From: Geodermatophilus tzadiensis
Lineage (GTDB): Bacteria; Actinomycetota; Actinomycetes; Mycobacteriales; Geodermatophilaceae
Assembly: GCF_003002915.1 (NCBI RefSeq)
Contig: NZ_PVTG01000002.1
Location: forward strand, 1-64,000
Length of the DNA stretch: 64,000 bases
Direction: 5' to 3'
The notes below the pieces were generated by a model. It saw nothing but the letters and a program-made list of their open reading frames with translations, ran no database searches and had not been told where the DNA came from. Shown piece after piece: positions 1-64,000 of the stretch. How positions within the stretch are numbered: position 1 is the stretch's first letter; every line of letters starts with the position of its first letter. The translations under genes were made by a program, and so were the position numbers.

Positions 1-42
1 CTGCGGAGCGAATGGTCTTCGACAACCACGTGCGTTCCGCAG
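1..42. other. Inverted repeat at window edge
   Basis: Bases 1-10 are complementary to bases 33-42 with one mismatch, giving a possible stem with a 22-base loop. A second, smaller hairpin (5-base arms 66-70 and 76-80) follows. Both lie downstream of the fumC stop codon, so they could help end the fumC transcript, or belong to whatever gene lies left of the window. No gene is visible in bases 1-94. Confidence 0.3.
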
Positions 43-94
43 AGGCGCCCCCATGTCAACACTCAGTTGCTGCGAGCAACCCACATAACGCGCC

Positions 95-1489
95 TCAGGG
101 GTGGGTCATGGACAGGACGTCGAGGGCCTCGTCGAGCTGCTGCTCGGTGAGCTTCCCCTGCTGCACGTAGCCCCGCTCGACCACGACCTCGCGGATCGTC
201 CTGCGCTCGGCGAGCGACTGCTTGGCCACCTTCGCCGCCTCCTCGTAGCCGATGTACTTGTTCAGCGGCGTGACGATCGACGGCGAGGACTCGGCGTAGG
301 TGCGGCACTGCTCCACGTTCGCGACGATCCCGTCGACGCAGCGGTCGGCCAGCAGCCGGCTGGCGTTGGCCAGCAGCCGGATCGACTCCAGCACGTTGCG
401 GGCCATCAGCGGCAGCGTCACGTTGAGCTCGAAGACGCCGGTGGTGCCGGCGTAGGTGACCGCGGCGTCGTTGCCGATCACCTGGGCGCCCACCTGGATG
501 ACCGCCTCGGGGATCACCGGGTTCACCTTCCCCGGCATGATCGAGCTGCCGGGCTGCAGGTCGGGCAGCTGGATCTCGCCGAGGCCGGTGCGCGGGCCCG
601 AGCCCATCCACCGCAGGTCGTTGGCGATCTTCACCAGGCCGACGGCGATCGTCTTGAGCTGGCCGGAGCCCTCGACGAGCGCGTCACGGGAGCTCTGCGC
701 CTCGAAGTGGTCGCGCGCCTCGCTCAGCGGCAGGTCGAGCTCGGCGGCGAGCTTCTCGATGATCGCGGCGGCGAACCCGGGCGGGGTGTTGATGCCGGTG
801 CCGACGGCGGTGCCGCCCAGCGGCAGCTCGCCGATGCGCGGCAGTGAGGACCGCAGCCGCTCGACGCCGTAGCGCACCGCCGCGGCGTACCCGCCGAACT
901 CCTGGCCGAGGGTGACCGGGGTGGCGTCCATCAGGTGGGTGCGGCCGCTCTTGACGACGTCGGCGAACTCCTCGGCCTTGCGCGACAGCGAGGCCTCCAG
1001 GTGCTGCAGCGCCGGGACCAGGTCGCGCACGATCGCCCGGGTGGCGGCCACGTGGATGGCCGAGGGGAAGACGTCGTTGGACGACTGCGAGGCGTTGACG
1101 TGGTCGTTGGGGTGCACCGGCGTGCCCGTGGCCTCGGTGGCCAGGGTCGCGATGACCTCGTTGGTGTTCATGTTGCTCGACGTCCCCGAGCCGGTCTGGA
1201 AGACGTCGATGGGGAAGTGGTCGTCCCACGTCCCGGACGCCACCTCGCCGGCGGCGTCGGTGATCGCCCGGGCGACGTCACCCGGGAGGACGCCGAGGTC
1301 GGCGTTGACGCGTGCGGCGGCGCCCTTGATGGCGGCCAGCGCCGCGATGAGCTCGCGCTCGATGGGTGTGCCGGAGATCGGGAAGTTCTCGACGGCACGC
1401 TGGGTCTGGGCCCGCCACTTGGCCCAGGCGGGAACGCGGACCTCCCCCATGGAGTCTCGTTCGATGCGGTGGTCCTGCTCCGTGGCCAC
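95..1489 (-). CDS. fumC: Fumarate hydratase class II
   Basis: The 464-residue product is a class II (iron-independent) fumarase, the TCA-cycle enzyme that interconverts fumarate and L-malate in the cytoplasm. The fumarate-lyase signature [11 protein letters not shown] lies near residues 313-323, the substrate-binding SSNMNTNEV near 100-108 and [10 protein letters not shown] near 129-138. Length is normal for FumC. I chose the GTG at 1489 because GGGAG sits five bases upstream and the resulting N-terminus ([14 protein letters not shown]) matches actinobacterial FumC. An ATG at 1450 lacks a good ribosome site. The gene stands alone, divergent from the 192-residue membrane protein. The succinate dehydrogenase operon, the preceding TCA step, is elsewhere in the window at 57-60.4 kb. 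Confidence 0.96.
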
Positions 1490-1532
1490 GCTGGCTCCCG
1501 TGTGGTGTCGGTGGGATCGGTGCTGCACGCGT

Positions 1533-1538
1533 GACCCT
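1533..1538 (-). promoter_or_regulatory. Possible -10 element of fumC
   Basis: On the minus strand the hexamer TAGGGT fits the actinobacterial TANNNT -10 consensus and lies 43 bases before the fumC GTG. No convincing -35 hexamer is visible upstream. Confidence 0.35.
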
Positions 1539-1646
1539 AGAAGCACCCCGCCCCCGCCTCTCCTCCCAGGCTCGGAGCGGGAGCCCGGACGGGGTCGCGG
1601 CGGGCCCTACGGTCCCCCGGACGTCCCCAGCCCCGAGGAGGGCCAC

Positions 1647-2225
1647 GTGTCCCACCCGCCGTCCGTCGACCCGTCCTGGGAGCCGCCGGCCTGGACCCCG
1701 CAGCCGGCGCCGGGCACCCCTGGGGGCGCGTGGACGCCGTGGGGGACCTGGGACCCCGCCGCCGGTCGGGCGGTCCCCGCACCCGGACCGGTCCCCGCGC
1801 CGCCGGCGTCCGCCGGCCGGCCGCTGCTGACCGTGCTCGCCGCGACCGCCGTCGGGACCGCCGGCCTGGTCGTCGCCGCCGTCCTCGGCACGCTGGTGCT
1901 GAGCTCGGCCGCCGACGACGTCGGCCGCGGGATCGGCGAGGGCATGGCCGAGGCGGTCGGCGCCCAGGCGGGCCTCTACGCCGACCCGTACCCGTCCGGC
2001 GGGACGCTCGGGCCGGTGGAGCAGTCGGATCCGGTGGAGCCCGGTGAGCTCGGCCCCGACCCGGTGCTCGACGCCTACGCGCAGAGCTGCTTCGACGGCG
2101 ACCTGCAGGCCTGCGACGACCTGTTCTACGAGTCGCCCCCGCAGTCGGGGTACGAGGACTACGGCTCCAGCTGCGGGGGCCGGGTGCGGCAGTACGAGGT
2201 CCCCTCCTGCACCGACCTGGACTGA
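1647..2225 (+). CDS. Membrane-anchored protein with a four-cysteine module
   Basis: The product has 192 residues. It has a proline-rich N-terminus (about 1-55), one hydrophobic segment (about 57-82) and an acidic outer region ending in a module of about 45 residues with four cysteines (CFDGDLQACDDLF... CGGR... C). The start is a GTG with a strong GAGGAGG ribosome site (1635-1641). The same module occurs twice in the next gene, so the two are related by domain duplication. The cysteines probably form disulfides outside the cell, but that is inference. I know no function for the module; it resembles domains of uncharacterised secreted or membrane proteins of actinobacteria. Confidence 0.75.
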   Translation: MSHPPSVDPSWEPPAWTPQPAPGTPGGAWTPWGTWDPAAGRAVPAPGPVPAPPASAGRPLLTVLAATAVGTAGLVVAAVLGTLVLSSAADDVGRGIGEGMAEAVGAQAGLYADPYPSGGTLGPVEQSDPVEPGELGPDPVLDAYAQSCFDGDLQACDDLFYESPPQSGYEDYGSSCGGRVRQYEVPSCTDLD

Positions 2226-2360
2226 CCCGCCGTCCCGGCCGGCCACCCCGCGAGCCCGTCCCACCAGGCCGTCCGCGACCCGAGGGACCGCCGGGGGTGC
2301 TGGGGCGGGGCGCCGCCGTCCCGTGACCGCGCCGTGCTCCCGGTCCGGCCGGGGCCGACC

Positions 2361-2366
2361 TAACCT
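2361..2366 (+). promoter_or_regulatory. Possible -10 element
   Basis: TAACCT matches TANNNT and would start transcription about 30 bases before the ATG at 2405, leaving room for the GAGGAG ribosome site at 2390-2395. No clear -35 hexamer is seen. Confidence 0.35.
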
Positions 2367-2404
2367 GTCGACCGCAACCGACCCGAATCGAGGAGCCCGC
2401 CACC

Positions 2405-3538
2405 ATGTCCCAGCCTCCCTCCCCGCCGCCGGGCGGCACCGACCCCGGGGCCCCGCAGCCGGGGCAGCAGGGCTGGGGCGCGTCCGACGACCCGACCGCG
2501 CAGGCGGGCCGGCCGGCACCGCCCACGTCGCAGTTCCAGCCCGGGCAGTACGGCCAGCCGAACCCCTACGGCCAGTCCGGCGAGCGGGAGCAGACCACCC
2601 CCTTCGGGCAGCCGGGCCAGGACCCCCACCAGGCCCCGTACGGCCAGCAGCCCTACGACCCGAACCAGACGCAGCACGGCCAGCCGTACGGGCAGCAGCC
2701 GTACGACCCGAACCAGGCGCAGTACGCGCAGCAGTACGGGCAGCAGCCCTACGGCGGCTACGACCCCCACCAGGCCCCGTACGGCCAGCAGTACGGGCAG
2801 CAGCAGTACGGGCAGCAGTACGGGCAGCAGTACGGCCAGCCGCAGCAGCCGGGCAGCAGGAGGAACCTCGTCGTCGCGCTGACCGTCGGCGGCGTGCTGC
2901 TGCTCGCCGGCCTCGCGGTCGGGCTGTTCTTCCTGCTCCGCGGGGACGACGGCGGCACGACGGCGGCCGACCCGACCACCACGAGCGCGAGCTCGCCGAG
3001 CTCGTCCGCGAGCTCATCCGCGAGCTCCTCGCCGTCGTCCGCCGGTGACTGCCGGGAGCCGGCGGGGGCGGGCACGGCAGGGGTGCCCGACCCGGCGTCG
3101 CCCTGCGACATCACCGAACCCGACCCCGACGGGGACTTCCTCCCCCTGGCCGAGCGGTGCGCGGCCGAGGACTGGGCGGCGTGCGACGACCTCTTCTACG
3201 CCACGCCGGTCGGCTCGGCCTGGGAGGAGTACGGCTCCACCTGCGGCGGTCGCAACGACCCGCAGGGCGGCAGCTGCGAGCAGCTCTACGCGGGCGGCGG
3301 GAGCCCCACCCCCGCTCCCGGCTCCGTCCCGCCGGCCACCGTCCCACCCACGGGTCTCGGCTCGGACCCGGCCCTGGACGCCCAGGCGCAGCGGTGCTTC
3401 GACGGCGACATGGGGGCGTGCGACGAGCTCTTCCTCGCCGCCGACGCGGGCTCGGAGTACGAGCGCTACGCCGACACGTGCGCCGGCCGGCAGCCGGAGG
3501 GCACCAACCGGTACTGCACGGACGCCTTCCCGGAGTGA
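2405..3538 (+). CDS. Gln/Tyr/Pro-rich membrane protein with two four-cysteine modules
   Basis: The 377-residue product begins with about 155 low-complexity residues rich in Q, Y, G and P, built from QYGQQ and PYDPNQ units. A transmembrane helix follows (about 157-179), then a Ser/Ala linker, then two copies of the four-cysteine module carried once by the preceding gene (about 240-300 and 325-377, each with ACDxLF and a GR after the third Cys). GAGGAG precedes the ATG by nine bases. The layout (disordered inner arm, one membrane pass, disulfide-type outer domains) suggests a cell-envelope protein; the tyrosine-rich tail may drive self-association. Function is unknown. Confidence 0.8.
   Translation: MSQPPSPPPGGTDPGAPQPGQQGWGASDDPTAQAGRPAPPTSQFQPGQYGQPNPYGQSGEREQTTPFGQPGQDPHQAPYGQQPYDPNQTQHGQPYGQQPYDPNQAQYAQQYGQQPYGGYDPHQAPYGQQYGQQQYGQQYGQQYGQPQQPGSRRNLVVALTVGGVLLLAGLAVGLFFLLRGDDGGTTAADPTTTSASSPSSSASSSASSSPSSAGDCREPAGAGTAGVPDPASPCDITEPDPDGDFLPLAERCAAEDWAACDDLFYATPVGSAWEEYGSTCGGRNDPQGGSCEQLYAGGGSPTPAPGSVPPATVPPTGLGSDPALDAQAQRCFDGDMGACDELFLAADAGSEYERYADTCAGRQPEGTNRYCTDAFPE
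2632..2850 (+). repeat. Degenerate in-frame tandem repeats coding for YGQQ units
   Basis: Short units related to tacgggcagcag recur through this stretch and encode runs of YGQQ and PYDPNQ. They lie wholly inside the preceding-listed membrane protein gene, keep frame, and look like a low-complexity tail expanded by replication slippage rather than a mobile element. Confidence 0.7.
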
Positions 3539-3569
3539 CGCGGCGCTGACCGGCGGAGGCCGACGGACG

Positions 3570-3603
3570 GCGGGCCCGGCACCCCTGGGGGTGCCGGGCC
3601 CGC
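3570..3603. terminator. Bidirectional terminator hairpin
   Basis: Perfect 16-base arms (3570-3585 and 3588-3603) separated by two bases form a very GC-rich hairpin between the convergent membrane protein gene and glpX. There is no U-tract, as is usual in actinobacteria. Confidence 0.75.
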
Positions 3604-3618
3604 TGCGTCCGCCGGGGG

Positions 3619-4674
3619 TCAGTGCCGGTCGAAGGGCACCGCGGAGTAGGCGCGCAGCTTCTCCAGCGCGTGCAGGCTGTCGATGGAGCGGATGGTGCCC
3701 GACCGCGACCGCATGACCAGCGACTGCGTCGTGCAGCCGCCGGCGTGGTACTGCACACCGCGCAGCAGCTCGCCGTCGGTGATGCCGGTGGCCACGAAGA
3801 AGACGTCGCCGCGGACGAGGTCGTCGATCTGCAGCACCCGGTCGAGGTCGTGGCCGGCGTCGAGGGCCTTCTGCCGCTCCTCGTCGTCCTTGGGCCACAG
3901 CCGGCCCTGCAGCGCACCGCCCATGCACTTGAGCGCGCAGGCGGCGATGATGCCCTCCGGCGTGCCGCCGATGCCCATGAGCAGGTCGACGCCGGTGCCC
4001 TCGCGGGCGGCGGCGATGGCGCCGGCCACGTCCCCGTCGGTGATGAACTTGATCCGGGCGCCGGCCTCCCGGACCTCGTGCACCAGCTGGTCGTGCCGCG
4101 GGCGGTCGAGGATGCACACGGTGACGTCGGCTACCGAGCCGCGCTTGGCCTTGGCGACCCGGCGGATGTTCTCGGCCACCGGGGCGGTGATGTCGACGAC
4201 GTCGGCGGCGGCCGGACCGGTGGCGATCTTCTCCATGTAGAAGACGGCCGACGGGTCGTACATGGCGCCCCGGTCGGCCACCGCCATGACGGCGATGGCG
4301 TTGGGCATGCCCTTGGCCATCAGCGTGGTGCCGTCGACCGGGTCGACGGCGACGTCGCACTCCGGGCCGTTGCCGTCGCCGACCTGCTCGCCGTTGAAGA
4401 GCATCGGCGCCTGGTCCTTCTCGCCCTCGCCGATGACGACGACCCCGCGCATGCTCACGGTGCCGATCAGGGCGCGCATCGCGTCCACGGCGGCGCCGTC
4501 GCCGCCGTTCTTGTCGCCGCGGCCCACCCAGCGGCCGGCGGCCATCGCCCCGGCCTCGGTGACCCGGACGAGCTCGAGCGCGAGGTTGCGGTCGGGCGCG
4601 GGCCGGTCGGCGCGGAAGGAGCTGCTGGTGTGCGTGCTCGCCGTCAGCGGGCCGTCGGGCGCGGGCAGGGTCAC
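3619..4674 (-). CDS. glpX: Class II fructose-1,6-bisphosphatase
   Basis: The 351-residue product dephosphorylates fructose-1,6-bisphosphate to fructose-6-phosphate in gluconeogenesis. Diagnostic motifs of the GlpX family are present: GEGEKD (82-87), DPVDGTT (111-117, metal-binding) and the GIGGTPEG loop near 235. It lacks class I FBPase features. In actinobacteria this is normally the only gluconeogenic FBPase. The start is a GTG with GGAGGT four bases ahead. It is divergent from the DUF4245 gene with 68 bases between, a pairing common in actinobacteria. Confidence 0.95.
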
Positions 4675-4742
4675 GGGACCTCCAGGTCGGCCACCGGCGC
4701 CGGCGGGGCGGGGTGGGTCGGCGGTGCTGCGATCCTAGGGGA

Positions 4743-5375
4743 ATGAGCACTCCCGGCCCGTCGAGCGAGCAGGCCGCACACCAGGGCGCAGGACCGTCGG
4801 CCGACGAGCAGCCACCGCCCCCGCCGTCCGCGGTGGAGCGGGCGAACCGGATGAGCGCGGTCAACATGATCCGGTCGCTGCTGCCGCTGGTGGTCATCTG
4901 CCTGCTCGCCGTCGGCTGGATCGCCTTCCGGCAGGGCGACCCCGACCCGGTGCGGCCGATCGACCCGACGAACGCCGTCCAGCTGGCCGCCGCGCGGGCG
5001 GGCTACGCCGTCCAGGTGCCCTCCGAGCTGCCCGACGGCTACCGGCCCACCAGCGTGCGCACCGACGCCGGGGACGCCGTCGACGGTGCCCCGGTGACGC
5101 TGGAGATCGGCTACGTGACCCCCTCGACGGAGTTCGCCGGCTACGTGACCAGCGACGACCCCGACGCCGACCCGCTCACCGCGGTGCTCGACGGCGCGCA
5201 GGCCGACGGCAGCGTCCAGCTGGCCGGCGAGGAGTGGACCCGCGCGACCTCCGGCCGCGGGGAGACGGTGCTCTCCCGCGAGGAGGACGGCGTGACGCTG
5301 CTGGTGACCGGCTCGGCTCCCGACGAGGAGCTGCAGACCGTGGCCGCCGCCGTCGCGCCGGTGGCCGCGCGCTGA
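4743..5375 (+). CDS. DUF4245 family membrane protein
   Basis: The 210-residue product has a proline-rich cytoplasmic N-terminus, one transmembrane helix (about 44-62) and a C-terminal extracytoplasmic domain with the DUF4245 look (VPSELPDGYRPTSVR, then GEEWTRATS). The family is restricted to actinobacteria, found typically beside glpX and the exonuclease VII genes as here. Its role is not known to me. I start at the ATG at 4743 because the upstream in-frame codon would add a cysteine-rich tail with no family precedent. It converges on xseB with seven bases between stops. Confidence 0.8.
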   Translation: MSTPGPSSEQAAHQGAGPSADEQPPPPPSAVERANRMSAVNMIRSLLPLVVICLLAVGWIAFRQGDPDPVRPIDPTNAVQLAAARAGYAVQVPSELPDGYRPTSVRTDAGDAVDGAPVTLEIGYVTPSTEFAGYVTSDDPDADPLTAVLDGAQADGSVQLAGEEWTRATSGRGETVLSREEDGVTLLVTGSAPDEELQTVAAAVAPVAAR

Positions 5376-5382
5376 GCCCGGC

Positions 5383-5622
5383 TCAGGCCTGCGGCTCGCC
5401 GGGGGTGGCCGCGGCCAGCCGTTCGCGCGCCCGGTCCAGCCAGTGCTGGCACAGCCGGGCGAGCTCCTCGCCGCGCTCCCAGAGGGCCAGCGACTCCTCG
5501 AGGGTCAGCCCGCCGGCCTCGAGCCGGCGGACCACCTCGGCCAGCTCCTCGCGGGCCTGCTCGTAGGTCTGGGTCGGCTGCTCCGGGGTGGGCTGCTCGG
5601 CGGTGGGCTGCTCGGCGGTCAC
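5383..5622 (-). CDS. xseB: Exodeoxyribonuclease VII small subunit
   Basis: The 79-residue product has the XseB core, two helices including [35 protein letters not shown] and [13 protein letters not shown]. Several copies bind one XseA to make the nuclease that degrades single-stranded DNA into short oligonucleotides. The GTG start overlaps the xseA stop by four bases (GTGA), so the subunits are translationally coupled. The N-terminal residues [17 protein letters not shown] are a small slippage-type repeat not needed for the fold. Confidence 0.93.
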
Positions 5623-6839
5623 GGCTGCCCATCCTGCCGGTCGACCCGGACGGGCAGCCGGCCACCGGCGACCCGCACCGCGAGCCGCTCGTCGTCGCCG
5701 ACCTCGGCCGGGTCGCGGACCAGGGCGCCGTCGGCCCGCTGCACCAGCGCGTAGCCCCGCTCGAGCGTGGCCTGCGGTGAGAGCGCGGCCACCCGTGCGC
5801 GGGCGTGCTCGACGTCGCGCTCGGCGGTCTCGACGCGGTGGGTGAGGGTGCGCCGGGCGCGGTCGCGCAGCGCCGCGACGTCGTCGCCACGGCCGTGCAG
5901 CAGCCGCTCGGGAGCGGCCAGCGCCGGCCGGCTGCGCACGCCCTCCAGCCAGCGCACCTGCTGCTCGAGCCGCAGCGCGAGCAGGTGCCGGGCGCGGGCG
6001 CGCAGCCCGTCGACCAGCCGCCGCTGCTCGCCGATCTCGGGCACCACCCGGTGCGCGGCGTCGGTGGGGGTGGCCGCCCGGACGTCGGCCACGTGGTCGA
6101 CCAGGGTGGTGTCGGTCTCGTGCCCGACGGCGGTGACCACCGGCGTGCGGCAGGCCGCGATGGCGCGCACCAGGCCCTCGTCGGAGAAGGGCAGCAGGTC
6201 CTCCACCGAGCCGCCGCCGCGGGCGACCACGATGACCTCGACCTCCGGGTCGCGGTCGAGCCGCTGCAGCCCGTCGATGACCGACGCGGCCGCGTTCACG
6301 CCCTGCACCAGGCTGTGGTGGACGGCGAAGCGCACCGCGGGCCAGCGCCGCCGGGCGGTGACCAGCACGTCGCGCTCGGCGGCGGAGTCCTTGCCGGTGA
6401 CCAGCCCGACCACGGCCGGCGCGAAGGGCAACGGGCGCTTGCGGGCGGCGTCGAAGAGGCCCTCGGCGGCCAGCAGCCTGCGGATGCGCTCGATGCGGGC
6501 CAGCAGCTCGCCCAGGCCCACGGCGCGGATCTCGGTGGCGCGCAGCGAGAACGACCCGCGCGCGATGTAGTAGTCGGGCCGGGCCCGGACGACGACGCGG
6601 GCGCCCTCGGTGAGCTCCAGGCCGGGCCGGTCGACGACGTCGCGCGCGCAGGTGACCGGCACCGAGAGGTCGGCGGCCGGGTCGCGCAGGGTGAGGAAGA
6701 CCGTCGCCGCCCCGCGCCGGGACAGCTGGGCGACCTGGCCCTCCACCCACACCTCGCCCAGCCGGCCGATCCACTCGGCGACCTTGCGGGCCACCGTGCG
6801 CACCGGCCACGGCGCCTCGGGGGAGGAGGGCGCGGTCAT
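5619..6839 (-). CDS. xseA: Exodeoxyribonuclease VII large subunit
   Basis: The 406-residue product is the catalytic subunit of exonuclease VII. It shows an N-terminal OB-fold ([18 protein letters not shown], then [10 protein letters not shown]), and the conserved nuclease-domain strings [30 protein letters not shown] and [17 protein letters not shown], followed by a coiled-coil region and the C-terminal LERGYALV segment. Length is normal for a high-GC Gram-positive. The ATG at 6839 has no strong ribosome site but gives the usual N-terminus. It forms an operon with xseB, downstream of the lipid-droplet-protein homologue. Confidence 0.95.
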
Positions 6840-6894
6840 GCACCCGAGGGTGCCAGGCGGGACCGACCGTCCTGCCCGGCACCCCGGACGGGCA

Positions 6895-8502
6895 CTAGCC
6901 CCGCGGCTGCAGGGGGCTGGCGTCGACGGCCTGCTGCTCGAGCTTCTCCAGCCGGTTGCGCAGCATGGTGACGAACTGCGGCCGGTTGCGGGTGGCCTCC
7001 TCGTAGCCGAGCAGGTCCTGCACCGTGGCGAGCTGGTAGCCGCGCAGCCGGCCGCGCAGCTGGGCGATGGTGAAGGCGTCGTAGCCGTCGATCGGCGCCG
7101 AGGCCGCGGCCGGCTCGCCGCTCCCCGCGTCGTCGCCGGGGGCGTCGGACCGCTCGCCGGCCGCGCCGGGAGCCGCGGCGACCGGCGTGCCGCCCTCGTC
7201 GGTGGCGGTCGCGGTGTCGGTCGCGGTGTCGGTCGCGGTGTCGGTGTCGGCGGTGTCCGTGGTGGTGCCGGTGTCCGGGGTCGTGGTGGTCGCGGCGTCC
7301 TCCGCCGGGCCGGCCTCGGCGCCCATCTCCTCGTCGACGCGGGCGTGCTCCTCGGTGACGACGTCGCTGCCCTCACCGGTCGCGGTGTCCTGCCCGGCCG
7401 TCGCGGTCTCCTGCCCGGCCGTCGCGGTGTCCTGCCCGGCCGTCGCGGTGTCCTGCCCGGCCGTCGCGTCGCCGCCCTCGGGGGCGACGACGCCCTCCTC
7501 GGTGACGGTGCCCTCGACGGTGGCGACCTCGCCGTCGGGCGTGATGACGTCGACCTCGGACGGCGCCTCGCCACCCGCGTCGGGCTGCGCGTCCTCGGCC
7601 AGCACGCCGGCGTCGCCCGCGGGAGCCTCGTCGGCCAGGCCGATGTCGGTGTCGGGGACGCCGGAGTCGGCGGCGTCGGGGGTGGTGGTGTCGTCGCTGC
7701 CCACGTCCGGCGCGCCGGCCAGCTCCCCGACCGGGGAGCCGCCGGGGTCGCTGGCGGCGGGGGCGTCGTCGGGGGTGGCGGCGCCGGACTCCGGGCCGGT
7801 GCCCTCGGCCTCGAGCAGCGCCGACTCCAGCGCGTCCTCGGCGGTGAGCGTCGAGTCGGCGGCGTCGAGGACGGCCGCGGCCTCCTCGGCGCCCTGCACC
7901 TGGTCGGTGATGTCCTCGAGGGCGGCCACGACCTCGGCCGGCGCCGGGTCCGGCGGCAGCCCGGCGGCCTCGTCGTCGACCAGGCCGGCCGCGTCGGTGT
8001 CGACGTCGACCTCCATGACGTCGACCTCGGTGAGCTCCGTCCGCGCACCGGTGTCGTCCAGGGCGGAGGCGGTGTCCTCCACCGCGGCGACGACGGCGTC
8101 GGCGGCCGGGTCGTCGGGGAGGGCCGCCACCTCCTCGTCGGGGATCGAGCCGGCGGTGGTGTCGACGTCGGGCGCGCGGTCGAAGGCGGAGTCGCGCAGG
8201 ACGTCGATCGGCTGGGCCACCAGCGGGCTGCCGTCCTGGGCGCGGTCCTGGGCGGTGTCCTCGTCGTCGTCGAAGGTGGCCAGGCCCGGCTCGCTCGCGC
8301 CCCGGATACCGGTGAGCACCTCGTCGCCACGGGCCACCAGACCCGACCACTGCTGCTGCAGCTTCATCGCGGCCTGCAGCGCGATGCCGATGAGACGCAC
8401 CGGGAGTCCCGGCAGCGTCCGGGGGAGGCTGCGGACGTCGTCGAGCACGGTGGCGGCCAGGCCGACACTCGCGCGGATCGGCTCGGGGATCTCACGGGAC
8501 AT
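6895..8502 (-). CDS. Lipid-droplet-associated-type protein with a long acidic low-complexity centre
   Basis: The 535-residue product has a conserved N-terminus ([20 protein letters not shown], then [20 protein letters not shown]) and a C-terminal helical domain ([20 protein letters not shown], then a short ending helix). Between lies a roughly 390-residue stretch of D, E, A, T, V, G and P with hardly any basic residues. In mycobacteria the homologous position, between xseA-xseB and ispH (Rv1107c-Rv1110), holds a protein annotated as lipid-droplet associated. That synteny and the two termini support the call. The acidic centre is far longer than I expect for the family and contains tandem repeats. 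Function here is unproven; it could organise DNA, lipid or envelope. Confidence 0.7.
7207..7242 (-). repeat. Three 12-base tandem repeats
   Basis: The unit ggtcgcggtgtc occurs three times back to back in frame, encoding a run of DTAT units in the acidic centre of the lipid-droplet-type protein. Confidence 0.85.
7380..7463 (-). repeat. Four 21-base tandem repeats
   Basis: Four head-to-tail 21-base copies, with one base changed in the second, encode a seven-residue unit (ATAGQDT) in the same protein. The spacer-free arrangement and preserved frame exclude a CRISPR array. Confidence 0.9.
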
Positions 8503-8668
8503 GCCTCCAGCCTGCCGCAGTGCCCGCGGAACGGCATCGTGTGCCCTCCGGCGGCCACCCGGTCGGGCGGGGCGCTCGCGCAGCGGCGTGTCGCAGGTCT
8601 CACCAGCGGTCCGCCCGGTGGGGCCCGGTGTGACCCGGCGAACGCCGAGGGGCGGGGGGTGCCCCGCC

Positions 8669-8674
8669 TACCAT
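8669..8674 (+). promoter_or_regulatory. -10 element of a probable leaderless ispH promoter
   Basis: TACCAT is followed by six bases and then the ispH ATG at 8681, the spacing typical of actinobacterial leaderless genes. No ribosome site precedes the ATG, which fits. Another ATG at 8673 is out of frame and inside the hexamer. Confidence 0.6.
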
Positions 8675-8680
8675 GGGGGC

Positions 8681-9631
8681 ATGGCTGATCAGCGCGGACG
8701 CGTCCTGCTGGCCGATCCCCGGGGCTACTGCGCCGGCGTCGACCGGGCGGTGGTCGCCGTCGAGCGGGCGCTGGAGATCCACGGCGCGCCGGTCTACGTC
8801 CGCAAGCAGATCGTCCACAACAAGCACGTCGTCGCCACCCTCGAGCGGCGCGGAGCGGTCTTCGTCGACGAGACCGACGAGGTGCCCGAGGGCTCGGTCG
8901 TCGTCTTCAGCGCCCACGGCGTCTCCCCGGCGGTGCACCAGGAGGCCGCGGCCCGGCAGCTGCGCACCATCGACGCCACCTGCCCGCTGGTCACCAAGGT
9001 GCACCAGGAGGCCAAGCGGTTCGCCCGCGACGACTACGACATCCTGCTGATCGGCCACCGCGGCCACGAGGAGGTCGAGGGCACCTCCGGCGAGGCGCCG
9101 TCGCACATCCAGCTCGTCGACGGGCCCGAGGACGTGGCGAACGTGCAGGTCCGCGACCCCGAGCGGGTGGTGTGGCTGTCGCAGACGACGCTGTCGGTCG
9201 ACGAGACCCTGGCGACGGTCGACCAGCTGAGGAACCGCTTCCCCGGCCTGCAGTCCCCGCCCAGCGACGACATCTGCTACGCCACCCAGAACCGCCAGCA
9301 GGCGGTCAAGCAGATGGCCGCCGAGTGCGACCTGGTCATCGTCGTCGGCTCGACCAACTCGTCGAACTCCGTGCGGCTGGTGGAGGTCGCCCTGGAGGCC
9401 GGCGCCCGCGCCTCGCACCTGGTCGACTACGCCGCCGAGATCGACCAGGCCTGGCTCGAGGGAGTCGGCACCGTCGGCGTCACCAGCGGGGCCTCGGTGC
9501 CCGAGGTGCTGGTCAGCGAGGTGCTCGACTGGCTGGCCGCGCGCGGCTACCCCGACGTCGAGACGGTCAAGGCCGCCGAGGAGCGGCTGGTCTTCGCGCT
9601 GCCCCACGAGCTGCGGCCCAAGCGCGGCTGA
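8681..9631 (+). CDS. ispH: 4-hydroxy-3-methylbut-2-enyl diphosphate reductase
   Basis: The 316-residue product is the last enzyme of the MEP pathway, reducing HMBPP to IPP and DMAPP with a [4Fe-4S] cluster. The three cluster cysteines are C17 (GYCAGV), C101 (ATCPLV) and C199 ([10 protein letters not shown]). The substrate-binding His residues H46 and H79, and the STNSSNS loop near 225, are also present. Length is typical. The gene converges with the DUF6542 gene across a strong terminator. It probably has a leaderless promoter. Confidence 0.97.
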
Positions 9632-9638
9632 CCCGCCC

Positions 9639-9690
9639 CGGACAGCAGCAGGGCCCCCTCCCGGTCGGGAGGGGGCCCTGCTGCTGTCCG
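9639..9690. terminator. Strong bidirectional terminator
   Basis: Perfect 24-base arms (9639-9662 and 9667-9690) with a four-base loop lie seven bases after the ispH stop and before the stop of the convergent DUF6542 gene. It is among the longest perfect hairpins in the window. Confidence 0.9.
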
Positions 9691-9705
9691 GTCAGTTCGG
9701 TGCCT

Positions 9706-10431
9706 TCACCGGCGGGCGGCCCAGCGGATCACGGCGACCACCAGCGCGACGCCGGTGGCGACGGCCATCGTGGGGAAGCCGCGGATGAGCACCGTGGCGA
9801 TCGTCGGCAGGTTCAGGCCGGCCGAGGGGGCGAGGCCCACGTTCACCGCGGCGACGGCGACGAACACCATCGGCGGGGCGACGACCGGGGTGAGCAGGTC
9901 GGGCTTGCGGACCAGCAGCGTCGCGACGGCCGAGCCCGCGACGAGCGTGACCAGGGTCAGCAGGCCCAGGCCGACGCCGAAGAAGGAGTCGACGGCGCCG
10001 CCGGCCAGGGTGAGGACGAAGACGCCGAGGACGGCGACCACCCCCCACAGCCGGCCGCCGGACTCCGCCGCGGACGGCGCGGTGCGGGAGCCCGTGCGCG
10101 GCGCGGGGCGCCCGGTCGGGCGGCTGTCCCGGCGGGCCGCGGTGTCGGCGTCGTCGCGGTCGGGCAGTGGCGGCACGGCGGCCGAGGGGATGCGCTGGGA
10201 CGGGCGGGCGCCGGACGGCCGGGGGCCGCCCGGGACGGGGCGGCCCGTCCCGCCGGCGCGGTCGGGAGCCGGCACCGCGGGACGGCCGCGCGGCGGGGGA
10301 GGGGGCACCGGCGGCCGGGCCATGCGCACGGGGCGGTCGGGGCCGGTCACGTCGGGGCGGAGGCTGCCGTGGTGGCGCGCCGGGCGCACTCCGCTGTCCC
10401 GCCAGGTGTCGGCTGCGCGCACCGAGGCCAT
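9706..10431 (-). CDS. DUF6542-like membrane protein
   Basis: The 241-residue product has about 130 disordered residues rich in P and R, then a compact hydrophobic domain with four likely transmembrane helices (RLWGVVAVLGVFVLTLAGGA, the GLGLLTLVTLVAGSAVATLL region, LLTPVVAPPMVFVAVAAV, and FPTMAVATGVALVVAVIRW). The pattern matches an actinobacterial family with no known role, which I believe is DUF6542. The ATG at 10431 has GGGGAGG five bases upstream; longer versions starting further upstream lack this. It stands alone between terminators. Confidence 0.7.
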   Translation of the reverse strand: MASVRAADTWRDSGVRPARHHGSLRPDVTGPDRPVRMARPPVPPPPPRGRPAVPAPDRAGGTGRPVPGGPRPSGARPSQRIPSAAVPPLPDRDDADTAARRDSRPTGRPAPRTGSRTAPSAAESGGRLWGVVAVLGVFVLTLAGGAVDSFFGVGLGLLTLVTLVAGSAVATLLVRKPDLLTPVVAPPMVFVAVAAVNVGLAPSAGLNLPTIATVLIRGFPTMAVATGVALVVAVIRWAARR

Positions 10432-10484
10432 GGCACCTCCCCGTCCGGACCGGTGGGCCCCGGGCGGGGCCGCTGTGAGCACTC

Positions 10485-10490
10485 ACGGTA
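10485..10490 (-). promoter_or_regulatory. Possible -10 element of the DUF6542 gene
   Basis: On the minus strand TACCGT fits TANNNT, about 54 bases before the ATG. Just downstream (10476-10487) lies the near-palindrome gtgagcactcac, a possible operator over the transcription start. The rest of 10432-10622 holds nothing else I can name. Confidence 0.35.
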
Positions 10491-10622
10491 GCGACGGGTG
10501 GGGGATCGGCGGGCCGTTTCCCGGTGTCGGACCTCGACACGTCTCCCCGCCGATTTGGCAACTCTGGGTGGGGAGTGGGGGAGGTGTGACGGACGGGACG
10601 GGCGGGGTGCGGCCCGGGCGGG

Positions 10623-11807
10623 TCAGCCGTCCCGCGTCCAGCGCAGGGGGCGCACCTGGTCGTCGGTGTGGTCGTCGGCCCGGTCGTCGGCGGGGTCGCG
10701 CTCGGGCAGCAGCGTCCGCTCGGGCAGCGCGGGGCGGGTGACGGGCACGACGAGGTCGCCGGCGACGTCGCCCGCGGGGTCGTCGGCGGGGCGCAGCGTG
10801 CGGACCACGGCCTCGACCGCCGGCGGCGTCGGCACCGGGGTCTCGCCGACGCCGAGGTCGTCGAAGCGCCGGGCGGCGGCGAGCACGGAGCGCTCGTAGG
10901 AGCCGACCGTCTCGTTGTAGCGGGCGAGCGTGGCGCCCAGCGCCGAGCCCAGCCGGGTGAGGTGGCCCGACAGCGTGGTCAGGCGGGCGTGCAGCCGTCG
11001 GCCGACCTCGATGACCTGGTCGGCGTCGCGGGCCAGCCGCTCCTGCCGCCACGAGTGGGCCACCGTGCGCAGCAGCGCCAGCAGCGTGCTGGGCGTGGCG
11101 ATGACGACGTCGCGGCCGAAGCCGTACTCGAGCAGGCCGGGCTCGGCCTCCAGCGCGGTGGTGAGGAACCCGTCGGAGGGCACGAACAGCACGGTGAACG
11201 GCGCCGCCGGGCGGAAGGCGGTGGGATAGCGGCGCGCGGCGAGCTGGTCGACGTGGGTGCGCAGCTGCCGGGCGTGCGCGGCGACCCGCTGCGCCTTGAC
11301 CGTCTCGTCGGGCGCCTGCACGGCCTCGATGTAGCCGGTGAAGGGCACCTTCGCGTCGACGACCACCTGCCGCCCGTCGGAGAGGGTGACCACCAGGTCG
11401 GGGCGGACGCCGGCGCCCTCGTCGTTGGTGGACGACGGCTGCTCGACGAAGTCGCAGTGCTCGAGCAGGCCGGCCACCTCGACCACCCGGCGCAGCTGCA
11501 CCTCGCCCCAGCGGCCGCGCACGTGCGGCGTCCGCAGCGCGGTCACCAGCGCCGCCGTCTCCTGGCGCAGCATCGCGCTGGTCTGCCCGACGGTGCCCAT
11601 CTGCTCCCGCAGCTCGCCGTGCGCGGTGGCCCGGGCCTGCTCCATGCCGGCGAGCAGCCGGTGCAGGTGGTCGATCGACTCGTGCAGCGGGTCGAGCCCC
11701 GGGTCGGCCGGCCGGCGGCGCGCGAGCAGCGCGACCACCCCGAGCGTGACGGCCGCCCCCAGCAGCACCCCGAAGAGCAGGCCCAGCAGGAGGGAGGCGG
11801 CGTCCAC
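10623..11807 (-). CDS. rmuC: DNA recombination protein RmuC
   Basis: The product is about 394 residues. An N-terminal membrane anchor (LLLGLLFGVLLGAAVTLGVV) is followed by a helical segment and the RmuC domain, with VRGRWGEVQLRRVVEVAGLL, GVRPDLVV, VVDAKVPF and FVPSDGF as family hallmarks, then a coiled-coil tail. RmuC proteins limit inverted-repeat recombination; the domain is related to PD-(D/E)XK nucleases. The GTG at 11807 puts the anchor at the N-terminus, though no strong ribosome site precedes it, and an in-frame start at 11861 cannot be excluded. It lies downstream of the ogt hairpin on the same strand. Confidence 0.9.
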   Translation of the reverse strand: MDAASLLLGLLFGVLLGAAVTLGVVALLARRRPADPGLDPLHESIDHLHRLLAGMEQARATAHGELREQMGTVGQTSAMLRQETAALVTALRTPHVRGRWGEVQLRRVVEVAGLLEHCDFVEQPSSTNDEGAGVRPDLVVTLSDGRQVVVDAKVPFTGYIEAVQAPDETVKAQRVAAHARQLRTHVDQLAARRYPTAFRPAAPFTVLFVPSDGFLTTALEAEPGLLEYGFGRDVVIATPSTLLALLRTVAHSWRQERLARDADQVIEVGRRLHARLTTLSGHLTRLGSALGATLARYNETVGSYERSVLAAARRFDDLGVGETPVPTPPAVEAVVRTLRPADDPAGDVAGDLVVPVTRPALPERTLLPERDPADDRADDHTDDQVRPLRWTRDG

Positions 11808-11853
11808 GCCAGCAGGGTGCCTCAGCTCACCGACATCTCCCGGGAGCCGCCGC

Positions 11854-11919
11854 CGAGGCACAGGAGGCTTTCCCCACGTCCGCGGCCCCCGGGACGTGGG
11901 GAGAGCCTCCTATGCCTCG
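11854..11919 (-). terminator. Large stem-loop overlapping the ogt stop codon
   Basis: Arms 11854-11881 and 11892-11919 (28 bases, two mismatches) with a 10-base loop. The outer end of the stem includes the TAG stop of ogt (11910-11912), so translation to the stop would disturb the fold. It sits between ogt and rmuC, both minus strand, and probably terminates or attenuates ogt transcription. Confidence 0.7.
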
Positions 11920-12476
11920 ACCGGGACCGGGACCTCCACCGGGGCCTCGACCGGGAGCGGGGCGTGCGCGGCCTCGTGGTCGAGCAGCCAGCGCTTGACC
12001 GGGGTACCCCACCGGAAACCGCCCAGGCCGCCGTCGGAGCCGAGCACCCGGTGGCAGGGCACGAACAGCGCCGCGGCGTTGCGGGCGCAGGCGTTCGCCG
12101 CCGCGCGCACCGCCGACGGCCGGCCGCAGCGGGCGGCGAAGGCGGCGTAGGTGTCGGGCTGCCCGGCGGGCACCGTGCGCAGCACCTCCCACGCGTCCTC
12201 GAGGAACGGCCCGGACCGCTGCCGCACCCGGACGGCGTCGATCGCCGCGACGTCACCGTCGACGAAGGCCTCGACGGTGTCGAGCACCGGCAGGGTGTCG
12301 GCGTGCTCGACCCAGGTGGGCCGCAGCGCGCGGTGGACGACCGGCAGCAGGTCGGCGACGTCGCCGGTCCAGCCGGCGGCCAGGACGACGTCCTCCCCGC
12401 CGGCCCCGGGGGTGACGACGACGGTGAACGGTCCGGGCGGGGTGGCCACGGTGGCGTGGCGGGCGGGCGGGGTCAT
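11910..12476 (-). CDS. ogt: Methylated-DNA--protein-cysteine methyltransferase
   Basis: The 188-residue product removes methyl groups from O6-methylguanine onto its own cysteine. The active-site PCHR motif is at 140-143 (C141) and the surrounding AFAARCGRPSAVRAAANACARN helix-turn-helix and GGFRWGTPVKRWLL segments are intact. The start overlaps the stop of the Ada-AlkA gene by four bases (ATGA), so the two repair proteins are made together. The C-terminus carries an extra PVEAPVEVPVPVEA tail, a slippage-type repeat with no known role. Confidence 0.93.
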   Translation of the reverse strand: MTPPARHATVATPPGPFTVVVTPGAGGEDVVLAAGWTGDVADLLPVVHRALRPTWVEHADTLPVLDTVEAFVDGDVAAIDAVRVRQRSGPFLEDAWEVLRTVPAGQPDTYAAFAARCGRPSAVRAAANACARNAAALFVPCHRVLGSDGGLGGFRWGTPVKRWLLDHEAAHAPLPVEAPVEVPVPVEA

Positions 12477-13960
12477 GACGCACTCCGATCGGGGGCGGGG
12501 GAGCGGGTGAACAGTGTGGGCGCGGCGAGGGCCCAGAGGTGCACCGCGGCGTACGACCGCCACGGCCGCCAGCGCGTCGCGGCGTCGGTGTCGGAGCTGC
12601 CGACGGCGGCCAGGGCGCGGCGCAGCGCGAGGTCGCCGGGCAGCCACACGTCGGGGTCGCCGAGGCCCCGCATCACCACGAGGGACGCCGTCCACGGGCC
12701 GATCCCCGGCAGCGCCAGCAGGTCGCGGGCGGCCTCCTCCCGGTCGCAGCCGGGGTCGAGGGCCACCCGGCCCTCGGCGAGCGCGGCGGCCAGCCCGGTC
12801 AGCGTGCGCCGGCGGGCGCCGGTGAGGCCGACCGCCGACAGGTCGGCCGCGGCCAGCGCGGCCGGCCGCGGGAAGGCGTGGGTCAGCGTGCCCACCGGCT
12901 CGGCGAGCGGTGTGCCGGCCAGCGCGACGACGCGGGCGGTGAGCGTGCGGGCGCCGGCCACCGACACCTGCTGGCCGAGCACCGCGCGCGCCGCCGCCTC
13001 CGGGCCGTCGGGCGAGGCGGGCACCCGGCGGCCGGGCGCGCCGGCGACCAGCGGGGCCAGCGCGGGGTCGGCGCCCAGGACCTCGTCGACGGCGAGCGGG
13101 TCGGCGTCGAGGTCGAGCAGCCGCCGGCAGCGGGGGACGGCGGCGCGCAGGTCGCGCAGGTCGGCGAGCAGCAGCCGCGCGGTCACCGCCGGGCCGCCGT
13201 CCGCGGCGGGGGAGAGCCGGACGACGCCGGGGCCCGCGGGCAGGTCGAGCACGCGGGAGAACGTCGTCCCGTCCCACTCCTCCAGGCCGGGGACGGCGTG
13301 CAGGCCGAGGAAGTGCAGCACCTCGGCGGCGTCGAACGGCGCGCGGGCGGCCAGCCGCAGGGTCAGCCAGCCCGGCGTCCCGCCCTCACGGCCCGGCCGC
13401 CGGCGCCGCAGCTCGCTGGGCGTGCACGCGAACACCTCGCGCACGGTGTCGTTGAACTGGCGGACGCTGGCGAACCCGGCGGCGAAGGCGACGTCGGCCA
13501 TCGGCAGGTCGGTGGTCTCGACGAGCACCCGCGCGGTCTGCGCGCGCTGGGCGCGGGCGACGGCGAGCGGGCCGACGCCGAGCTCCCCGACCAGCAGCCG
13601 GTGCACCTGCCGCTCGGAGTAGCCGAGGCGGGCGGCCAGGCCGGGGACGCCGGTGCGCTCGACCTCGCCGTCGGCGATCAGCCGCATGGCCCGGGCGACG
13701 ACGTCGGCGCGCACGTCCCACTCCGGCGACCCGGGGACGGCGTCGGGGCGGCAGCGGCGGCAGGCGCGGAAGCCGGCGGCCTGCGCGCCGGCGGCGGTGC
13801 CGAAGAAGCAGACGTTGGCCGCGGCGGGGGTGCGCGCCGGGCAGGAGGGCCGGCAGTAGATGCCCGTGGTGCGGACGGCGGTGACGAACCAGCCGTCGAA
13901 GCGGGCGTCCCGGCTGGCGACCGCGCGGTAGCAGCGCTCGGCGTCGAGGGAGGCGGTCAC
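12473..13960 (-). CDS. Ada regulatory domain fused to AlkA 3-methyladenine glycosylase
   Basis: The 495-residue product joins three parts. The first is the Ada zinc domain, with C36, C40, C67 and C70 as metal ligands and C36 as the predicted methyl-phosphotriester acceptor. The second is an AraC-type DNA-binding domain (about 95-190). The third is an AlkA-type glycosylase, with helix-hairpin-helix LPGIGPWTA near 418 and catalytic aspartate D443 in LPGDLALR. Methylation damage would switch on the regulator, and the same chain excises alkylated bases. The fusion is common in actinobacteria. The GTG at 13960 gives the normal Ada N-terminus. It is translationally coupled to ogt and divergent from the protease gene. 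Confidence 0.93.
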   Translation of the reverse strand: MTASLDAERCYRAVASRDARFDGWFVTAVRTTGIYCRPSCPARTPAAANVCFFGTAAGAQAAGFRACRRCRPDAVPGSPEWDVRADVVARAMRLIADGEVERTGVPGLAARLGYSERQVHRLLVGELGVGPLAVARAQRAQTARVLVETTDLPMADVAFAAGFASVRQFNDTVREVFACTPSELRRRRPGREGGTPGWLTLRLAARAPFDAAEVLHFLGLHAVPGLEEWDGTTFSRVLDLPAGPGVVRLSPAADGGPAVTARLLLADLRDLRAAVPRCRRLLDLDADPLAVDEVLGADPALAPLVAGAPGRRVPASPDGPEAAARAVLGQQVSVAGARTLTARVVALAGTPLAEPVGTLTHAFPRPAALAAADLSAVGLTGARRRTLTGLAAALAEGRVALDPGCDREEAARDLLALPGIGPWTASLVVMRGLGDPDVWLPGDLALRRALAAVGSSDTDAATRWRPWRSYAAVHLWALAAPTLFTRSPAPDRSAS

Positions 13961-14106
13961 GGCACGAGCATGGCAGCGCGCGGCGCCGGGGACTGGCGGT
14001 TTCCGGACGCCGCCGTGGTCCCCGCCCGGAGTGCGCGCTGTCACCTCCTCCCGACACACTTCCGGGACCCGCCGGTGCCACGGCCGGCCGGGACGAAGGG
14101 GGAACC

Positions 14107-15402
14107 GTGATCGATCCACCGGCCCGCCGGGGCCCGGGCCCGAGGCCGCCCGTCCGGACCACCGGACGCCAGGTCGTCGTCTTCGCCGACCGCGACGACG
14201 TGCGGGTCGACTGGTCGGCGGCCGGCGTCACCGACGTCGCCGACTCCCGCGACTTCCCCGCGGAGCGGGTGCCGGCGCAGACGCTGCGCGAGGCCGGTGC
14301 CACCGTCTTCGCCCGGCTGGGCATCGCCGTCGTCGCGGCCGGCCCCGACCAGGTCGGCGCCCTGCGCGCCGCGGCCCCGCCGGTGCTGTCGGTCTCGCCG
14401 GAGCTGGTGCACCGGGTGCTGCCGGAGGACCTGACCGGCTACGTCCGCGGCTACCGCGACGGCGTCGCCGACCTCGCCGGGCGGGTCCTCGGCGCCGGCG
14501 GTGGGGACGGCGCCGCGGCCCCGCCGCTGTTCCAGGACACCGCGGCCGCGACCTGGGGCGTGCAGGCCGTGCGGGCGACGACGTCCCCCTGGACCGGCAG
14601 CGGCATCCGGGTCGCCGTCCTCGACACCGGCCTGGACCTCGCGCACCCCGACTTCGCCGGCCGCGCGGTCACCGCCGAGTCGTTCGTGCCCGGGGAGGCC
14701 GCCCAGGACGGCCACGGGCACGGCACGCACTGCGTCGGCACCGCCTGCGGCCCGCAGTCGCCGCCGACCGGGCCGCGCTACGGCGTCGCCTCGGGCGCCG
14801 AGGTCTTCGTGGGCAAGGTGCTCGGCGACGAGGGCAGCGGGGACGACGGCGGCATCCTGGCCGGCATCGACTGGGCGGTGGCCAACGGCTGCGCGGTCAT
14901 CTCGATGTCGCTGGGCGCCGACGTGGCCGAGGCCCACCCGCCCTACTCCGCCGCGGGACGGCGGGCGCTGCAGCAGGGCTCGCTGATCGTGGCCGCGGCG
15001 GGCAACAACGCCGACCGGGAGAACGGCGAGCTCGGCTTCGTGGGGGCGCCGGCCAACAGCGTCGAGATCCTCGCCGTGGGCGCGCTCGACCCGGCGCTGA
15101 CGGTGGCCTGGTTCTCCGCGCGGAGCCTGTCGGCGCCCGGCGGCGAGGTCGACGTCGCCGCGCCGGGGGTCGACGTGCTCTCCACCTGGCCGATGCCCGA
15201 CCGCTACCACACCATCAGCGGGACCAGCATGGCCACGCCGCACGTCGCCGGGGTGGCGGCGCTGTGGGCCGAGGCCACCGGGCGGCGCGGCTACGAGCTG
15301 TGGGCGACGCTGACCCAGGCGGCGCAGCGGTTGACCGAGCCGTCGGTCGACGTCGGCAGCGGGCTGGTGCTGGCGCCGCAGGAGGGCGCCGGCGGGGGCT
15401 GA
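14107..15402 (+). CDS. S8 family (subtilisin-like) serine peptidase
   Basis: The 431-residue product carries the full subtilase triad: D173 (VLDTGLD), H208 (GHGTHC) and S374 (GTSMATPHVAG), with oxyanion asparagine in AAAGNN (300-301). Residues 1-140 have no signal peptide and may hold a propeptide-like domain (RQVVVFADRDDVRVDW onward). The enzyme may therefore work in the cytoplasm or leave by another route. The GTG start is preceded by a purine-rich AAGGGGGAA. It is followed 41 bases on by an 81-residue protein that looks like a detached subtilase propeptide or inhibitor. Confidence 0.9.
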   Translation: MIDPPARRGPGPRPPVRTTGRQVVVFADRDDVRVDWSAAGVTDVADSRDFPAERVPAQTLREAGATVFARLGIAVVAAGPDQVGALRAAAPPVLSVSPELVHRVLPEDLTGYVRGYRDGVADLAGRVLGAGGGDGAAAPPLFQDTAAATWGVQAVRATTSPWTGSGIRVAVLDTGLDLAHPDFAGRAVTAESFVPGEAAQDGHGHGTHCVGTACGPQSPPTGPRYGVASGAEVFVGKVLGDEGSGDDGGILAGIDWAVANGCAVISMSLGADVAEAHPPYSAAGRRALQQGSLIVAAAGNNADRENGELGFVGAPANSVEILAVGALDPALTVAWFSARSLSAPGGEVDVAAPGVDVLSTWPMPDRYHTISGTSMATPHVAGVAALWAEATGRRGYELWATLTQAAQRLTEPSVDVGSGLVLAPQEGAGGG

Positions 15403-15431
15403 CGGCGGGGAGGGGACGGGGGTGGGGGGCG

Positions 15432-15437
15432 TAGCCT
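15432..15437 (+). promoter_or_regulatory. -10 element of a probable leaderless promoter
   Basis: TAGCCT followed by six bases and the ATG at 15444. It would let the small partner protein be made independently of the protease gene upstream. Confidence 0.5.
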
Positions 15438-15443
15438 CCCGCC

Positions 15444-15689
15444 ATGTCCCTCCCGCTGACGCCGGTCAGCGTGACCGTCGACGACGGCCACCTGGCCCAG
15501 GTCGAGACGGTGGCGCAGGCCCTGCGCGACTCCGGGATGCAGGTCGAGCGGGTGCTCGGCTCGCTCGGCGTGATCACCGGGCGGGCGCCGGCCGGCGCCC
15601 GCCCGAGCCTGCTGGCCGTCGAGGGCGTCACCTCCGTCGACGAGCAGCTGCGCTTCTCGCTGCCCCCGCCCGACGCCCCCGTCCAGTAG
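15444..15689 (+). CDS. Small inhibitor-I9-like partner of the S8 peptidase
   Basis: The 81-residue product alternates strand and helix: SVTVDDGHLAQVETVAQALR, GMQVERVLGSLGVITG, then LLAVEGVTSVDEQLRFSLP. That beta-alpha-beta pattern with a late GV-x-SV segment resembles the subtilase propeptide/inhibitor I9 fold. Such proteins are sometimes annotated as ketohydroxyglutarate aldolase, which I consider wrong. Position directly behind a subtilase gene suggests it folds or restrains that protease. This is inference from pattern and neighbourhood, not a firm family match. Confidence 0.6.
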   Translation: MSLPLTPVSVTVDDGHLAQVETVAQALRDSGMQVERVLGSLGVITGRAPAGARPSLLAVEGVTSVDEQLRFSLPPPDAPVQ

Positions 15690-15729
15690 CCGCGGGGACC
15701 CTCCCGGCCCGCCGTCCGTTGGCCGGGGT

Positions 15730-16329
15730 GTGCAGGTCGCCCGCCAGGTCCCGTCCCGGCAGCGGAGGGTCCTCGCGCTCGTCGCCGGCGTCCTCGTGCT
15801 GCTCGCGGCCGTGCTGGTGGTCCGCTCCGTGACCGCCGAGCCGCCGCGCTCGGCCGAGTGCGCCGCCGCCGAACCCGCGGTGCGGGTCGACCCCGCCGCG
15901 GTCCCGGCGGGCCCGGTCGCCGGCTACGGCGCGGAGCAGCTGGCCAACGCGGCGGCCGTCCTGAACGCGGCGGCGGACCTCGGCCTGGACACCTGCGCGC
16001 AGACGATCGGCGTCATGACCGCGATGGGCGAGTCCTCGCTGCGGGTGCTCGACCGTGGCGACGCGGCCGGGCCGGACTCCCGGGGGCTGTTTCAGCAGCG
16101 GGACAACGGCGCCTGGGGCTCCTACGCCGACCGGATGGACCCCACCACCAGCGCCACCAACTTCTTCCTCGCACTGCTCGAGGTGCCCGACTGGCCGTCG
16201 CTGGAGCCGACCATCGCCGCGCACCGCACCCAGCGCAACGCCGACCCGTACCACTACGCGCGGTACTGGGACCCCGCGGTCGAGGTCGTCTCCGCGCTGG
16301 CCGGCCGCCCCGTGCTCGGCACCGCCTAG
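15730..16329 (+). CDS. Exported lysozyme-like protein
   Basis: The 199-residue product has a basic start and a hydrophobic signal or anchor (about 13-35), then a lysozyme-like helical domain with GVMTAMGESSLRVLDRGD, SRGLFQQRDNGAWGSYADRM and ATNFFLALL. The glutamate in GESSL would be the catalytic acid by analogy with lytic transglycosylases, and the SRGLFQQR motif is characteristic of actinobacterial relatives. It probably cleaves or binds peptidoglycan outside the membrane. The GTG at 15730 lacks a good ribosome site. It is immediately followed by a palindromic repeat element. Confidence 0.7.
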   Translation: MQVARQVPSRQRRVLALVAGVLVLLAAVLVVRSVTAEPPRSAECAAAEPAVRVDPAAVPAGPVAGYGAEQLANAAAVLNAAADLGLDTCAQTIGVMTAMGESSLRVLDRGDAAGPDSRGLFQQRDNGAWGSYADRMDPTTSATNFFLALLEVPDWPSLEPTIAAHRTQRNADPYHYARYWDPAVEVVSALAGRPVLGTA

Positions 16330-16391
16330 CAGGAGGGCCTCCCCGCCCCCCGCCACTCGCAGGCTCGCGGCGGGCCCCTGCACGGAGGCCG
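16330..16391 (+). repeat. Post-stop palindromic element, copy A
   Basis: It starts directly after the TAG stop. An outer stem (ggcctcc 16336-16342 with ggaggcc 16384-16390) encloses an inner stem (16349-16354 with 16369-16374). The central ctcgcaggctcgcggcgg is identical to copy C at 61 kb. It is probably a transcription terminator belonging to a dispersed family. Confidence 0.75.
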
Positions 16392-16415
16392 CCCGTCCAC
16401 CGACCGGTGGACGGG
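16392..16415. terminator. Hairpin upstream of the ABC transporter operon
   Basis: Perfect 11-base arms (16392-16402 and 16405-16415) around two bases, in tandem with copy A. It may add to termination or act as an operator for the operon starting at 16469. Confidence 0.5.
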
Positions 16416-16468
16416 TGACCCACGGAACGGCCGTCCCGGTGGAACCCGCGGCGGGCCAGGGTGGTGCC

Positions 16469-17371
16469 ATGACAGCGATCCAGGTGGCACCGGCCGCGGT
16501 GGAGGCCGGGCAGGACACGGCGGTCCGCGTGCGCGGGCTGGTCAAGCGCTACGGCGGCCGCGCGGTGGTCGACGGCGTGGACCTCGACGTCCGGCGCGGC
16601 GAGGTGTTCGCCCTGCTCGGGCCCAACGGCGCGGGCAAGACGACCACCGTCGAGGTGCTCGAGGGCGTGCGCCGGCGCGACGGCGGCGAGGTCACCGTCC
16701 TCGGGCAGGACCCCGCGACGGCCGGGCGGGCGTGGCGCGACCGGATCGGCGTGGTCGCGCAGAGCACCGGCGTCGGCGACGCGCTCACCGTGCGGGAGAC
16801 GCTCGACCACTTCGCCCGCTACCACGGCACCGCGCGGCCCACCGCCGAGCTGCTCGCCGCGGTGGGCCTCGCCGAGGCGGCGGGCACCCGGGTGGCCCGG
16901 CTCTCGGGCGGGCAGCGGCGGCGGCTGGAGGTCGCGCTCGGCGTCCAGGGCCGGCCGGAGCTGCTGTTCCTCGACGAGCCCACCACCGGCATGGACCCGG
17001 TCGCCCGCCGCCGGTTCTGGGAGCTCGTCCGCGGCCTGCGCGCCGGTGGGACGACGGTCGTGCTCACCACGCACTACCTCGACGAGGCCGCCGAGCTGGC
17101 CGACCGGGTCGGCGTCCTGTCCGGCGGCCGGCTGGTCGACGTCGCCCCGCCCGCCGAGCTCGGCGCGCAGCTGCGGCGGGTGGCCACCGTGCGCTGGACG
17201 GAGGACGGCGCCACCCGCGAGGTCGTCACCCCCGAGCCGGCCGCCGTGCTGCGCGACCTGCTCGCCGCCCACCCGGCCGGTGAGGTGCCCGGCCTGACCG
17301 TCACCCGCCCCGGCCTGGAGGACGTCTACCTGTCCCTGGTCGGCGCCACGCCCGAGGGAGAGACCCGATGA
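16469..17371 (+). CDS. ABC transporter ATP-binding protein (DrrA type)
   Basis: The 300-residue product is a nucleotide-binding subunit with Walker A GPNGAGKTT (about 51-59), ABC signature LSGGQRRRLEVA, Walker B LLFLDEPTTGMDP and switch histidine in TTHYLDEA. A C-terminal domain (about 225-300) is typical of the DrrA/NatA type that pairs with an ABC-2 permease for drug, lipid or polysaccharide export. Its stop overlaps the permease start (ATGA). It is the first gene of a four-gene operon encoding an exporter and its own two-component system, suggesting response to an envelope-active compound. Confidence 0.92.
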   Translation: MTAIQVAPAAVEAGQDTAVRVRGLVKRYGGRAVVDGVDLDVRRGEVFALLGPNGAGKTTTVEVLEGVRRRDGGEVTVLGQDPATAGRAWRDRIGVVAQSTGVGDALTVRETLDHFARYHGTARPTAELLAAVGLAEAAGTRVARLSGGQRRRLEVALGVQGRPELLFLDEPTTGMDPVARRRFWELVRGLRAGGTTVVLTTHYLDEAAELADRVGVLSGGRLVDVAPPAELGAQLRRVATVRWTEDGATREVVTPEPAAVLRDLLAAHPAGEVPGLTVTRPGLEDVYLSLVGATPEGETR

Positions 17372-18195
17372 CCGCCGTCCTGAGCCCCGCGACGACCCGC
17401 CCGGCGCCGCCGTCGGCGCTGGCGATCGGCCTGGCCCGCACCGGCCTGGAGCTGCGGCTGTTCGTCCGCGACCCGGCGCAGGTGGTCTTCTCCTTCGCCT
17501 ACCCGATCGTGATGCTGGTGATCTTCGCGTCGGTGTTCGCCGGCGAGGACCGGCCGGGCGGGGTGCCGTTCGCGCAGTACTTCCTCGCCGGGATCGCCGC
17601 CACCGGGATCATGCTGACCAGCTTCCAGGCGGTGGGGACGGCGCTGGCCGAGGAGCGCGAGCGCGGCGACCTGGCCCGGCTGCAGGTGATCGGCACCCCG
17701 CCGCTGGGCTACTTCCTCGGCAAGGCCGGGCAGGTGGTGGTCACCACCGTGCTGCAGCTGGCGGTGCTGCTCACCGTGGCCGCGACCGCCTACGACGTGC
17801 CGATGCCCGACGGGGTGGGCCGCTGGCTGACCTTCGCCTGGGTGGTGCTCCTCGGCGCGGTGGCCGGCACGGTGCTGGGCATCGCGGTCGCCTCGGCGGG
17901 CAGCAGCCGCGCGGTGGGCAACGGGATCAGCGCGTTCGCCGTCGTCCTGCAGTTCTTCTCCGGGGTGTTCTTCGTCTTCTCCGAGCTGCCCTCGTGGATG
18001 CAGGAGGTGGCGGCGGTCTTCCCGCTGAAGTGGCTGGTGCAGGGCATGCGGTCGGTGTTCCTGCCCGACGCGGCGGCCGTGGCCGAGCCCGCCGGCAGCT
18101 GGGAGCACGGGACCACTGCCCTCGTGCTGGCCGCGTGGGTGATCATCGGACTCGTGGTCTGCGCCCGCACGTTCCGCTGGCGCCGGACGGCGTGA
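17368..18195 (+). CDS. ABC-2 type transporter permease
   Basis: The 275-residue product has about six transmembrane helices and the ABC-2 layout. It has an early helix (PAQVVFSFAYPIVMLVIFAS), then the conserved loop ALAEERERGDLARLQVIGTP that touches the ATPase, and later GNGISAFAVVLQFFSGVFFV and SELPSWMQEVAAVFPLKWLV. It forms the membrane channel for the ATPase encoded just upstream. Both ends overlap neighbours by four bases, so it is translationally coupled on each side. Substrate is unknown. Confidence 0.92.
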   Translation: MTAVLSPATTRPAPPSALAIGLARTGLELRLFVRDPAQVVFSFAYPIVMLVIFASVFAGEDRPGGVPFAQYFLAGIAATGIMLTSFQAVGTALAEERERGDLARLQVIGTPPLGYFLGKAGQVVVTTVLQLAVLLTVAATAYDVPMPDGVGRWLTFAWVVLLGAVAGTVLGIAVASAGSSRAVGNGISAFAVVLQFFSGVFFVFSELPSWMQEVAAVFPLKWLVQGMRSVFLPDAAAVAEPAGSWEHGTTALVLAAWVIIGLVVCARTFRWRRTA

Positions 18196-19433
18196 CCGCC
18201 GCCCGCCGCCGGCTGGCCGCCGCCCTCCTCCCCACGGCCGGGGACGAGGGCGGCGAGCCGCTGTCCGCGCGCGGGTGGCGCGCCACGGTCGTCGGGATGC
18301 ACGTCATCTCGGCGGCGGTGTGGACGCTGGCGGTGGCCAGCGTCCTCTCCGGCGAGGTGACCGCGCCGGGGGAGCAGGGGCCGGTGCTCGCCGTCCTCGG
18401 GGGACTGGCGCTGTCCTACGTCCTCGCCGGTGCGCCGGCCGTGGCGGGTGGGCACCCGCGGCGGGCGCTGGTCCACCTCGTCGTCGTGGTGGTCGCGTTC
18501 GGGCTGCTCGGCTGGCTCGCCCCGGGGCTGCTGTTCCTGCTCTTCCTCGCCTACCCGCAGGTCTGGTTCGTGGTGCAGGGCCGGCTCACCGGGGTGGCCT
18601 GGACGGTGCTGCTGGCCGTGGCGAGCGCGATCGGCCCGGTGTCCGGGGCGGCGGCCGGGAGCACTCCGCTGGAGGTCCTGCGCGAGTCGGTGGTCAGCCT
18701 GGCGTTCAGCCTCGCGCTGGGGCTGTGGATCAGCCACGTGCTGCGGCAGAGCGCGGAGCGGGCCGACCTCATCGAGCAGCTGGAGCGCACCCGCTCGGAG
18801 CTGGCCACCGCCGAGCGCGAGCGCGGGGTGCTCGCCGAGCGGGAGCGGCTGGCCGGCGAGGTGCACGACACCCTGGCGCAGGGCTACACCTCGATCGTGG
18901 TGCAGGCGCAGACCGCCGCCGCGCTGCTGTCCGCCGACCCCGACGCCGCCCGCGAGCGGCTGGCGGTGATCGAGGAGGTCGCGCGCGACAACCTGGCCGA
19001 GGCGCGGGCGGTCGTGGCCGCGTTCCGGCCGGTGGCCCTGGACGGGTCGACCCTGGTCGAGGCACTGCAGCGGCTCGCGTCCCGCTTCGCGCGCGAGACC
19101 GGGCTGGCCGTGCGGGTGGACACCAGCGCGCTCGACGGTCTCCCGGCGCTGCGCACCGACGAGGAGGTGGTGCTGGTGCGCGGGGCCCAGGAGGCGCTCA
19201 CCAACGTCCGCCGGCACGCGGGGGCCACGGCCGTGGTGCTGCGGCTGGCGCGGGTGGGCCCGCAGGTGTCGGTGCACGTGGAGGACGACGGCGTGGGCTT
19301 CGACCCGTCGGCGGTGACCGCGTCGGGGCTGGAGGGCCTGCGCGGCCGGGTGGCGCAGGTGGGCGGCGAGGTCGACGTGGCCTCGGCGCCGGGCGCGGGG
19401 ACGCGGGTGACCGTGCGGGTGCCGGGGTCGTGA
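18192..19433 (+). CDS. NarL-type sensor histidine kinase
   Basis: The 413-residue product has about five N-terminal transmembrane helices (residues 30-195), a coiled coil, a HisKA_3 dimerisation domain with phospho-acceptor H225 in GEVHDTLAQGYTS, and an HATPase domain with QEALTNVRRHAGA (N box) and DDGVGFDP, then SGLEGLRGRV (G boxes). There is no large extracytoplasmic sensor, so the membrane bundle itself probably senses the signal, as in intramembrane-sensing kinases such as LiaS. Overlaps with the permease and regulator genes suggest the kinase and transporter act as one unit. Confidence 0.93.
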   Translation: MTAARRRLAAALLPTAGDEGGEPLSARGWRATVVGMHVISAAVWTLAVASVLSGEVTAPGEQGPVLAVLGGLALSYVLAGAPAVAGGHPRRALVHLVVVVVAFGLLGWLAPGLLFLLFLAYPQVWFVVQGRLTGVAWTVLLAVASAIGPVSGAAAGSTPLEVLRESVVSLAFSLALGLWISHVLRQSAERADLIEQLERTRSELATAERERGVLAERERLAGEVHDTLAQGYTSIVVQAQTAAALLSADPDAARERLAVIEEVARDNLAEARAVVAAFRPVALDGSTLVEALQRLASRFARETGLAVRVDTSALDGLPALRTDEEVVLVRGAQEALTNVRRHAGATAVVLRLARVGPQVSVHVEDDGVGFDPSAVTASGLEGLRGRVAQVGGEVDVASAPGAGTRVTVRVPGS

Positions 19434-20068
19434 GCATCCGGGTGCTGGTGGTCGACGACCACCCGGTGGTGCGCGGCGGGCTGGTCGGCTGGCTGGCGGC
19501 GCAGCCCGACCTCGACGTCGTCGGGGAGGCCGGCGACGGGCAGGAGGCGCTGGCGCAGGTGGCCGCCACCGGGCCGGACGTCGTCCTCATGGACCTGCGG
19601 ATGCCGCGGATGGACGGCGTGACGGCGATCGAGCGGCTGGCCGTCGCGCACCCCGCCGTCCGCGTGCTGGTGCTGACGACCTACGACACCGACGCCGACA
19701 TCCTGCGGGCGGTCGCGGCCGGTGCGACCGGCTACCTGCTCAAGGACGCGCCGCTGCCGCAGCTGGCCGACGCCGTCCGCGCCGCCGCCCGCGGGGAGAC
19801 CGTGCTCGCGCCGCCGGTGGCCGCGCGGCTGGTGTCCCGCATGCGCGCCCCGGCCCCCGAGGAGCCCACCCCGCGGGAGCTGGAGGTGCTGGCCGGGGTG
19901 GCGCGCGGGCTGACCAACGCCGAGATCGGCCGGGAGCTGTTCATCGGCGAGGCCACGGTGAAGACCCACCTGCTGCGGGTGTTCGCCAAGCTCGGCGTCG
20001 ACGACCGCACCCGCGCGGTGATGGTCGCCGTCGAGCGCGGCCTGCTGCCCGGTCCCAGCTCCCGCTGA
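19430..20068 (+). CDS. NarL/LuxR-type response regulator
   Basis: The 212-residue product has a receiver domain with phospho-acceptor D55 (VLMDLRMPRMDG), acidic residues in VVDDHPVVR and lysine in YLLKDAP. It ends in a LuxR helix-turn-helix (about 148-206: PTPRELEVLAGVARGLTNAE, then GEATVKTHLLRVFAKLG). The GTG start overlaps the kinase stop. It presumably controls its own operon from the region around 16.4 kb. It converges on the methyltransferase gene with only four bases between stops and no terminator visible between them. Confidence 0.94.
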   Translation: MSIRVLVVDDHPVVRGGLVGWLAAQPDLDVVGEAGDGQEALAQVAATGPDVVLMDLRMPRMDGVTAIERLAVAHPAVRVLVLTTYDTDADILRAVAAGATGYLLKDAPLPQLADAVRAAARGETVLAPPVAARLVSRMRAPAPEEPTPRELEVLAGVARGLTNAEIGRELFIGEATVKTHLLRVFAKLGVDDRTRAVMVAVERGLLPGPSSR

Positions 20069-20072
20069 CGCC

Positions 20073-21104
20073 TCAGCGGGTCGCCGACACCGCGACGAGG
20101 GGCGCTCCCGGGACGAGCGTCCGCGGCGGCTCCGGGTGCAGTCCGGCCTCGGTCAGCTGACGGACCAGCGAGCCGGCGTCGGGGAGCTGCAGGTCGCCCT
20201 CCTGCGCACGGAGCAGCAGGTCCATGTGCCGGCTGAACAGCTGCGGCACCGTGGCGGTGGTGACCACGAGCAGGGTGCCGCCGGGGGTGAGCAGGCCGGC
20301 AACCGCGCGCAGCAGCGGCACCCGTTCGGCCGGCGGGAGGTAGTAGACGACGTTGGCGAGCAGGGCGAGGTCGAAGGGCTCGCCGAGCGGCCCACCCGGT
20401 CCCTCGGCGAGCGCGGTCCGGACGTCGAGGGTCGCGACGGTCGCCCGGTCGGCGAGGCCCCGTTCCCGCAGGGTGCGTGCGGCCAGGGCGGCGGCGCCGG
20501 CGTCGACGTCCACCCCGACGCCGGTGGCGGCGGGTGCCGCCTCGAGCACCCCGGCGAGCTGCAGCCCGGCACCGCACCCGACGTCGAGCACCCGGCGCGG
20601 GCGGCGCTCGGCGACCGTCCGCACCAGCAGGTCGTGCACGAACGGATCGAAGCCGGCGGACATCCGGGCGATGACCTCGCCGTGCTCGGTGGTGTCCCGC
20701 CGCCGCGCGCCCTCGGTGAGCACCGGGCGCAGGCCGCGGTAGAGGTCGGTGTGGAACCCGCCGAAGCCCTCGTACGAGGCCCGCACGAGGTCGTCCTCGA
20801 CGACGGCGCGCCCGGCGCGGGCCAGCCGCCACCGGGCGCCGTCCCCGTCCACGAGCCGGACCACCGCCGCCACCCGCAGGAAGGCCTCCAGCAGGTCGGG
20901 GTCGGTGGCGCCGGTGAGCCGGGCGAGCTCCGCGGTGCTCGCGGGCGCCCGGGCGAGCGCGTCCAGCACGCCGGTGTCGAGGGCCGCGCTGACGACCTGC
21001 AGACGCAGGGCCGCCTGCCCGTCCTGCGTGGCCCGCAGCCGGGCGCGGAGGTCCCCCCTGCGCAGCAGCTGGAGGAGCGCGCGCGAGCTGATGAGGCGGG
21101 CCAT
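20073..21104 (-). CDS. SAM-dependent methyltransferase
   Basis: The 343-residue product has an N-terminal helical, winged-helix-like dimerisation region (about 30-110; VSAALDTGVLDALARAP, then STAELARLTG) of the kind seen in O-methyltransferases. A class I Rossmann domain follows with SAM motif I VLDVGCGAGLQLAGVL (about 169-184) and acidic GVDVDAG. FDLALLANVVYYL forms the post-motif strand. The substrate is unknown. The ATG has an ideal GGGGAGG five bases ahead. It is transcribed alone, divergent from the next gene. Confidence 0.82.
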   Translation of the reverse strand: MARLISSRALLQLLRRGDLRARLRATQDGQAALRLQVVSAALDTGVLDALARAPASTAELARLTGATDPDLLEAFLRVAAVVRLVDGDGARWRLARAGRAVVEDDLVRASYEGFGGFHTDLYRGLRPVLTEGARRRDTTEHGEVIARMSAGFDPFVHDLLVRTVAERRPRRVLDVGCGAGLQLAGVLEAAPAATGVGVDVDAGAAALAARTLRERGLADRATVATLDVRTALAEGPGGPLGEPFDLALLANVVYYLPPAERVPLLRAVAGLLTPGGTLLVVTTATVPQLFSRHMDLLLRAQEGDLQLPDAGSLVRQLTEAGLHPEPPRTLVPGAPLVAVSATR

Positions 21105-21182
21105 GCGACCTCCCCGGGGCGAGGGTGCTCCGGTGGTCAGCGTGCCGGTCGCCGGGACGGGTCACCAGGGTCCCGCGAGCCC

Positions 21183-21188
21183 TACGCT
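21183..21188 (+). promoter_or_regulatory. Possible -10 element
   Basis: TACGCT fits TANNNT, 35 bases before the ATG at 21224, which has its own GGAGGGGG ribosome site. Confidence 0.35.
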
Positions 21189-21223
21189 CTCCCTGCACCC
21201 GGGCCGCACCCGGAGGGGGCCTC

Positions 21224-22621
21224 ATGGACGCCGGCGTCGACACCCTGCAGAAGGCGCTGCAGGTCAACCTGGACCTGCGCTGGTACGGGACCATCGCCGA
21301 GATCGGCGCGGGCCAGGAGGTGGCCCGCTGGTTCTTCCGCGCCGGGGGCGCGGCGGGCACGGTGGCCAAGTCGATGTCGGCCTACGACATGGCGGTCAGC
21401 GACGCCGTGTACGGCAAGGCCGACCGCTACGTCTCCCAGGGCCGGCTGCAGGCGATGCTCGACCGCGAGCTGCAGCTGAACATCGACCGGCTCAGCGACC
21501 AGCGCGGCGACGACACGTCGTTCTTCGCCTTCGCCGACACCGTGGTGGCCCGCAGCTACCGCGGCGGCAACGAGTGCCACGGCTGGATGGGCGTCAAGTT
21601 CCAGGCGCACCCGCGCGACGAGCCCAGCCAGGTCGTCATCCACGTGCGGATGCTCGACGAGGAAGCGCCCCAGCAGCAGGAGGCCCTCGGGGTGGTCGGC
21701 GTCAACCTGCTGCACGGCGCCTTCTTCCAGCACCACGAGCCCGACCGGCTGGTGGAGAGCCTGCTCGACCGGCTCACCACCGGACGGGTCGAGATCGACC
21801 TGATCGAGATGAGCGGCATCGAGTTCCGGATGGTCGACAACCGGCTGATGGCGCTCAAGCTCGTGCAGGTCGGGCTCTCCGGCGCGGCGATGTTCGGGCC
21901 CGACCGGCGGGTGCTGCAGCCCAGCGAGGCGCTGCGGAAGAAGGCGATCCTGGTGGAGCGCGGCAGCTTCCGCCCACCGACGGTGGTCAACATCGACATG
22001 CTCGAGGCGGCCCGGACGGCGTTCGAGAAGGACCCGGCGGTCGCCGGGCGCGAGGTGCTCGTCCTCACCGAGCTCACCATGGCCAACCTGCGCGCCGGCG
22101 GGGACGTCGTCGACCGGCGGGACTTCCTCGCCCGCGCCGACCTGCTGGCCGCGTGTGGCCTGCCGGTGCTGATCTCGGACTACCTGGCCTACCACCGGCT
22201 GGCCGCCTACCTCGCCTGGCGCACCGACGGCCGGCTCGGGATGGTCATGGGGGTCCCCAGCCTGCTCGAGCTGTTCGACGAGGGCGCGCACGCCGAGCTG
22301 CCCGGCGGCATCCTCGAGAGCTTCGGGCGCCTGTTCAAGAACGACCTGCGGCTGTTCGTCTACCCGATGCTGCGCGACGGCCGGGTGGTCACGGTCGACA
22401 CCGTCGAGGTGGCCGAGCAGCTGCGCCCGCTGTTCGACTACCTCAACCGGCGCGGCAGCTTCGTCGGCCTCGACCACGAGCCGGACTACCTGCCGATCCT
22501 CAGCAGGGACGTCCTCCAGCGGATCCCCACCGACGACACCGGCTGGGAGGAGATGGTGCCGGCCGAGGTGGCGGCGCTGATCAAGAAGCGCGGCTTCTTC
22601 GGCTACGGCCGGTCCCGCTGA
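21224..22621 (+). CDS. Conserved protein of unknown function
   Basis: The 465-residue product is soluble, with no signal peptide, membrane helix or low complexity. It has well-ordered sequence throughout: VDTLQKALQVNLDLRWYGTI at the start, RSYRGGNECHGWMGVKFQ, a QVVIHVRMLD strand, KKAILVERGSFRPPTVVNID and a C-terminal IKKRGFFGYG. It looks like a full-length housekeeping-type enzyme or scaffold rather than a remnant. I do not recognise the family and offer no function. A -10 like hexamer and strong ribosome site suggest independent expression. Codon use matches its neighbours, so recent transfer is unlikely. Confidence 0.7.
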   Translation: MDAGVDTLQKALQVNLDLRWYGTIAEIGAGQEVARWFFRAGGAAGTVAKSMSAYDMAVSDAVYGKADRYVSQGRLQAMLDRELQLNIDRLSDQRGDDTSFFAFADTVVARSYRGGNECHGWMGVKFQAHPRDEPSQVVIHVRMLDEEAPQQQEALGVVGVNLLHGAFFQHHEPDRLVESLLDRLTTGRVEIDLIEMSGIEFRMVDNRLMALKLVQVGLSGAAMFGPDRRVLQPSEALRKKAILVERGSFRPPTVVNIDMLEAARTAFEKDPAVAGREVLVLTELTMANLRAGGDVVDRRDFLARADLLAACGLPVLISDYLAYHRLAAYLAWRTDGRLGMVMGVPSLLELFDEGAHAELPGGILESFGRLFKNDLRLFVYPMLRDGRVVTVDTVEVAEQLRPLFDYLNRRGSFVGLDHEPDYLPILSRDVLQRIPTDDTGWEEMVPAEVAALIKKRGFFGYGRSR

Positions 22622-22713
22622 CTCCTGGTCGTGCTCCGCTGGCCGGCGGCGCGCTGTTCTGGGGATGAGCCGCTGACCTGGGGATTCAGGCTGCACGAGG
22701 GCGTCCCTCCGGC

Positions 22714-22719
22714 TAGACT
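22714..22719 (+). promoter_or_regulatory. -10 element of a probable leaderless promoter
   Basis: TAGACT followed by six bases and the ATG at 22726; no ribosome site precedes the start. Confidence 0.6.
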
Positions 22720-22725
22720 TCGTAC

Positions 22726-23898
22726 ATGTGTTCGGGTGATCCGCTGACCGGTGACGTGCTGGACGACGTCGCCGCGCTGGTCGCCGAGCGCAACCGGATC
22801 GACGCCCTGCTGGCGCGTCGGGTGCGGGCCGCGGAGCTGTCCCAGGCACCGGAGCGGGACGGGGCGAGGAGCATGCTCTCGTGGCTGCCCGGGCACTGCC
22901 GGCTGTCGACCGCGGCGGCGGCGCGGGTGGTGGGCAACGGGCGGGTGCTGGAGCACCTGCCGGCGCTGGCCGAGGCCCATGACGCCGGCTTGGTGTCGGC
23001 CGAGCAGGTGGCGGTGGCCGCGACCGCGCTGACGCCGGAGCGGCTGGCCGCGGCGGCCGAGCGCGGGGTGGACCTGGCCGTCATCGACGCCGTGCTCACC
23101 CAGGTGGCGATCGACCACCCGCACGCCGACTTCGTGCGCGCGGTGCGGCACTACCTGGCCCGGCTCGATCCCGACGGGCCCGAGCCCGATCCCACCGAGG
23201 GGCGGCGGTTGACGCTGGCCAGGCACGCTGACGGGTCGTTGTCGGTGCGGGGCGAGCTCGACGCGGTGGGTGGGGAGAAGCTGCAGGCGGCGCTGGAGTC
23301 CTTCGTGCAGGCCGACCGTCCCGCCGGCGACGGGCGCAGCCGCGCCCAGCGCCTCGGCGACGCGCTGGTGCAGCTGTGCGACACCGCCCTGGCGTCCGGT
23401 TCGCTGCCCACCCTGCGGACGGTGAAGCCCCACGTCGCGGTGGTGATCGACCTCGAGGACCTGGCCGATCCCGCCACCGGCCCCGACGCCGGGCGGATGG
23501 GCTTCGGCGCGACCATCTCCGCGGCCCGCGCCCGCTGGCTGGCCTGCGACGCCACCGCGAGCCGGGTGGTGTTCGGCCCCGACGGCGCCCCGCTGGACCT
23601 CGGCCGCGAACACCGGCTGGCCGACCGGCACCTGCGCCGCGCGGTCGAGCTGCGCGACCGCGCGTGCGTCTTCGCCGGCTGCGGGGCGCCCACTCACTGG
23701 TGCGACGTCCACCACCTGGTGCACTGGCTCGACGGCGGCGAGACCAACCTGGCCAACTCCGCGCTGCTGTGCGAGCGCCACCACACCCAGGTCCACCACG
23801 GCTTCCGCGTCGAACGACGACCCGACGGCACCTGGCGCACCTGGCGACCCGACGGCACCGAGATCGGTGTTCCGCCCCCACTGGCCCCGGCGGCCTGA
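22726..23898 (+). CDS. DUF222 / HNH endonuclease domain protein (13E12 family)
   Basis: The 390-residue product joins an N-terminal DUF222 domain (about 10-270) to a C-terminal HNH nuclease domain with CVFAGCGAPTHWCDVHHLVH, GGETNLANSALLC and ERHHTQVHHG, keeping the metal and catalytic histidines. The family, named after the 13E12 repeat of Mycobacterium tuberculosis, is often present in many copies per actinobacterial genome and has been linked to mobile DNA. No flanking repeats or target-site duplication are visible here. The substrate and role are not established. Confidence 0.88.
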   Translation: MCSGDPLTGDVLDDVAALVAERNRIDALLARRVRAAELSQAPERDGARSMLSWLPGHCRLSTAAAARVVGNGRVLEHLPALAEAHDAGLVSAEQVAVAATALTPERLAAAAERGVDLAVIDAVLTQVAIDHPHADFVRAVRHYLARLDPDGPEPDPTEGRRLTLARHADGSLSVRGELDAVGGEKLQAALESFVQADRPAGDGRSRAQRLGDALVQLCDTALASGSLPTLRTVKPHVAVVIDLEDLADPATGPDAGRMGFGATISAARARWLACDATASRVVFGPDGAPLDLGREHRLADRHLRRAVELRDRACVFAGCGAPTHWCDVHHLVHWLDGGETNLANSALLCERHHTQVHHGFRVERRPDGTWRTWRPDGTEIGVPPPLAPAA

Positions 23899-24060
23899 CC
23901 CTCACTGCTCGACCTCCCGACGCCGGGCAGTGAACGCTCCCGGGTCGTCGCCCGCCCGACAGCGCGAGGAATGCCTCGTCGGCCTCCGAGTGGCTGTGAC
24001 GTACCGCGGCCGGGTCGGTCGGGTCCCCGGCGCGCGTCGTCCCCTCCCGGGACGGCCCCG

Positions 24061-24066
24061 TAGGCT
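24061..24066 (+). promoter_or_regulatory. -10 element of a probable near-leaderless ychF promoter
   Basis: TAGGCT lies eight bases before the GTG start at 24075, leaving at most a base or two of leader. The 23899-24060 spacer holds no other feature I can name. Confidence 0.5.
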
Positions 24067-24074
24067 GGACTCCC

Positions 24075-25148
24075 GTGAGTCTCACCATCGGGATCGTCGG
24101 GCTGCCCAACGTCGGCAAGTCGACGCTGTTCAACGCGCTGACCAAGAACGACGTCCTGGCGGCCAACTACCCCTTCGCCACCATCGAGCCGAACGTCGGC
24201 GTCGTCGGCGTGCCCGACGAGCGGCTGGGCAGGCTCGCCGAGCTGTTCAGCTCGCAGAAGGTGGTGCCGGCGACCGTGTCGTTCGTCGACATCGCCGGCA
24301 TCGTGCGCGGCGCCAGCGAGGGGCAGGGGCTGGGCAACAAGTTCCTCGCCAACATCCGCGAGAGCGACGCGATCTGCCAGGTGATCCGCGTGTTCACCGA
24401 CCCCGACGTCGTGCACGTCGAGGGCAAGGTCTCCCCGCGCGACGACATCGAGACGATCAACACCGAGCTCGTCCTCGCCGACCTGCAGACGCTGGAGAAG
24501 GCCGTCCCGCGGCTGGAGAAGGAGTCGCGCAAGGACAAGGAGCGCGCCGCGCTGCTGGCCGCCGCCGTGGCCGCCCGGGACGTGCTGGACACCGGGCAGA
24601 CGCTGTTCGCCGCCGGGGTGGACCCCGCGCCGCTGCGCGAGCTGACCCTGCTGACGACGAAGCCGTTCCTCTACGTCTTCAACGTCGACGCCGACGAGCT
24701 GGCCAACGAGTCGCTCATCGCCGAGCTGCGCGAGCTGGTGGCCCCGGCCGAGGCGATCCTGCTCGACGCGAAGACCGAGTCCGAGCTCGCCGAGCTCCCC
24801 GCGGAGGAGGCCGCCGAGCTGCTGGAGTCGATCGGGCAGAGCGAGCCGGGCCTCGACCAGCTGGCCAAGGTCGGCTTCCGCACGCTCGGCCTGCAGACCT
24901 ACCTGACGGCGGGCCCCAAGGAGGCGCGCGCCTGGACCATCCCCGTCGGCGCGACCGCGCCGCAGGCCGCCGGCGTCATCCACACCGACTTCCAGCGCGG
25001 CTTCATCAAGGCCGAGGTCGTCTCCTACGACCAGCTGATGGAGGCCGGCTCGATGACCGAGGCGAAGTCCCGCGGCTGGGTGCGCATCGAGGGCAAGGAC
25101 TACGTCATGGCCGACGGCGACGTCGTGGAGTTCCGCTTCAACGTCTGA
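24075..25148 (+). CDS. ychF: Ribosome-binding ATPase YchF
   Basis: The 357-residue product is the Obg-family P-loop protein YchF/OLA1. It has P-loop GLPNVGKST (9-17), G3 region DIAGIVRGASEGQGLGN, and the altered G4 motif NVDADEL in place of NKxD, which explains the family's preference for ATP. A coiled-coil insert (about 140-190) and C-terminal TGS domain (about 275-357) complete the usual architecture. It binds ribosomes and modulates translation and stress responses. Monocistronic. Confidence 0.97.
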   Translation: MSLTIGIVGLPNVGKSTLFNALTKNDVLAANYPFATIEPNVGVVGVPDERLGRLAELFSSQKVVPATVSFVDIAGIVRGASEGQGLGNKFLANIRESDAICQVIRVFTDPDVVHVEGKVSPRDDIETINTELVLADLQTLEKAVPRLEKESRKDKERAALLAAAVAARDVLDTGQTLFAAGVDPAPLRELTLLTTKPFLYVFNVDADELANESLIAELRELVAPAEAILLDAKTESELAELPAEEAAELLESIGQSEPGLDQLAKVGFRTLGLQTYLTAGPKEARAWTIPVGATAPQAAGVIHTDFQRGFIKAEVVSYDQLMEAGSMTEAKSRGWVRIEGKDYVMADGDVVEFRFNV

Positions 25149-25272
25149 TCGCTGACGGTCGTGCGCGACCGGCAGCAGTGGCCCCGCCGGGACGCGACAC
25201 CGCGCCCTATCGGAACGGCGCGTTCCTGTGGTGTGCTCTGGGTCACCCTGCCCTCACCAGCGACGGAGACCC

Positions 25273-26106
25273 ATGAGCACTCCCACCACCCACGCCCCCC
25301 GGACCGTCCAGGTCGGCGACACCTCCGTCGCCGTCCAGGAGTACGGCGACGGCGACCCGCTGCTCATCATCAACGGGACCACCCAGTCCCTGGGCTTCTG
25401 GGCCGAGCCGGCTCCGGTCCTGGCCGGCGGTCACCGGGTGGTCACCTACGACCTGCGCGGCATGGGTGGGTCCGAGCGGGGCTCGGGCGAGATCAGCGTC
25501 GCCTCGCTGGCCGCGGACGCCCTGGGGCTGATGGACGCCCTCGGCATCGAGCGGGCGCACGTCCTGGGCTACTCCCTGGGCAGCGCCGTCGCCCAGGAGC
25601 TCGCGCTGGCCGCTCCGGAGCGGGTGGCCTCGCTCGTCCTCTACTGCACCTGGGCCCGCACCGACGGCTTCCAGCGGGCGGTCATCACCGGCCTGGCGCA
25701 CCCGTGGCGCACCGGCCACCTCGACGCCGCGCTCGGGGCACTCGGCATCGCCTTCTCCCCGCAGCTGCTGGCCAGCCCGCAGTTCGGCGAGCTGATCGAG
25801 CAGATGCTGCCGCTGTTCCCGAGCACCGAGCAGCACGTCCGGACCACCGTGGAGCAGTGGGACGCCGACCTGGCCCACGACACGCTCGACCGGATCGGGA
25901 GCATCACCGCGCCCACCCTCGTCGTCGCCGGTGAGCAGGACCTGCTCACCCCGCCGTGGCACGGCCGGCAGGTGGCCGAGACGATCCCCGGCGCGGAGTT
26001 CGAGCTGTTCACCGGCCCGGGGTCCAGCCACGCGCTCGGCGTCGAGCGCGCCGAGGAGTTCCTCCCCCTGGTGCAGGACTTTCTGGCCCGGAACCCGCTC
26101 TCCTGA
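25273..26106 (+). CDS. Alpha/beta hydrolase
   Basis: The 277-residue product is a cytoplasmic alpha/beta hydrolase with oxyanion region LLIINGTTQSLGFW, nucleophile serine in GYSLGS (about 98-103), acid aspartate in GEQDLLTPP and histidine in SSHALG. The range of possible substrates (esters, enol-lactones, C-C bonds) cannot be narrowed from sequence. It lies 106 bases upstream of a Baeyer-Villiger-type monooxygenase on the same strand, and the two could act in series, since such monooxygenases make esters or lactones that hydrolases open. GGAG precedes the ATG. Confidence 0.85.
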   Translation: MSTPTTHAPRTVQVGDTSVAVQEYGDGDPLLIINGTTQSLGFWAEPAPVLAGGHRVVTYDLRGMGGSERGSGEISVASLAADALGLMDALGIERAHVLGYSLGSAVAQELALAAPERVASLVLYCTWARTDGFQRAVITGLAHPWRTGHLDAALGALGIAFSPQLLASPQFGELIEQMLPLFPSTEQHVRTTVEQWDADLAHDTLDRIGSITAPTLVVAGEQDLLTPPWHGRQVAETIPGAEFELFTGPGSSHALGVERAEEFLPLVQDFLARNPLS

Positions 26107-26169
26107 CGAGTCGGGAGACCTGCCCGACCCGGTTCCGCACGTCGTCCTGAGGACGACCCGTTCCGGCAC

Positions 26170-26188
26170 TACTGTGACTCACGTCACT
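26170..26188 (+). promoter_or_regulatory. Possible promoter overlapped by a CRP-like site
   Basis: TACTGT (26170-26175) fits a -10 hexamer for the monooxygenase gene at 26213. It is overlapped by TGTGACTCACGTCACT (26173-26188), which matches the CRP/GlxR pattern TGTGA-N6-TCACA at nine of ten positions. A site here would block transcription start, so repression is the likelier effect. Confidence 0.5.
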
Positions 26189-26212
26189 CCAGGCGCACGG
26201 GAGGTTCCACCC

Positions 26213-27733
26213 ATGACGGCGACCACTGAGCGGGCAACGGCTCCGGAGACCCGCGGCAGCGACGCCCGCGACAGCGAGCACGTCGACGTCCTCGTCGTCG
26301 GTGCGGGGGTCTCCGGGATCGGCGCCGCGCACCACCTCCGGGAGCGGTTCCCGGACCGGTCGTTCGTCCTCCTCGACGCGCAGGACAATCGCGGCGGCAC
26401 CTGGTGGACCCACCGCTACCCGGGCGTGCGCTCCGACAGCGACCTGTTCACCTACGGCTACCGGTTCAAGCCCTGGCGCGGGCCGTCGATCGCGGCAGGG
26501 GAGGAGATCCTGGACTACCTCGACGAGGTGATCGAGGAGGACGACCTCGCCGGGCGCATCCGCTACCACCACAGGGTCACCGCGGCGAGCTGGTCGACCG
26601 AGGACCGCCGGTGGACCGTGGAGGTGACCCGGGGCGACACCGGTGAGCAGTTGCGGATTACCACCGACTTCCTGTGGATGTGCCAGGGCTACTACAACCA
26701 CGCGGAGCCCTACCGGCCGCGGTGGGAGGGCATGGACCGCTACCGGGGCCAGGTCGTCCACCCGCAGCAGTGGCCGCAGGACCTCGACCTCACCGGCACG
26801 CGCGTCGTCGTCGTCGGCTCCGGGTCCACGGCCGCCACACTGGTCCCGGCGATCGCGCAGGACGCCGAGCACGTGACGATGCTGCAGCGCTCGCCGTCCT
26901 ACTTCCTGGCCATGCCGCTGGTGCACGAGCTCGCCGTCACGCTGCGCCAGCTCGACGTCCCCGAGGACTGGACGCACGAGATCGTGCGCCGCGCCTACGC
27001 CGCCCAGACCAACGAGCTGGCGCGGCTGTCGCACGAGGCGCCCGACGAGCTGCACGAGTTCCTCATGGAGTCGCTCAGGCCGCTGCTGCCGGAGGGCTTC
27101 GACGTCGACAAGCACTTCACGCCGCGCTACCGCCCGTGGCAGCAGCGCATCGCGTTCGTCCCGGAGGGCGACCTGTTCACCGCCCTGCGCGAGGGCAGGG
27201 CCTCGATCGTCACCGACACCATCGACACCTTCACCGAGACGGGCATCCGGGTCGGCTCGGGCGAGGAGATCCCGGCCGACGTCGTCGTCACCGCCACCGG
27301 GTTCGACCTGTCGGCCTTCGGCGACGTCGACTTCAGCGTGGACGGCGAGCCGGTCGAGTTCCCCGAGCGCGTCACCTGGCGCGGCATCATGATCAGCGGC
27401 ATCCCGAACATGGCCTACGTGTTCGGCTACTTCCGGCACAGCTGGACGCTGCGCGCCGACCTGGTCAGCGACGTGGTGCTCCGGCTGTTCGAGACCATGC
27501 AGGCGAAGGGCGCCACCATGGTCGTGCCGACGCTGCGGCCCGAGGACGCCGACATGCAGATCCGGCCGTGGTCGGACCCGGAGAACTTCAACGCCGGCTA
27601 CGTCCTGCGCTCGCAGCACGTCCTGTTCAAGCAGGGCGACCGGGAGCCGTGGACCCACATGCTCGAGCACGCGCAGGAGGCCGAGCTGCTCCCGAGGGCC
27701 GACCTCGAGGACGGCACGCTCGTCTACCGCTGA
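26213..27733 (+). CDS. Flavin-containing monooxygenase (Baeyer-Villiger type)
   Basis: The 506-residue product has an FAD-binding motif GAGVSG (30-35), the arginine/tryptophan region RGGTWWTHRYPGVRSDSD, a near-canonical Baeyer-Villiger fingerprint YRGQVVHPQQWPQD (phenylalanine replaced by tyrosine), and a second Rossmann motif GSGSTAATLV for NADPH. It would insert oxygen into a ketone or oxidise N/S atoms. The C-terminus ends normally. GGGAGG precedes the ATG by seven bases. The upstream hydrolase may process the ester product. Confidence 0.9.
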   Translation: MTATTERATAPETRGSDARDSEHVDVLVVGAGVSGIGAAHHLRERFPDRSFVLLDAQDNRGGTWWTHRYPGVRSDSDLFTYGYRFKPWRGPSIAAGEEILDYLDEVIEEDDLAGRIRYHHRVTAASWSTEDRRWTVEVTRGDTGEQLRITTDFLWMCQGYYNHAEPYRPRWEGMDRYRGQVVHPQQWPQDLDLTGTRVVVVGSGSTAATLVPAIAQDAEHVTMLQRSPSYFLAMPLVHELAVTLRQLDVPEDWTHEIVRRAYAAQTNELARLSHEAPDELHEFLMESLRPLLPEGFDVDKHFTPRYRPWQQRIAFVPEGDLFTALREGRASIVTDTIDTFTETGIRVGSGEEIPADVVVTATGFDLSAFGDVDFSVDGEPVEFPERVTWRGIMISGIPNMAYVFGYFRHSWTLRADLVSDVVLRLFETMQAKGATMVVPTLRPEDADMQIRPWSDPENFNAGYVLRSQHVLFKQGDREPWTHMLEHAQEAELLPRADLEDGTLVYR

Positions 27734-27739
27734 GCCGCT

Positions 27740-27775
27740 CGGACGCCGGGTGCACGCGGGTGCACCCGGCGTCCG
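27740..27775. terminator. Bidirectional terminator
   Basis: Perfect 15-base arms (27740-27754 and 27761-27775) and a six-base loop, between the convergent monooxygenase and the small RYEQI-motif gene. Confidence 0.8.
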
Positions 27776-27808
27776 GGGTGGTGCGGGGCCGGCGGGCCGC
27801 CGGCCCCG

Positions 27809-28273
27809 TCAGGCCTGCCCGGTGGTCCCGTTGCCCGACTTGGCCGGCGGGACGAGCGGGTCCGGCAGCGGGCCGCCCGCCTGGCTGTGCGCGTCCGTGC
27901 TGGTCACCGGCGGCGGCGGGGTCACCACGGCCTCGACGTCGCCGAGGAGGGTGGCCTCGCCCTCGATCGTCCCGGGACCGCTCGTCCCGGTGCCGCTCGT
28001 CCCGGTGCCGCTCGTCCCGGTGCCGCTCGTCCCGCGACCCGTGCTCCGGGTGCCGGAGCCCTGACCGCCGGAGGCCTGCTGCGTCAGCTTGTCGATCGTG
28101 CCCTGCAGCGGGGCGGGCGCGGCCGCCCGCGCCTGCTCGACGGCCTGCTGGACCTCGGGCCGGCCCAGGAGGCCCTGCGCCGCCTGCACGATCTGCTCGT
28201 ACCGCTCCGTGCCGGCGCGCGCCCCGAGCACGTACCCGACGGCGAGGCCCAGCCCCAGCGACAGCTTGCCCAT
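27809..28273 (-). CDS. Small protein with N-terminal GYVLGARAGxxRYEQI motif
   Basis: The 154-residue product starts with a short hydrophobic glycine-rich segment (KLSLGLGLAVGYVLGARAGT) followed by ERYEQIVQAAQGLLG and an amphipathic helix, then a GTST repeat tract and a proline-rich tail. The segment resembles YtxH-like envelope stress proteins of Gram-positive bacteria. The same GYVxGAxAGxxRYEQI motif closes the PRC-barrel protein at 41.5 kb. GGAGGAGGAG precedes the ATG. Function unknown; peripheral membrane location is likely. Confidence 0.7.
   Translation of the reverse strand: MGKLSLGLGLAVGYVLGARAGTERYEQIVQAAQGLLGRPEVQQAVEQARAAAPAPLQGTIDKLTQQASGGQGSGTRSTGRGTSGTGTSGTGTSGTGTSGPGTIEGEATLLGDVEAVVTPPPPVTSTDAHSQAGGPLPDPLVPPAKSGNGTTGQA
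27978..28034 (-). repeat. Nearly four 15-base tandem repeats
   Basis: Three complete copies and one partial copy of ccgctcgtcccggtg encode GTSGT-type units in the preceding gene. Identity between copies implies recent slippage. Confidence 0.9.
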
Positions 28274-28362
28274 GTCTCCTCCTCCAGTCGTGCCCGTCCG
28301 GATCGGAACGGCGTCCCCGGAGGGATAGCGCGCGGGACGGGTCCGCAAACCGTCCGCGGCGG

Positions 28363-28971
28363 TCAGGGCCGGTGCGCGTCGACCACCGTGCGCACCAGGG
28401 CGTCGCCGAGGTCGTCGGCGTCCCCCTCGAGCAGGCCCGCGTGCCGCAGCGCGGCCACGCCGTGGGTCGCCGTCCAGCAGGCCTGCGCCAGCGAGTGCGC
28501 ATCGGCCGCTCGCAGCGTCCCGGCGTCCAGGCACTCCCGCGCCACGGCGACCACCTGGCCGAGCGACCGTTCCCGGCCGGTCTCGCGGGTGGACCGGCCG
28601 GGGGTGAAGCCGGGGATCACCGGGCCGAACATGACCGAGAAGAACGCCGGCTCGGTGGCGGCGAACCGGCGGTAGGCGCGGGCCGACGTGACCAGCCGCT
28701 CCGGGTCGCCGGCCGGTGCGGGGTCGGCCGCCAGAGCCGCGCGGACCGCGTCACCGAGCCGGCGGAAACCCTCGGCGTAGAGCGCGTCGGCGAGGCCGGG
28801 CTTGCCGCCGAACAGCGTGTAGACCAGCTGGGTCGAGCCGCCTGCGGCCGTGGCCAGCCGCCGCAGCGACAGTCCGTGCGGCCCCTCCTCGGCGAGGAGC
28901 CGGGCAGCGACCTCGACGACGTGCGTGCGCCGGTCCCGGACCTCGTCGCCATCCCCGTATGACACTGTCAT
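28363..28971 (-). CDS. TetR family transcriptional repressor
   Basis: The 202-residue product has a TetR N-terminal helix-turn-helix (about 14-60: VVEVAARLLAEEGPHGLSLR, then GGSTQLVYTLFGGK) and a TetR_C ligand-binding domain including the WHG-like segment AQACWTATHGVAAL. Its start codon lies within two tandem TGACACTGTCA palindromes, so it very probably represses itself and the divergent flavoprotein gene. The inducer is likely a substrate of that flavoprotein. Evidence for the operator is direct from sequence; the ligand is unknown. Confidence 0.9.
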   Translation of the reverse strand: MTVSYGDGDEVRDRRTHVVEVAARLLAEEGPHGLSLRRLATAAGGSTQLVYTLFGGKPGLADALYAEGFRRLGDAVRAALAADPAPAGDPERLVTSARAYRRFAATEPAFFSVMFGPVIPGFTPGRSTRETGRERSLGQVVAVARECLDAGTLRAADAHSLAQACWTATHGVAALRHAGLLEGDADDLGDALVRTVVDAHRP

Positions 28972-28987
28972 GACACTGTCATAGCAT
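28959..28987. promoter_or_regulatory. Divergent promoter with double TetR operator
   Basis: Two adjoining copies of the 11-base palindrome tgacactgtca occupy 28960-28970 and 28971-28981. They fill the spacer of a near-ideal plus-strand promoter: -35 ATGACA (28959-28964), 17-base spacer, -10 TAGCAT (28982-28987), then seven bases to the ATG at 28995. A bound repressor dimer pair would block both this promoter and the tetR start codon region. Confidence 0.8.
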
Positions 28988-28994
28988 GTCGGCC

Positions 28995-30407
28995 ATGCCG
29001 CCTCCCGACCTCGACACCGACTACCTGGTCATCGGCGCCGGGGCCACGGGCCTCGCCTTCGCCGACACGCTGCTCGACGAGAGCGACGCGCACGTCACGA
29101 TCGTCGACCGGCACGGCAAGCCCGGTGGTCACTGGAACGACGCCTACCCCTTCGTCACGCTGCACCAGCCCTCGGCCTTCTACGGCGTGAACTCCACGGA
29201 ACTCGGCAGCGGCCGCAAGGACACCACCGGCCCGAACGCCGGGCTCTACGAGCTCGCGACCGGCGCGGAGGTCTGCGGCTACTACGACCGTGTGGTGACC
29301 AGCCGCCTCGTCCCGAGCGGTCGGGTCGCCTACCTCCCCATGAGCGAGCACGAGGGCGACGGCCGGGTCCGGTCGCTGCTGTCGGGCGCCGAGACGCGGG
29401 TGCGGGTGCGCCGCAAGGTCGTCGACGCCACGTACAACAGCCCGTCGGTCCCCTCGACCCACACGCCGTCCTTCGCCGTGGCCCCCGGCGTCCGGGTGGT
29501 GCCGCCCAACGACCTGCCGGGCCTGGGGACGCACCGGGCGCCGCTCCCGCGCCGGTTCACCGTGCTGGGCGGCGGGAAGACGGCGATGGACACCTGCGTG
29601 TGGCTGATCGCGTCCGGTGCCGACCCGGACGCGATCACCTGGGTCGTCCCGCGCGACTCGTGGCTGGTCAACCGGGTGACCACGCAGCCGGCACCGGAGT
29701 TCTTCGACGAGGTCATCGGCGGGCAGGCCGACCAGATGGCGGCCTTCGCCGCGGCCACCTCCACCGAGGACCTCTTCCTCCGGCTGGAGGCCTGCGGCGC
29801 CGTGACGCGGATCGACCGCGAGCGCACGCCCGGCATGTTCCACCTGGCCACGGTCGCCCCGGGGGAGGTCGAGGTGCTCCGCCGGATCCGCGACGTCGTC
29901 CGTCTCGGGCGGGTGCGCGCGCTCGAGCCCGACCGCATGGTGCTCGACGAGGGGGAGGTGGCCACGGCGCCGGACACCCTGTTCGTCGACTGCACGGCCT
30001 CGGCCGTCCGGCGGCGCCCGGTGCAGCCGGTGTTCCAGGGCGACCGGATCGTCCTGCAGATGCTGCGGCTGCCCCAGCCGGCCTTCAGCGCGGCGCTCAC
30101 CGCGTGGGTCGAGGCGCACCACGACGACGAGGAGCAGCAGAACCGGCTGTGCGGGCCGGTGGCCTTCCCGCACACGCTCGACGACTACGCCGGCGCGATG
30201 GCGAGAACGATGTGGAACCAGTTCCACTGGTCGCAGGACCGCGAGCTGCGCCGCTGGATCCGCGGCAGCCGCCTCGACGGCTTCGGCCGGCTCGTCGCCG
30301 GCGTCGCCCGGGACGACGAGCACGGGCAGGCCGTCCTCGCCCGGTACCGGGAGCAGGCGGTGGCCGCGATGGGCAACCTGCCGGCGCTGACCGCCGCGGC
30401 GGGCTGA
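28995..30407 (+). CDS. FAD/NAD(P)-binding oxidoreductase
   Basis: The 470-residue product has a dinucleotide-binding motif VIGAGATGLAFADTLL near its start, a GKPGGHWNDAYPFV segment of the flavin monooxygenase type, and a second nucleotide motif FTVLGGGKTAMDTCVWL. The first Baeyer-Villiger fingerprint is absent, so the exact reaction is open. I choose ATG 28995 over ATG 28986 because the earlier codon lies in the -10 hexamer of a leaderless promoter. It is divergent from, and surely controlled by, the TetR gene. Confidence 0.85.
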   Translation: MPPPDLDTDYLVIGAGATGLAFADTLLDESDAHVTIVDRHGKPGGHWNDAYPFVTLHQPSAFYGVNSTELGSGRKDTTGPNAGLYELATGAEVCGYYDRVVTSRLVPSGRVAYLPMSEHEGDGRVRSLLSGAETRVRVRRKVVDATYNSPSVPSTHTPSFAVAPGVRVVPPNDLPGLGTHRAPLPRRFTVLGGGKTAMDTCVWLIASGADPDAITWVVPRDSWLVNRVTTQPAPEFFDEVIGGQADQMAAFAAATSTEDLFLRLEACGAVTRIDRERTPGMFHLATVAPGEVEVLRRIRDVVRLGRVRALEPDRMVLDEGEVATAPDTLFVDCTASAVRRRPVQPVFQGDRIVLQMLRLPQPAFSAALTAWVEAHHDDEEQQNRLCGPVAFPHTLDDYAGAMARTMWNQFHWSQDRELRRWIRGSRLDGFGRLVAGVARDDEHGQAVLARYREQAVAAMGNLPALTAAAG

Positions 30408-30453
30408 CCGCGGACCGGGGCGGAGGGACCTGTCCTCCGCGACGGGCCGCCAC

Positions 30454-30459
30454 TAGGGT
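30454..30459 (+). promoter_or_regulatory. Possible -10 element of the SARP gene
   Basis: TAGGGT fits TANNNT, 39 bases before the ATG at 30499. No ideal -35 is seen. Confidence 0.4.
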
Positions 30460-30498
30460 CGGCCGCGCTCGCGGGGACCGCTGGCAGGCGAGGCGGCG

Positions 30499-33351
30499 AT
30501 GACAGGTGCGGCGCACGTGCGGTTCCGGGTCCTGGGTCCGCTGCAGGTCGAGGACGGCTCCGGGCCGGTCGCCGTCGGCGGTCACAAGCCCCGCACGCTG
30601 CTGGCCGCCCTGCTCGTCGCGCACGGTGAGGTGGTGTCCGCCGACCGGCTGGTCGGCGTGCTGTGGGGTGACACCCCGCCCGACGGCGCCCTGACCGCGC
30701 TGCGGGCCTACGTCTCCCGGCTGCGCGGCGCTCTGGGGGACGCGGCACCCATCCGGCACCGACCGCCCGGCTACGGCCTCGCGCTCGACGCCGCCACCCT
30801 GGACGCCGCCGAGTTCGAGCAGCGGGTCCGGACCGCGCGGGCGGCCGCGGCCTCGGGGGACCACGCGCGGGCGCTGGCCGAGCTCGACGCCGCGCTCGCC
30901 CTGTGGCGGGGCGACGCGCTCGCCGAGTTCGCCGACGAGGAGTTCGCCGCCGCCGAGGCGGCCCGGCTGACCGAGCTGCGCACCGGCGCCACCGCCGACC
31001 GCGCCGACGCGCTGGTGGAGCTGGGGCGGGCGGCCGAGGCGGTGCCGGAGCTCGAGGCGCTGGTGCGCGGCCACCCGTCGTGGGAGCGGCCCGCGGTGAG
31101 CCTGATGCGCGCGCGGTACGCCACCGGGCGGCAGGCCGACGCCCTCGCCGCCTTCCACGAGCTGCGCACCCGCCTCGACGACGAGCTGGGCGTGGAGCCG
31201 GCCGCCCCCGCCCAGGCGCTGTACCGGCGGATCCTGGTCCACGACCCCGCGCTGGCCGGGACGCCGCCGCCGGGCAACCTCCCGCGGCGGGCCAGCGGCT
31301 TCGTCGGCCGCGGCCGGGAGGTCGAGCGCGTCCTGGCCGCGCTGCGCGCCGGCCCGCTGGTGACGCTGACCGGGGTCGGCGGCGCGGGGAAGTCGCGGCT
31401 CGCCGTCGAGGTGGCTGCCCGCGACCGGGACCGCTTCGACGACGGCGTCTGGCTCTGCGAGCTCGCCGGCCTGCCCGAGGGGACCCCGGTCGGCCACGCG
31501 GTCGCTGCGGCCCTGGGCATCCGGCAGCGGTCGGGCCTCTCGGTCGAGCAGACGGTGCTGCACTACCTGCGCGAGCGCTCGCTGCTGCTCGTCGTCGACA
31601 ACTGCGAGCACGTCCTGGAGCACGCCGCGCGGCTGGTCGGCGCGGTGGTGCAGCGGTGCCCGCGGGTGGTGGTGCTGGCGACCAGCCGCGAGCCGCTCGC
31701 CGCCGAGGGCGAGCAGGTGTGGCCGGTGCCGCCGCTGCCGCTGGAGGACGCCACCGCGCTGTTCGTCCAGCGGGCCCGCGCGGCGGTGCCCGACTTCCGC
31801 CTCGACCCGGCGGCCGCGGACGCCGTCACCGCGATCGTCACCCGCCTCGACGGCCTGCCGCTGGGCATCGAGCTCGCCGCGGCGCGGATGCGCGCCATGA
31901 GCCCGGTCGAGGTGGCCCGCCGCCTGGAGGACACCCCGCTGCTCGGCGGCGGGCGCGGACCGGTCGCGCGGCACCAGAGCCTCGAGGCCGCGATCGAGTG
32001 GTCCTACCGGCTGCTGCCCGAACCCGAGCAGCGGCTGTTCCGCGGCATGTCGGTGTTCGCCGGCGGCGCCGACCTGCGCGCGGTGCACCGCGTCGTCGAC
32101 CCGGCGGCGACCGAGGACGACGTCCTCGACCGGCTGACCCGCCTCGTCGACCGCTCCATGGTCGTGGCGCGCAGCGGGGTGCGCAGCCGCTACCGGCTGC
32201 TGGAGACCCTGCGCGCCTACGGCCGGGCGCGCACCGAGGAGGCGGGGGAGGACGGCGCGCTGGCCCGCCGGCACGTCGCCGTCCACGTGGACCTGGCCGA
32301 GCGCGCCGGGCGGGGCATGCAGAGCGCCGACGAGCGGGCCTGGGCGGAGGAGGGCCTCGCCGTCTACGACGACCTGCGCGCGGCCTTCACCCGCGCCGCC
32401 GCCGACCGGGACTGGGAGCCGGCGCTGCGGCTGGTCACCGCGGTGCCCGAGCTCGTGCACCTGCGCGTCGGCTACGAGGCCTACGCCTGGGCCGAGCAGT
32501 TGCTGCGCGTCGTCGACCCCGGCCACCCGCTGTACCCGGCCGCCGTGGGCGCCGCGGCCCGCGGCGCGTGGAACCGGGGCGACTTCGCCGGCGCCACCGC
32601 CACGGCCCGCCTCGCCGAGGGCCGGCTGCCGCCGCCGGGGAACCCGCGCATCGCCTACCCGGGCGACGTGCTGGCCGACGTGGCGCTCTACCAGGGCGAC
32701 GTCGGGGCCGCACTCGCGCACTACACCGCGGAGGCGGAGCGGGCCCGGGCCGACGGCGACCGCATCCGGCTGGTCTGGACGCTGTACTACGTCGCGGTGT
32801 GCCAGGCGGTCGGCCGGACGCCGGAGCGCGGGCTGGCGGCGGCGCGGGAGAGCCTCGAGGTGGCCGACGCGACGGCCAACCCCACGGCGCGGTCGATGGG
32901 CCGCTACGCGCTCGGGCTGGTGCTCAAGAAGACCGACCCCGACCGCGCCCTGGCGCTCTTCGACGCGGCGGGGGAGCTGGCCGCGGGCGTGCGGAACTTC
33001 TGGTGGCAGGGGATCGCGATGATGGAGGCCGCGGCCACCCGGGCGGTGCACGGCGACCCCGTCGTGGCCGCCCGCGAGCTGGCCACCGTCCTCGCGCACT
33101 GGGAGCGGGTCGGCGACGCCACGCAGCAGTGGCTCAACCTGCGCTACGTCGCCCGGCTCCTGCAGCGGGTGGACGCCGCCGACGACGCCGCGGCCCTGCA
33201 CGCGTGCCTGGTCGCGGCCGGCAAGCCCTCGCCCCTCGGGCCGGCGGACGGGGCGGGGCACCCGCACGACCTGCGGGCGGCCGAGGCCACCGCCGTCGCG
33301 CTCGCCCGCGACGCGCTGGCCCGGGTCGCGGCGTCGTCCGTGCGTGCATGA
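30499..33351 (+). CDS. SARP/AfsR-type regulator with STAND ATPase domain
   Basis: The 950-residue product has an OmpR-like winged helix (about 8-95, VRFRVLGPLQVED onward), a bacterial transcriptional activation domain (about 95-245), an NB-ARC/STAND ATPase with P-loop GVGGAGKSRLAVEVA (about 291-305) and Walker B LLLVVDNCEHVLEHA, and a C-terminal repeat region of TPR-like helices. AfsR/SARP proteins switch on secondary-metabolite genes in response to phosphorylation or ligands. No biosynthetic cluster adjoins it directly; its nearest same-strand partner is the methyltransferase 93 bases downstream. Confidence 0.92.
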   Translation: MTGAAHVRFRVLGPLQVEDGSGPVAVGGHKPRTLLAALLVAHGEVVSADRLVGVLWGDTPPDGALTALRAYVSRLRGALGDAAPIRHRPPGYGLALDAATLDAAEFEQRVRTARAAAASGDHARALAELDAALALWRGDALAEFADEEFAAAEAARLTELRTGATADRADALVELGRAAEAVPELEALVRGHPSWERPAVSLMRARYATGRQADALAAFHELRTRLDDELGVEPAAPAQALYRRILVHDPALAGTPPPGNLPRRASGFVGRGREVERVLAALRAGPLVTLTGVGGAGKSRLAVEVAARDRDRFDDGVWLCELAGLPEGTPVGHAVAAALGIRQRSGLSVEQTVLHYLRERSLLLVVDNCEHVLEHAARLVGAVVQRCPRVVVLATSREPLAAEGEQVWPVPPLPLEDATALFVQRARAAVPDFRLDPAAADAVTAIVTRLDGLPLGIELAAARMRAMSPVEVARRLEDTPLLGGGRGPVARHQSLEAAIEWSYRLLPEPEQRLFRGMSVFAGGADLRAVHRVVDPAATEDDVLDRLTRLVDRSMVVARSGVRSRYRLLETLRAYGRARTEEAGEDGALARRHVAVHVDLAERAGRGMQSADERAWAEEGLAVYDDLRAAFTRAAADRDWEPALRLVTAVPELVHLRVGYEAYAWAEQLLRVVDPGHPLYPAAVGAAARGAWNRGDFAGATATARLAEGRLPPPGNPRIAYPGDVLADVALYQGDVGAALAHYTAEAERARADGDRIRLVWTLYYVAVCQAVGRTPERGLAAARESLEVADATANPTARSMGRYALGLVLKKTDPDRALALFDAAGELAAGVRNFWWQGIAMMEAAATRAVHGDPVVAARELATVLAHWERVGDATQQWLNLRYVARLLQRVDAADDAAALHACLVAAGKPSPLGPADGAGHPHDLRAAEATAVALARDALARVAASSVRA

Positions 33352-33443
33352 GCGCTGCATCCGCGCTGCAGCCGGTCTGCAACGCGGCCGCGCCACCGTC
33401 GTCGCACCGCGGGGACGACCTCGCACGACGACAGGAGTGATCC

Positions 33444-34280
33444 ATGACCGACACCATCGACGCCGTCGCCGCCGACCGGGCGCTGAAGGCCAGGCACCGG
33501 GCCATGTGGGGTCTCGGGGACTACCCGTCGGTGGCCCGCGACCTGATCCCCGAGCTGGGCCGGGTGCTGGTGGCCGCCACCGGGGTCGCCCGCGGGGACC
33601 GGGTGCTCGACGTCGCCGCGGGCACCGGCAACGCCGCCGTACCGGCCGCCCTGACCGGCGCCGAGGTCGTGGCCTCCGACCTCACCCCGGAGCTGTTCGA
33701 CGCCGGCCGCGAGGCCGCCGGGCAGGCGGGCGCCGAGCTGACCTGGGAGGAGGCCGACGCCGAGGCGCTGCCCTACCCGGACGCGAGCTTCGACGTCGTG
33801 CTGTCCTGCGTCGGCGTGATGTTCGCGCCCCACCACCAGCAGGCCGCCGACGAGCTCGTGCGGGTGTGCCGGCCCGGTGGGCGGATCGGGCTGGTCAGCT
33901 GGACGCCCGAGGGCTTCGTCGGCGAGATGTTCCGGACGATGAAGCCCTACGCGCCCCCACCGCCGCCCGGGGCGCAGCCCCCGCCGCTGTGGGGCGACGA
34001 GCAGCACGTGCGCGGGTTGCTCGGCGACCGGGTGACCGACGTCGTCGCGCGCCGGCAGTCGGTGACCGTCTCCGGCTACGCCTCGCCCGAGGCGTGGCGG
34101 GACTCCTGGAAGCAGGTCTACGGCCCGACGATCGCCACCTACCGCCACGTCGGCGACGACCCCGAGCGGGTCGCGGCGCTCGACCACGACCTCGCCGCGC
34201 TGGCCGCGCGCTACGACCGCGGCAGCGGGGGCACCGTGCTGGACTGGGAGTACCTGCTGCTCACCGCGCGCCGCGCCTGA
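33444..34280 (+). CDS. Class I SAM-dependent methyltransferase
   Basis: The 278-residue product has SAM motif I VLDVAAGTGNAAVPAA (about 54-69), motif II ASDLTPELFD and post-motif strand FDVVLSCVGVMFAPHH, a Methyltransf_11/UbiE-like arrangement. AGGAG precedes the ATG. The 93-base gap from the SARP gene holds only a weak imperfect hairpin, so co-transcription is possible and the enzyme may be under SARP control. Substrate unknown. Confidence 0.85.
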   Translation: MTDTIDAVAADRALKARHRAMWGLGDYPSVARDLIPELGRVLVAATGVARGDRVLDVAAGTGNAAVPAALTGAEVVASDLTPELFDAGREAAGQAGAELTWEEADAEALPYPDASFDVVLSCVGVMFAPHHQQAADELVRVCRPGGRIGLVSWTPEGFVGEMFRTMKPYAPPPPPGAQPPPLWGDEQHVRGLLGDRVTDVVARRQSVTVSGYASPEAWRDSWKQVYGPTIATYRHVGDDPERVAALDHDLAALAARYDRGSGGTVLDWEYLLLTARRA

Positions 34281-34291
34281 CCGGCCGCGGC

Positions 34292-34329
34292 GACCGGGGT
34301 GGGACCGCCGTGGCGGTCCCACCCCGGTC
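34292..34329. terminator. Bidirectional terminator
   Basis: Perfect 18-base arms (34292-34309 and 34312-34329) lie between the convergent methyltransferase and SnoaL-like genes. Confidence 0.85.
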
Positions 34330-34332
34330 GGC

Positions 34333-34758
34333 TCAGCCGGGTACGGGCAGGACACCGAGCTGCTCGAGGAGCTCGGCGCGGTCGAAGTACAGGGTGAAGT
34401 GGGTGGTCCTCCCGCCGTCGTCGAACCGGTTGACCAGGACGAAGGGGAGGGTGACCCGCCGCCCGGTCGCCGGGATCGTCTGCCCGGGGGCGTTCATCGG
34501 CCCGGTCTGGGTGCCGTGGAACTCGGCCTGCAGGATGCCCGTGGCGCCGTCCTCGAAGATGCCGACCACGTGGACCTCGTTGTCCGGGAACGCGTCCTGC
34601 CAGATCGACCAGAACGTGTCGGCCAGGTCGGCGGCCGAGCCGCTGACCCCCGGGCCGGCCAGCTCCGCGTCGGGGCGGAAGCTGCCCACCCAGGCCGCCG
34701 AGTCGTGGGCGTTCCAGGACTTCGTGTTCTGCTCCAGGAGAGCTCGTGCCTCACCCAT
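34333..34758 (-). CDS. SnoaL-like / NTF2-fold protein
   Basis: The 141-residue product has the small cone-shaped NTF2 fold of SnoaL-like cyclases: an N-terminal helix (ARALLEQNTKSWNAHDSAAW), FRPDAELAGPG, a middle helix ADTFWSIWQDAFPDNEVHVV and C-terminal strands (ILQAEFHGTQTGPM, then TTHFTLYFDRAELLEQLG). Members are ester cyclases, isomerases or of unknown role. GGAGGACGGGAG precedes the ATG. It stands alone. Confidence 0.82.
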   Translation of the reverse strand: MGEARALLEQNTKSWNAHDSAAWVGSFRPDAELAGPGVSGSAADLADTFWSIWQDAFPDNEVHVVGIFEDGATGILQAEFHGTQTGPMNAPGQTIPATGRRVTLPFVLVNRFDDGGRTTHFTLYFDRAELLEQLGVLPVPG

Positions 34759-34962
34759 CTCCCGTCCTCCTCCACCGGAACGAGGTCGTGCGGGGCGGCG
34801 ACGCTACGCCGGGGGCCGTGCCCTCGTAAGGGGTCCGCCGCCGTCTCTGTGCCCGCGCGGGGATCGGTGCTTCACTGGCGGGGACGCCGTGGCGGGAGCA
34901 CCCACCGCGGCGCCGCCGTCCCGGTCGGTCCGCAGTCGAGTCCCTCGGGCGAGGAGCCGCAG

Positions 34963-35148
34963 ATGGGCACGCTCACCGCGTCGTCGTCCTCCCGCGCCAC
35001 CCGGGTCGCCCGGCCGCCGCTGCGGCCGTGCGTGGCCGGGGACATCGGCCCCGAGCGCCGGGAGATCGAGTGCGAGCCGGTGGCCGACCCGGCTCCGGCC
35101 CGGCCGGAACCGGCGCCGACCGCGCCGGCCCAGCCCGCGCCGGCGTGA
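34963..35148 (+). CDS. Small 61-residue protein
   Basis: A GAGGAG ribosome site six bases before the ATG and a four-base GTGA overlap with the next gene support this as real. The product is basic at the front (SSSSRATRVARPPLRP), has one cysteine in PCVAGDIGPERREIECEP (two in all), and ends in a P/A-rich tail. It has no signal peptide or membrane helix and I know no family. The preceding 34759-34962 spacer shows no other feature. Confidence 0.55.
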   Translation: MGTLTASSSSRATRVARPPLRPCVAGDIGPERREIECEPVADPAPARPEPAPTAPAQPAPA

Positions 35149-35897
35149 CCTCGCCTCCCCGCCCTCCGGACCCGTCCCCGGCGCTGGTGCCCGGGGAGGT
35201 GCGGGGGTACCGGCGGTTCCGGCTGACCGAGGACGGGTTGTGCCCGCCGGTGCACCTCGACGCCGGGCCCTGGCGCGGGCCGGTCGAGCGGGCCCGGTGC
35301 GCGGTCGACGAGGAGCACGTGCCGCCGCAGTGGGGGTGCGGCTGCGGGCTCTACGGCTGGTACCACCCCAGCCACACCGGCCTCGGCACGGGCTGGGGGA
35401 ACGTGACGGCGGTCGTCGCCGCCCGGGGCCGCGTCATCCTGGGCGACTCCGGCTTCCGCGCCGCGGCCGCGCGCGTCGTCGCCGTCAGCCTGCCCCCCGG
35501 CACCGGCCCGCGACGGCGGCGCCACTGGGAGCAGGTGCTCGCCGAGCGACACCCCGGGGTGTCGGTCCACCGCTCCCGGCGGCAGATGGTCCGCCGGCAC
35601 CCGCCCGAGGACCTCTCCGGGCTGGGCATCGACGTCCGTCCCAGCGCGGCCGTGCGCTACCGCTGGACCGCCCTGGCGCTGTGGCTGTGCGGCGTCCTCG
35701 CGGTGTGCTCGGTGGCGGTGCTCCCGCGCGGGGTGCTGGTCCGGATGGGCCCGGGGGAGTGGCTCGCCGTCCTCGCCTGCTTCGTCGCGTGGCAGGTGGC
35801 CCTCGGCTGGCTGGTCTGCCGGGCCTCCCCGCCTCCCGCGGGCGCCACCCGCGAGGAGCCCCCGTGGGCCGACGGCGGCGGGGAGGGGCCCCGATGA
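35145..35897 (+). CDS. Hypothetical membrane protein
   Basis: The 250-residue product has a cytoplasmic-type N-terminal domain with a conserved-looking core (GYRRFRLTEDGLCPP, then a stretch with CGCGLYGWYHPSH) followed by two transmembrane helices near 165-187 and 195-217. The CxCG..GW pattern suggests a metal or nucleotide site but this is speculative. Its start overlaps the 61-residue gene and its stop overlaps the next gene, so the three form an operon. I do not recognise a family. Confidence 0.65.
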   Translation: MTSPPRPPDPSPALVPGEVRGYRRFRLTEDGLCPPVHLDAGPWRGPVERARCAVDEEHVPPQWGCGCGLYGWYHPSHTGLGTGWGNVTAVVAARGRVILGDSGFRAAAARVVAVSLPPGTGPRRRRHWEQVLAERHPGVSVHRSRRQMVRRHPPEDLSGLGIDVRPSAAVRYRWTALALWLCGVLAVCSVAVLPRGVLVRMGPGEWLAVLACFVAWQVALGWLVCRASPPPAGATREEPPWADGGGEGPR

Positions 35898-36307
35898 GGA
35901 CCAGCCGGCTGGTGCTGACCGGCGCGGCGGTGGGCACGATCGTGGGCACGGCCCGCGCGGACCTGAACGCCACCCACGTGTTCAACCCCGAGTGGCCCCC
36001 GCACGCCCGGTTCCACGGCGCCGCCGGCTGGGGCACGGTGGCGGGCGCCCAGCTGGTGGCGCTGTGGCTGCTCTGGCGACCGGCGTCCTCGGCGGCCGAG
36101 GAGGACCTGGCGGCCCGGACTGCCGCGCTGCTGTCGGCGGTCGCCTGGGCGCCGTTCTTCCCCGCCCTCGCCACCCCCGGCACGGCGGTCGAGGACGAGC
36201 CCGGTCACCTGCCGCGGGTGGCCGGCGTGCCGCTCAACCTGGTCCCCGCCGGCCTGGTGCCGGCCGTCGCCGCCGTCGGCCTCCTGCTGCACCGGCACGG
36301 GCGGTAG
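35894..36307 (+). CDS. Small four-helix membrane protein (DUF6640-like)
   Basis: The 137-residue product has about four transmembrane helices and a conserved loop LNATHVFNPEWPPHARFHGA between the first and second. The loop and length recall a family I believe to be DUF6640, with no assigned function. The ATG overlaps the upstream stop (ATGA). It is the last gene of a three-gene operon and converges on the pyrophosphatase gene. Confidence 0.65.
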   Translation: MRTSRLVLTGAAVGTIVGTARADLNATHVFNPEWPPHARFHGAAGWGTVAGAQLVALWLLWRPASSAAEEDLAARTAALLSAVAWAPFFPALATPGTAVEDEPGHLPRVAGVPLNLVPAGLVPAVAAVGLLLHRHGR

Positions 36308-36312
36308 GCCAC

Positions 36313-36337
36313 CCGGGCCGGGTCGCCTGCGGCCCGG
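36313..36337. terminator. Weak hairpin between convergent genes
   Basis: Eight-base perfect arms (36313-36320 and 36330-36337) around nine bases, just before the ppa stop. Confidence 0.4.
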
Positions 36338-36343
36338 CGACGG

Positions 36344-36841
36344 TCAGCCGGCGGAGGCGGCCTGCTCGGCGTACCGGCGGCGGGCGTCCTCCAGCGCGGC
36401 GACCGCCTTCGCCTTGCGCTCCCAGCCGCGGGTCTCGGCCGACTTGTCCGGCGCCAGGGCCTCGTAGATCTCGAAGAAGTGCCAGATCTCGGCGATCTGG
36501 TGCATCGGCACGTCCTCGAGCTCCTGCAGGCGCTGCTGCCGCGGGTCGTGGGCGGGCACGCACAGCAGCTTGGCGTCCGGCCCGCGCTTGTCGTCCACCC
36601 AGAACACCGCGATGACCCGGGCGCGGACCAGGCAGCCGGGGAAGGTGGGCTCGCCCAGCAGGAGCAGCGCGTCGATGGGGTCGCCGTCCTCGGCGATGGT
36701 CTCCGGCACGAAGCCGTAGTCGCCCGGGTAGCCGGTCGCGGTGAAGAGCATCCGGTCCAGCCGGATCCGGCCGAGCCGCTGGTCGTACTCGTACCTGTTC
36801 CGGGAGCCCTTCGGCACCTCGACGATCACGTCGGCTTCCAC
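36344..36841 (-). CDS. ppa: Inorganic pyrophosphatase
   Basis: The 165-residue product is a family I soluble pyrophosphatase that hydrolyses PPi to drive biosynthesis. Key motifs are KGSRNRYEYD, the metal-binding signature around DGDPIDALLL, and the ERKAKAVAALEDA ending. Length is typical of actinobacteria. The GTG start has GGAGGAGGG six bases upstream. Single gene. Confidence 0.96.
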   Translation of the reverse strand: MEADVIVEVPKGSRNRYEYDQRLGRIRLDRMLFTATGYPGDYGFVPETIAEDGDPIDALLLLGEPTFPGCLVRARVIAVFWVDDKRGPDAKLLCVPAHDPRQQRLQELEDVPMHQIAEIWHFFEIYEALAPDKSAETRGWERKAKAVAALEDARRRYAEQAASAG

Positions 36842-36959
36842 GGACGCCCTCCTCCGGTGCGGGGATCGCGGTACCCGGCGGAGCCGGCTGCGGCCCGACC
36901 CTGACGCCGGTCCCGCCCGGCGGCAACTCGACCCGGCCGCCGCGACGCGTGAGCGAGGG

Positions 36960-37415
36960 TCAGGCGGACGGCGTCACCAGCCTCGTCACGTCGCCGGCGA
37001 GCTCGGCCAGCCGGTCGCACTGCTGCAGGGACAGGGCCCGGGGCTGCTCGTCGAAGACGCACAGCGTGCCGATGGTCGAGCCGTCGACGACGAGCGGCGC
37101 GCTGGCGTAGCCGCGCACGCGGGCGTTCCGGCCGTCGACCCACGGGTTGCCGGTGAAGCCGGGCTCCTCGGCGAGGTCGGTGAAGGCGTACACGTCGGGG
37201 GCGTCCCCGGTGACCTGGGCGCAGATCGAGTCCGCGAGCGGGGAGTCGGTGCCGGCGAATCCGTGGCTGCCGACCTGCCGCTGCCGGTCGCCGTCGAACA
37301 GGTTCACCGTCGCCTTCGGCATGCCGGTGGCCGCGGCGGCGGCCCGGACCAGCTCGCCGAGCTCCGGGCCGGCCGCCCGGGCGGTGGCGGTCTCGGGGGT
37401 GGGCGGGGTGGTCAC
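36960..37415 (-). CDS. GAF domain protein
   Basis: The 151-residue product is essentially one GAF domain: ELVRAAAAATGMPKATVNLF, a DSICAQVT region, GYASAPLVVDGSTIGTLCVF and a final helix. Stand-alone GAF proteins sense small molecules, redox or light-derived ligands and often feed signalling partners, none of which is adjacent. I take the GTG at 37415 because residues upstream are low-complexity without family precedent. The 1-base-to-protein context (ppa on the same strand, 118 bases downstream) gives no clue to partner. Confidence 0.8.
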   Translation of the reverse strand: MTTPPTPETATARAAGPELGELVRAAAAATGMPKATVNLFDGDRQRQVGSHGFAGTDSPLADSICAQVTGDAPDVYAFTDLAEEPGFTGNPWVDGRNARVRGYASAPLVVDGSTIGTLCVFDEQPRALSLQQCDRLAELAGDVTRLVTPSA

Positions 37416-37505
37416 CGGAGGTGTCCTCTCGTCGGCGGTGCGGGCTCTCGACCGAGGTGATCGGCCGGTCCCGGACCCGACTTGAGCACCTCCCCGGGGG
37501 AACGG

Positions 37506-37539
37506 CCGTCGCCCGGCGCCTGAGGGCACCGGGCGACGG
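37506..37539 (-). terminator. Hairpin after the 99-residue gene
   Basis: Perfect 11-base arms (37506-37516 and 37529-37539) around 12 bases, located 20 bases past the stop of the minus-strand gene ending at 37559. Confidence 0.65.
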
Positions 37540-37558
37540 GGGTGCAGCGCGCTGCGGC

Positions 37559-37858
37559 TCAGGCCGCCGCGCGGTGGTGGTGGCAGCGGCCGCCGCTGGT
37601 GGCGCGGGCGGCGCAGGGGGCACCGGCGCGGGTCACGCCGCCGCTGTCGCCGCAGCGGGCCGGCGCGGCCGGCCGCTCGACGGCCACGGGGCGGGGGAAG
37701 GCCAGGACGACGGCGTCGGGTCCCTCGGCCGGGGCGGCCGGGAGCGGCGCGGCGGACGGGGCCGGCGCGGTGCGCCCGGCGGACCGGCGCAGGAGGGAGG
37801 CGGCGGTGAGACCGGCGGTGAAGGCGGCGAGGGCGGTGGCGAGGTGGCTGGCGCGCAT
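37559..37858 (-). CDS. Small membrane protein with a C-terminal Cys/His motif
   Basis: The 99-residue product has a hydrophobic N-terminus (about 4-22) that could be an anchor or signal, a proline/alanine middle and a C-terminal cluster CGDSGGVTRAGAPC, then GGRCHHH. The spacing (C...T.AG.PC......GG.C..H) resembles small zinc-binding cassettes found in bacterial proteins such as DUF5763-like domains. The ribosome site is weak and the gene sits 74 bases after selO on the same strand. Reality of the gene rests on the motif and codon pattern. Confidence 0.5.
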   Translation of the reverse strand: MRASHLATALAAFTAGLTAASLLRRSAGRTAPAPSAAPLPAAPAEGPDAVVLAFPRPVAVERPAAPARCGDSGGVTRAGAPCAARATSGGRCHHHRAAA

Positions 37859-37932
37859 GCCCGCTTCATCGGCGGTCCGCGCACCCGGCGGGACCCGCAC
37901 GCCCCAGCCGTCCCACCCGTCGCACCGGCCGG

Positions 37933-39405
37933 TCAGGTGCCGCAGAAGGTCGTGTAGGCGCCGAAGGTCTCCGGCGCCGGCGCGGCGTACCGCTCCAGGC
38001 CCGGGCGCTCCTCGAACGGCCGCGTCACCGCGTCGAGCAGCCGGTGCAGCGGGTCGAGGTCGCCGTCCGACGCGGCGGCCAGCGCCTCCTCGACCAGGTG
38101 GTTGCGCGGGACGTAGACGGGGTTGACCCGGTCCATCGCGTCGGCGTCCGGGGTCAGGGCCCGCCACCGCGCCAGCCAGCCGTCGATCCCGGCCAGGTCC
38201 AGGAAGAGCTCCCGCGTCGGCTCGGCGGCGCCCCGCGCCGCACCGGAGAGGCCGCGGGAGAACGAGGTCAGGTCCACGCGGCCGGCGGTGAGCAACGCCA
38301 GCAGGTCGTCGTACAGCGCCCGCGCCACCTCGTCGTCCAGGCCCCCGGGCAGGCCCAGCTTGCGCCGCATGCCCTCGGACCAGGCGTCGTTGTAGGCCGG
38401 GCGGAACCCGCCGAGCGAGGCCACCGCCACCTCGATCGCCGCCTCCTGCTCGTCGGCCAGCAGCGGCAGCAGCGCCTCGGCGAAGCGGGCCAGGTCCCAC
38501 TCGGCCACGATCGGCTGGTTGCCGTACGCGTAGCGCCCGCCGACGTCGATCGAGCTGTAGACCGTCGCCGGGTCGAACGCGTCGAGGAACGCGCAGGGGC
38601 CGTAGTCGATGGTCTCGCCGGAGACGGTCACGTTGTCGGTGTTCATCACCCCGTGCACGAACCCGACGAGCATCCACCGCGCCACCAGCGACGCCTGCGC
38701 GGCCACCACGGACTCGAACAGCGCGACGTAGGGCTGGGGCGCGTCGGCCGCCGCCGGGTGGTGCCGGGCGATCGCGTGGTCGGCCAGCCGGCGCAGCAGG
38801 TCGGCGTCGCCGGTCGCCCGCGCGTACTGGAAGCTGCCCACCCGCAGGTGGCTGGCCGCCACCCGCGCCAGCACGGCGCCGGGCAGCACCGTCTCGCGGC
38901 GCACCGGCCGGCCCGTGGCGACGACGGCCAGCGACCGCGTCGTGGGGATGCCGAGGGCGTGCATCGCCTCGCTGACGACGTACTCGCGCAGCATCGGACC
39001 CAGGGCGGCCAGGCCGTCGGCGCCGCCCCGCGCGAACGGCGTCCGCCCCGACCCCTTGAGCGCCAGGTCGCGCAGCCGGCCCTCGCCGTCGGTGAGCTCG
39101 CCCAGCAGCAGCGCCCGGCCGTCGCCCAGCCGCGGCACGAAGCCGCCGAACTGGTGCCCGGCGTAGGCCTGCGCCACCGGGGTGGCGCCCTCGGGGACCG
39201 CGGTGCCGGTCAGCAGGCCGACGCCGTCGGGGCCGCGCAGCCACGACGGGTCCAGTCCGAGCTCACCGGCCAGCGGTTCGTTGAGCACGAGCAGCCGCGG
39301 GTCGGGAGCGGCCTCCGCCTGCCACGGGACCGCCATCTCCGGCAGCTCGCGGGCGAAGCGGTCGCTCAGGGTGACGGTCGGCGGCGGGGCGACACTCACG
39401 CCCAC
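37933..39405 (-). CDS. selO: Protein adenylyltransferase SelO (YdiU/UPF0061)
   Basis: The 490-residue product is a pseudokinase-fold enzyme that AMPylates Ser, Thr or Tyr residues on redox proteins. Conserved strings include [59 protein letters not shown] (catalytic aspartate region) and [15 protein letters not shown]. The C-terminus ends TFCGT, with the cysteine at the position that is selenocysteine in animal SelO. GGAGGG lies upstream of the GTG at 39405. A second GTG at 39399 is also possible. Confidence 0.94.
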
Positions 39406-39520
39406 GACGGTACGTCCCTCCCGCCACCCCGGCGGAACGGTTCCGTGCGTGATGGGCGCTGACCTGGGGTAACGCCCCCACCGCGTGTCCAGAACGTCCT
39501 GCGACGAAGGAGGATGAGCG

Positions 39521-40351
39521 ATGACCACCAAGGTCGAGAAGTCGATCCAGGTCGACGTCCCGGTGACGACCGCCTACAACCAGTGGACGCAGTTCGAGGA
39601 CTTCCCGCACTTCATGGGCGGGGTCAAGGAGGTCCGCCAGCTCACCGACGACCGGATGCACTGGGTCGCCGAGATCGCCGGCGTGCGGCGCGAGTGGGAG
39701 GCCGCCGTCCTCGAGCAGGAGCCCGACCGCAAGGTCGCCTGGGCGGCCACCAGCGGTGCGACCAACGCCGGGGCCGTCCGGTTCGAGCCCGCCGGGCCGA
39801 GCTCGACCATCGTGTACCTGGAGCTCGAGTACGAGCCCGAGGGCCTGGTGGAGCAGGTGGGCGACAAGCTGGGCATCGTCGGGCGGCAGGCACAGTCCGA
39901 CCTCGAGCGGTTCAAGGAGCTGGTCGAGAGCCAGGGTTACGCCACCGGCGCCTGGCGCGGCTCGGTCAACGAGCACGTCGACGTCGGCACCCCCACCACC
40001 AGCGACGCCTACGGCTCGCACGGCGACAAGGGCAAGGCCGGTGTCTCGGGCGTGGCCGTCGCCGCCGGCGTGGCCGCGGTCGCGGGCGCCGCGGCGGCCG
40101 GGGTGGCCGCGGCGACGTCGTCGTCCGGGAGCCGGCAGGAGGAGGTGCCGCCGCCGACCACGGAGGGCGTCGTCCAGCCGCAGGAGGTGACCGTCGTCGA
40201 GCAGCCGCCGCCGGACGCCGTGGTGCGCGACGACGTGCTCGTCCCGGAGTCCGGGTCCGAGGGCTACACCGCGACCTCGTCCACCGAGGGCGTCGAGCAC
40301 GACGTGCGGCGGGACGGCGACGACCCGATGATCGGCGGCGGCAACCGCTGA
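39521..40351 (+). CDS. SRPBCC (polyketide-cyclase-like) protein with acidic tail
   Basis: The 276-residue product has an N-terminal SRPBCC fold (about 1-150: [20 protein letters not shown], then [15 protein letters not shown]) of the START/polyketide-cyclase type that binds a hydrophobic ligand in a deep cavity. An alanine-rich hydrophobic segment follows (about 175-200) and then an acidic, proline-rich tail. The layout suggests a lipid-binding domain tethered to the membrane or aggregating on it. A full AAGGAGGATG ribosome site precedes the ATG. Similar proteins are common in desiccation-tolerant actinobacteria but their role is unknown. Confidence 0.8.
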
Positions 40352-40358
40352 CCGCACC

Positions 40359-40396
40359 CGGTGGCCGGGAGGGGCGGACGTCCCTCCCGGCCACCG
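40359..40396 (+). terminator. Intergenic terminator
   Basis: Perfect 15-base arms (40359-40373 and 40382-40396) with an eight-base loop separate the SRPBCC gene from the aldo/keto reductase gene on the same strand. Confidence 0.85.
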
Positions 40397-40412
40397 TTCT
40401 CGAGGAGGACCC

Positions 40413-41438
40413 GTGGAGTACCGCACGCTCGGCCGCAGCGGCTGCGCCGTCTCCGCCCTCGCCCTGGGCACGATGACCTTCGGCGCCGAGACCGACGAGA
40501 CCGGCGCGCACGAGCAGCTCGACGTGTTCGTCGAGGCCGGCGGCACGCTGGTCGACACCGCCGACGTCTACTCCGCCGGCGCGGCCGAGGAGATCACCGG
40601 GCGCTGGCTGGCCGCCCGCCCGGCCGAGGTCCGCGACCGCGTCGTCCTCGCCACCAAGGGCCGGATGCCGATGGGGGAGGAGCCCAACGCCGTCGGCAAC
40701 TCCCGCCGTCACCTGCGCCGGGCGCTCGACGACTCGCTGCGCCGGCTCGGCGTCGACCACGTCGACCTCTACCAGCTGCACGCCTGGGACCCGCTCACGC
40801 CGCTCGAGGAGACGCTGCGCTTCCTCGACGACGCCGTCCGCGCGGGCAAGATCGGCTACCCGGGCCTGTCGAACTTCCTCGGCTGGCAGGTGCAGCAGGC
40901 CGTGGACCTCGCCGAGCGCGAGCACCTCGCCGTCCCGGTGACGCTGCAGCCCTCCTACAGCCTGCTCGTGCGGCAGGTCGAGTTCGAGATCGTGCCCGCC
41001 TGCCGGCACAACGGCCTGGGCCTGCTGCCCTGGGGGCCGCTCGGCGGCGGCTGGCTGTCGGGCAAGTACACCCGCGAGCAGCGGCCCACGGGCGCGACGC
41101 GGCTGGGCGAGGACCCCGCCCGCGGCATGGAGGCCTACGACCGGGTCGGCGGGCGCGAGCGCACCTGGGACGTGCTCGAGGCCGTGCAGGACGTCGCCGA
41201 GGCCCGCGGGGCGTCGATGGCGCAGGTGGCGCTGGCCTGGCTGGCCGCACGGCCGGCGGTGACCTCGGTGGTCCTCGGCGCCCGCACCACCGAGCAGCTG
41301 CGCGGCAACCTGGCCGCCGCCGACGTCGTGCTGGACGACGACGAGACCGCCCGCCTCGACGCGGTCAGCGACCCCGGCGCGGCCGACTACCCCTACGGCG
41401 AGATCGGCGTCGAGCAGCGCACCCGCGCGCTGCCCTGA
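40413..41438 (+). CDS. Aldo/keto reductase
   Basis: The 341-residue product is an NADPH-dependent (beta/alpha)8 oxidoreductase. It shows the family's catalytic tetrad context: DTADVYSAG (Asp and Tyr), the lysine in VLATKGRMP and histidine in YQLHAWDP. The cofactor region SVVLGARTTEQLRGNL lies near the C-terminus. It resembles the YghZ/PdxI-type subgroup acting on aldehydes or ketones. GAGGAGG precedes the GTG. Substrate unknown. Confidence 0.92.
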   Translation: MEYRTLGRSGCAVSALALGTMTFGAETDETGAHEQLDVFVEAGGTLVDTADVYSAGAAEEITGRWLAARPAEVRDRVVLATKGRMPMGEEPNAVGNSRRHLRRALDDSLRRLGVDHVDLYQLHAWDPLTPLEETLRFLDDAVRAGKIGYPGLSNFLGWQVQQAVDLAEREHLAVPVTLQPSYSLLVRQVEFEIVPACRHNGLGLLPWGPLGGGWLSGKYTREQRPTGATRLGEDPARGMEAYDRVGGRERTWDVLEAVQDVAEARGASMAQVALAWLAARPAVTSVVLGARTTEQLRGNLAAADVVLDDDETARLDAVSDPGAADYPYGEIGVEQRTRALP

Positions 41439-41444
41439 CCGCGG

Positions 41445-41484
41445 CGCGGGGACCCGGCACCCACCCGGGCACCGGGTCCCCGCG
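41445..41484. terminator. Bidirectional terminator
   Basis: Perfect 13-base arms (41445-41457 and 41472-41484) with a 14-base loop between convergent genes. Confidence 0.75.
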
Positions 41485-41492
41485 GAGCAGCC

Positions 41493-42743
41493 CTACCGCC
41501 GGCCGGTGAGCCGACTCGCCGTCTGCACGATCTGCTCGTAGCGCGGCCGCCCGGCCTGGGCCCCGACGACGTAGCCCGCACCGAGGCCGGCGCCCAGCGA
41601 GGCCATCCGCACGACCCGCCTGCCCCGCTTGCGCGCCCGGTGGCCGGCCTTGACGACCGCCTCGGGCACCTCCTCGACGGCGCGCTCCGCGCGCATCGCC
41701 GCGCGCAGGCCGGTCCGGCCCAACTCGGCGCCGGCCTCGGCCGCCTTGGACACGGCGGTCGCGGCGAGCCCGGCACCGGCGTCGACCGCCCGGAGCGCGG
41801 CCCCGGTGCCCACGCCCGCGCTGTGCTGCAGCGCGGCGCCGGTCGAGGCCAGCAGCGGCCCGGCCTGCGCGGCGGCCTCCGCCGCGCGGGCCCGCACGAC
41901 GGGAGCGGCCGCGGCCGCCTGCTGCGCGGTCACCACGGCCGCCCGGCCCACCGAGTCCACCCCGGCGCGCGACGCCGTCCCGACCACCTGCGCGGCGGTC
42001 GCGGCGAGCGGCGCCACCGACGCCGACAGCTGCGCGAGCCGGGCCCGGCCCGCCGTGGCCTGCGCCGCGGTCTGCCGCCGCGCCCGCCGGCCCACGCGCC
42101 CGGCCTGCCGCGACGCCGAGCGCGATGCCCTCCGCGAGGCCTTCCGTGACGCCCGGCCGGCCCTCCGCGACACCTTCGCGGCGGGCCGCTGCCGGCGGCG
42201 GGTCAGGGAGAAGACCGTGCCCCCGAGCGCCAGGACCGCGGCCACCACGGCGGCGATCTGCCCGGCGCGCCCGGCCGACCGGTCGGGCGCCGAGCCGTCG
42301 CGGCCGAAGTCGCGGTCGCCGGGCTGGGCCACCGGCGGCGGGGGCTCGGTGGGCAGCGCCTCGGGGTCCCGGGGCGCGACGGGAGCGGGCTCGGCCTCGG
42401 CGGCCGGCAGCACGCTCTCCGACGCGTCGGTCGAGTACTGGATGCCGTAGTGCAGGTAGAGCTCGGTCTCCTGGTCGGTGGTCAGCCGGCGGCTCTCGCC
42501 GTAGCGCGGCGCGGCGAGCACGGCGGTGCGCTCGACGACCACCCGCACCCGGCCGTCGTCGTCGGTGGCGTCGAGCAGCGGCACCGCGACGACGGCGTCG
42601 TCCACCTCGGCGTACATCCACTCGGGCGCGCCGGTGTCCTCGTCGGCGAGCAGGTGCGTGACCCGGCCGATCTCGGTCCCGTCGCGGCCGACCACCGTCC
42701 GGCCGACCCAGTCGCGCACGGAGTCCCGGTCGGGGAGTGCCAT
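41493..42743 (-). CDS. PRC-barrel protein with helical tail and RYEQI motif
   Basis: The 416-residue product starts with a PRC-barrel (about 1-95: VGRTVVGRDGTEIGRVTHLL onward). A linker and one transmembrane segment follow (about 162-182, GQIAAVVAAVLALGGTVFSL). Then comes a long basic/alanine helical region like a histone H1 or lysine-rich envelope protein, and the C-terminus is GYVVGAQAGRPRYEQIVQTA. The last motif recurs in the 154-residue protein at 27.8 kb. GGGAG precedes the ATG. A role at the membrane/nucleoid interface or in envelope stress is guesswork; no family with this full layout is known to me. Confidence 0.7.
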   Translation of the reverse strand: MALPDRDSVRDWVGRTVVGRDGTEIGRVTHLLADEDTGAPEWMYAEVDDAVVAVPLLDATDDDGRVRVVVERTAVLAAPRYGESRRLTTDQETELYLHYGIQYSTDASESVLPAAEAEPAPVAPRDPEALPTEPPPPVAQPGDRDFGRDGSAPDRSAGRAGQIAAVVAAVLALGGTVFSLTRRRQRPAAKVSRRAGRASRKASRRASRSASRQAGRVGRRARRQTAAQATAGRARLAQLSASVAPLAATAAQVVGTASRAGVDSVGRAAVVTAQQAAAAAPVVRARAAEAAAQAGPLLASTGAALQHSAGVGTGAALRAVDAGAGLAATAVSKAAEAGAELGRTGLRAAMRAERAVEEVPEAVVKAGHRARKRGRRVVRMASLGAGLGAGYVVGAQAGRPRYEQIVQTASRLTGRR

Positions 42744-42905
42744 GGTCGTCTCCCAGCTGAGTTCGCGGCGGCGCCCTCGTGGCCCGCCTCGTCCGCGCCG
42801 CCGTACCCCTCCGACCTGGGCCCAACCGGAACGGAGGAGGACGCGACCTGCGGTGACGGCCCGGCTACCCCCGCGCGGCACCCACCGCCGACCGGGCCGG
42901 ACCGC

Positions 42906-43151
42906 TCAGGCGCGCACGGCCTCCCGGACCTCCCGCAGCGACGGGTTGGTCAGGTACCGCCCATCGACGACGACGGTGGGCGAGACCTCCCAGCCCTCGG
43001 GGTGGTGCGCCCGGACGGCGGCGGCACCGTCGGGATCGTCGGCGAAGCGCACCGAGCGGTGGGGGAGGCGGGCCAGCGCCAGCTGCGCCCGCAGCTTCGC
43101 CGAGAAGGGACAGCCCGGCTTGTAGTACACGGTGACGGCCTGGTCGGTCAT
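42906..43151 (-). CDS. Glutaredoxin-like (NrdH-type) protein
   Basis: The 81-residue product is a compact thioredoxin-fold protein with the redox motif CPFS at 14-17 (only the first position is Cys), the cis-proline in VSPTVVVDG and a C-terminal NPSLREVREAV helix. Monothiol CPxS glutaredoxins act in Fe-S handling or in reducing mixed disulfides. In mycothiol-producing actinobacteria, mycoredoxins have CxxC, so this is a variant. AGGAG precedes the ATG at 43151. Confidence 0.85.
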   Translation of the reverse strand: MTDQAVTVYYKPGCPFSAKLRAQLALARLPHRSVRFADDPDGAAAVRAHHPEGWEVSPTVVVDGRYLTNPSLREVREAVRA

Positions 43152-43261
43152 GACGACTCCTGCTCTCGAGCCCGCGGCGGGCACGCTCCTCCGCTGCGCT
43201 CGCCCGGGCAAGTGGGTTGCTCCGCCGCGCGGCGCGGTGTCCCGCCGGGCAGGCTGGGCCC

Positions 43262-44230
43262 GTGAGCTGGCTGGTCACCGGGGGCGCCGGGTACGTCGGG
43301 GCGCACGTCGTGCGCGCCATGGTGGCGGCGGGGGAGGACGTCGTCGTGCTCGACGACCTGTCGACCGGCGACGCCGACCGGCTGGCCGGGCTGCCCGGCG
43401 TGCCGCTGGAGGTCGGCTCCGTGCGCGACCGCGGGATGGTCCGGCGGGTGCTGCGCGAGAACGGCGTGACCGGGGTGGTGCACCTGGCGGCCAAGAAGCA
43501 GGTCGCCGAGTCGGTGGCCGACCCGCTGCTGTACTGGGCCGAGAACGTCGAGGGCCTGGTCGCGCTGCTCGAGGGCTGCCGCGCCAAGGGCGTCACCCGC
43601 TTCGTGTTCTCCTCCAGCGCCTCGGTGTACGGCACGCCCGACGCCGAGCGGGTCGACGAGGACACCGTCTGCCGCCCGCTGTCGCCCTACGGCCGCACCA
43701 AGCTGGCCGGTGAGGACCTGCTGCGCGACTGCGCCGCCTGGGGGCTGGCCGCCACCAGCCTGCGCTACTTCAACGTGGCCGGTGCGGCGGCTCCCGAGCT
43801 CGGCGACCGGGGGACGGCGAACCTGGTGCCGTTGGTCTTCGCCGCCCTCGACGCCGGCCGGCCGCCCCAGCTGTTCGGCGACGACCACCCGACACCCGAC
43901 GGCAGCCCGGTGCGCGACTTCGTGCACGTCTCCGACGTCGCCGACGCGCACGTGGCCGCGGCCCGCGCGCTGGCCGCCGGCCGGCCCGGCGGCACGTACA
44001 ACGTCGGCCGCGGCGAGGGCAGCAGCGTGCGGGAGGTGCTGCGCGTCGTCGCCGAGGTCACCGGCGGGGACACCACGCCCGAGGTGGCCGGCCGCCGTCC
44101 CGGGGACCCGGCGCGCGTGGTGGCCGCCGTCGACCGGATCGGCCGCGACCTCGGCTTCCGGGCCACCCGCGACCTGCGGGAGATGATCACCAGCGCGTGG
44201 ACCGCCTGGCGGGCGCTGCAGCCCCTGTAG
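43262..44230 (+). CDS. galE: UDP-glucose 4-epimerase-like NAD-dependent epimerase
   Basis: The 322-residue product is an extended short-chain dehydrogenase with NAD motif TGGAGYVG near the N-terminus, catalytic SSSASVYG (Ser/Thr) and YGRTK (Tyr-x3-Lys), plus FNVAGA and VRDFVHVSDVADAH typical of UDP-galactose/glucose epimerases. It interconverts UDP-sugars for envelope polysaccharides. The GTG at 43262 gives the normal short N-terminus. Substrate specificity among UDP-hexoses cannot be read directly. Single gene with its own terminator. Confidence 0.88.
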   Translation: MSWLVTGGAGYVGAHVVRAMVAAGEDVVVLDDLSTGDADRLAGLPGVPLEVGSVRDRGMVRRVLRENGVTGVVHLAAKKQVAESVADPLLYWAENVEGLVALLEGCRAKGVTRFVFSSSASVYGTPDAERVDEDTVCRPLSPYGRTKLAGEDLLRDCAAWGLAATSLRYFNVAGAAAPELGDRGTANLVPLVFAALDAGRPPQLFGDDHPTPDGSPVRDFVHVSDVADAHVAAARALAAGRPGGTYNVGRGEGSSVREVLRVVAEVTGGDTTPEVAGRRPGDPARVVAAVDRIGRDLGFRATRDLREMITSAWTAWRALQPL

Positions 44231-44242
44231 TGCCCCTTCGGA

Positions 44243-44283
44243 CGGTCGTGCTCTGCCCACGGAGGCGGGGCAGAGCACGACCG
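44243..44283. terminator. Bidirectional terminator
   Basis: Perfect 16-base arms (44243-44258 and 44268-44283) with a nine-base loop end both galE and the minus-strand cluster that finishes with the VOC gene. Confidence 0.88.
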
Positions 44284-44292
44284 GGCTCCGGG

Positions 44293-44688
44293 CTAGAACG
44301 CGTCCCCGGTGCGCCAGGCCATCTCCTGCAGGGTCAGCGTGTTGCCGTCGGGGTCGGCGAACCAGGCGTAGCGGACCCCGCCGCCGACGTCGACGACCTC
44401 GCCGACCTCCACCCCGCGGGCCACCAGGTCGGCGCGGGCCGCCTCGATGTCGGGGACCACGAGGTGCAGGCCGCGGACGGTGCCGGGCGCGGCGTCGTCG
44501 TAGGCGGGCACGCCGGTGCCGAAGCCGAGGGAGCAGGCCGAGCCCGGCGGGGTCACCTGGACGACGCGGACGCCGTCGGCCGGCCGCACGTCGACGTCCT
44601 CGGTGAAGCCGAGCCGGTCGACGTAGAACGCCTTGGCGCGGTCGACGTCGGCGACCGGGACCGGCACCAGTTCCAGCTTCATGTCCAC
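44293..44688 (-). CDS. VOC/glyoxalase superfamily protein
   Basis: The 131-residue product has two beta-alpha-beta-beta-beta units of the vicinal-oxygen-chelate fold: LELVPVPVADVDRAKAFYVD and RGLHLVVPDIEAARADLVAR, ending in DPDGNTLTLQEM with a candidate metal glutamate. It may be an isomerase, dioxygenase or resistance protein. The GTG start lies 58 bases after the stop of the deacetylase gene with no terminator between, so it is probably the last gene of the inositol-glycoside cluster. AGGAG lies six bases upstream. Confidence 0.85.
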   Translation of the reverse strand: MDMKLELVPVPVADVDRAKAFYVDRLGFTEDVDVRPADGVRVVQVTPPGSACSLGFGTGVPAYDDAAPGTVRGLHLVVPDIEAARADLVARGVEVGEVVDVGGGVRYAWFADPDGNTLTLQEMAWRTGDAF

Positions 44689-44746
44689 GGGGTGCTCCTG
44701 TGCAGTGAGGGGGCGTCGCAGTCCAGACCCCCGGTCGCGGCGCGAG

Positions 44747-45454
44747 TCATCGGCGCGCGGCGAGCTCCCGGGCGCCGGCGTCGGCGAGGACCACCTCGGG
44801 CAGGCCGGCCAGCGCCGTCCGCATCTGCTCCGGCCCGCCGAACTGGAAGCCGAGCTGCGTGGCGTAGCAGGCGCAGGCGTCGGCCCGCCGGTCGAGGTCC
44901 TGCGGCAGCTCGAGCGGCGTCAGCCCGGCGGGCAGTTCCGGCCCCGGCACGGCGTCCGGGTCGCGCAGCACGTAGGGCGAGTCCCGCCACCACAGCACCG
45001 GGCGGCCGGTCCCGGCGACGGCGCGCAGCACCTGCAGGTGGTCGACGTGCCCGCCCAGCGCCTGCGGGGCCAGCCACAGGTCGCCGGGCAGGCCGGTCAG
45101 CGCCGCCCGCACGTCCTCCCACACGTCGTCGTCCTCGCGCACGCCGGCGAACAGCTCCGCCGCGCTCTCGTAGCCGCGGTGCGGGGCCTCGCGCAGGTCC
45201 AGGTGCAGCGGCGTCGCCCCCAGCACGGCCATCGCGGCGGCGTCCTCGTCGCGGCGCAGGGCCATGTAGTCGACGTCGGCGGGCAGTCCCTTGTCGAGCT
45301 GGCAGGCCAGTGCGAACCCCTCCGGGTCGGGCACGCTGCGGGTGAAGCAGGTGACCACCGTGACCTCGTGCCCGGCGTCGGCCAGCGCGGCCAGCGTGCC
45401 GCCCACGGAGAACGCGGCGTCGTCGAGGTGCGGGCTGACCGCGGTCACCCTCAC
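44747..45454 (-). CDS. PIG-L family N-deacetylase
   Basis: The 235-residue product has the zinc-binding PIG-L signatures SPHLDDAAFSVGG (6-18) and GGHVDH (134-139), with RRDEDAAAM between. Family members remove acetyl from N-acetylglucosamine linked to inositol (MshB, PIG-L) or malate (BshB). Its GTG overlaps the stop of the glycosyltransferase gene, so deacetylation directly follows glycosyl transfer, as in mycothiol synthesis. No mshA-like housekeeping context is adjacent; the other genes of the run argue for a distinct product. Confidence 0.9.
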   Translation of the reverse strand: MRVTAVSPHLDDAAFSVGGTLAALADAGHEVTVVTCFTRSVPDPEGFALACQLDKGLPADVDYMALRRDEDAAAMAVLGATPLHLDLREAPHRGYESAAELFAGVREDDDVWEDVRAALTGLPGDLWLAPQALGGHVDHLQVLRAVAGTGRPVLWWRDSPYVLRDPDAVPGPELPAGLTPLELPQDLDRRADACACYATQLGFQFGGPEQMRTALAGLPEVVLADAGARELAARR

Positions 45455-46659
45455 AGCAGGTGCGCGGCCGACCGGAACCGGCAGGAGAGGTCGACCTCCG
45501 GCGGCATCGTCCAGCCGGTGGACGGCGTCGTCCCCGCCACGTCCCGGTAGACGGTGTCGATCGAGCGGGCCAGCACCGGCCACGAGTAGAGCCGGCGCAC
45601 CTCCTCCAGCGCCGTGCCCGCCAGCCGCTCCCGCAGCGGGCGGTCGCCGAGCAGCCGGTCCAGCGCGGACCGCAGCCCGGCGACGTCACCCGGCTCGTGC
45701 AGCAGGCCGTTCTCGTCGTGGCGCAGGCAGTCGACGACGCCGACGCTGTCGGTGCTCACCGTGGGCAGCCCGCTGGCCATCGCCTCGAGCAGCGTGTTGG
45801 AGAACCCCTCGCTGTAGGTGGGGCTGACGAAGACGTCGGCCGAGCGGTACACCGCCGGCGCCTCGCCGGGCGGCACGTAGCCGAGGAACGTCGTCCGGTC
45901 GTCGGCGCGCGCCCTCGCCTCGTCCAGGTCCGGGCCGATGCCCGAGACCACCAGCCGGACGCCGTCGGGCAGCGCCTCGAGCAGGTCGAGCACGCCCTTG
46001 CGGCGGTCGACGCGGCCGTGGAACAGCAGCACCGGCGGGTCCTGCAGCGCGCCCAGCGGCCGCTCGGCCGGCGTGAACCGGCGGGTGTCGGTGGCGCCGG
46101 GGACGATCGTGAACCGCGCCGGGTCGCTGCCCAGGTTGCCGACCACCTCGTCGCGGAAACTGGCGCTGCCGATGAGCACGGCCGACGAGGCGTCGACGAC
46201 GGTGCGCATCGCGTGCGCGTGGGTGGCGCAGCAGGTGCCCACCCAGTGCCCGTCGCCGCCCTGGATGCTCACCACGGCCGGCAGCCCGGTCTCCCGCGCG
46301 GCGGCCAGCACCGCCAGCCCCGGCGGGTAGCCGTACTGGGCGTGCAGCACGTCGAAGGGCCGCTCGGCGTGCAGCGCCAGCACCGTGCGGACGATCTCGG
46401 CGATGTCGCCCTCCCAGTCGGCGGGGACGACGGTCTCGCCGCGGCTGGGCAGCGCGCGCACCTCGACGCCGGCCGGCACGCGGTCGGGCGGGGGCGGGCC
46501 GCCGCCGTAGACGCGGGTCCCGGCCTCGTCGTCGCGGTACTGGCTGACCAGCACCACCTCGTGACCGAGCGCGACGAGCTCGCGCAGCAGGTTCTCCGCG
46601 TAGACGCTCATCCCGCTGACCGCGGGCCAGTAGCGCCGGCTGACGAAGCAGGTCCTCAC
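45451..46659 (-). CDS. GT4 family glycosyltransferase
   Basis: The 402-residue product is a GT-B retaining glycosyltransferase with an N-terminal acceptor domain (RYWPAVSGMSVYAENLLREL), donor-domain strings VLLFHGRVDRRKGVLDLLEA and the EX7E motif in SEGFSNTLLEAMASG that binds the nucleotide sugar. The family includes MshA, which joins GlcNAc to inositol-3-phosphate. With Ins-P synthase at the head of the same cluster and a PIG-L deacetylase next, an inositol acceptor is likely but unproven. Both ends overlap neighbours by four bases. Confidence 0.9.
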   Translation of the reverse strand: MRTCFVSRRYWPAVSGMSVYAENLLRELVALGHEVVLVSQYRDDEAGTRVYGGGPPPPDRVPAGVEVRALPSRGETVVPADWEGDIAEIVRTVLALHAERPFDVLHAQYGYPPGLAVLAAARETGLPAVVSIQGGDGHWVGTCCATHAHAMRTVVDASSAVLIGSASFRDEVVGNLGSDPARFTIVPGATDTRRFTPAERPLGALQDPPVLLFHGRVDRRKGVLDLLEALPDGVRLVVSGIGPDLDEARARADDRTTFLGYVPPGEAPAVYRSADVFVSPTYSEGFSNTLLEAMASGLPTVSTDSVGVVDCLRHDENGLLHEPGDVAGLRSALDRLLGDRPLRERLAGTALEEVRRLYSWPVLARSIDTVYRDVAGTTPSTGWTMPPEVDLSCRFRSAAHLL

Positions 46660-47522
46660 GCGCCCTCGGCCTCCCTCAGCGTCGCGATCGAGCGGGGCAC
46701 CATCTCGTGCGCCCGGTGCCCGTCGCGGGACAGCTCCAGCGTCACCAGCCGGTCGAACGACGCCTCGCGCAGCGCCCGCAGCACCGCGGGCAGGTCGACG
46801 TCGCCCTCGTCGAGCGGCAGGTGGTCGTGCACGCCGCGGCGCATGCCCTCGACGGCCACGGTGCCCAGGTGCGACGCGAAGCGGGCGACCGCCTCCTCGG
46901 GCGCGTACGCGCCGGACACCACGCAGTGACCGGTGTCGAGCGCCAGCGTGATGCCGGGCGCCGCCGCGGCGAGCCGGGCCCAGTCGTCGCAGTCCTCGAC
47001 CAGCATCCCGGGCTCGGGCTCGACGGCCAGCGCGTAGGAGCGCCCGCCGTGGCTGTCGGCCAGCGCGCGCACCCCGTCGGTGAACCAGCCCCACGCGGCG
47101 TCGCGGTCGACGCCCGGCCTGGGCACGCCGGCCCAGAAGCTCACCGCCTCCGCACCCAGCACCTCCGCCAGGTCGCACGCCAGCCGCAGGTAGGCCAGCC
47201 GCCGGGCCCGTCCCTCGGCCGACGCGGTGACGAGTGTCGGCTCGTGCTTGGCCCGCGGGTCGAGCAGGAACCGGGCGCCGGTCTCCACCACCACGCCGAG
47301 GCCGAGCTCGTCGCAGCGGGCCCGCACCCCCTCTGCCTGGGCGAAGGCGTCGGGCGCGAACGGGTCGAGGTGCACCACGTCGAGGGTGAGCGCCACCCCG
47401 GCGTAGCCGCAGTCGGCGAGGAAGGGCAGGGCGTCGGACAGCCGGTGCGAGGTGAGCCCGTTGGTGTTGTAGGCGTACCGGAGCCTGCCCCGTCCCTCGC
47501 GTGACCTCGCGAGCTCGGTCAC
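46656..47522 (-). CDS. Xylose-isomerase-like TIM barrel protein
   Basis: The 288-residue product is of the AP-endonuclease-2/sugar isomerase type. Strand motifs include RLRYAYNTNGLT, VVVETGARFLLD, ALAVEPEPGML (metal Glu), LALDTGHCVV (Asp, His) and VTLELSRDGH. Relatives interconvert inososes, keto-sugars or hydroxypyruvate. In this cluster it may isomerise a keto-inositol made by the Gfo/Idh enzyme. Its GTG overlaps the YcaO stop. Confidence 0.85.
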   Translation of the reverse strand: MTELARSREGRGRLRYAYNTNGLTSHRLSDALPFLADCGYAGVALTLDVVHLDPFAPDAFAQAEGVRARCDELGLGVVVETGARFLLDPRAKHEPTLVTASAEGRARRLAYLRLACDLAEVLGAEAVSFWAGVPRPGVDRDAAWGWFTDGVRALADSHGGRSYALAVEPEPGMLVEDCDDWARLAAAAPGITLALDTGHCVVSGAYAPEEAVARFASHLGTVAVEGMRRGVHDHLPLDEGDVDLPAVLRALREASFDRLVTLELSRDGHRAHEMVPRSIATLREAEGA

Positions 47523-48982
47523 GAGGCCAGCACCTCGGCGACCACGTGCCGGCCCGGCTCCCGGTACAGCGCGTACAGCGCCCCCACCCGCCGCTGCGCG
47601 CCCGCGCGGTCGAACCACGCCGGCCCGCCCAGGCGCTCCTCGGCCGCGGGCGTCAGGTGCACCCGCGCCCAGCCGCCGGGGTCGGCGCCGACGACGGCCA
47701 GACCCTCATCGTGCTCGACGAGCCGGCGCACGCCGCGCTCGCCGATCCGGCCGTAGGACATCGTCTCGACCTCCAGGCCGGTCACCAGCACCTTGGCCGC
47801 GACGGCGTCGCCGACCGAGGGCTGCAGCTCCACCAGCACGTCGTGGCCGGCGCCCTGCACGGCGCCGGTGACGTGCGCGTGCAGGTCGTCCCCGCGCCAG
47901 GTGGACAGGCCGGCCAGCGGGACGGTGGACCGCCGCGACAGCACGGTGTCCTGCAGCAGGTCCACCAGCGCGGCGGTGCCCATCCGGGTCCAGGAGAGCA
48001 TCGCCTGCAGCGCGCGGTCCTCCTCGACCAGCCGCTCCGGCGGGTGCCCGCCGCGCCAGTGCTCGAGGTAGCCCGACGGCGTCGCCGGCAGCACGACGTC
48101 GAACGGCCCGTGCATGAATGCCTTGCGGCTGCGCGCCGAGGCGAACTCGTGCAGCGCCTTGCGGACGGCGGTGTCGCGGTCGGGGTGCGCCGCCTCCCCG
48201 CACGCGGTGGCCATCACCGGCACCGGCTCGGAGCCGTCGCGCGAGCAGCCCACCGCGTAGACGTCGACCACGCCGAACTCCGTGGACGCCAGCTTGACCA
48301 CGACGTCGATGCCCGCGGCGTCGAGCCGGTCGAGCAGCGCGAGCGCGTCGGGGTCGGTGAGCCCGTCGAGGTCGACGACGACGCCGCGGTCCATCGCGCG
48401 GAAGGCGGTGGCGTTGCCGTCGCGCTGCAGCACCTCCAGCAGCGCGTGGGTGACCGCCCGGTCGGCGTCGAAGGCCGCGCCCTGGCCGTTGGTGATGACC
48501 GTGGTCAGCCAGCCTCCGGGCGGGGGAGCGCCGGGCAGGTCGTCGGGCGCGGAGGCGACCAGCTCGGCGGGCACCTGCACCGTCTCGCCGTCGCGCAGCC
48601 GGGTCATCGGCAGCCACTGCAGGACACGGTCGTCGTCGTACGGGCTGCCCGCCTCCAGGCACAGCTCGCGCGGGTCGGCGACCCGGTGGCGGCCGTGCCG
48701 GCGGGTCATCTCGGCGAACGAGCCCTCCTCGCGGGAGACGCCCTGGTGCGCGCGCAGCGACAGGGCCATCTCGGCCATCTCGCCCATCGCGCCGGTGCGG
48801 GCCTCCTCGCGGGTGGCGCCGTAGCCCAGCCCGCTGCCGCCGGGGTGCAGCTCGGACGGCGGCAGCACCGCGGAGTGCAGCGGCACGTCGAGGACGTCGA
48901 TGCCCGCGATGGCGAAGTCCTCGACCGGCGTCGGGAACGACTCCCGGTAGCGCTGGGACGGGGTCGTCCGCGTGGCGGTCAC
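47519..48982 (-). CDS. YcaO family ATP-dependent enzyme
   Basis: The 487-residue product has the YcaO catalytic core. An ATP/Mg-binding glutamate pair appears in GAMGEMAEMAL (E68, E71), then TNGQGAAFDADRAVTHALLE with E183/R187 in LLEVLQRDG, and GEAAHPDRDTAVRKALHEF with E279. YcaO enzymes activate an amide oxygen by phosphorylation, making azolines, amidines or thioamides. They act mostly on ribosomal peptides, but some act on proteins or tRNA-linked chemistry. No precursor peptide, E1-like partner or TfuA is adjacent, and 4-base overlaps leave no room for one. A small-molecule substrate is therefore plausible. Confidence 0.88.
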   Translation of the reverse strand: MTATRTTPSQRYRESFPTPVEDFAIAGIDVLDVPLHSAVLPPSELHPGGSGLGYGATREEARTGAMGEMAEMALSLRAHQGVSREEGSFAEMTRRHGRHRVADPRELCLEAGSPYDDDRVLQWLPMTRLRDGETVQVPAELVASAPDDLPGAPPPGGWLTTVITNGQGAAFDADRAVTHALLEVLQRDGNATAFRAMDRGVVVDLDGLTDPDALALLDRLDAAGIDVVVKLASTEFGVVDVYAVGCSRDGSEPVPVMATACGEAAHPDRDTAVRKALHEFASARSRKAFMHGPFDVVLPATPSGYLEHWRGGHPPERLVEEDRALQAMLSWTRMGTAALVDLLQDTVLSRRSTVPLAGLSTWRGDDLHAHVTGAVQGAGHDVLVELQPSVGDAVAAKVLVTGLEVETMSYGRIGERGVRRLVEHDEGLAVVGADPGGWARVHLTPAAEERLGGPAWFDRAGAQRRVGALYALYREPGRHVVAEVLAS

Positions 48983-49953
48983 AGCTCGGCCAGGGGGACG
49001 GGGGCGGCGTCCGGCGGCCCGGACAGCAGCCGCTGCACCAGGTGCACGACGTGGTCGGTGGTGACGCCGGGGACCATCTCGAACGGCGTCGCGACCACCT
49101 CGAAGTCCAGCTCCGCGACGACGGCGAGCATCTCCCGCAGCTCGCCGTGCGACAGCGGGATCTGCGCGTGGAACGCCTTGTGCGCGCTCAGCGCGACCGG
49201 CTTCCCGTCGTCGGCCAGGTCCACCTTGAGCGAGTCGCCGCAGAACAGGACCCCGCGGCGGGAGTCGTGCAGCACCGAGTGGCCGGGGAAGTGGCCGCCG
49301 GTGCGGTGCAGGGTGAGGTCGGGGGCGAGTGCCAGCACGTCGTCGGCCGGCCAGGTGACCCGGAAGGCCTTGGTCCAGACCAGGTCGTGCACGTTGACGC
49401 AGACCACCCGCGGCTCGAGCTCCTGCTGCAGCTGCCACAGCGCGCCGTAGCCGTGCACGTGGCTCGAGGCGAGCACGGGGAAGCCGCCCTTCTCGGCGGC
49501 CATCCGGCGCAGCTCGGCGAGCATGTCGGCGGTGTACCAGGGCGCGCACTCGAAGCCGACCAGGCCGATGTCGGTCTCGATCACCCAGCCGCGGCTGTCC
49601 AGGCCGAAGCGCGGCTCGGTGCCGAACTCGGTGACGCCGTCGACCGGGGCCGGCCGCCAGAACCCGGTGACCAGCTCGTCGGCCTCCTTGGCGGGGACGA
49701 ACTCGAAGCCGTGCTCGGGCAGCGCGTTGCGGACGTCGGCGCACACCGGGCAGACCACCGGTCCGGGCGCCGGCCAGCGCTGCCAGTGCCCGCAGTTGGT
49801 GCAGGCGTAGGCCGGCAGGTCGGGCAGCAGGCCGCGGTAGGGGTTGGTGTCGACACCTCCCTGACGAGCCTGGCTGGACACGTGCCGCGCGCCGTCGTCG
49901 GCGGCGGGGTCGGTGGCCCGGTCGATGGCAGCGGGCACGTCGGGCGAGCTCAC
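48979..49953 (-). CDS. MBL-fold protein with N-terminal zinc ribbon
   Basis: The 324-residue product has a rubredoxin-like ribbon (YACTNCGHWQRW, then VVCPVCADVRN, about 48-78) followed by a metallo-beta-lactamase fold. The usual HxHxDH motif is replaced by SSHVHGYGALWQL; later metal elements GGHFPGHS and FCGDSL (Asp) remain. So it may bind one metal, or iron for a redox role. Position between YcaO and a dehydrogenase suggests a tailoring or sulfur/oxygen-handling step. Overlaps both neighbours by four bases. Confidence 0.8.
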   Translation of the reverse strand: MSSPDVPAAIDRATDPAADDGARHVSSQARQGGVDTNPYRGLLPDLPAYACTNCGHWQRWPAPGPVVCPVCADVRNALPEHGFEFVPAKEADELVTGFWRPAPVDGVTEFGTEPRFGLDSRGWVIETDIGLVGFECAPWYTADMLAELRRMAAEKGGFPVLASSHVHGYGALWQLQQELEPRVVCVNVHDLVWTKAFRVTWPADDVLALAPDLTLHRTGGHFPGHSVLHDSRRGVLFCGDSLKVDLADDGKPVALSAHKAFHAQIPLSHGELREMLAVVAELDFEVVATPFEMVPGVTTDHVVHLVQRLLSGPPDAAPVPLAEL

Positions 49954-50936
49954 GGGGTCCCTCTCTCCAGAGCGGTGAGGAGCAGGCGGTGCAGGGCGAG
50001 GTCGCGGGCCGGGTCGTACGGCCACCGAGCGCGGCCCGCGACCGCGTCGGTGAAGGCGGCGAACTGCGCGGTGAACGGCGGGGTGTCGGCGAACGGCACG
50101 TCCACCGGGTCGGGGCGGTAGAGCGTCAGCGAGCCTCCCGCCGTCTGCCCCATCGTGTCGACGGCGACCGCCATGCCGCGGGTGCCCACGACCTCCAGGC
50201 GGCGGCGCGGGAGCGCGTCGGGGGTGTTGAACGCGACGTGCAGGCTGACCAGCACGCCGCCGTCGGTGCTGCCGGTCAGCAGCGCGCCGTCGTCGACGCC
50301 GTAGCCGTGCACGCGGGTCTGCAGCAGCGCCGACAGCGTGGTGACGTCCTCGCCGAGCAGCGTGCCGGTCAGGTCCAGGCCGTGCGGGGCCAGGTCGATC
50401 GCGGCACCGCCGCCGGCGCGGGCGGGGTCGACGCGCCAGTTGTCGTGCGGCCGGCCGTCGGGCGTCCAGTCGCCGGGCAGCCAGCAGCAGTAGACGATCC
50501 GCACCGCGGTGACGGTGCCCAGCTCGGCCACCAGCTCCCGCAGCCGCACGTGGGCGGGGTGCCAGCGCTGGTCGTAGGCGGTGCCGAGCAGCACGCCGGC
50601 CGTGGCGCACGCGTCCACCAGCGCCCGCGCGTCGGCGACGTCGGCGGCCAGCGGCTTCTCGCACAGCACCGCCTTCCCGGCCGCGGCGGCCACCTCGACC
50701 AGCGGCCGGTGCCCGGCGTTCGGGACGGCGACGTAGACCGCGTCCAGGCCCGGGGTGGCCAGGAACTCGGCGAGGTCGGTGCTGCGCCGGGCGCCCTCGA
50801 CCGGCATCCGCTCCATCGCGGCGGCGTCGAGGTCGTGCAGCGCCACCACCCGCGCGTCGGGCACGGCGAGCAGCGCGCGCAGCGCGTGGTCGCGAGCCAC
50901 CCACCCGCACCCGGCGACGCCCCACCCGACGGTCAC
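49950..50936 (-). CDS. Gfo/Idh/MocA family NAD(P)-dependent oxidoreductase
   Basis: The 328-residue product has an N-terminal Rossmann motif (WGVAGCGWVARDHALRALL), the conserved CEKPLA (catalytic lysine) and the GGGAAIDLAPHGLDL metal/catalytic region of the sugar/inositol dehydrogenase family. It likely oxidises a hydroxyl of an inositol or sugar to a ketone. The GTG at 50936 has a GGGGGG ribosome site; the alternative at 50954 would start inside the hairpin. It is the first gene after that hairpin, so may begin a second transcript of the cluster. Confidence 0.87.
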   Translation of the reverse strand: MTVGWGVAGCGWVARDHALRALLAVPDARVVALHDLDAAAMERMPVEGARRSTDLAEFLATPGLDAVYVAVPNAGHRPLVEVAAAAGKAVLCEKPLAADVADARALVDACATAGVLLGTAYDQRWHPAHVRLRELVAELGTVTAVRIVYCCWLPGDWTPDGRPHDNWRVDPARAGGGAAIDLAPHGLDLTGTLLGEDVTTLSALLQTRVHGYGVDDGALLTGSTDGGVLVSLHVAFNTPDALPRRRLEVVGTRGMAVAVDTMGQTAGGSLTLYRPDPVDVPFADTPPFTAQFAAFTDAVAGRARWPYDPARDLALHRLLLTALERGTP

Positions 50937-50953
50937 GCCGGCCCCCCGCTGCA

Positions 50954-51010
50954 CGAGATCGGCGCTCTCGTGGCGATCGGCGCCTGATGGCCACGAGAGC
51001 GCCGATCTCG
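50954..51010 (-). terminator. Perfect 21-base palindrome inside the cluster
   Basis: Arms 50954-50974 and 50990-51010 match exactly around a 15-base loop. It sits in the 91-base gap between the methyltransferase stop and the dehydrogenase start, the only gap in a run of otherwise overlapping genes. It probably attenuates or terminates, splitting the cluster into a three-gene and a six/seven-gene part. Confidence 0.8.
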
Positions 51011-51027
51011 CAGGGAGGACCGGGGAC

Positions 51028-52053
51028 TCACCATGCCTCCGGGAGGTCGACGAGCAGCCGGCGACGGGCGGCGTCGGCGGGCAGCGGGTCGGGCCAGCGC
51101 GCCGGCAGGTACGCCGAGCGCGGGCCGTACTCGGCGGCGTAGCGCTCGCTGGGCCAGGTCAGCACGCCGTCGCGGTAGAGCGGGTTGGGCGACAGCGGCG
51201 GCAGCGGCTCGCCGAGGTCGGCCGGGGCGGGCCCCAGCGGGTCGCCGGCCACCAGCGCCACCGCCTCGCTGGCGTGCAGGTCGGCGGGCGCGGACGGGCG
51301 CGGCGGACGGCCCTCGAGCAGCGACCGGGTGAGCTCGTCGTCGTCGTAGAGCAGGCCGGTGCCGAGCACCTCGGCGTAGCCCTCCGGTGTCAGCGGCTGC
51401 CCGTGCGGGTCGGCCACGTGCGCGTGCCCGACGACGACGGTCCCGCCGTCCCCGGCCAGCGCGCGCATCGCCGCCGCGGCCGCGGGCTTGTCGCGCAGGA
51501 AGTAGAAGGCGTCGTGGCACATGACGTAGGCCGGGGTGCCGACGGCGAGGTCGGGCGCCGCGGTCAGGTCGGCGCACACGTAGCGCGCGCCGGGGCAGAC
51601 GAACCGCCGCGCCAGCCAGAGCTTGGCCCACACGACGTCGACGCCGAGCAGGTCGCCCGCGCCCCGCCGCGACAGCTCGCGCAGGTGCGCGCCGGTGCCG
51701 CAGGCGACGTCGACCACCGGCCGCCCGCCGGGCCAGTGCGCCTGCAGCAGCGCGAGCCCCGCCAGGTGGGTCGGGTCGGACCAGCGGTGGGCGAAGTAGT
51801 CGGCCACCCGCCCCATGCCGAGCAGCGCCATCGCCTCGCGCAGCGTCCGCGCGGCCGGGACGCGGGCCAGCTGATCGGGCGGGGGCGGCGGCTCGGTCCA
51901 CCAGTCGTCGGCGTCGGCGAACAGCAGCACCCGCGCGCGGTCGGTCTCCCCGGCGGCGAGCAGCCCGGTGACCTCGGCGCGCAGGTCGTCGCGGCCGGCG
52001 CGGGCGAAGGGGATCCCGTCCACGACGGGCGCGTCGAGGAGCAGGCCGGTCAC
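51028..52053 (-). CDS. Class I SAM-dependent methyltransferase
   Basis: The 341-residue product has SAM motif I VVDVACGTGAHLREL (113-127), acidic motif II GVDVVWAKLW and ARYVCADLTAA, with FYFLRDKP after the fourth strand. An N-terminal extension of about 100 residues is unlike small-molecule Methyltransf_11 proteins and may form the acceptor lid. Overlaps the upstream HD-like gene (GTGA). It presumably methylates an O or N of the cluster's product. Confidence 0.85.
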   Translation of the reverse strand: MTGLLLDAPVVDGIPFARAGRDDLRAEVTGLLAAGETDRARVLLFADADDWWTEPPPPPDQLARVPAARTLREAMALLGMGRVADYFAHRWSDPTHLAGLALLQAHWPGGRPVVDVACGTGAHLRELSRRGAGDLLGVDVVWAKLWLARRFVCPGARYVCADLTAAPDLAVGTPAYVMCHDAFYFLRDKPAAAAAMRALAGDGGTVVVGHAHVADPHGQPLTPEGYAEVLGTGLLYDDDELTRSLLEGRPPRPSAPADLHASEAVALVAGDPLGPAPADLGEPLPPLSPNPLYRDGVLTWPSERYAAEYGPRSAYLPARWPDPLPADAARRRLLVDLPEAW

Positions 52054-52964
52054 AGCCCGGCCGCCGCCAGGACGTCGAGGTGGTAGCTCTGCACCGGCCC
52101 GGCGTGCACCAGCTCCAGGTCGTCGAGCGCCTGCGACGCGGTGAACGCCGCCGCCCGCGCGTGGTGGTGCACCTGCAGCACCCGGTCGAGGACGTCGGCG
52201 GCGTGGAAGGCCCGCGCCTCCGGGACGTCGGCGCCCGGCCGCAGCGCCAGCACCTCGCGCAGCCGGCCGGCCAGCGGGCCGGGCAGCGCGGCCAGCTCGC
52301 GCTCCTCCAGCGTGGCCATCACCCGCTCCAGCGCGTCGCCGAGCAGCACCTCCCCGGCGAACCCCGCGTCGGGCAGCACGACGTTGTGCAGGTGGTGTCC
52401 CAGGCCCAGCAGGAACGGCGCCACCGGGTCGGCGCCGACGACCGGTGCCACCAGCGCGCCGTAGACCGCGACGGTGAGGCAGTGGTCCCCGTGGCTCTCC
52501 GGCGGCTCGATCACGATCCGCGCGACGCCGGGCGCGGTGGCCCCGGCGCGCGGCTGGCCGTTGAGCGCCGCGGCGAGGTCCGGCGCGGAACCGGTCGCCG
52601 GCAGCGGCCCCAGCGCCGCCCGCAGCCGCTCGCGCAGCTCCGGGTCCAGCGGGCCGGCGACCTCGTCGAAGCCCCGGTGCAGCACCTCGAGCGCCTCGGC
52701 GTCCGACAGCCCGGCCGTCGTCAGCACCCCGGCGTCGATGCCGGCCAGCCGGGCGCGGGCGACGGCGGCCGCCGTCTCCGACTCCGCGACGGCGGCGACG
52801 TCCTCGCCGGCCACCAGCCGCGCCCACGCGCGGGCGAAGGCCTGCTCGGCCAGCGAGCCGGGGACGCCGGAGACCCGGACGCGCTTGGCGTCGCCGATCT
52901 CGGCGAGCAGCGGTCGCAGCCCGGCGAGCGCCTGCAGCGTCCCGGGGGAGGCGAGCGCGGTCAC
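52050..52964 (-). CDS. HD-like hydrolase candidate
   Basis: The 304-residue product has a helical N-terminal half and a C-terminal half with histidine clusters resembling a degenerate HD phosphohydrolase: SHGDH (157-161), GHHLHN (189-194) and HAADVLDRVLQVHHH (254-268). A true HD doublet is absent (HH instead). By position next to inositol-phosphate synthase it could remove phosphate from inositol phosphate or its glycoside, a step carried out by an unassigned phosphatase in mycothiol synthesis. This is inference. A relation to EboA-like proteins is a weaker alternative. Confidence 0.55.
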   Translation of the reverse strand: MTALASPGTLQALAGLRPLLAEIGDAKRVRVSGVPGSLAEQAFARAWARLVAGEDVAAVAESETAAAVARARLAGIDAGVLTTAGLSDAEALEVLHRGFDEVAGPLDPELRERLRAALGPLPATGSAPDLAAALNGQPRAGATAPGVARIVIEPPESHGDHCLTVAVYGALVAPVVGADPVAPFLLGLGHHLHNVVLPDAGFAGEVLLGDALERVMATLEERELAALPGPLAGRLREVLALRPGADVPEARAFHAADVLDRVLQVHHHARAAAFTASQALDDLELVHAGPVQSYHLDVLAAAGL

Positions 52965-54184
52965 CGGGAGGGAGTGCCGGCGGCCAGCCAGTCGAGCAGC
53001 GCGGACTCCTGCCGGTGGAAGGCGTGCTCGGGCACGCTCCCGTCGGCGGTCATCGGGGCCTTGAAGAACCAGCCCAGCTGCCGCTGCACCCCACCCTCGC
53101 CGCGCTGTTGCGCGAGGTCGGTGAGCCGGGCCAGCTCCAGCGCCAGCGGGGCGGCGAGGATGGAGTCGCGGCACTGGAAGTCGACCTTGACCTGCATGCG
53201 CTGGCCGAGGAAGCCGACCAGGTCGATGGCGTCCCAGGCCTCCTTCTGGTCGCCGCGCGGCCGGTAGTAGTCGATGCGGACGACGTGGTCCTCGACGGGG
53301 TAGCCCAGGATCGAGTCGAGCACGCTGCCCTTGGTGTTCAGCTTGCTCGCCAGCGAGTCGGGGTCGTCGAGGGCCAGGCCGTCGCGGTTGCCGAGGATGT
53401 TGGTGGAGTACCAGCCCTCGACGGTCAGCGAGCGGGCGCGGAAGGCCGGCGCGAGGACGGTCTTCATCATCGTCTGGCCGGTCTTGCCGTCCTTGCCGGC
53501 GACCGGCACATCGCGGGCCTCGGCGAACGCGACCAGGGCCGGGACGTCGGCGGCCAGCGACGGCGTGAAGTTGACGTAGCCGACGCCCTCGGCGATCGCC
53601 GCGTAGGCGTAGACCATCGCCGGGGTGATGGCGCGGTCGTCGGCGTCGAGCCCGGCCTCGAACGCCTCGATCGTCTGCAGCGCCTCCGCCGCCGGGTCGG
53701 GCCAGCGCTCGGTGGAGGCCAGGTTGACCAGCACCAGGCCGTCGAGGGACTCCTCCTCGCGGAAGCGGCGCAGGTCGGCGCGGACGGCGTCGACCTGCGC
53801 GCGGCGCGTCTCGGCCAGGACGACGTTGCCGCCGGTGACGTTGCGGCAGAAGTCGGCGTCTCCGGCCGCCGGCCAGGGCGTCACGGACGACAGCGCCGGG
53901 CCGGCCTCCTCCAGCTGGCGGGAGTCGAGCACGGCGTGCTGCTCGGCGGCCTTGCGCAGGTCGGAGCCGTCGAGGTCCCACCCGCGGACGACCAGCGAGT
54001 CGTAGGACACCAGGCCGGTGGTCTCCTCGACCGGTCCGCCGGCGACCTGCAGCCCGGCGAGCGGCAGCCCGTCGGTCCCGGCCGCCCCGGTGCGGACCAG
54101 CTCCAGACCGGCGACGGCGGTCGTCGCGACCGCACCTCCCAGCCCGACCACAGCGACGCCGACACGACGGGACTCCTGCGACAA
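52961..54184 (-). CDS. Inositol-3-phosphate synthase
   Basis: The 407-residue product converts glucose-6-phosphate to inositol-3-phosphate with NAD. It has the NAD motif GLGGAVATT (14-22), VNFTPSLA, AGKDGKTGQTMMKT (catalytic lysines) and STNILGNRDGLAL, then NTKGSVL. The best start is a TTG at 54184, with GGGAGG five bases upstream, an unusual start codon; downstream in-frame GTG codons would cut the Rossmann strand. It heads the cluster, supplying its inositol. A separate housekeeping ino1 probably exists elsewhere for phosphatidylinositol and mycothiol. Confidence 0.9.
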   Translation of the reverse strand: MSQESRRVGVAVVGLGGAVATTAVAGLELVRTGAAGTDGLPLAGLQVAGGPVEETTGLVSYDSLVVRGWDLDGSDLRKAAEQHAVLDSRQLEEAGPALSSVTPWPAAGDADFCRNVTGGNVVLAETRRAQVDAVRADLRRFREEESLDGLVLVNLASTERWPDPAAEALQTIEAFEAGLDADDRAITPAMVYAYAAIAEGVGYVNFTPSLAADVPALVAFAEARDVPVAGKDGKTGQTMMKTVLAPAFRARSLTVEGWYSTNILGNRDGLALDDPDSLASKLNTKGSVLDSILGYPVEDHVVRIDYYRPRGDQKEAWDAIDLVGFLGQRMQVKVDFQCRDSILAAPLALELARLTDLAQQRGEGGVQRQLGWFFKAPMTADGSVPEHAFHRQESALLDWLAAGTPSR

Positions 54185-54391
54185 GACGACCTCCCACCCT
54201 CGACGGGTGGACCTCCGCCACCCCCCCGACCGAGCCTGGCACAGCGTCCGCGGCCTCGCCGGGTGAGCGCCAGATTCTCGCCCGCAACCGAGTGGCCCCC
54301 CGTCCTCTGTGCAGGTAGGGGTGTCCGGGAGGCCCCGCGGGCGGACGGCCCGGGCCAGGATGGAGCCCCGCCCACCCGAGAGGAGCCCGCC

Positions 54392-55018
54392 GTGACCGTG
54401 CCGCCCGCCGCCCAGTCCCAGCCCTCTGCCGCGATGGTCGTGCCGCGCTTCGCCGTGCGCCAGCGGATCACCGTGATGGTCAACCGCTACGAGGTCCGGG
54501 CCGTACAGCCTGACGGCAGCGAGGGCCACCTCCTGGCCATGGCCCAGCAGAAGCGGCTCAAGCTCAAGGAGGAGGTGGTGTTCACCGCCGACGAGGCGCG
54601 GACCCGCCCGGTGTTCTCCTTCCGGGCCCGCCAGCGGCTCGACGTGCACGCCGAGCACGACGTCTTCGACGAGTACGGGCAGGTGCTCGGCTACTTCCGC
54701 AAGCGGTTCGGCGCCAGCCTGCTGCGCTCGACCTGGGAGCTGTCGGTGCCCGGCCTGCAGGCGATCGGCCGGGAGCGGCGGCCGTTCCTGGCCATCCTGC
54801 GGCGCATCTGGGAGTTCATCCCCTACCTCGGCGACGTCTGGGTGCCCTTCGTCTTCCACTTCGACTTCGTCGACACCGCCACCGGCGCGCCGGTGCTCGT
54901 CGTGGAGCGGCGCAAGAGCATCCGCGACCGCTACGACGTGCACGTCCCCGACCCGCGCCTGGACTTCCGGGTGGCCGCCTCGATGGCCGTGGCCCTCGAC
55001 GCCCTGCAGAGCCGGTGA
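54392..55018 (+). CDS. LURP-one/tubby-like (scramblase-related) protein
   Basis: The 208-residue product has a beta-rich single domain with alternating strands: RQRITVMVNRYEVRAV, HLLAMAQQKRLKLKEEVVFT, DVFDEYGQVLGYFRKRFGAS and VLVVERRKSIRDRYDVHV. This matches the LURP-one-related/tubby C-terminal fold shared with phospholipid scramblases, which bind membrane lipids. The GTG has AGAGGAG seven bases upstream, and its stop overlaps the GH16-like gene start. Divergent from the inositol-phosphate synthase. Confidence 0.72.
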   Translation: MTVPPAAQSQPSAAMVVPRFAVRQRITVMVNRYEVRAVQPDGSEGHLLAMAQQKRLKLKEEVVFTADEARTRPVFSFRARQRLDVHAEHDVFDEYGQVLGYFRKRFGASLLRSTWELSVPGLQAIGRERRPFLAILRRIWEFIPYLGDVWVPFVFHFDFVDTATGAPVLVVERRKSIRDRYDVHVPDPRLDFRVAASMAVALDALQSR

Positions 55019-55785
55019 CCGCCACCGCCGACCCCACCGGCGAGTTCACCGACGACTTCGACGGCGACGACCTCGACCGTGACGTCTGGGTCCCGCACTA
55101 CCTGCCCCAGTGGAGCTCGCGGGCGGCCACCGCGGCGTGCTACGAGGTCCGCGACTCCTGCCTGCGGCTGTACCTGCCCGAGGAGGCGCCGCTGTGGTGT
55201 CCCGGCGACCACCCGCCGCTGCGGGTCTCGGGCATCCAGTCCGGCGTCTTCTCCGGGCCGGTCGGCAGCACGGTCGGCCAGCAACCGGCGCGGCCGGGTG
55301 CCGTCGTCCGCGAGGAGCAGCCGGCGCACTGGGGGTGGACACCCCGGTACGGGCGGCTGGAGATGCGGGCCCGGGCGACCGTGACGCCGCGGTCGATGGT
55401 CGCCTGGTGGCTGGTCGGCCTGGAGGACTCGCCGGAGCGGTCCGGCGAGCTGTGCGTGGTGGAGGTGTTCGGCGACGCCGTCGACCCGGTCGAGGGCGCC
55501 GCCGTCGGGATGGGCACCCACCCCTTCCGCGACCCGCGGCTGGCCGAGGACTTCGCCGCCCCCCGGCCGGGGATCGACGTGGCCGACTGGCACACCTACG
55601 CCGTCGACTGGCGCCCCGACGGCGCCGCGTTCGCCGTGGACGGGCGGGTGGTGCGCGAGGTCGCGGTCACCCCCGACTACCCGGTGCAGGCGATGCTCGC
55701 CGTCTTCGACTTCCCCGACGAGGCGGTGCCGGGGCAGCCCTACGTCGTCCCCGAGCTCGTCGTCGACCGGATCGGCGGCGGCTGA
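55015..55785 (+). CDS. GH16-like (concanavalin-fold) protein
   Basis: The 256-residue product has the beta-sandwich sequence pattern of glycoside hydrolase family 16: FTDDFDGDDLDRDVWVPHYL at the start, RYGRLEMRARATVTPRSMVA, the active-site strand SGELCVVEVFG and WHTYAVDWRPDGAAFAVDG. The active-site pattern E145-L-C147-V-V-E150 keeps both glutamates but has cysteine where the family has aspartate, so activity may be weak or changed. No signal peptide is visible, odd for GH16. It is coupled to the lipid-binding-type gene upstream. Confidence 0.8.
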   Translation: MTATADPTGEFTDDFDGDDLDRDVWVPHYLPQWSSRAATAACYEVRDSCLRLYLPEEAPLWCPGDHPPLRVSGIQSGVFSGPVGSTVGQQPARPGAVVREEQPAHWGWTPRYGRLEMRARATVTPRSMVAWWLVGLEDSPERSGELCVVEVFGDAVDPVEGAAVGMGTHPFRDPRLAEDFAAPRPGIDVADWHTYAVDWRPDGAAFAVDGRVVREVAVTPDYPVQAMLAVFDFPDEAVPGQPYVVPELVVDRIGGG

Positions 55786-55788
55786 GCC

Positions 55789-56334
55789 TCAGGCCGGCAG
55801 CGGGAAGACCAGCAGCGAGCTCGACGCCGTCGCCACCTGCTTGCCGGCCGCGTCGAGCACCTCGCCCTCGGCGAAGGCGACCCGCCGGCCGGGCTTGACC
55901 ACCCGGCCGATGGCGGTCAGCGGCCCGCTGGCCTGGGTCACCGCGCGCAGGTAGGTGACCTTCAGCTCGATGGAGGTGTAGCCGACGCCGTGCGGCAGCG
56001 TGGTGTGCACCGCGCACCCGGCCACGGAGTCCAGCAGCGTGCACACCAGCCCGCCGTGCACGACGCCGATCGGGTTGTAGACCGACTCGTCGACGGCGCA
56101 GCGGAACTCGACCCGGCCCTCCTCGACGACGACCATGTCCATCTGCACCAGCTGCGCGATCGGCGGGGGCGGCAGGAGGCCGTCGCGCACCGCCTGCAGC
56201 GCCTCCAGTCCCGAGCGCTCCCGCCCGCCGGCCGCGGTGACCATCGGGTCGTGCCAGCTGACGGTGCGCGTGCGCGGCTCGCCCCACGACTCGGGGCCGG
56301 CGGCCGGTGCCCCCGGGACGGCGTCAGTGCTCAT
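55789..56334 (-). CDS. PaaI-type hotdog thioesterase
   Basis: The 181-residue product has the hotdog-fold signature NPIGVVHGGLVCTLLDSVAG (catalytic Asp/Glu region), then YTSIELKVTYLRA, typical of acyl-CoA thioesterases of the PaaI group, with a 60-residue N-terminal extension. It would hydrolyse an aryl- or acyl-CoA. Its ATG lies inside the end of the HxlR gene (11-base overlap), so the regulator and enzyme are co-expressed. Confidence 0.88.
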   Translation of the reverse strand: MSTDAVPGAPAAGPESWGEPRTRTVSWHDPMVTAAGGRERSGLEALQAVRDGLLPPPPIAQLVQMDMVVVEEGRVEFRCAVDESVYNPIGVVHGGLVCTLLDSVAGCAVHTTLPHGVGYTSIELKVTYLRAVTQASGPLTAIGRVVKPGRRVAFAEGEVLDAAGKQVATASSSLLVFPLPA

Positions 56335-56833
56335 GGCCGTGCTCCTCGGCGGGCAGGCCCGACAGCACCCGGCCGGCCGGGGTGAGGACGCGCTCGACCC
56401 GGCTCTCGTTGACCGGTTCGCCGCACGTCCGGCACACCCACGCGGCGTCGACGGGGTGCGCCTCGTGCCCGGCCGGCGCGTGCCGCAGGCGCACCGGCGG
56501 CTCCTCGGCGGCCCACCGGTCGCCCCACTGCAGCAGCGCCTGCAGCACCGGCAGCAGGTCGCGGCCCGACGCGGTGAGGTGGTAGCCCGACCGCGGCGGC
56601 GAGTCGCTGTACTGCCGCCGCTCCAGCACGCCGGCGGCGACCAGCGCGTTGAGCCGGGCGGTCAGCCGGTCACGGGGTGCGCCGGTGCCCCGGGCGATGT
56701 CGCTGAAGCGGTGGTTGCCCAGCGACACCTCCCGGACGACGAGCAGCGCCCACCGCTCACCCACCAGCTCCAGCGCGGCGGCGATCGAGCAGGGGCGCCC
56801 CGGGAGGGAGGCCAGGTCGAACGAGGCGGTCAC
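56324..56833 (-). CDS. HxlR family transcriptional regulator
   Basis: The 169-residue product has the HxlR winged helix (GRPCSIAAALELVGERWALL, LVVREVSLGNHRFSDIARG, LTARLNALVAAGVLERR) including the early sensing-type cysteine, plus a C-terminal zinc-finger-like tail (VCRTCGEPVN and histidines). HxlR proteins respond to aldehydes, quinones or oxidants. It probably controls itself and the thioesterase. The GTG at 56833 starts the conserved domain directly. Confidence 0.9.
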   Translation of the reverse strand: MTASFDLASLPGRPCSIAAALELVGERWALLVVREVSLGNHRFSDIARGTGAPRDRLTARLNALVAAGVLERRQYSDSPPRSGYHLTASGRDLLPVLQALLQWGDRWAAEEPPVRLRHAPAGHEAHPVDAAWVCRTCGEPVNESRVERVLTPAGRVLSGLPAEEHGHEH

Positions 56834-56886
56834 GCCCGTCAGTTTGCCGGTCGAACCGACCGGGCGCCACCGTCCCGGGACACCGA

Positions 56887-56917
56887 CGGGCGGGGACCCG
56901 TGGTGGGTCCCCGCCCG
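56887..56917 (-). terminator. Second terminator after sdhB
   Basis: Perfect 13-base arms (56887-56899 and 56905-56917) with a five-base loop follow palindromic element B on the minus strand, upstream of the HxlR gene. Confidence 0.7.
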
Positions 56918-56930
56918 GTGGCGGTGGTGG

Positions 56931-56990
56931 AACGGGCCCCCTCGCAGGGCCCCACCGTGAGTTCGCGAGTGGTGGGGGCGAGGGGGTCCT
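56931..56990 (-). repeat. Post-stop palindromic element, copy B
   Basis: Read on the minus strand it begins one base after the sdhB stop with caggaccccct, then gcccccaccactcgcg, the loop, and ggtggggccctgcgag. It shares order and key blocks with copies A, C and D. Probable terminator of the sdhCAB operon. Confidence 0.75.
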
Positions 56991-56991
56991 G

Positions 56992-57764
56992 TCAGCTCTT
57001 GGGGCGTGCGCCGGCGCGCAGAGCGCCGAGCAGGTCGTGGTTGAGCCGCGAGATGTTCTCCATCGAGATGCCCTTCGGGCAGCTGGCGGAGCACTCACCG
57101 ATGTTGGTGCAGCCGCCGAAGCCCTCGAGGTCCTGCTGGTGGATCATGTTCACCACGCGGTCGTTGCGCTCGGGCTGGCCCTGCGGCATGAGCCCCAGGT
57201 GCACGACCTTCGACGAGGTGAACAGCATCGACGAGGCGTTCGGGCAGGCCGCGACGCAGGCGCCGCAGCCGATGCAGGTGGCGGCGTCGAACGCGGCGTC
57301 GGAGTCCTTCTTGGCGACCAGGATCGAGTGCGCCTCGGGGGCGGTGCCGGTCGGGGCGCTGATGTAGCCGCCCGACTGGATGATCCGGTCCAGGGCCGAC
57401 CGGTCGACGGCGAGGTCCTTGATGACGGGGAACGCCGTCGCCCGCCACGGCTCGATGTCGATCGTGTCGCCGTCCTTGAAGGACCGCATGTGCAGCTGGC
57501 AGGTGGTGGTCTGCGGGTGGTCGTCGAACAGCCCGTTGCCGTGCGCGCGACCGTTGATCATGACGCCGCAGGAGCCGCAGATGCCCTCACGGCAGTCGTG
57601 GTCGAAGGAGACCGGGTCCTCGCCGTCGAGGATGAGCTGCTCGTTGAGGACGTCGAGCATCTCGAGGAAGGACATGTCCGGCGAGACGTCGGTGACCTGG
57701 TAGGTCACCATCTTGCCCTTCTCGGCCGCACTCCGCTGGCGCCAGACACGCAGCTTGAGGTTCA

Positions 57765-57765
<1 letters not shown>
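56992..57765 (-). CDS. sdhB: Succinate dehydrogenase iron-sulfur subunit
   Basis: The 257-residue product carries the [2Fe-2S] cysteines C58, C63, C66 and C89, the [4Fe-4S] motif [13 protein letters not shown] and the third-cluster cysteines in [15 protein letters not shown]. It passes electrons from SdhA to the membrane anchor. The ATG overlaps the sdhA stop (TAATG). N-terminal strand NLKLRVWRQ is family-typical. Belongs to the sdhCAB operon. Confidence 0.96.
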
Positions 57766-59711
<1,946 letters not shown>

Positions 59712-59722
59712 GACGAGTGCTC

Positions 59723-60427
59723 CTACTCGATGATGCCGACGAGGACGCTGAGCGGCGGGATGAGGAAGCCCGCGGTCAGCACCACGGCGAACACCGTGGC
59801 GAAGGCGTTGACGGTGCGCTCGCGCGTCTTGTTGCTCTGCCCCAGCGTCTGGGTCGCGCTCCAGACGCCGTGCCGGAGGTGGAAGCCGAGGGCGAGCAGC
59901 GCGACGACGTAGACACCGACGACGATCGGGTTGGAGAACCCGGCGATCGCGCGGTCGTAGGGCGTCGCGTCGTGGCCGGCGGGGTTCGCCACACCGAACG
60001 TGAGGTCGAGGAGGTGGTAGACGACGAACAGGCCGAGGATGACGCCACCCCAGCGCATGGTCCGCGAGGCGTAGCTCTGCGCCACCTGCTTGCGGGCCAC
60101 GTACTGCTGGGGGCGGGCGCGCTTGGCCTGGCGCCACAGCGAGATCGCCGCCCAGATGTGCGCGACCACGGCGGCCAGCAGGACGACGCGGATGATCCAC
60201 AGGACGGTCTGTCCGGGGACGGCCGGCTCGCCGATGCGGCGGATCCACTCGGAGTACCCGTTGAAGGTCTCCGCGCCGGCGAAGAGCTTCAGGTTCCCCA
60301 CCATGTGTGCGATCAGGTACAGGACCAGGATGATCCCGCTGACCGCCATCACGACCTTCTTGAAGACCGAGCTGGTCTTCGCTGCCTTCGGGGTCCTGCG
60401 CTGGCCCGAGTGCGTCACCGTCACCAC
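59723..60427 (-). CDS. sdhC: Succinate dehydrogenase cytochrome b subunit
   Basis: The 234-residue product is a five-helix membrane anchor of the type that binds two hemes b and reduces a quinone. Helices include [40 protein letters not shown] and [19 protein letters not shown], carrying candidate heme histidines ([25 protein letters not shown]). The single fused anchor marks a type B complex, whose reaction direction can depend on the membrane potential. The GTG at 60427 follows a leaderless promoter. Confidence 0.94.
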
Positions 60428-60433
60428 GACTCA

Positions 60434-60439
60434 AAGTTA
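60434..60439 (-). promoter_or_regulatory. -10 element of a probable leaderless sdhC promoter
   Basis: On the minus strand TAACTT is followed by six bases and the GTG at 60427. No ribosome site is present. The remaining spacer to 60581 shows no other feature. Confidence 0.55.
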
Positions 60440-60581
60440 GGCTCCATATCCCCGTTGCGGCCACGTGAACACGCAGTGACTCGTCTCATGTAAGGGAACC
60501 CTCAGCGCAGGTCAGGACGTTGGTGGTCGCTCGCCGGGCGTGGCAGCGTTCCGGCACCACCACCCGATCGGAGGAGGACGC

Positions 60582-61190
60582 GTGGCAGGACCGACCCGGG
60601 GGTTCCTCGGCAGGCGGCGCGAGCGGGACCCGCGGCTGCCGCCCGGCCAGTACGACGTGGGCGGTGACTGGCCGGTGCTCACGGCCGAGCCGACGCCGCG
60701 CATCGCGCCGGAGACCTGGAGCATCACCGTCGACGGGCGCGTCGAGAGCCCGACGACGTGGACGTGGGACGACGTCCACCGGCTGCCGGCCTCGGACTAC
60801 CGCGGCGACATCCACTGCGTGACGACGTGGTCGAAGTTCGACACCCACTTCGCCGGCGTCAGCGTCGACACGCTGCTCGAGGCCGCCCGGCCCACCGCCG
60901 ACGCGCACTTCGTCATGGCGACGTCGAAGACCGGTTACACCACCAACCTGCCGCTGGAGGACGTCACCGGTGGCAGGGCGTGGATCGTCTGGGAGTTCGA
61001 CGGCGAGCCGCTGCCGGTCGAGCACGGCGGCCCGGTGCGGCTGCTCGTCCCGCACCTCTACTTCTGGAAGAGCGCCAAGTGGGTCACCCGGCTGACCCTC
61101 CTCCAGCGCGACCAGCAGGGCTTCTGGGAGCAGAACGGCTACCACGACCGCGGCGACCCGTGGCGCGAGCAGCGCTACCAGGGTGACTGA
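60582..61190 (+). CDS. Sulfite-oxidase-like molybdopterin oxidoreductase
   Basis: The 202-residue product has the Oxidored_molyb domain with the pterin-molybdenum ligand cysteine C79 (GDIHCVTTWSKFD) and conserved HGGPVRLLVPHLYFWKSAKW. It lacks a signal peptide, a dimerisation domain and heme, so it is a cytoplasmic YedY-like minimal enzyme. Electrons probably pass to or from the FAD protein encoded next, with which it overlaps by eight bases. GAGGAGG precedes the GTG. Substrate unknown; sulfoxides and sulfite are typical. Confidence 0.88.
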   Translation: MAGPTRGFLGRRRERDPRLPPGQYDVGGDWPVLTAEPTPRIAPETWSITVDGRVESPTTWTWDDVHRLPASDYRGDIHCVTTWSKFDTHFAGVSVDTLLEAARPTADAHFVMATSKTGYTTNLPLEDVTGGRAWIVWEFDGEPLPVEHGGPVRLLVPHLYFWKSAKWVTRLTLLQRDQQGFWEQNGYHDRGDPWREQRYQGD

Positions 61191-62004
61191 GGAAGGACCC
61201 CACTGCCCCCCACCGCTCGCAGGCTCGCGGCGGGGCCCTGCAGCGGGGCCGACGGGTTCCTCACCAGGGCCGACGGATCTCTCACCGGGACGACGCCGGC
61301 TGCGGGAACCGGCCGGGGGCTGGCGGACCGCGACGGTGCGCGAGGTGGACCGGCCCACCCCGCGCACCGTCCGGCTGCGGCTGGAGGTGCCCGACCGGGT
61401 CGAGCACCTGGCCGGGCAGCACTACGTCGTGCGCCTGACCGCGGAGGACGGCTACCGCGCCCAGCGCTCGTACTCGCTGGCCTCCCCGCCGGGCGACCCG
61501 CTCGTCGAGCTGCTGGTTGAGCGGCTCGACGACGGCGAGGTGTCCGGCTACCTGGCCGACGTCGTCGAGCCCGGGGACACCCTCGAGGTGCGCGGGCCCA
61601 TCGGCGGCTGGTTCGTCTGGGAGGGCGACGAGCCGGCGCTGCTGGTCGGCGGCGGTACGGGCGTCGTGCCGTTCGTGTCGATGCTGCGCACCGCCCGCGA
61701 CCTCGGCCGCGCCGACCTGCTGCGGATCGCCGTCTCCACCCGCACGCTGGCCGACCTGCCCTACGCCGACGAGCTGCGCGGGGCCGGGGCGCTGGTGGTC
61801 ACCACGCGGGAGGCCTCGGGCATCCGCCCGGCCGGCCGGCTCACCGCGCCGGACCTCGTGCCGCTGTGGGAGCCGGGGCAGACGGCCTACGTGTGCGGGT
61901 CGGCGTCCTTCGCCGAGGCCGCCAGCCAGCTGCTGGTGGGCCTCGGCGTGCCGGCCGCCGACATCCGGGTGGAGCGCTTCGGTCCCAGCGGCGCGTCCGG
62001 CTGA
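61183..62004 (+). CDS. Ferredoxin-NADP reductase-like FAD-binding protein
   Basis: The 273-residue product has a flavin-binding barrel (AQRSYSLAS, with the RxYS motif) and an NAD(P) domain (LLVGGGTGVVPFVSML, YVCGSASFAEAA). It lacks a ferredoxin-type Fe-S domain. It probably supplies electrons to the molybdenum enzyme just upstream, a pairing seen in other actinobacteria. Residues about 3-24 are translated from a palindromic repeat element and precede the first domain strand (WRTATVREVD), so the natural start is uncertain. No later in-frame ATG or GTG lies before the domain. Confidence 0.85.
   Translation: MTEEGPHCPPPLAGSRRGPAAGPTGSSPGPTDLSPGRRRLREPAGGWRTATVREVDRPTPRTVRLRLEVPDRVEHLAGQHYVVRLTAEDGYRAQRSYSLASPPGDPLVELLVERLDDGEVSGYLADVVEPGDTLEVRGPIGGWFVWEGDEPALLVGGGTGVVPFVSMLRTARDLGRADLLRIAVSTRTLADLPYADELRGAGALVVTTREASGIRPAGRLTAPDLVPLWEPGQTAYVCGSASFAEAASQLLVGLGVPAADIRVERFGPSGASG
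61191..61254 (+). repeat. Post-stop palindromic element, copy C (inside a reading frame)
   Basis: It begins right after the TGA of the molybdenum enzyme gene with ggaaggaccccactgc and contains ctcgcaggctcgcggcgg exactly as copy A. It is read through in frame as the N-terminus of the FAD protein. The long imperfect stem could also terminate transcription. Confidence 0.75.
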
Positions 62005-62041
62005 GCGGCCCCCGCCCGGTCGGTGACCGAGGTCGCCGACG

Positions 62042-62596
62042 ATGATCGAGGCCATGCCGAGCGCCGAGCCGACCGCCGGGCCGACCCTCGAGGTGACCGC
62101 CGTCGACGCCGTCGACCCGGAGCTGCGCCGCCGGCTGCTGGCGTGCTGGACCGACGTCACCAACGCCGGCGGCGCGGTGGGCTTCGTCCCGCCGGTCACC
62201 CCCGACGACGTCGCCCCGGTGCTCGACGCGCTGCTCGAGCGGGTGCAGCAGGGCCGCGAGCGGCTGGTCGTGCTGCGGGTCGACGGCGAGCTCGCCGGCT
62301 GGGCGGTGCTGTCGCTGTCGCTGAGCCCGCTGCGCCGGCACTGGGCCACGGTGCTGCGCGTGCAGGTGCACCCGCTCCGGCAGGGGCAGGGGCTGGGCCG
62401 GGTGCTGCTGTCGGGGGTCCACGACGTGGCCCGCGCGCAGGGCCTGGAGATGCTGCACCTGACCGTGCGCAGCGGCTACGGCCTCGAGCGGTTCTACGCC
62501 GGCCTGGGCTACCGCGAGTTCGGCCGGATGCCCGGCGCCATCCGGGTGGCCCCGGGCGACGACCGCGAGGAGGTCCACCTGTTCGTGCGACTGTAG
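62042..62596 (+). CDS. GNAT family N-acetyltransferase
   Basis: The 184-residue product has the GNAT acetyl-CoA motif QVHPLRQGQGLGRVLLSGV (about 112-130) and following helix ARAQGLEMLHLTV, then GYGLERFYAGLGYREFG. The acceptor is unknown. An ATG at 62054 is an equally good start, with GAGG close upstream. It follows the FAD gene by 37 bases and is ended by palindromic copy D. Confidence 0.85.
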   Translation: MIEAMPSAEPTAGPTLEVTAVDAVDPELRRRLLACWTDVTNAGGAVGFVPPVTPDDVAPVLDALLERVQQGRERLVVLRVDGELAGWAVLSLSLSPLRRHWATVLRVQVHPLRQGQGLGRVLLSGVHDVARAQGLEMLHLTVRSGYGLERFYAGLGYREFGRMPGAIRVAPGDDREEVHLFVRL

Positions 62597-62660
62597 AAGG
62601 ACCCCGGCGCCCCCCAGTCCTCGCTCCGCTCGGACCGGGACCCTGCGCCAGGGCCGTTCC
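62597..62660 (+). repeat. Post-stop palindromic element, copy D
   Basis: Starting directly after the TAG: aaggaccccggcgcccccca, a diverged inner hairpin (tcctcgctccgctcgga), then ccctgcgccagggccgttcc. Outer blocks match the family; the inner loop sequence differs. Probable terminator of the GNAT gene, possibly also serving the convergent gene. Confidence 0.7.
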
Positions 62661-62666
62661 AGGCCG

Positions 62667-63368
62667 TCACCCGAGGGGGTCGACGCCGTCGACGGTGCCC
62701 CGCGAGGACAGCACCGCGAGCCGGGCAAACAACTCCTCGGCGTACCAGCCCTCCTGCGCGGTCCGGGTGACCACCGCCGCGTGCGGCGCCCGGTCGTAGG
62801 CGAAGGCGTTGAGCGCCGCGGCGGAGTCCCAGACGCTGAAGGTGCCCTGCAGGCCCAGCGGCGCCTCGCCCACCCCGAGGGCCATCCGCAGCCCCGGCGC
62901 GGCGTGCAGGTCGGCCGACACCGGCGGCACCGCCGACCAGAACCGGGCCGCCCGGCGCAGCACCAGCCGGGCGCGGGTGACCGCCGCGACCGGCCCGTCC
63001 CAGCGCTGCGGCCGCGGCGAGCCGAAGGGCTCGCGGCCCGACCACCGGCCGCGCGCGGCCAGCGGGCGCAGCCGCGCCGACCACTCCTCGTCGGCGATGC
63101 GGCGCCAGCTCGCGGTGACCGGCCCGTCGTCGAGGGCGTCGGCGGCCGCCGCGTCGTCCCACACGGCCAGCAGGCCCCACCGGCGCGGGTCGGCGTCGCG
63201 GACGGTGAACGTGCGCCCGTCGCCGGTGCCCAGCAGCTTGGCGAAGCGCAGCCCCGGGGTCCGGGCCAGCGCCGGGCGGACCGACGCCATCCGCAGCACC
63301 GCGCGCGGCACCGCCCGGCCGGGGACGCCCCACAGGTGCAGCGTCACGAGCGGATCGGGTGGGGGCAC
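62667..63368 (-). CDS. Spheroidene-monooxygenase-like protein (CrtA family)
   Basis: The 233-residue product has the repeated dimeric ferredoxin-like pattern of CrtA-like proteins: VTLHLWGVPGRAVPRAVLRM, GLRFAKLLGTGDGRTFTVRD, RWGLLAVWDDAAAADAL, then GTFSVWDSAAALNAFAYDRA. CrtA proteins are heme enzymes that hydroxylate carotenoid ends in phototrophs, but many actinobacterial relatives have unknown substrates. No other carotenoid gene is in the window. Geodermatophilaceae are pigmented, so a carotenoid role is possible. Likely leaderless promoter; divergent from the transporter gene. Confidence 0.72.
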   Translation of the reverse strand: MPPPDPLVTLHLWGVPGRAVPRAVLRMASVRPALARTPGLRFAKLLGTGDGRTFTVRDADPRRWGLLAVWDDAAAADALDDGPVTASWRRIADEEWSARLRPLAARGRWSGREPFGSPRPQRWDGPVAAVTRARLVLRRAARFWSAVPPVSADLHAAPGLRMALGVGEAPLGLQGTFSVWDSAAALNAFAYDRAPHAAVVTRTAQEGWYAEELFARLAVLSSRGTVDGVDPLG

Positions 63369-63375
63369 GCCGCCG

Positions 63376-63381
63376 AGGGTA
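63376..63381 (-). promoter_or_regulatory. -10 element of a probable leaderless promoter
   Basis: On the minus strand TACCCT lies seven bases before the GTG at 63368 of the CrtA-like gene. Confidence 0.55.
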
Positions 63382-63391
63382 GGTGCGCACG

Positions 63392-64000
63392 GTGACCGAC
63401 CAGCGCCGCGTCCAGCTCGGCGACACCGACGCCCCCGCCGAGGACGAGCTCGTCGAGGCCTTCGACCGGGTGGTGGGCCAGGGCGCCCAGCGGCTGCACC
63501 GCACCTGGCGGGAGGTGCTGACCACCGGCCTGGCCGGCGGTCTCGAGGTGTCCGTCGGGGTGCTGGCGCTGCTGGCCGTCTACGCCCAGACCGGGAGCCA
63601 CCTGCTCGCGGGGCTGGCCTTCTCCGTCGGATTCATCGCCCTGCTGCTGGCCCGCAGCGAGCTGTTCACCGAGGGCTTCCTGCTGCCGGTGACCGCGGTG
63701 GTCGCCCGCCGGGCGAGCTGGGCGCAGCTGGCCCGCCTGTGGTCGGGGACCCTGGTGGCCAACCTGGTCGGCGGCTGGCTGTTCATGTGGGTGGTGGTGC
63801 ACGCCTTCCCCGAGCTCGGGTCCACCGTCGTGGAGTCGGCGCGGCACTTCGTCGAGGCACCGCTGGACCTGCGCGCGCTGTGCCTGGCCTTCCTCGGCGG
63901 TGTCGCCATCACGCTGATGACCCGGATGCAGAACGGCACGGGCGCCGACGGCGTCAAGGTGGTCGCCGCCGTCGCCGGGGCGTTCGTCCTGGCCGGTCTG
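63392..64000 (+). CDS. Formate/nitrite transporter family protein (partial)
   Basis: An open frame begins at GTG 63392 (an in-frame GTG at 63383 is the alternative) and runs past the right edge; 203 codons are visible. It starts with DELVEAFDRVVGQGAQRLHR and continues through several hydrophobic helices (GLAFSVGFIALLLARSELFT, LVANLVGGWLFMWVVVHAF, LAFLGGVAITLMTRMQNG), matching the formate/nitrite transporter fold, a pentameric anion/acid channel. The SELFTE segment and the later NG turn are family-like. The C-terminus lies outside the window. Divergent from the CrtA-like gene with 23 bases between start codons. Confidence 0.82.
   Translation, partial: MTDQRRVQLGDTDAPAEDELVEAFDRVVGQGAQRLHRTWREVLTTGLAGGLEVSVGVLALLAVYAQTGSHLLAGLAFSVGFIALLLARSELFTEGFLLPVTAVVARRASWAQLARLWSGTLVANLVGGWLFMWVVVHAFPELGSTVVESARHFVEAPLDLRALCLAFLGGVAITLMTRMQNGTGADGVKVVAAVAGAFVLAGL

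Follow-up and report, generated by a model that had tools for sequence, protein, structure and literature searches.

The window analysed here, 64,000 nucleotides of the Geodermatophilus tzadiensis contig NZ_PVTG01000002.1 (positions 1 to 64,000), carries nine minus-strand genes between positions 44747 and 54184, with a VOC-family gene adjoining them. All ten reading frames were confirmed in place and strand. Domain calls were made with Pfam and NCBIfam, and these back the families originally named from the DNA alone for all but the protein called HD-like, whose assignment has a weak profile match to HD-type chains behind it. In order of transcription the features are:

52961..54184, minus strand: INO1, inositol-phosphate synthase, 407 aa, TTG start (PF07994 2.5e-62, PF01658 5.9e-34)
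52050..52964, minus strand: HD-fold protein, 304 aa, with HH..N replacing HD, a probable phosphohydrolase (profile matches; invariant residues)
51028..52053, minus strand: MT, class I methyltransferase, 341 aa (PF13649 3.7e-9)
49950..50954, minus strand: GFO, Gfo/Idh/MocA dehydrogenase, 334 aa, alternative start 50936 (PF22725 2.1e-24, PF01408 7e-21)
48979..49953, minus strand: MBL-fold protein with an N-terminal CxxC..CxxC zinc-ribbon-like stretch (PF00753 1e-5, weak, 26 bits)
47519..48982, minus strand: YcaO, 487 aa, stand-alone (PF02624 9.5e-49)
46656..47522, minus strand: TIM, xylose-isomerase-like TIM barrel, 288 aa, IolE/CbiR-like (PF01261 3.7e-30)
45451..46659, minus strand: GT4 glycosyltransferase, 402 aa (PF13692 2e-30)
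45454..45483, minus strand: C-terminal ten codons of GT4, CRFRSAAHLL before the stop, a near-invariant tail (alignments of relatives)
44747..45454, minus strand: PIG-L family deacetylase, 235 aa (PF02585 2e-13)
44293..44688, minus strand: VOC-family gene, judged a non-member (matched at 1 of 80 relative loci)

Seven of the eight joins within the cluster are four-base overlaps (INO1/HD, HD/MT, GFO/MBL, MBL/YcaO, YcaO/TIM, TIM/GT4 and GT4/PIG-L). The original prediction had all joins but two overlapping in this way, and the exceptions are exactly the 73-base MT/GFO gap and the 58-base gap between PIG-L and VOC. It had also noted the lack of a terminator before the VOC gene, and we found no terminator-like or sigma-70-like site in 44000–54600, which is a weak test because only 0.7 and 0.1 such sites are expected by shuffling. 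The VOC gene itself does not hold up as a cluster member; its single match among the 80 kept relative loci is at L023, and we judge it to be an accidental neighbour.

Relatives were recruited by their YcaO proteins, and the best 80 of 208 were kept. Four YcaO-only loci from Microvirga/Aurantimonadaceae (L080, L082, L085 and L093) were rejected as family members, their genomes being without the HD-fold protein and GT4 at E 1e-60; they were excluded from all cluster counts, which left 76 loci, and their neighbours were not used as cluster evidence. All nine genes are present at 49 of the 76, in Actinomycetota, Pseudomonadota and Myxococcota, and the conserved order on which the prediction had made itself depend is kept at every one of these 49. 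The nine proteins also diverge together, with pairwise distance correlations of 0.79–0.97 over 28 divergent loci. Thus, the nine genes almost certainly constitute one biosynthetic pathway, and it is one that has been inherited as a unit and transferred between phyla.

Shorter versions occur in three further phyla, in an armatimonadete and a planctomycete MAG (L068 and L069) and on a Bacteroidota plasmid (L162). MT, MBL and TIM are each absent from some relative loci. Plasmids of Methylobacterium aquaticum, where it is pMaq22A_1p of the laboratory strain 22A, and of M. bullatum each carry eight of the nine genes, without MBL, and in the family of Microvirga no MBL match lies between GFO and YcaO at 22 of 23 judgeable loci. 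The Bacteroidota plasmid, from Hymenobacter, is missing MT and has GFO and GT4 each split over two frames. INO1 is missing from Goekera, which has no PF07994 match anywhere in its genome, and the L219 cluster also lacks it; another source may therefore supply the ring precursor in these cases. At L068 and L069 the INO1 slot is occupied by an AroB-like cyclase (PRK06203), and neither cluster has a TIM gene; known relatives of this cyclase yield deoxy-keto rings directly.

INO1 scores well above cut-off on PF07994 (211.7 bits) and PF01658 (116.9 bits), which places it in the inositol-phosphate synthase family; the next start, at 54151, would cut the N-terminal NAD-binding stretch. It is the sole PF07994 match in the host genome and is distinct from the mycothiol Ino1 on contig C22. 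The HD-fold protein gave nothing at E 0.01 against Pfam or NCBIfam. A profile of 36 sequences weakly matches HD-type chains (2cqz at E 5e-4, 4dmb, "HD domain-containing protein 2", at E 0.012, and also 1xx7), with HH where chains of the 2cqz/4dmb type carry HD, and H158, H161, H190, H191 and D257 are invariant in all 36; the protein is probably a phosphohydrolase. A 26% match in another genome (G042) was set aside, as it belongs to a standard HD hydrolase with unrelated surroundings. The best NCBIfam scores of GFO, XylDh_Gfo6 (103 bits) and then IolG (88 bits), are far under cut-off; its nearest PDB entry is a 1,5-anhydrofructose reductase, and an inositol 2-dehydrogenase is also among the matches. 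The MBL-fold protein has SHVHGYG in place of the usual HxHxDH motif, and the sole PDB match of TIM is 9zmu, "Iole protein".

The YcaO protein, at 166.9 bits against a PF02624 cut-off of 25.7, belongs to the superfamily and is the only YcaO in the host genome. The only solved chain it matches is MJ1094 (6pe3), whose NCBIfam kin are listed as of the McrA-glycine thioamidation type. No E1-like, TfuA or RRE partner was matched in the cluster by Pfam or NCBIfam, libraries that can miss RRE folds, and neither the overlapping joins nor the 73-base gap holds a separate precursor-peptide gene. The YcaO proteins of the four excluded loci nest within the tree of cluster YcaOs, and two of these loci adjoin SPL (spore photoproduct lyase family) and UvsE genes; that YcaO occurs there without GT4 or HD is hard to square with a step tied strictly to this pathway.

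The best PDB matches of GT4 include BshA and MshA. After a variable linker, every intact-ended GT4 examined finishes in a near-invariant CRFRxx(P/A)HLL that abuts the stop codon in every match; entropy is zero at C, H, L and L, and mostly 2–3 bits in the preceding linker. GT4 also carries an invariant CC pair.

The original prediction took the cluster to repeat the opening steps of mycothiol synthesis (Ino1, MshA and MshB). As an analogy of enzyme types this stands: Ins-P synthase, GT4 and PIG-L deacetylase follow the same logic and come from the same superfamilies. As kinship it does not. The cluster INO1 scores 37 bits on the Ino1 equivalog TIGR03450 (cut-off 638), GT4 69 bits on the MshA equivalog TIGR03449 (462.5) and PIG-L 17 bits on the MshB model (224), and the host has its own full-scoring Ino1 on C22 (686 bits) and MshA on C1 (637 bits), both outside the cluster. 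The cluster INO1 lies on another Ins-P synthase branch. In alignment with MshA the donor half of GT4 aligns, whereas the acceptor region is rebuilt, the MshA acceptor loop is lost and the C-terminal tail is added; the cluster further adds YcaO, dehydrogenase, TIM barrel and methyltransferase. We read the resemblance, on these scores and alignments, as analogy only.

Other known systems resemble the cluster in part. The Gfo/Idh/MocA dehydrogenase and IolE-like TIM barrel recall IolG and IolE of inositol catabolism, but score far under the equivalog cut-offs (88 against 355 and 19 against 290 bits) and are paired here with a ring-making enzyme. Stand-alone YcaOs (McrA-glycine thioamidation, MJ1094) likewise act as a single YcaO without an E1-like or TfuA partner, but the cluster YcaO sits among sugar and cyclitol enzymes. 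The mycosporine-like amino acid pathway (mysABCD) uses a DDGS/EEVS cyclase and an ATP-grasp ligase. It shares with the cluster a six-membered carbon ring and, if our reading is right, O-methylation, an ATP-dependent exchange of oxygen for nitrogen, and light protection; neither a DDGS/EEVS cyclase nor an ATP-grasp domain occurs in the ten genes, which have INO1 and YcaO instead, with GT4 and PIG-L in addition. The window contains no EboD-type sugar-phosphate cyclase, and the cyclase of L068 and L069 is of the PRK06203 type, into which EboD presumably falls. That cyclase in the INO1 slot recalls the ebo cluster (EboA–F), which, in the excerpts of PMC5133447 that describe it, holds a sugar-phosphate cyclase and a TIM-barrel protein. 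The ebo set as described there is without YcaO, GT4 and PIG-L, L068 and L069 are without the TIM barrel, and none of the domains it defines for EboB (TatD-like), EboC (UbiA-type) and EboF (phosphodiesterase-type) was found in the ten genes. On the features tested we reject membership in mycothiol, ebo, mycosporine-like or ordinary RiPP clusters and, in line with the original prediction, the open-licence PMC papers searched describe no pathway with this gene set.

Our best reading of the whole, which we hold tentatively, is a glucosaminyl keto-cyclitol pathway that is possibly photoprotective. INO1 would make the ring as an inositol phosphate, the HD-fold protein would strip the phosphate, GFO would oxidise the ring to an inosose, and TIM would dehydrate this to an enolisable deoxy-keto cyclitol; at L068 and L069, where TIM is missing, the ring apparently comes from the AroB-like cyclase. 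The methyltransferase would cap an oxygen, GT4 would attach N-acetylglucosamine, from which PIG-L would then free the amine, and YcaO would spend ATP on exchanging a carbonyl oxygen, of an amide or vinylogous amide, for nitrogen or sulfur. The donor and acceptor assigned to GT4 are guesses. What results would be an amino-glycosylated keto-cyclitol, small and polar; that it is a glucosaminyl cyclitol seems somewhat more likely than not, and a deoxy-keto ring is nearly an even call.

We propose a role in protection against light or desiccation; the neighbours of some clusters point to light, and photoprotection is conceivable without being the likelier outcome. An SPL gene follows TIM-GT4-PIG-L in all four Actinomycetospora examined and overlaps PIG-L by four bases at L165; Roseomonas has two SPL-type genes 1.5–3.7 kb past PIG-L on the opposite strand, with UvsE roughly 10 kb ahead of INO1, and in Rubrobacter marinus SPL lies about 2.5 kb from the cluster. 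Across 32 cluster genomes or records, four of them plasmid only, there are 17 SPL genes, three of them no more than about 6 kb from cluster genes against 0.12–0.17 expected, a link that was noticed first and counted afterwards. Sixteen of the 32 have no SPL gene, none lies in the 64-kb window or at Geodermatophilus loci, and at 25 loci in the Microvirga family the fetched stretches contain neither SPL nor UvsE. Methylobacterium, which carries the cluster on two plasmids, is a genus with UVA-absorbing compounds; methylobacteria are reported to produce the UV-absorbing methylobamine in the excerpts of PMC9664959, and the methylobamine work is cited in the reference lists of PMC9664959, PMC8822675, PMC8210630 and PMC8561711.

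The same scaffold could instead serve as a diffusible pseudodisaccharide antibiotic or signal, in the style of fortimicin or kasugamycin. Several aminocyclitol antibiotics are built from an inositol-derived ring and an aminosugar, and the cluster is found in Streptomyces, Micromonospora and myxobacteria; its range, however, extends well past the usual antibiotic genera. The flanks also speak against such a role, which we consider rather unlikely. They comprise 276 ORFs from 38 loci, crudely called in GC-rich DNA with antisense frames included, and the 204 scanned (108 and 96 in two batches, with six Geodermatophilaceae loci and L162, L163, L067 and L083 left out) show no recurrent resistance gene, exporter or regulator and no Pfam family shared by more than four of either batch. 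The widest flank genes are a Crp/Fnr-type regulator at seven Sphingomonas-type loci and an MdoH-like gene at six alphaproteobacterial loci.

We know of no characterised YcaO enzyme that acts on anything but peptides or proteins. This, with MJ1094 and its thioamidation-type kin as the sole solved match, raises the idea that the GT4 decapeptide is itself the YcaO substrate, an enzyme-fused precursor as in borosins with its Cys/Arg backbone modified, and the zero-entropy positions held at the stop codon would suit it. We nevertheless think it improbable: YcaO descendants persist in four genomes without a cluster-type GT4, no RRE or partner domain was seen in the cluster, and a docking or fold-back tail, in a protein that also has the CC pair, accounts equally for the conservation. 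About as improbable is a further low-molecular-weight thiol assembled by a mycothiol-like route, for which the shared superfamilies of INO1, GT4 and PIG-L would argue, as the ten genes contain no MshC-type ligase or MshD-type acetyltransferase domain, the host already has Ino1 and MshA, and GT4 does not retain the MshA acceptor loop. Chance neighbourhood without function has next to nothing left to it; the members do belong to common enzyme families, but order and co-divergence across phyla refute it, and gene order maintained in relatives makes this more than a chance neighbourhood.

New in this analysis are the GT4 tail, the AroB-like cyclase swap, the SPL neighbours and the carriage on Methylobacterium plasmids. 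Conservation of the complete gene set in three phyla, with abbreviated versions in another three, implies a useful product. We consider it rather unlikely, though conceivable, that this is a widely shared, sunscreen-like compound of a structurally new class, to which methylobamine may belong, with YcaO acting on the glycosylated cyclitol or on the GT4 tail; in the former case it would be, to our knowledge, the first YcaO with a small glycosylated cyclitol as its substrate. The conserved tail offers a sharp and cheap target for a first experiment. If the glucosaminyl keto-cyclitol reading is true, it would provide a new cyclitol-aminosugar scaffold, widen YcaO chemistry beyond the peptides and proteins known to us, and give a genetic handle on how bacteria in exposed habitats protect themselves from light or desiccation.

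The original prediction placed nine minus-strand genes in a single cluster, and all nine were found in the window as described, with a VOC gene 58 bases beyond the last of them:

52961-54184, minus strand: Ins-P synthase (INO1)
52050-52964, minus strand: HD-fold protein (HD), without a Pfam match
51028-52053, minus strand: methyltransferase (MT)
49950-50954, minus strand: Gfo/Idh/MocA dehydrogenase (GFO)
48979-49953, minus strand: MBL protein, with weak Pfam support
47519-48982, minus strand: YcaO protein
46656-47522, minus strand: xylose-isomerase-like TIM barrel (TIM)
45451-46659, minus strand: glycosyltransferase (GT4)
44747-45454, minus strand: PIG-L deacetylase
44293-44688, minus strand: VOC protein

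Four-base overlaps occur at seven of the eight joins within the nine genes, the remaining join (MT/GFO) being a 73-base gap, and Pfam backs the names of eight of the nine (MBL weakly). The window (contig C2, positions 1-64000) belongs to a Geodermatophilus-like genome; the closest named relative of the HD protein is from G. dictyosporus (93%). No terminator-like sites were seen in 44000-54600, a weak test as shuffling predicts 0.7, and the window has no tRNA or Rfam matches. A conserved C-terminal motif (R..LLDLPERW-like in the relatives listed) is also present in MT at window positions 51028-51060.

Scanning genome contigs with an alignment of YcaO sequences gave 208 relatives, and the following counts refer to the best 80 of these. 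Four (L080, L082, L085, and L093) have the YcaO only and were set aside, leaving 76 loci, many of which end at contig ends. All nine genes are present in 49 of the 76, with the order kept in every one, and 68 have at least six; order is broken in three loci with fewer than nine genes (L046, L049, and L068); in L068 the break arises since the YcaO that matches better there is a second copy. The nine-gene loci belong to Actinomycetota, Pseudomonadota, and Myxococcota (L067 only), with L100 unclassified; an armatimonadete (L068) and a planctomycete MAG (L069) carry shorter versions. Among plasmid records only four have an HD match: Roseomonas (9/9 cluster genes), Methylobacterium aquaticum and M. 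bullatum (8/9 each, MBL missing), and Hymenobacter (Bacteroidota), a shorter version in which no MT was found and GFO and GT4 are each split over two frames, by decay or sequence error. Across 28 divergent loci the nine proteins diverge in step (pairwise distance correlations 0.79-0.97), which, with no species-tree control, shows the genes' shared descent and not by itself selection. More than one YcaO copy per cluster occurs in two myxobacteria (L064:1735-4848 and L067:4401-8196) and in L068 (6504-7970 and 10001-11470).

The HD protein is the most specific cluster marker. It was found in 24 of 61 genomes and 7 of 396 Actinomycetota genomes (the host's own included in both); among 248 genomes from the Microvirga arabica (G061) family, 25 have it, so its distribution is patchy. 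One HD match among the 61 genomes, that in G042, proved unrelated and was rejected. In the Microvirga arabica family the cluster is present up to the contig limits in 25/25 loci, with INO1 in 24, and 22 of 23 judgeable loci have no MBL match between GFO and YcaO.

HD, GFO, YcaO, GT4, and PIG-L are the most constant members, with exceptions. Genes missing without room for them are MT (L049, L055, L070, L073, and L074), MBL (L083, L088, L089, and L096), and TIM (L068, L069, and L098); L097 has INO1 and HD as fragments only, and in Actinomycetospora TIM-GT4-PIG-L lies at a second site, which three genomes have elsewhere on the contig of the other genes and the fourth on a different contig. An AroB-like sugar-phosphate cyclase fills the INO1 slot in L068 (549 bits) and L069 (483 bits), both above the PRK06203 cut-off of 333 bits, and these are two of the three loci without TIM. 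The genome of L069 has a PF07994 gene elsewhere, that of L098 has neither PF07994 nor a PRK06203 match above cut-off, and Goekera (L044) has no cyclase gene in the INO1 slot and no PF07994 in its genome. The overlap between AroB-like cyclase and missing TIM, seen in a tiny sample, hints at two routes to a deoxy-keto ring.

The cluster YcaO is stand-alone, and MJ1094 is its only solved match. The YcaOs of the four loci set aside, whose genomes lack HD and GT4 (at E 1e-60), nest among alphaproteobacterial cluster YcaOs adjoining Methylobacterium (support 99/95 for the four and 99/93 with Methylobacterium); thus the cluster GT4 is not needed for the cluster YcaO, or proteins descended from it, to be retained. 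A divergent sugar ABC transporter follows all four, and in Microvirga (L080:2585-3703 and 6438-9787; L082 alike) the YcaO adjoins DHH, UvsE, and two spore-photoproduct-lyase-type genes.

The host has its own mycothiol MshA (contig C1, 637 bits) and Ino1 (contig C22, 686 bits), separate from the cluster GT4 and INO1. Profile comparison of GT4 with MshA aligned 351 columns, and the NDP-sugar half matches. MshA Tyr110 is retained; the segment with Thr134, a phosphate-binding residue of MshA, is replaced by SIQGGDGHWVGTCC, and that with Arg154 falls in a gap. The GT4 acceptor is therefore probably not bound in the MshA fashion.

Behind a linker with entropy mostly at 2-3.3 bits, GT4 ends in a near-invariant decapeptide, C-R-F-R-x-x-P/A-H-L-L, whose C, H, L, and L positions do not vary at all (zero entropy) among 28 non-redundant GT4s (L050 and L059 left out). 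This tail is present in 67 of 68 aligned rows, two of them having the variants CRYL.. and CAFR..; the lone exception, L050, stops at a contig end. A motif search over the loci first collected gave 80 matches, one per locus and all at the stop codon, some loci being second copies from one genome. Hymenobacter has the variant CRYR.., the Microvirga arabica family has the tail in 21/21 loci with a GT4 end (four more are cut off), and L168-L170 have it too. Alignments to solved GT4s end short of it (60 matches listed, of 82). The tail might serve in docking, fold back onto the invariant CC pair, or act as a substrate.

A possible link of the cluster to light comes from spore photoproduct lyase family (SPL) genes (E 1e-60). 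Half of the genomes or records with the cluster (16 of 32) carry SPL, giving 17 genes; three of these lie close to cluster genes, in Rubrobacter marinus, Actinomycetospora lemnae, and Roseomonas. These three compare with about 0.12-0.17 expected, and the P value for at least three (0.0003-0.0007) is too kind because the Rubrobacter and Roseomonas cases were noticed ahead of the count. All four Actinomycetospora examined (L084 and L086 left out) have an SPL gene after PIG-L and co-directional with it, with a four-base overlap in L165, and L069 has, at its end, a partial gene of another SPL type. Against a link to light, no SPL gene was found in the window, in the 25 Microvirga arabica family loci, or in the other loci examined, including Sphingomonas, Streptomyces, and Geodermatophilus. 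Downstream of PIG-L, L168 has an Fpg/Nei-type DNA glycosylase and L169, immediately after PIG-L, a 69% relative; none was found in L170.

Other neighbors include a Crp/Fnr-type regulator, which immediately precedes INO1 in seven Sphingomonas-type loci (L081:3986-4753, L090, L092, L094, L095, L099, and L101), with another ~2.6 kb upstream in Hymenobacter (L162), where bshB1 (bacillithiol deacetylase; L162:20380-21114) adjoins the cluster. An MdoH-like glucan glycosyltransferase lies nearby in six alphaproteobacterial loci (L163:21042-22604, L076, L083, L088, L052, and L054) and in L221, and an LPG-synthase-TM family membrane protein follows PIG-L on both Methylobacterium plasmids (L160:21661-22788 and L161:21352-22539).

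Among the matches listed from open-licence PMC papers, there is no recognizable description of the nine-gene set. Our best explanation, given somewhat less than even confidence, is that the cluster encodes a pathway to a predicted amino-glycosylated keto-cyclitol with a protective role.
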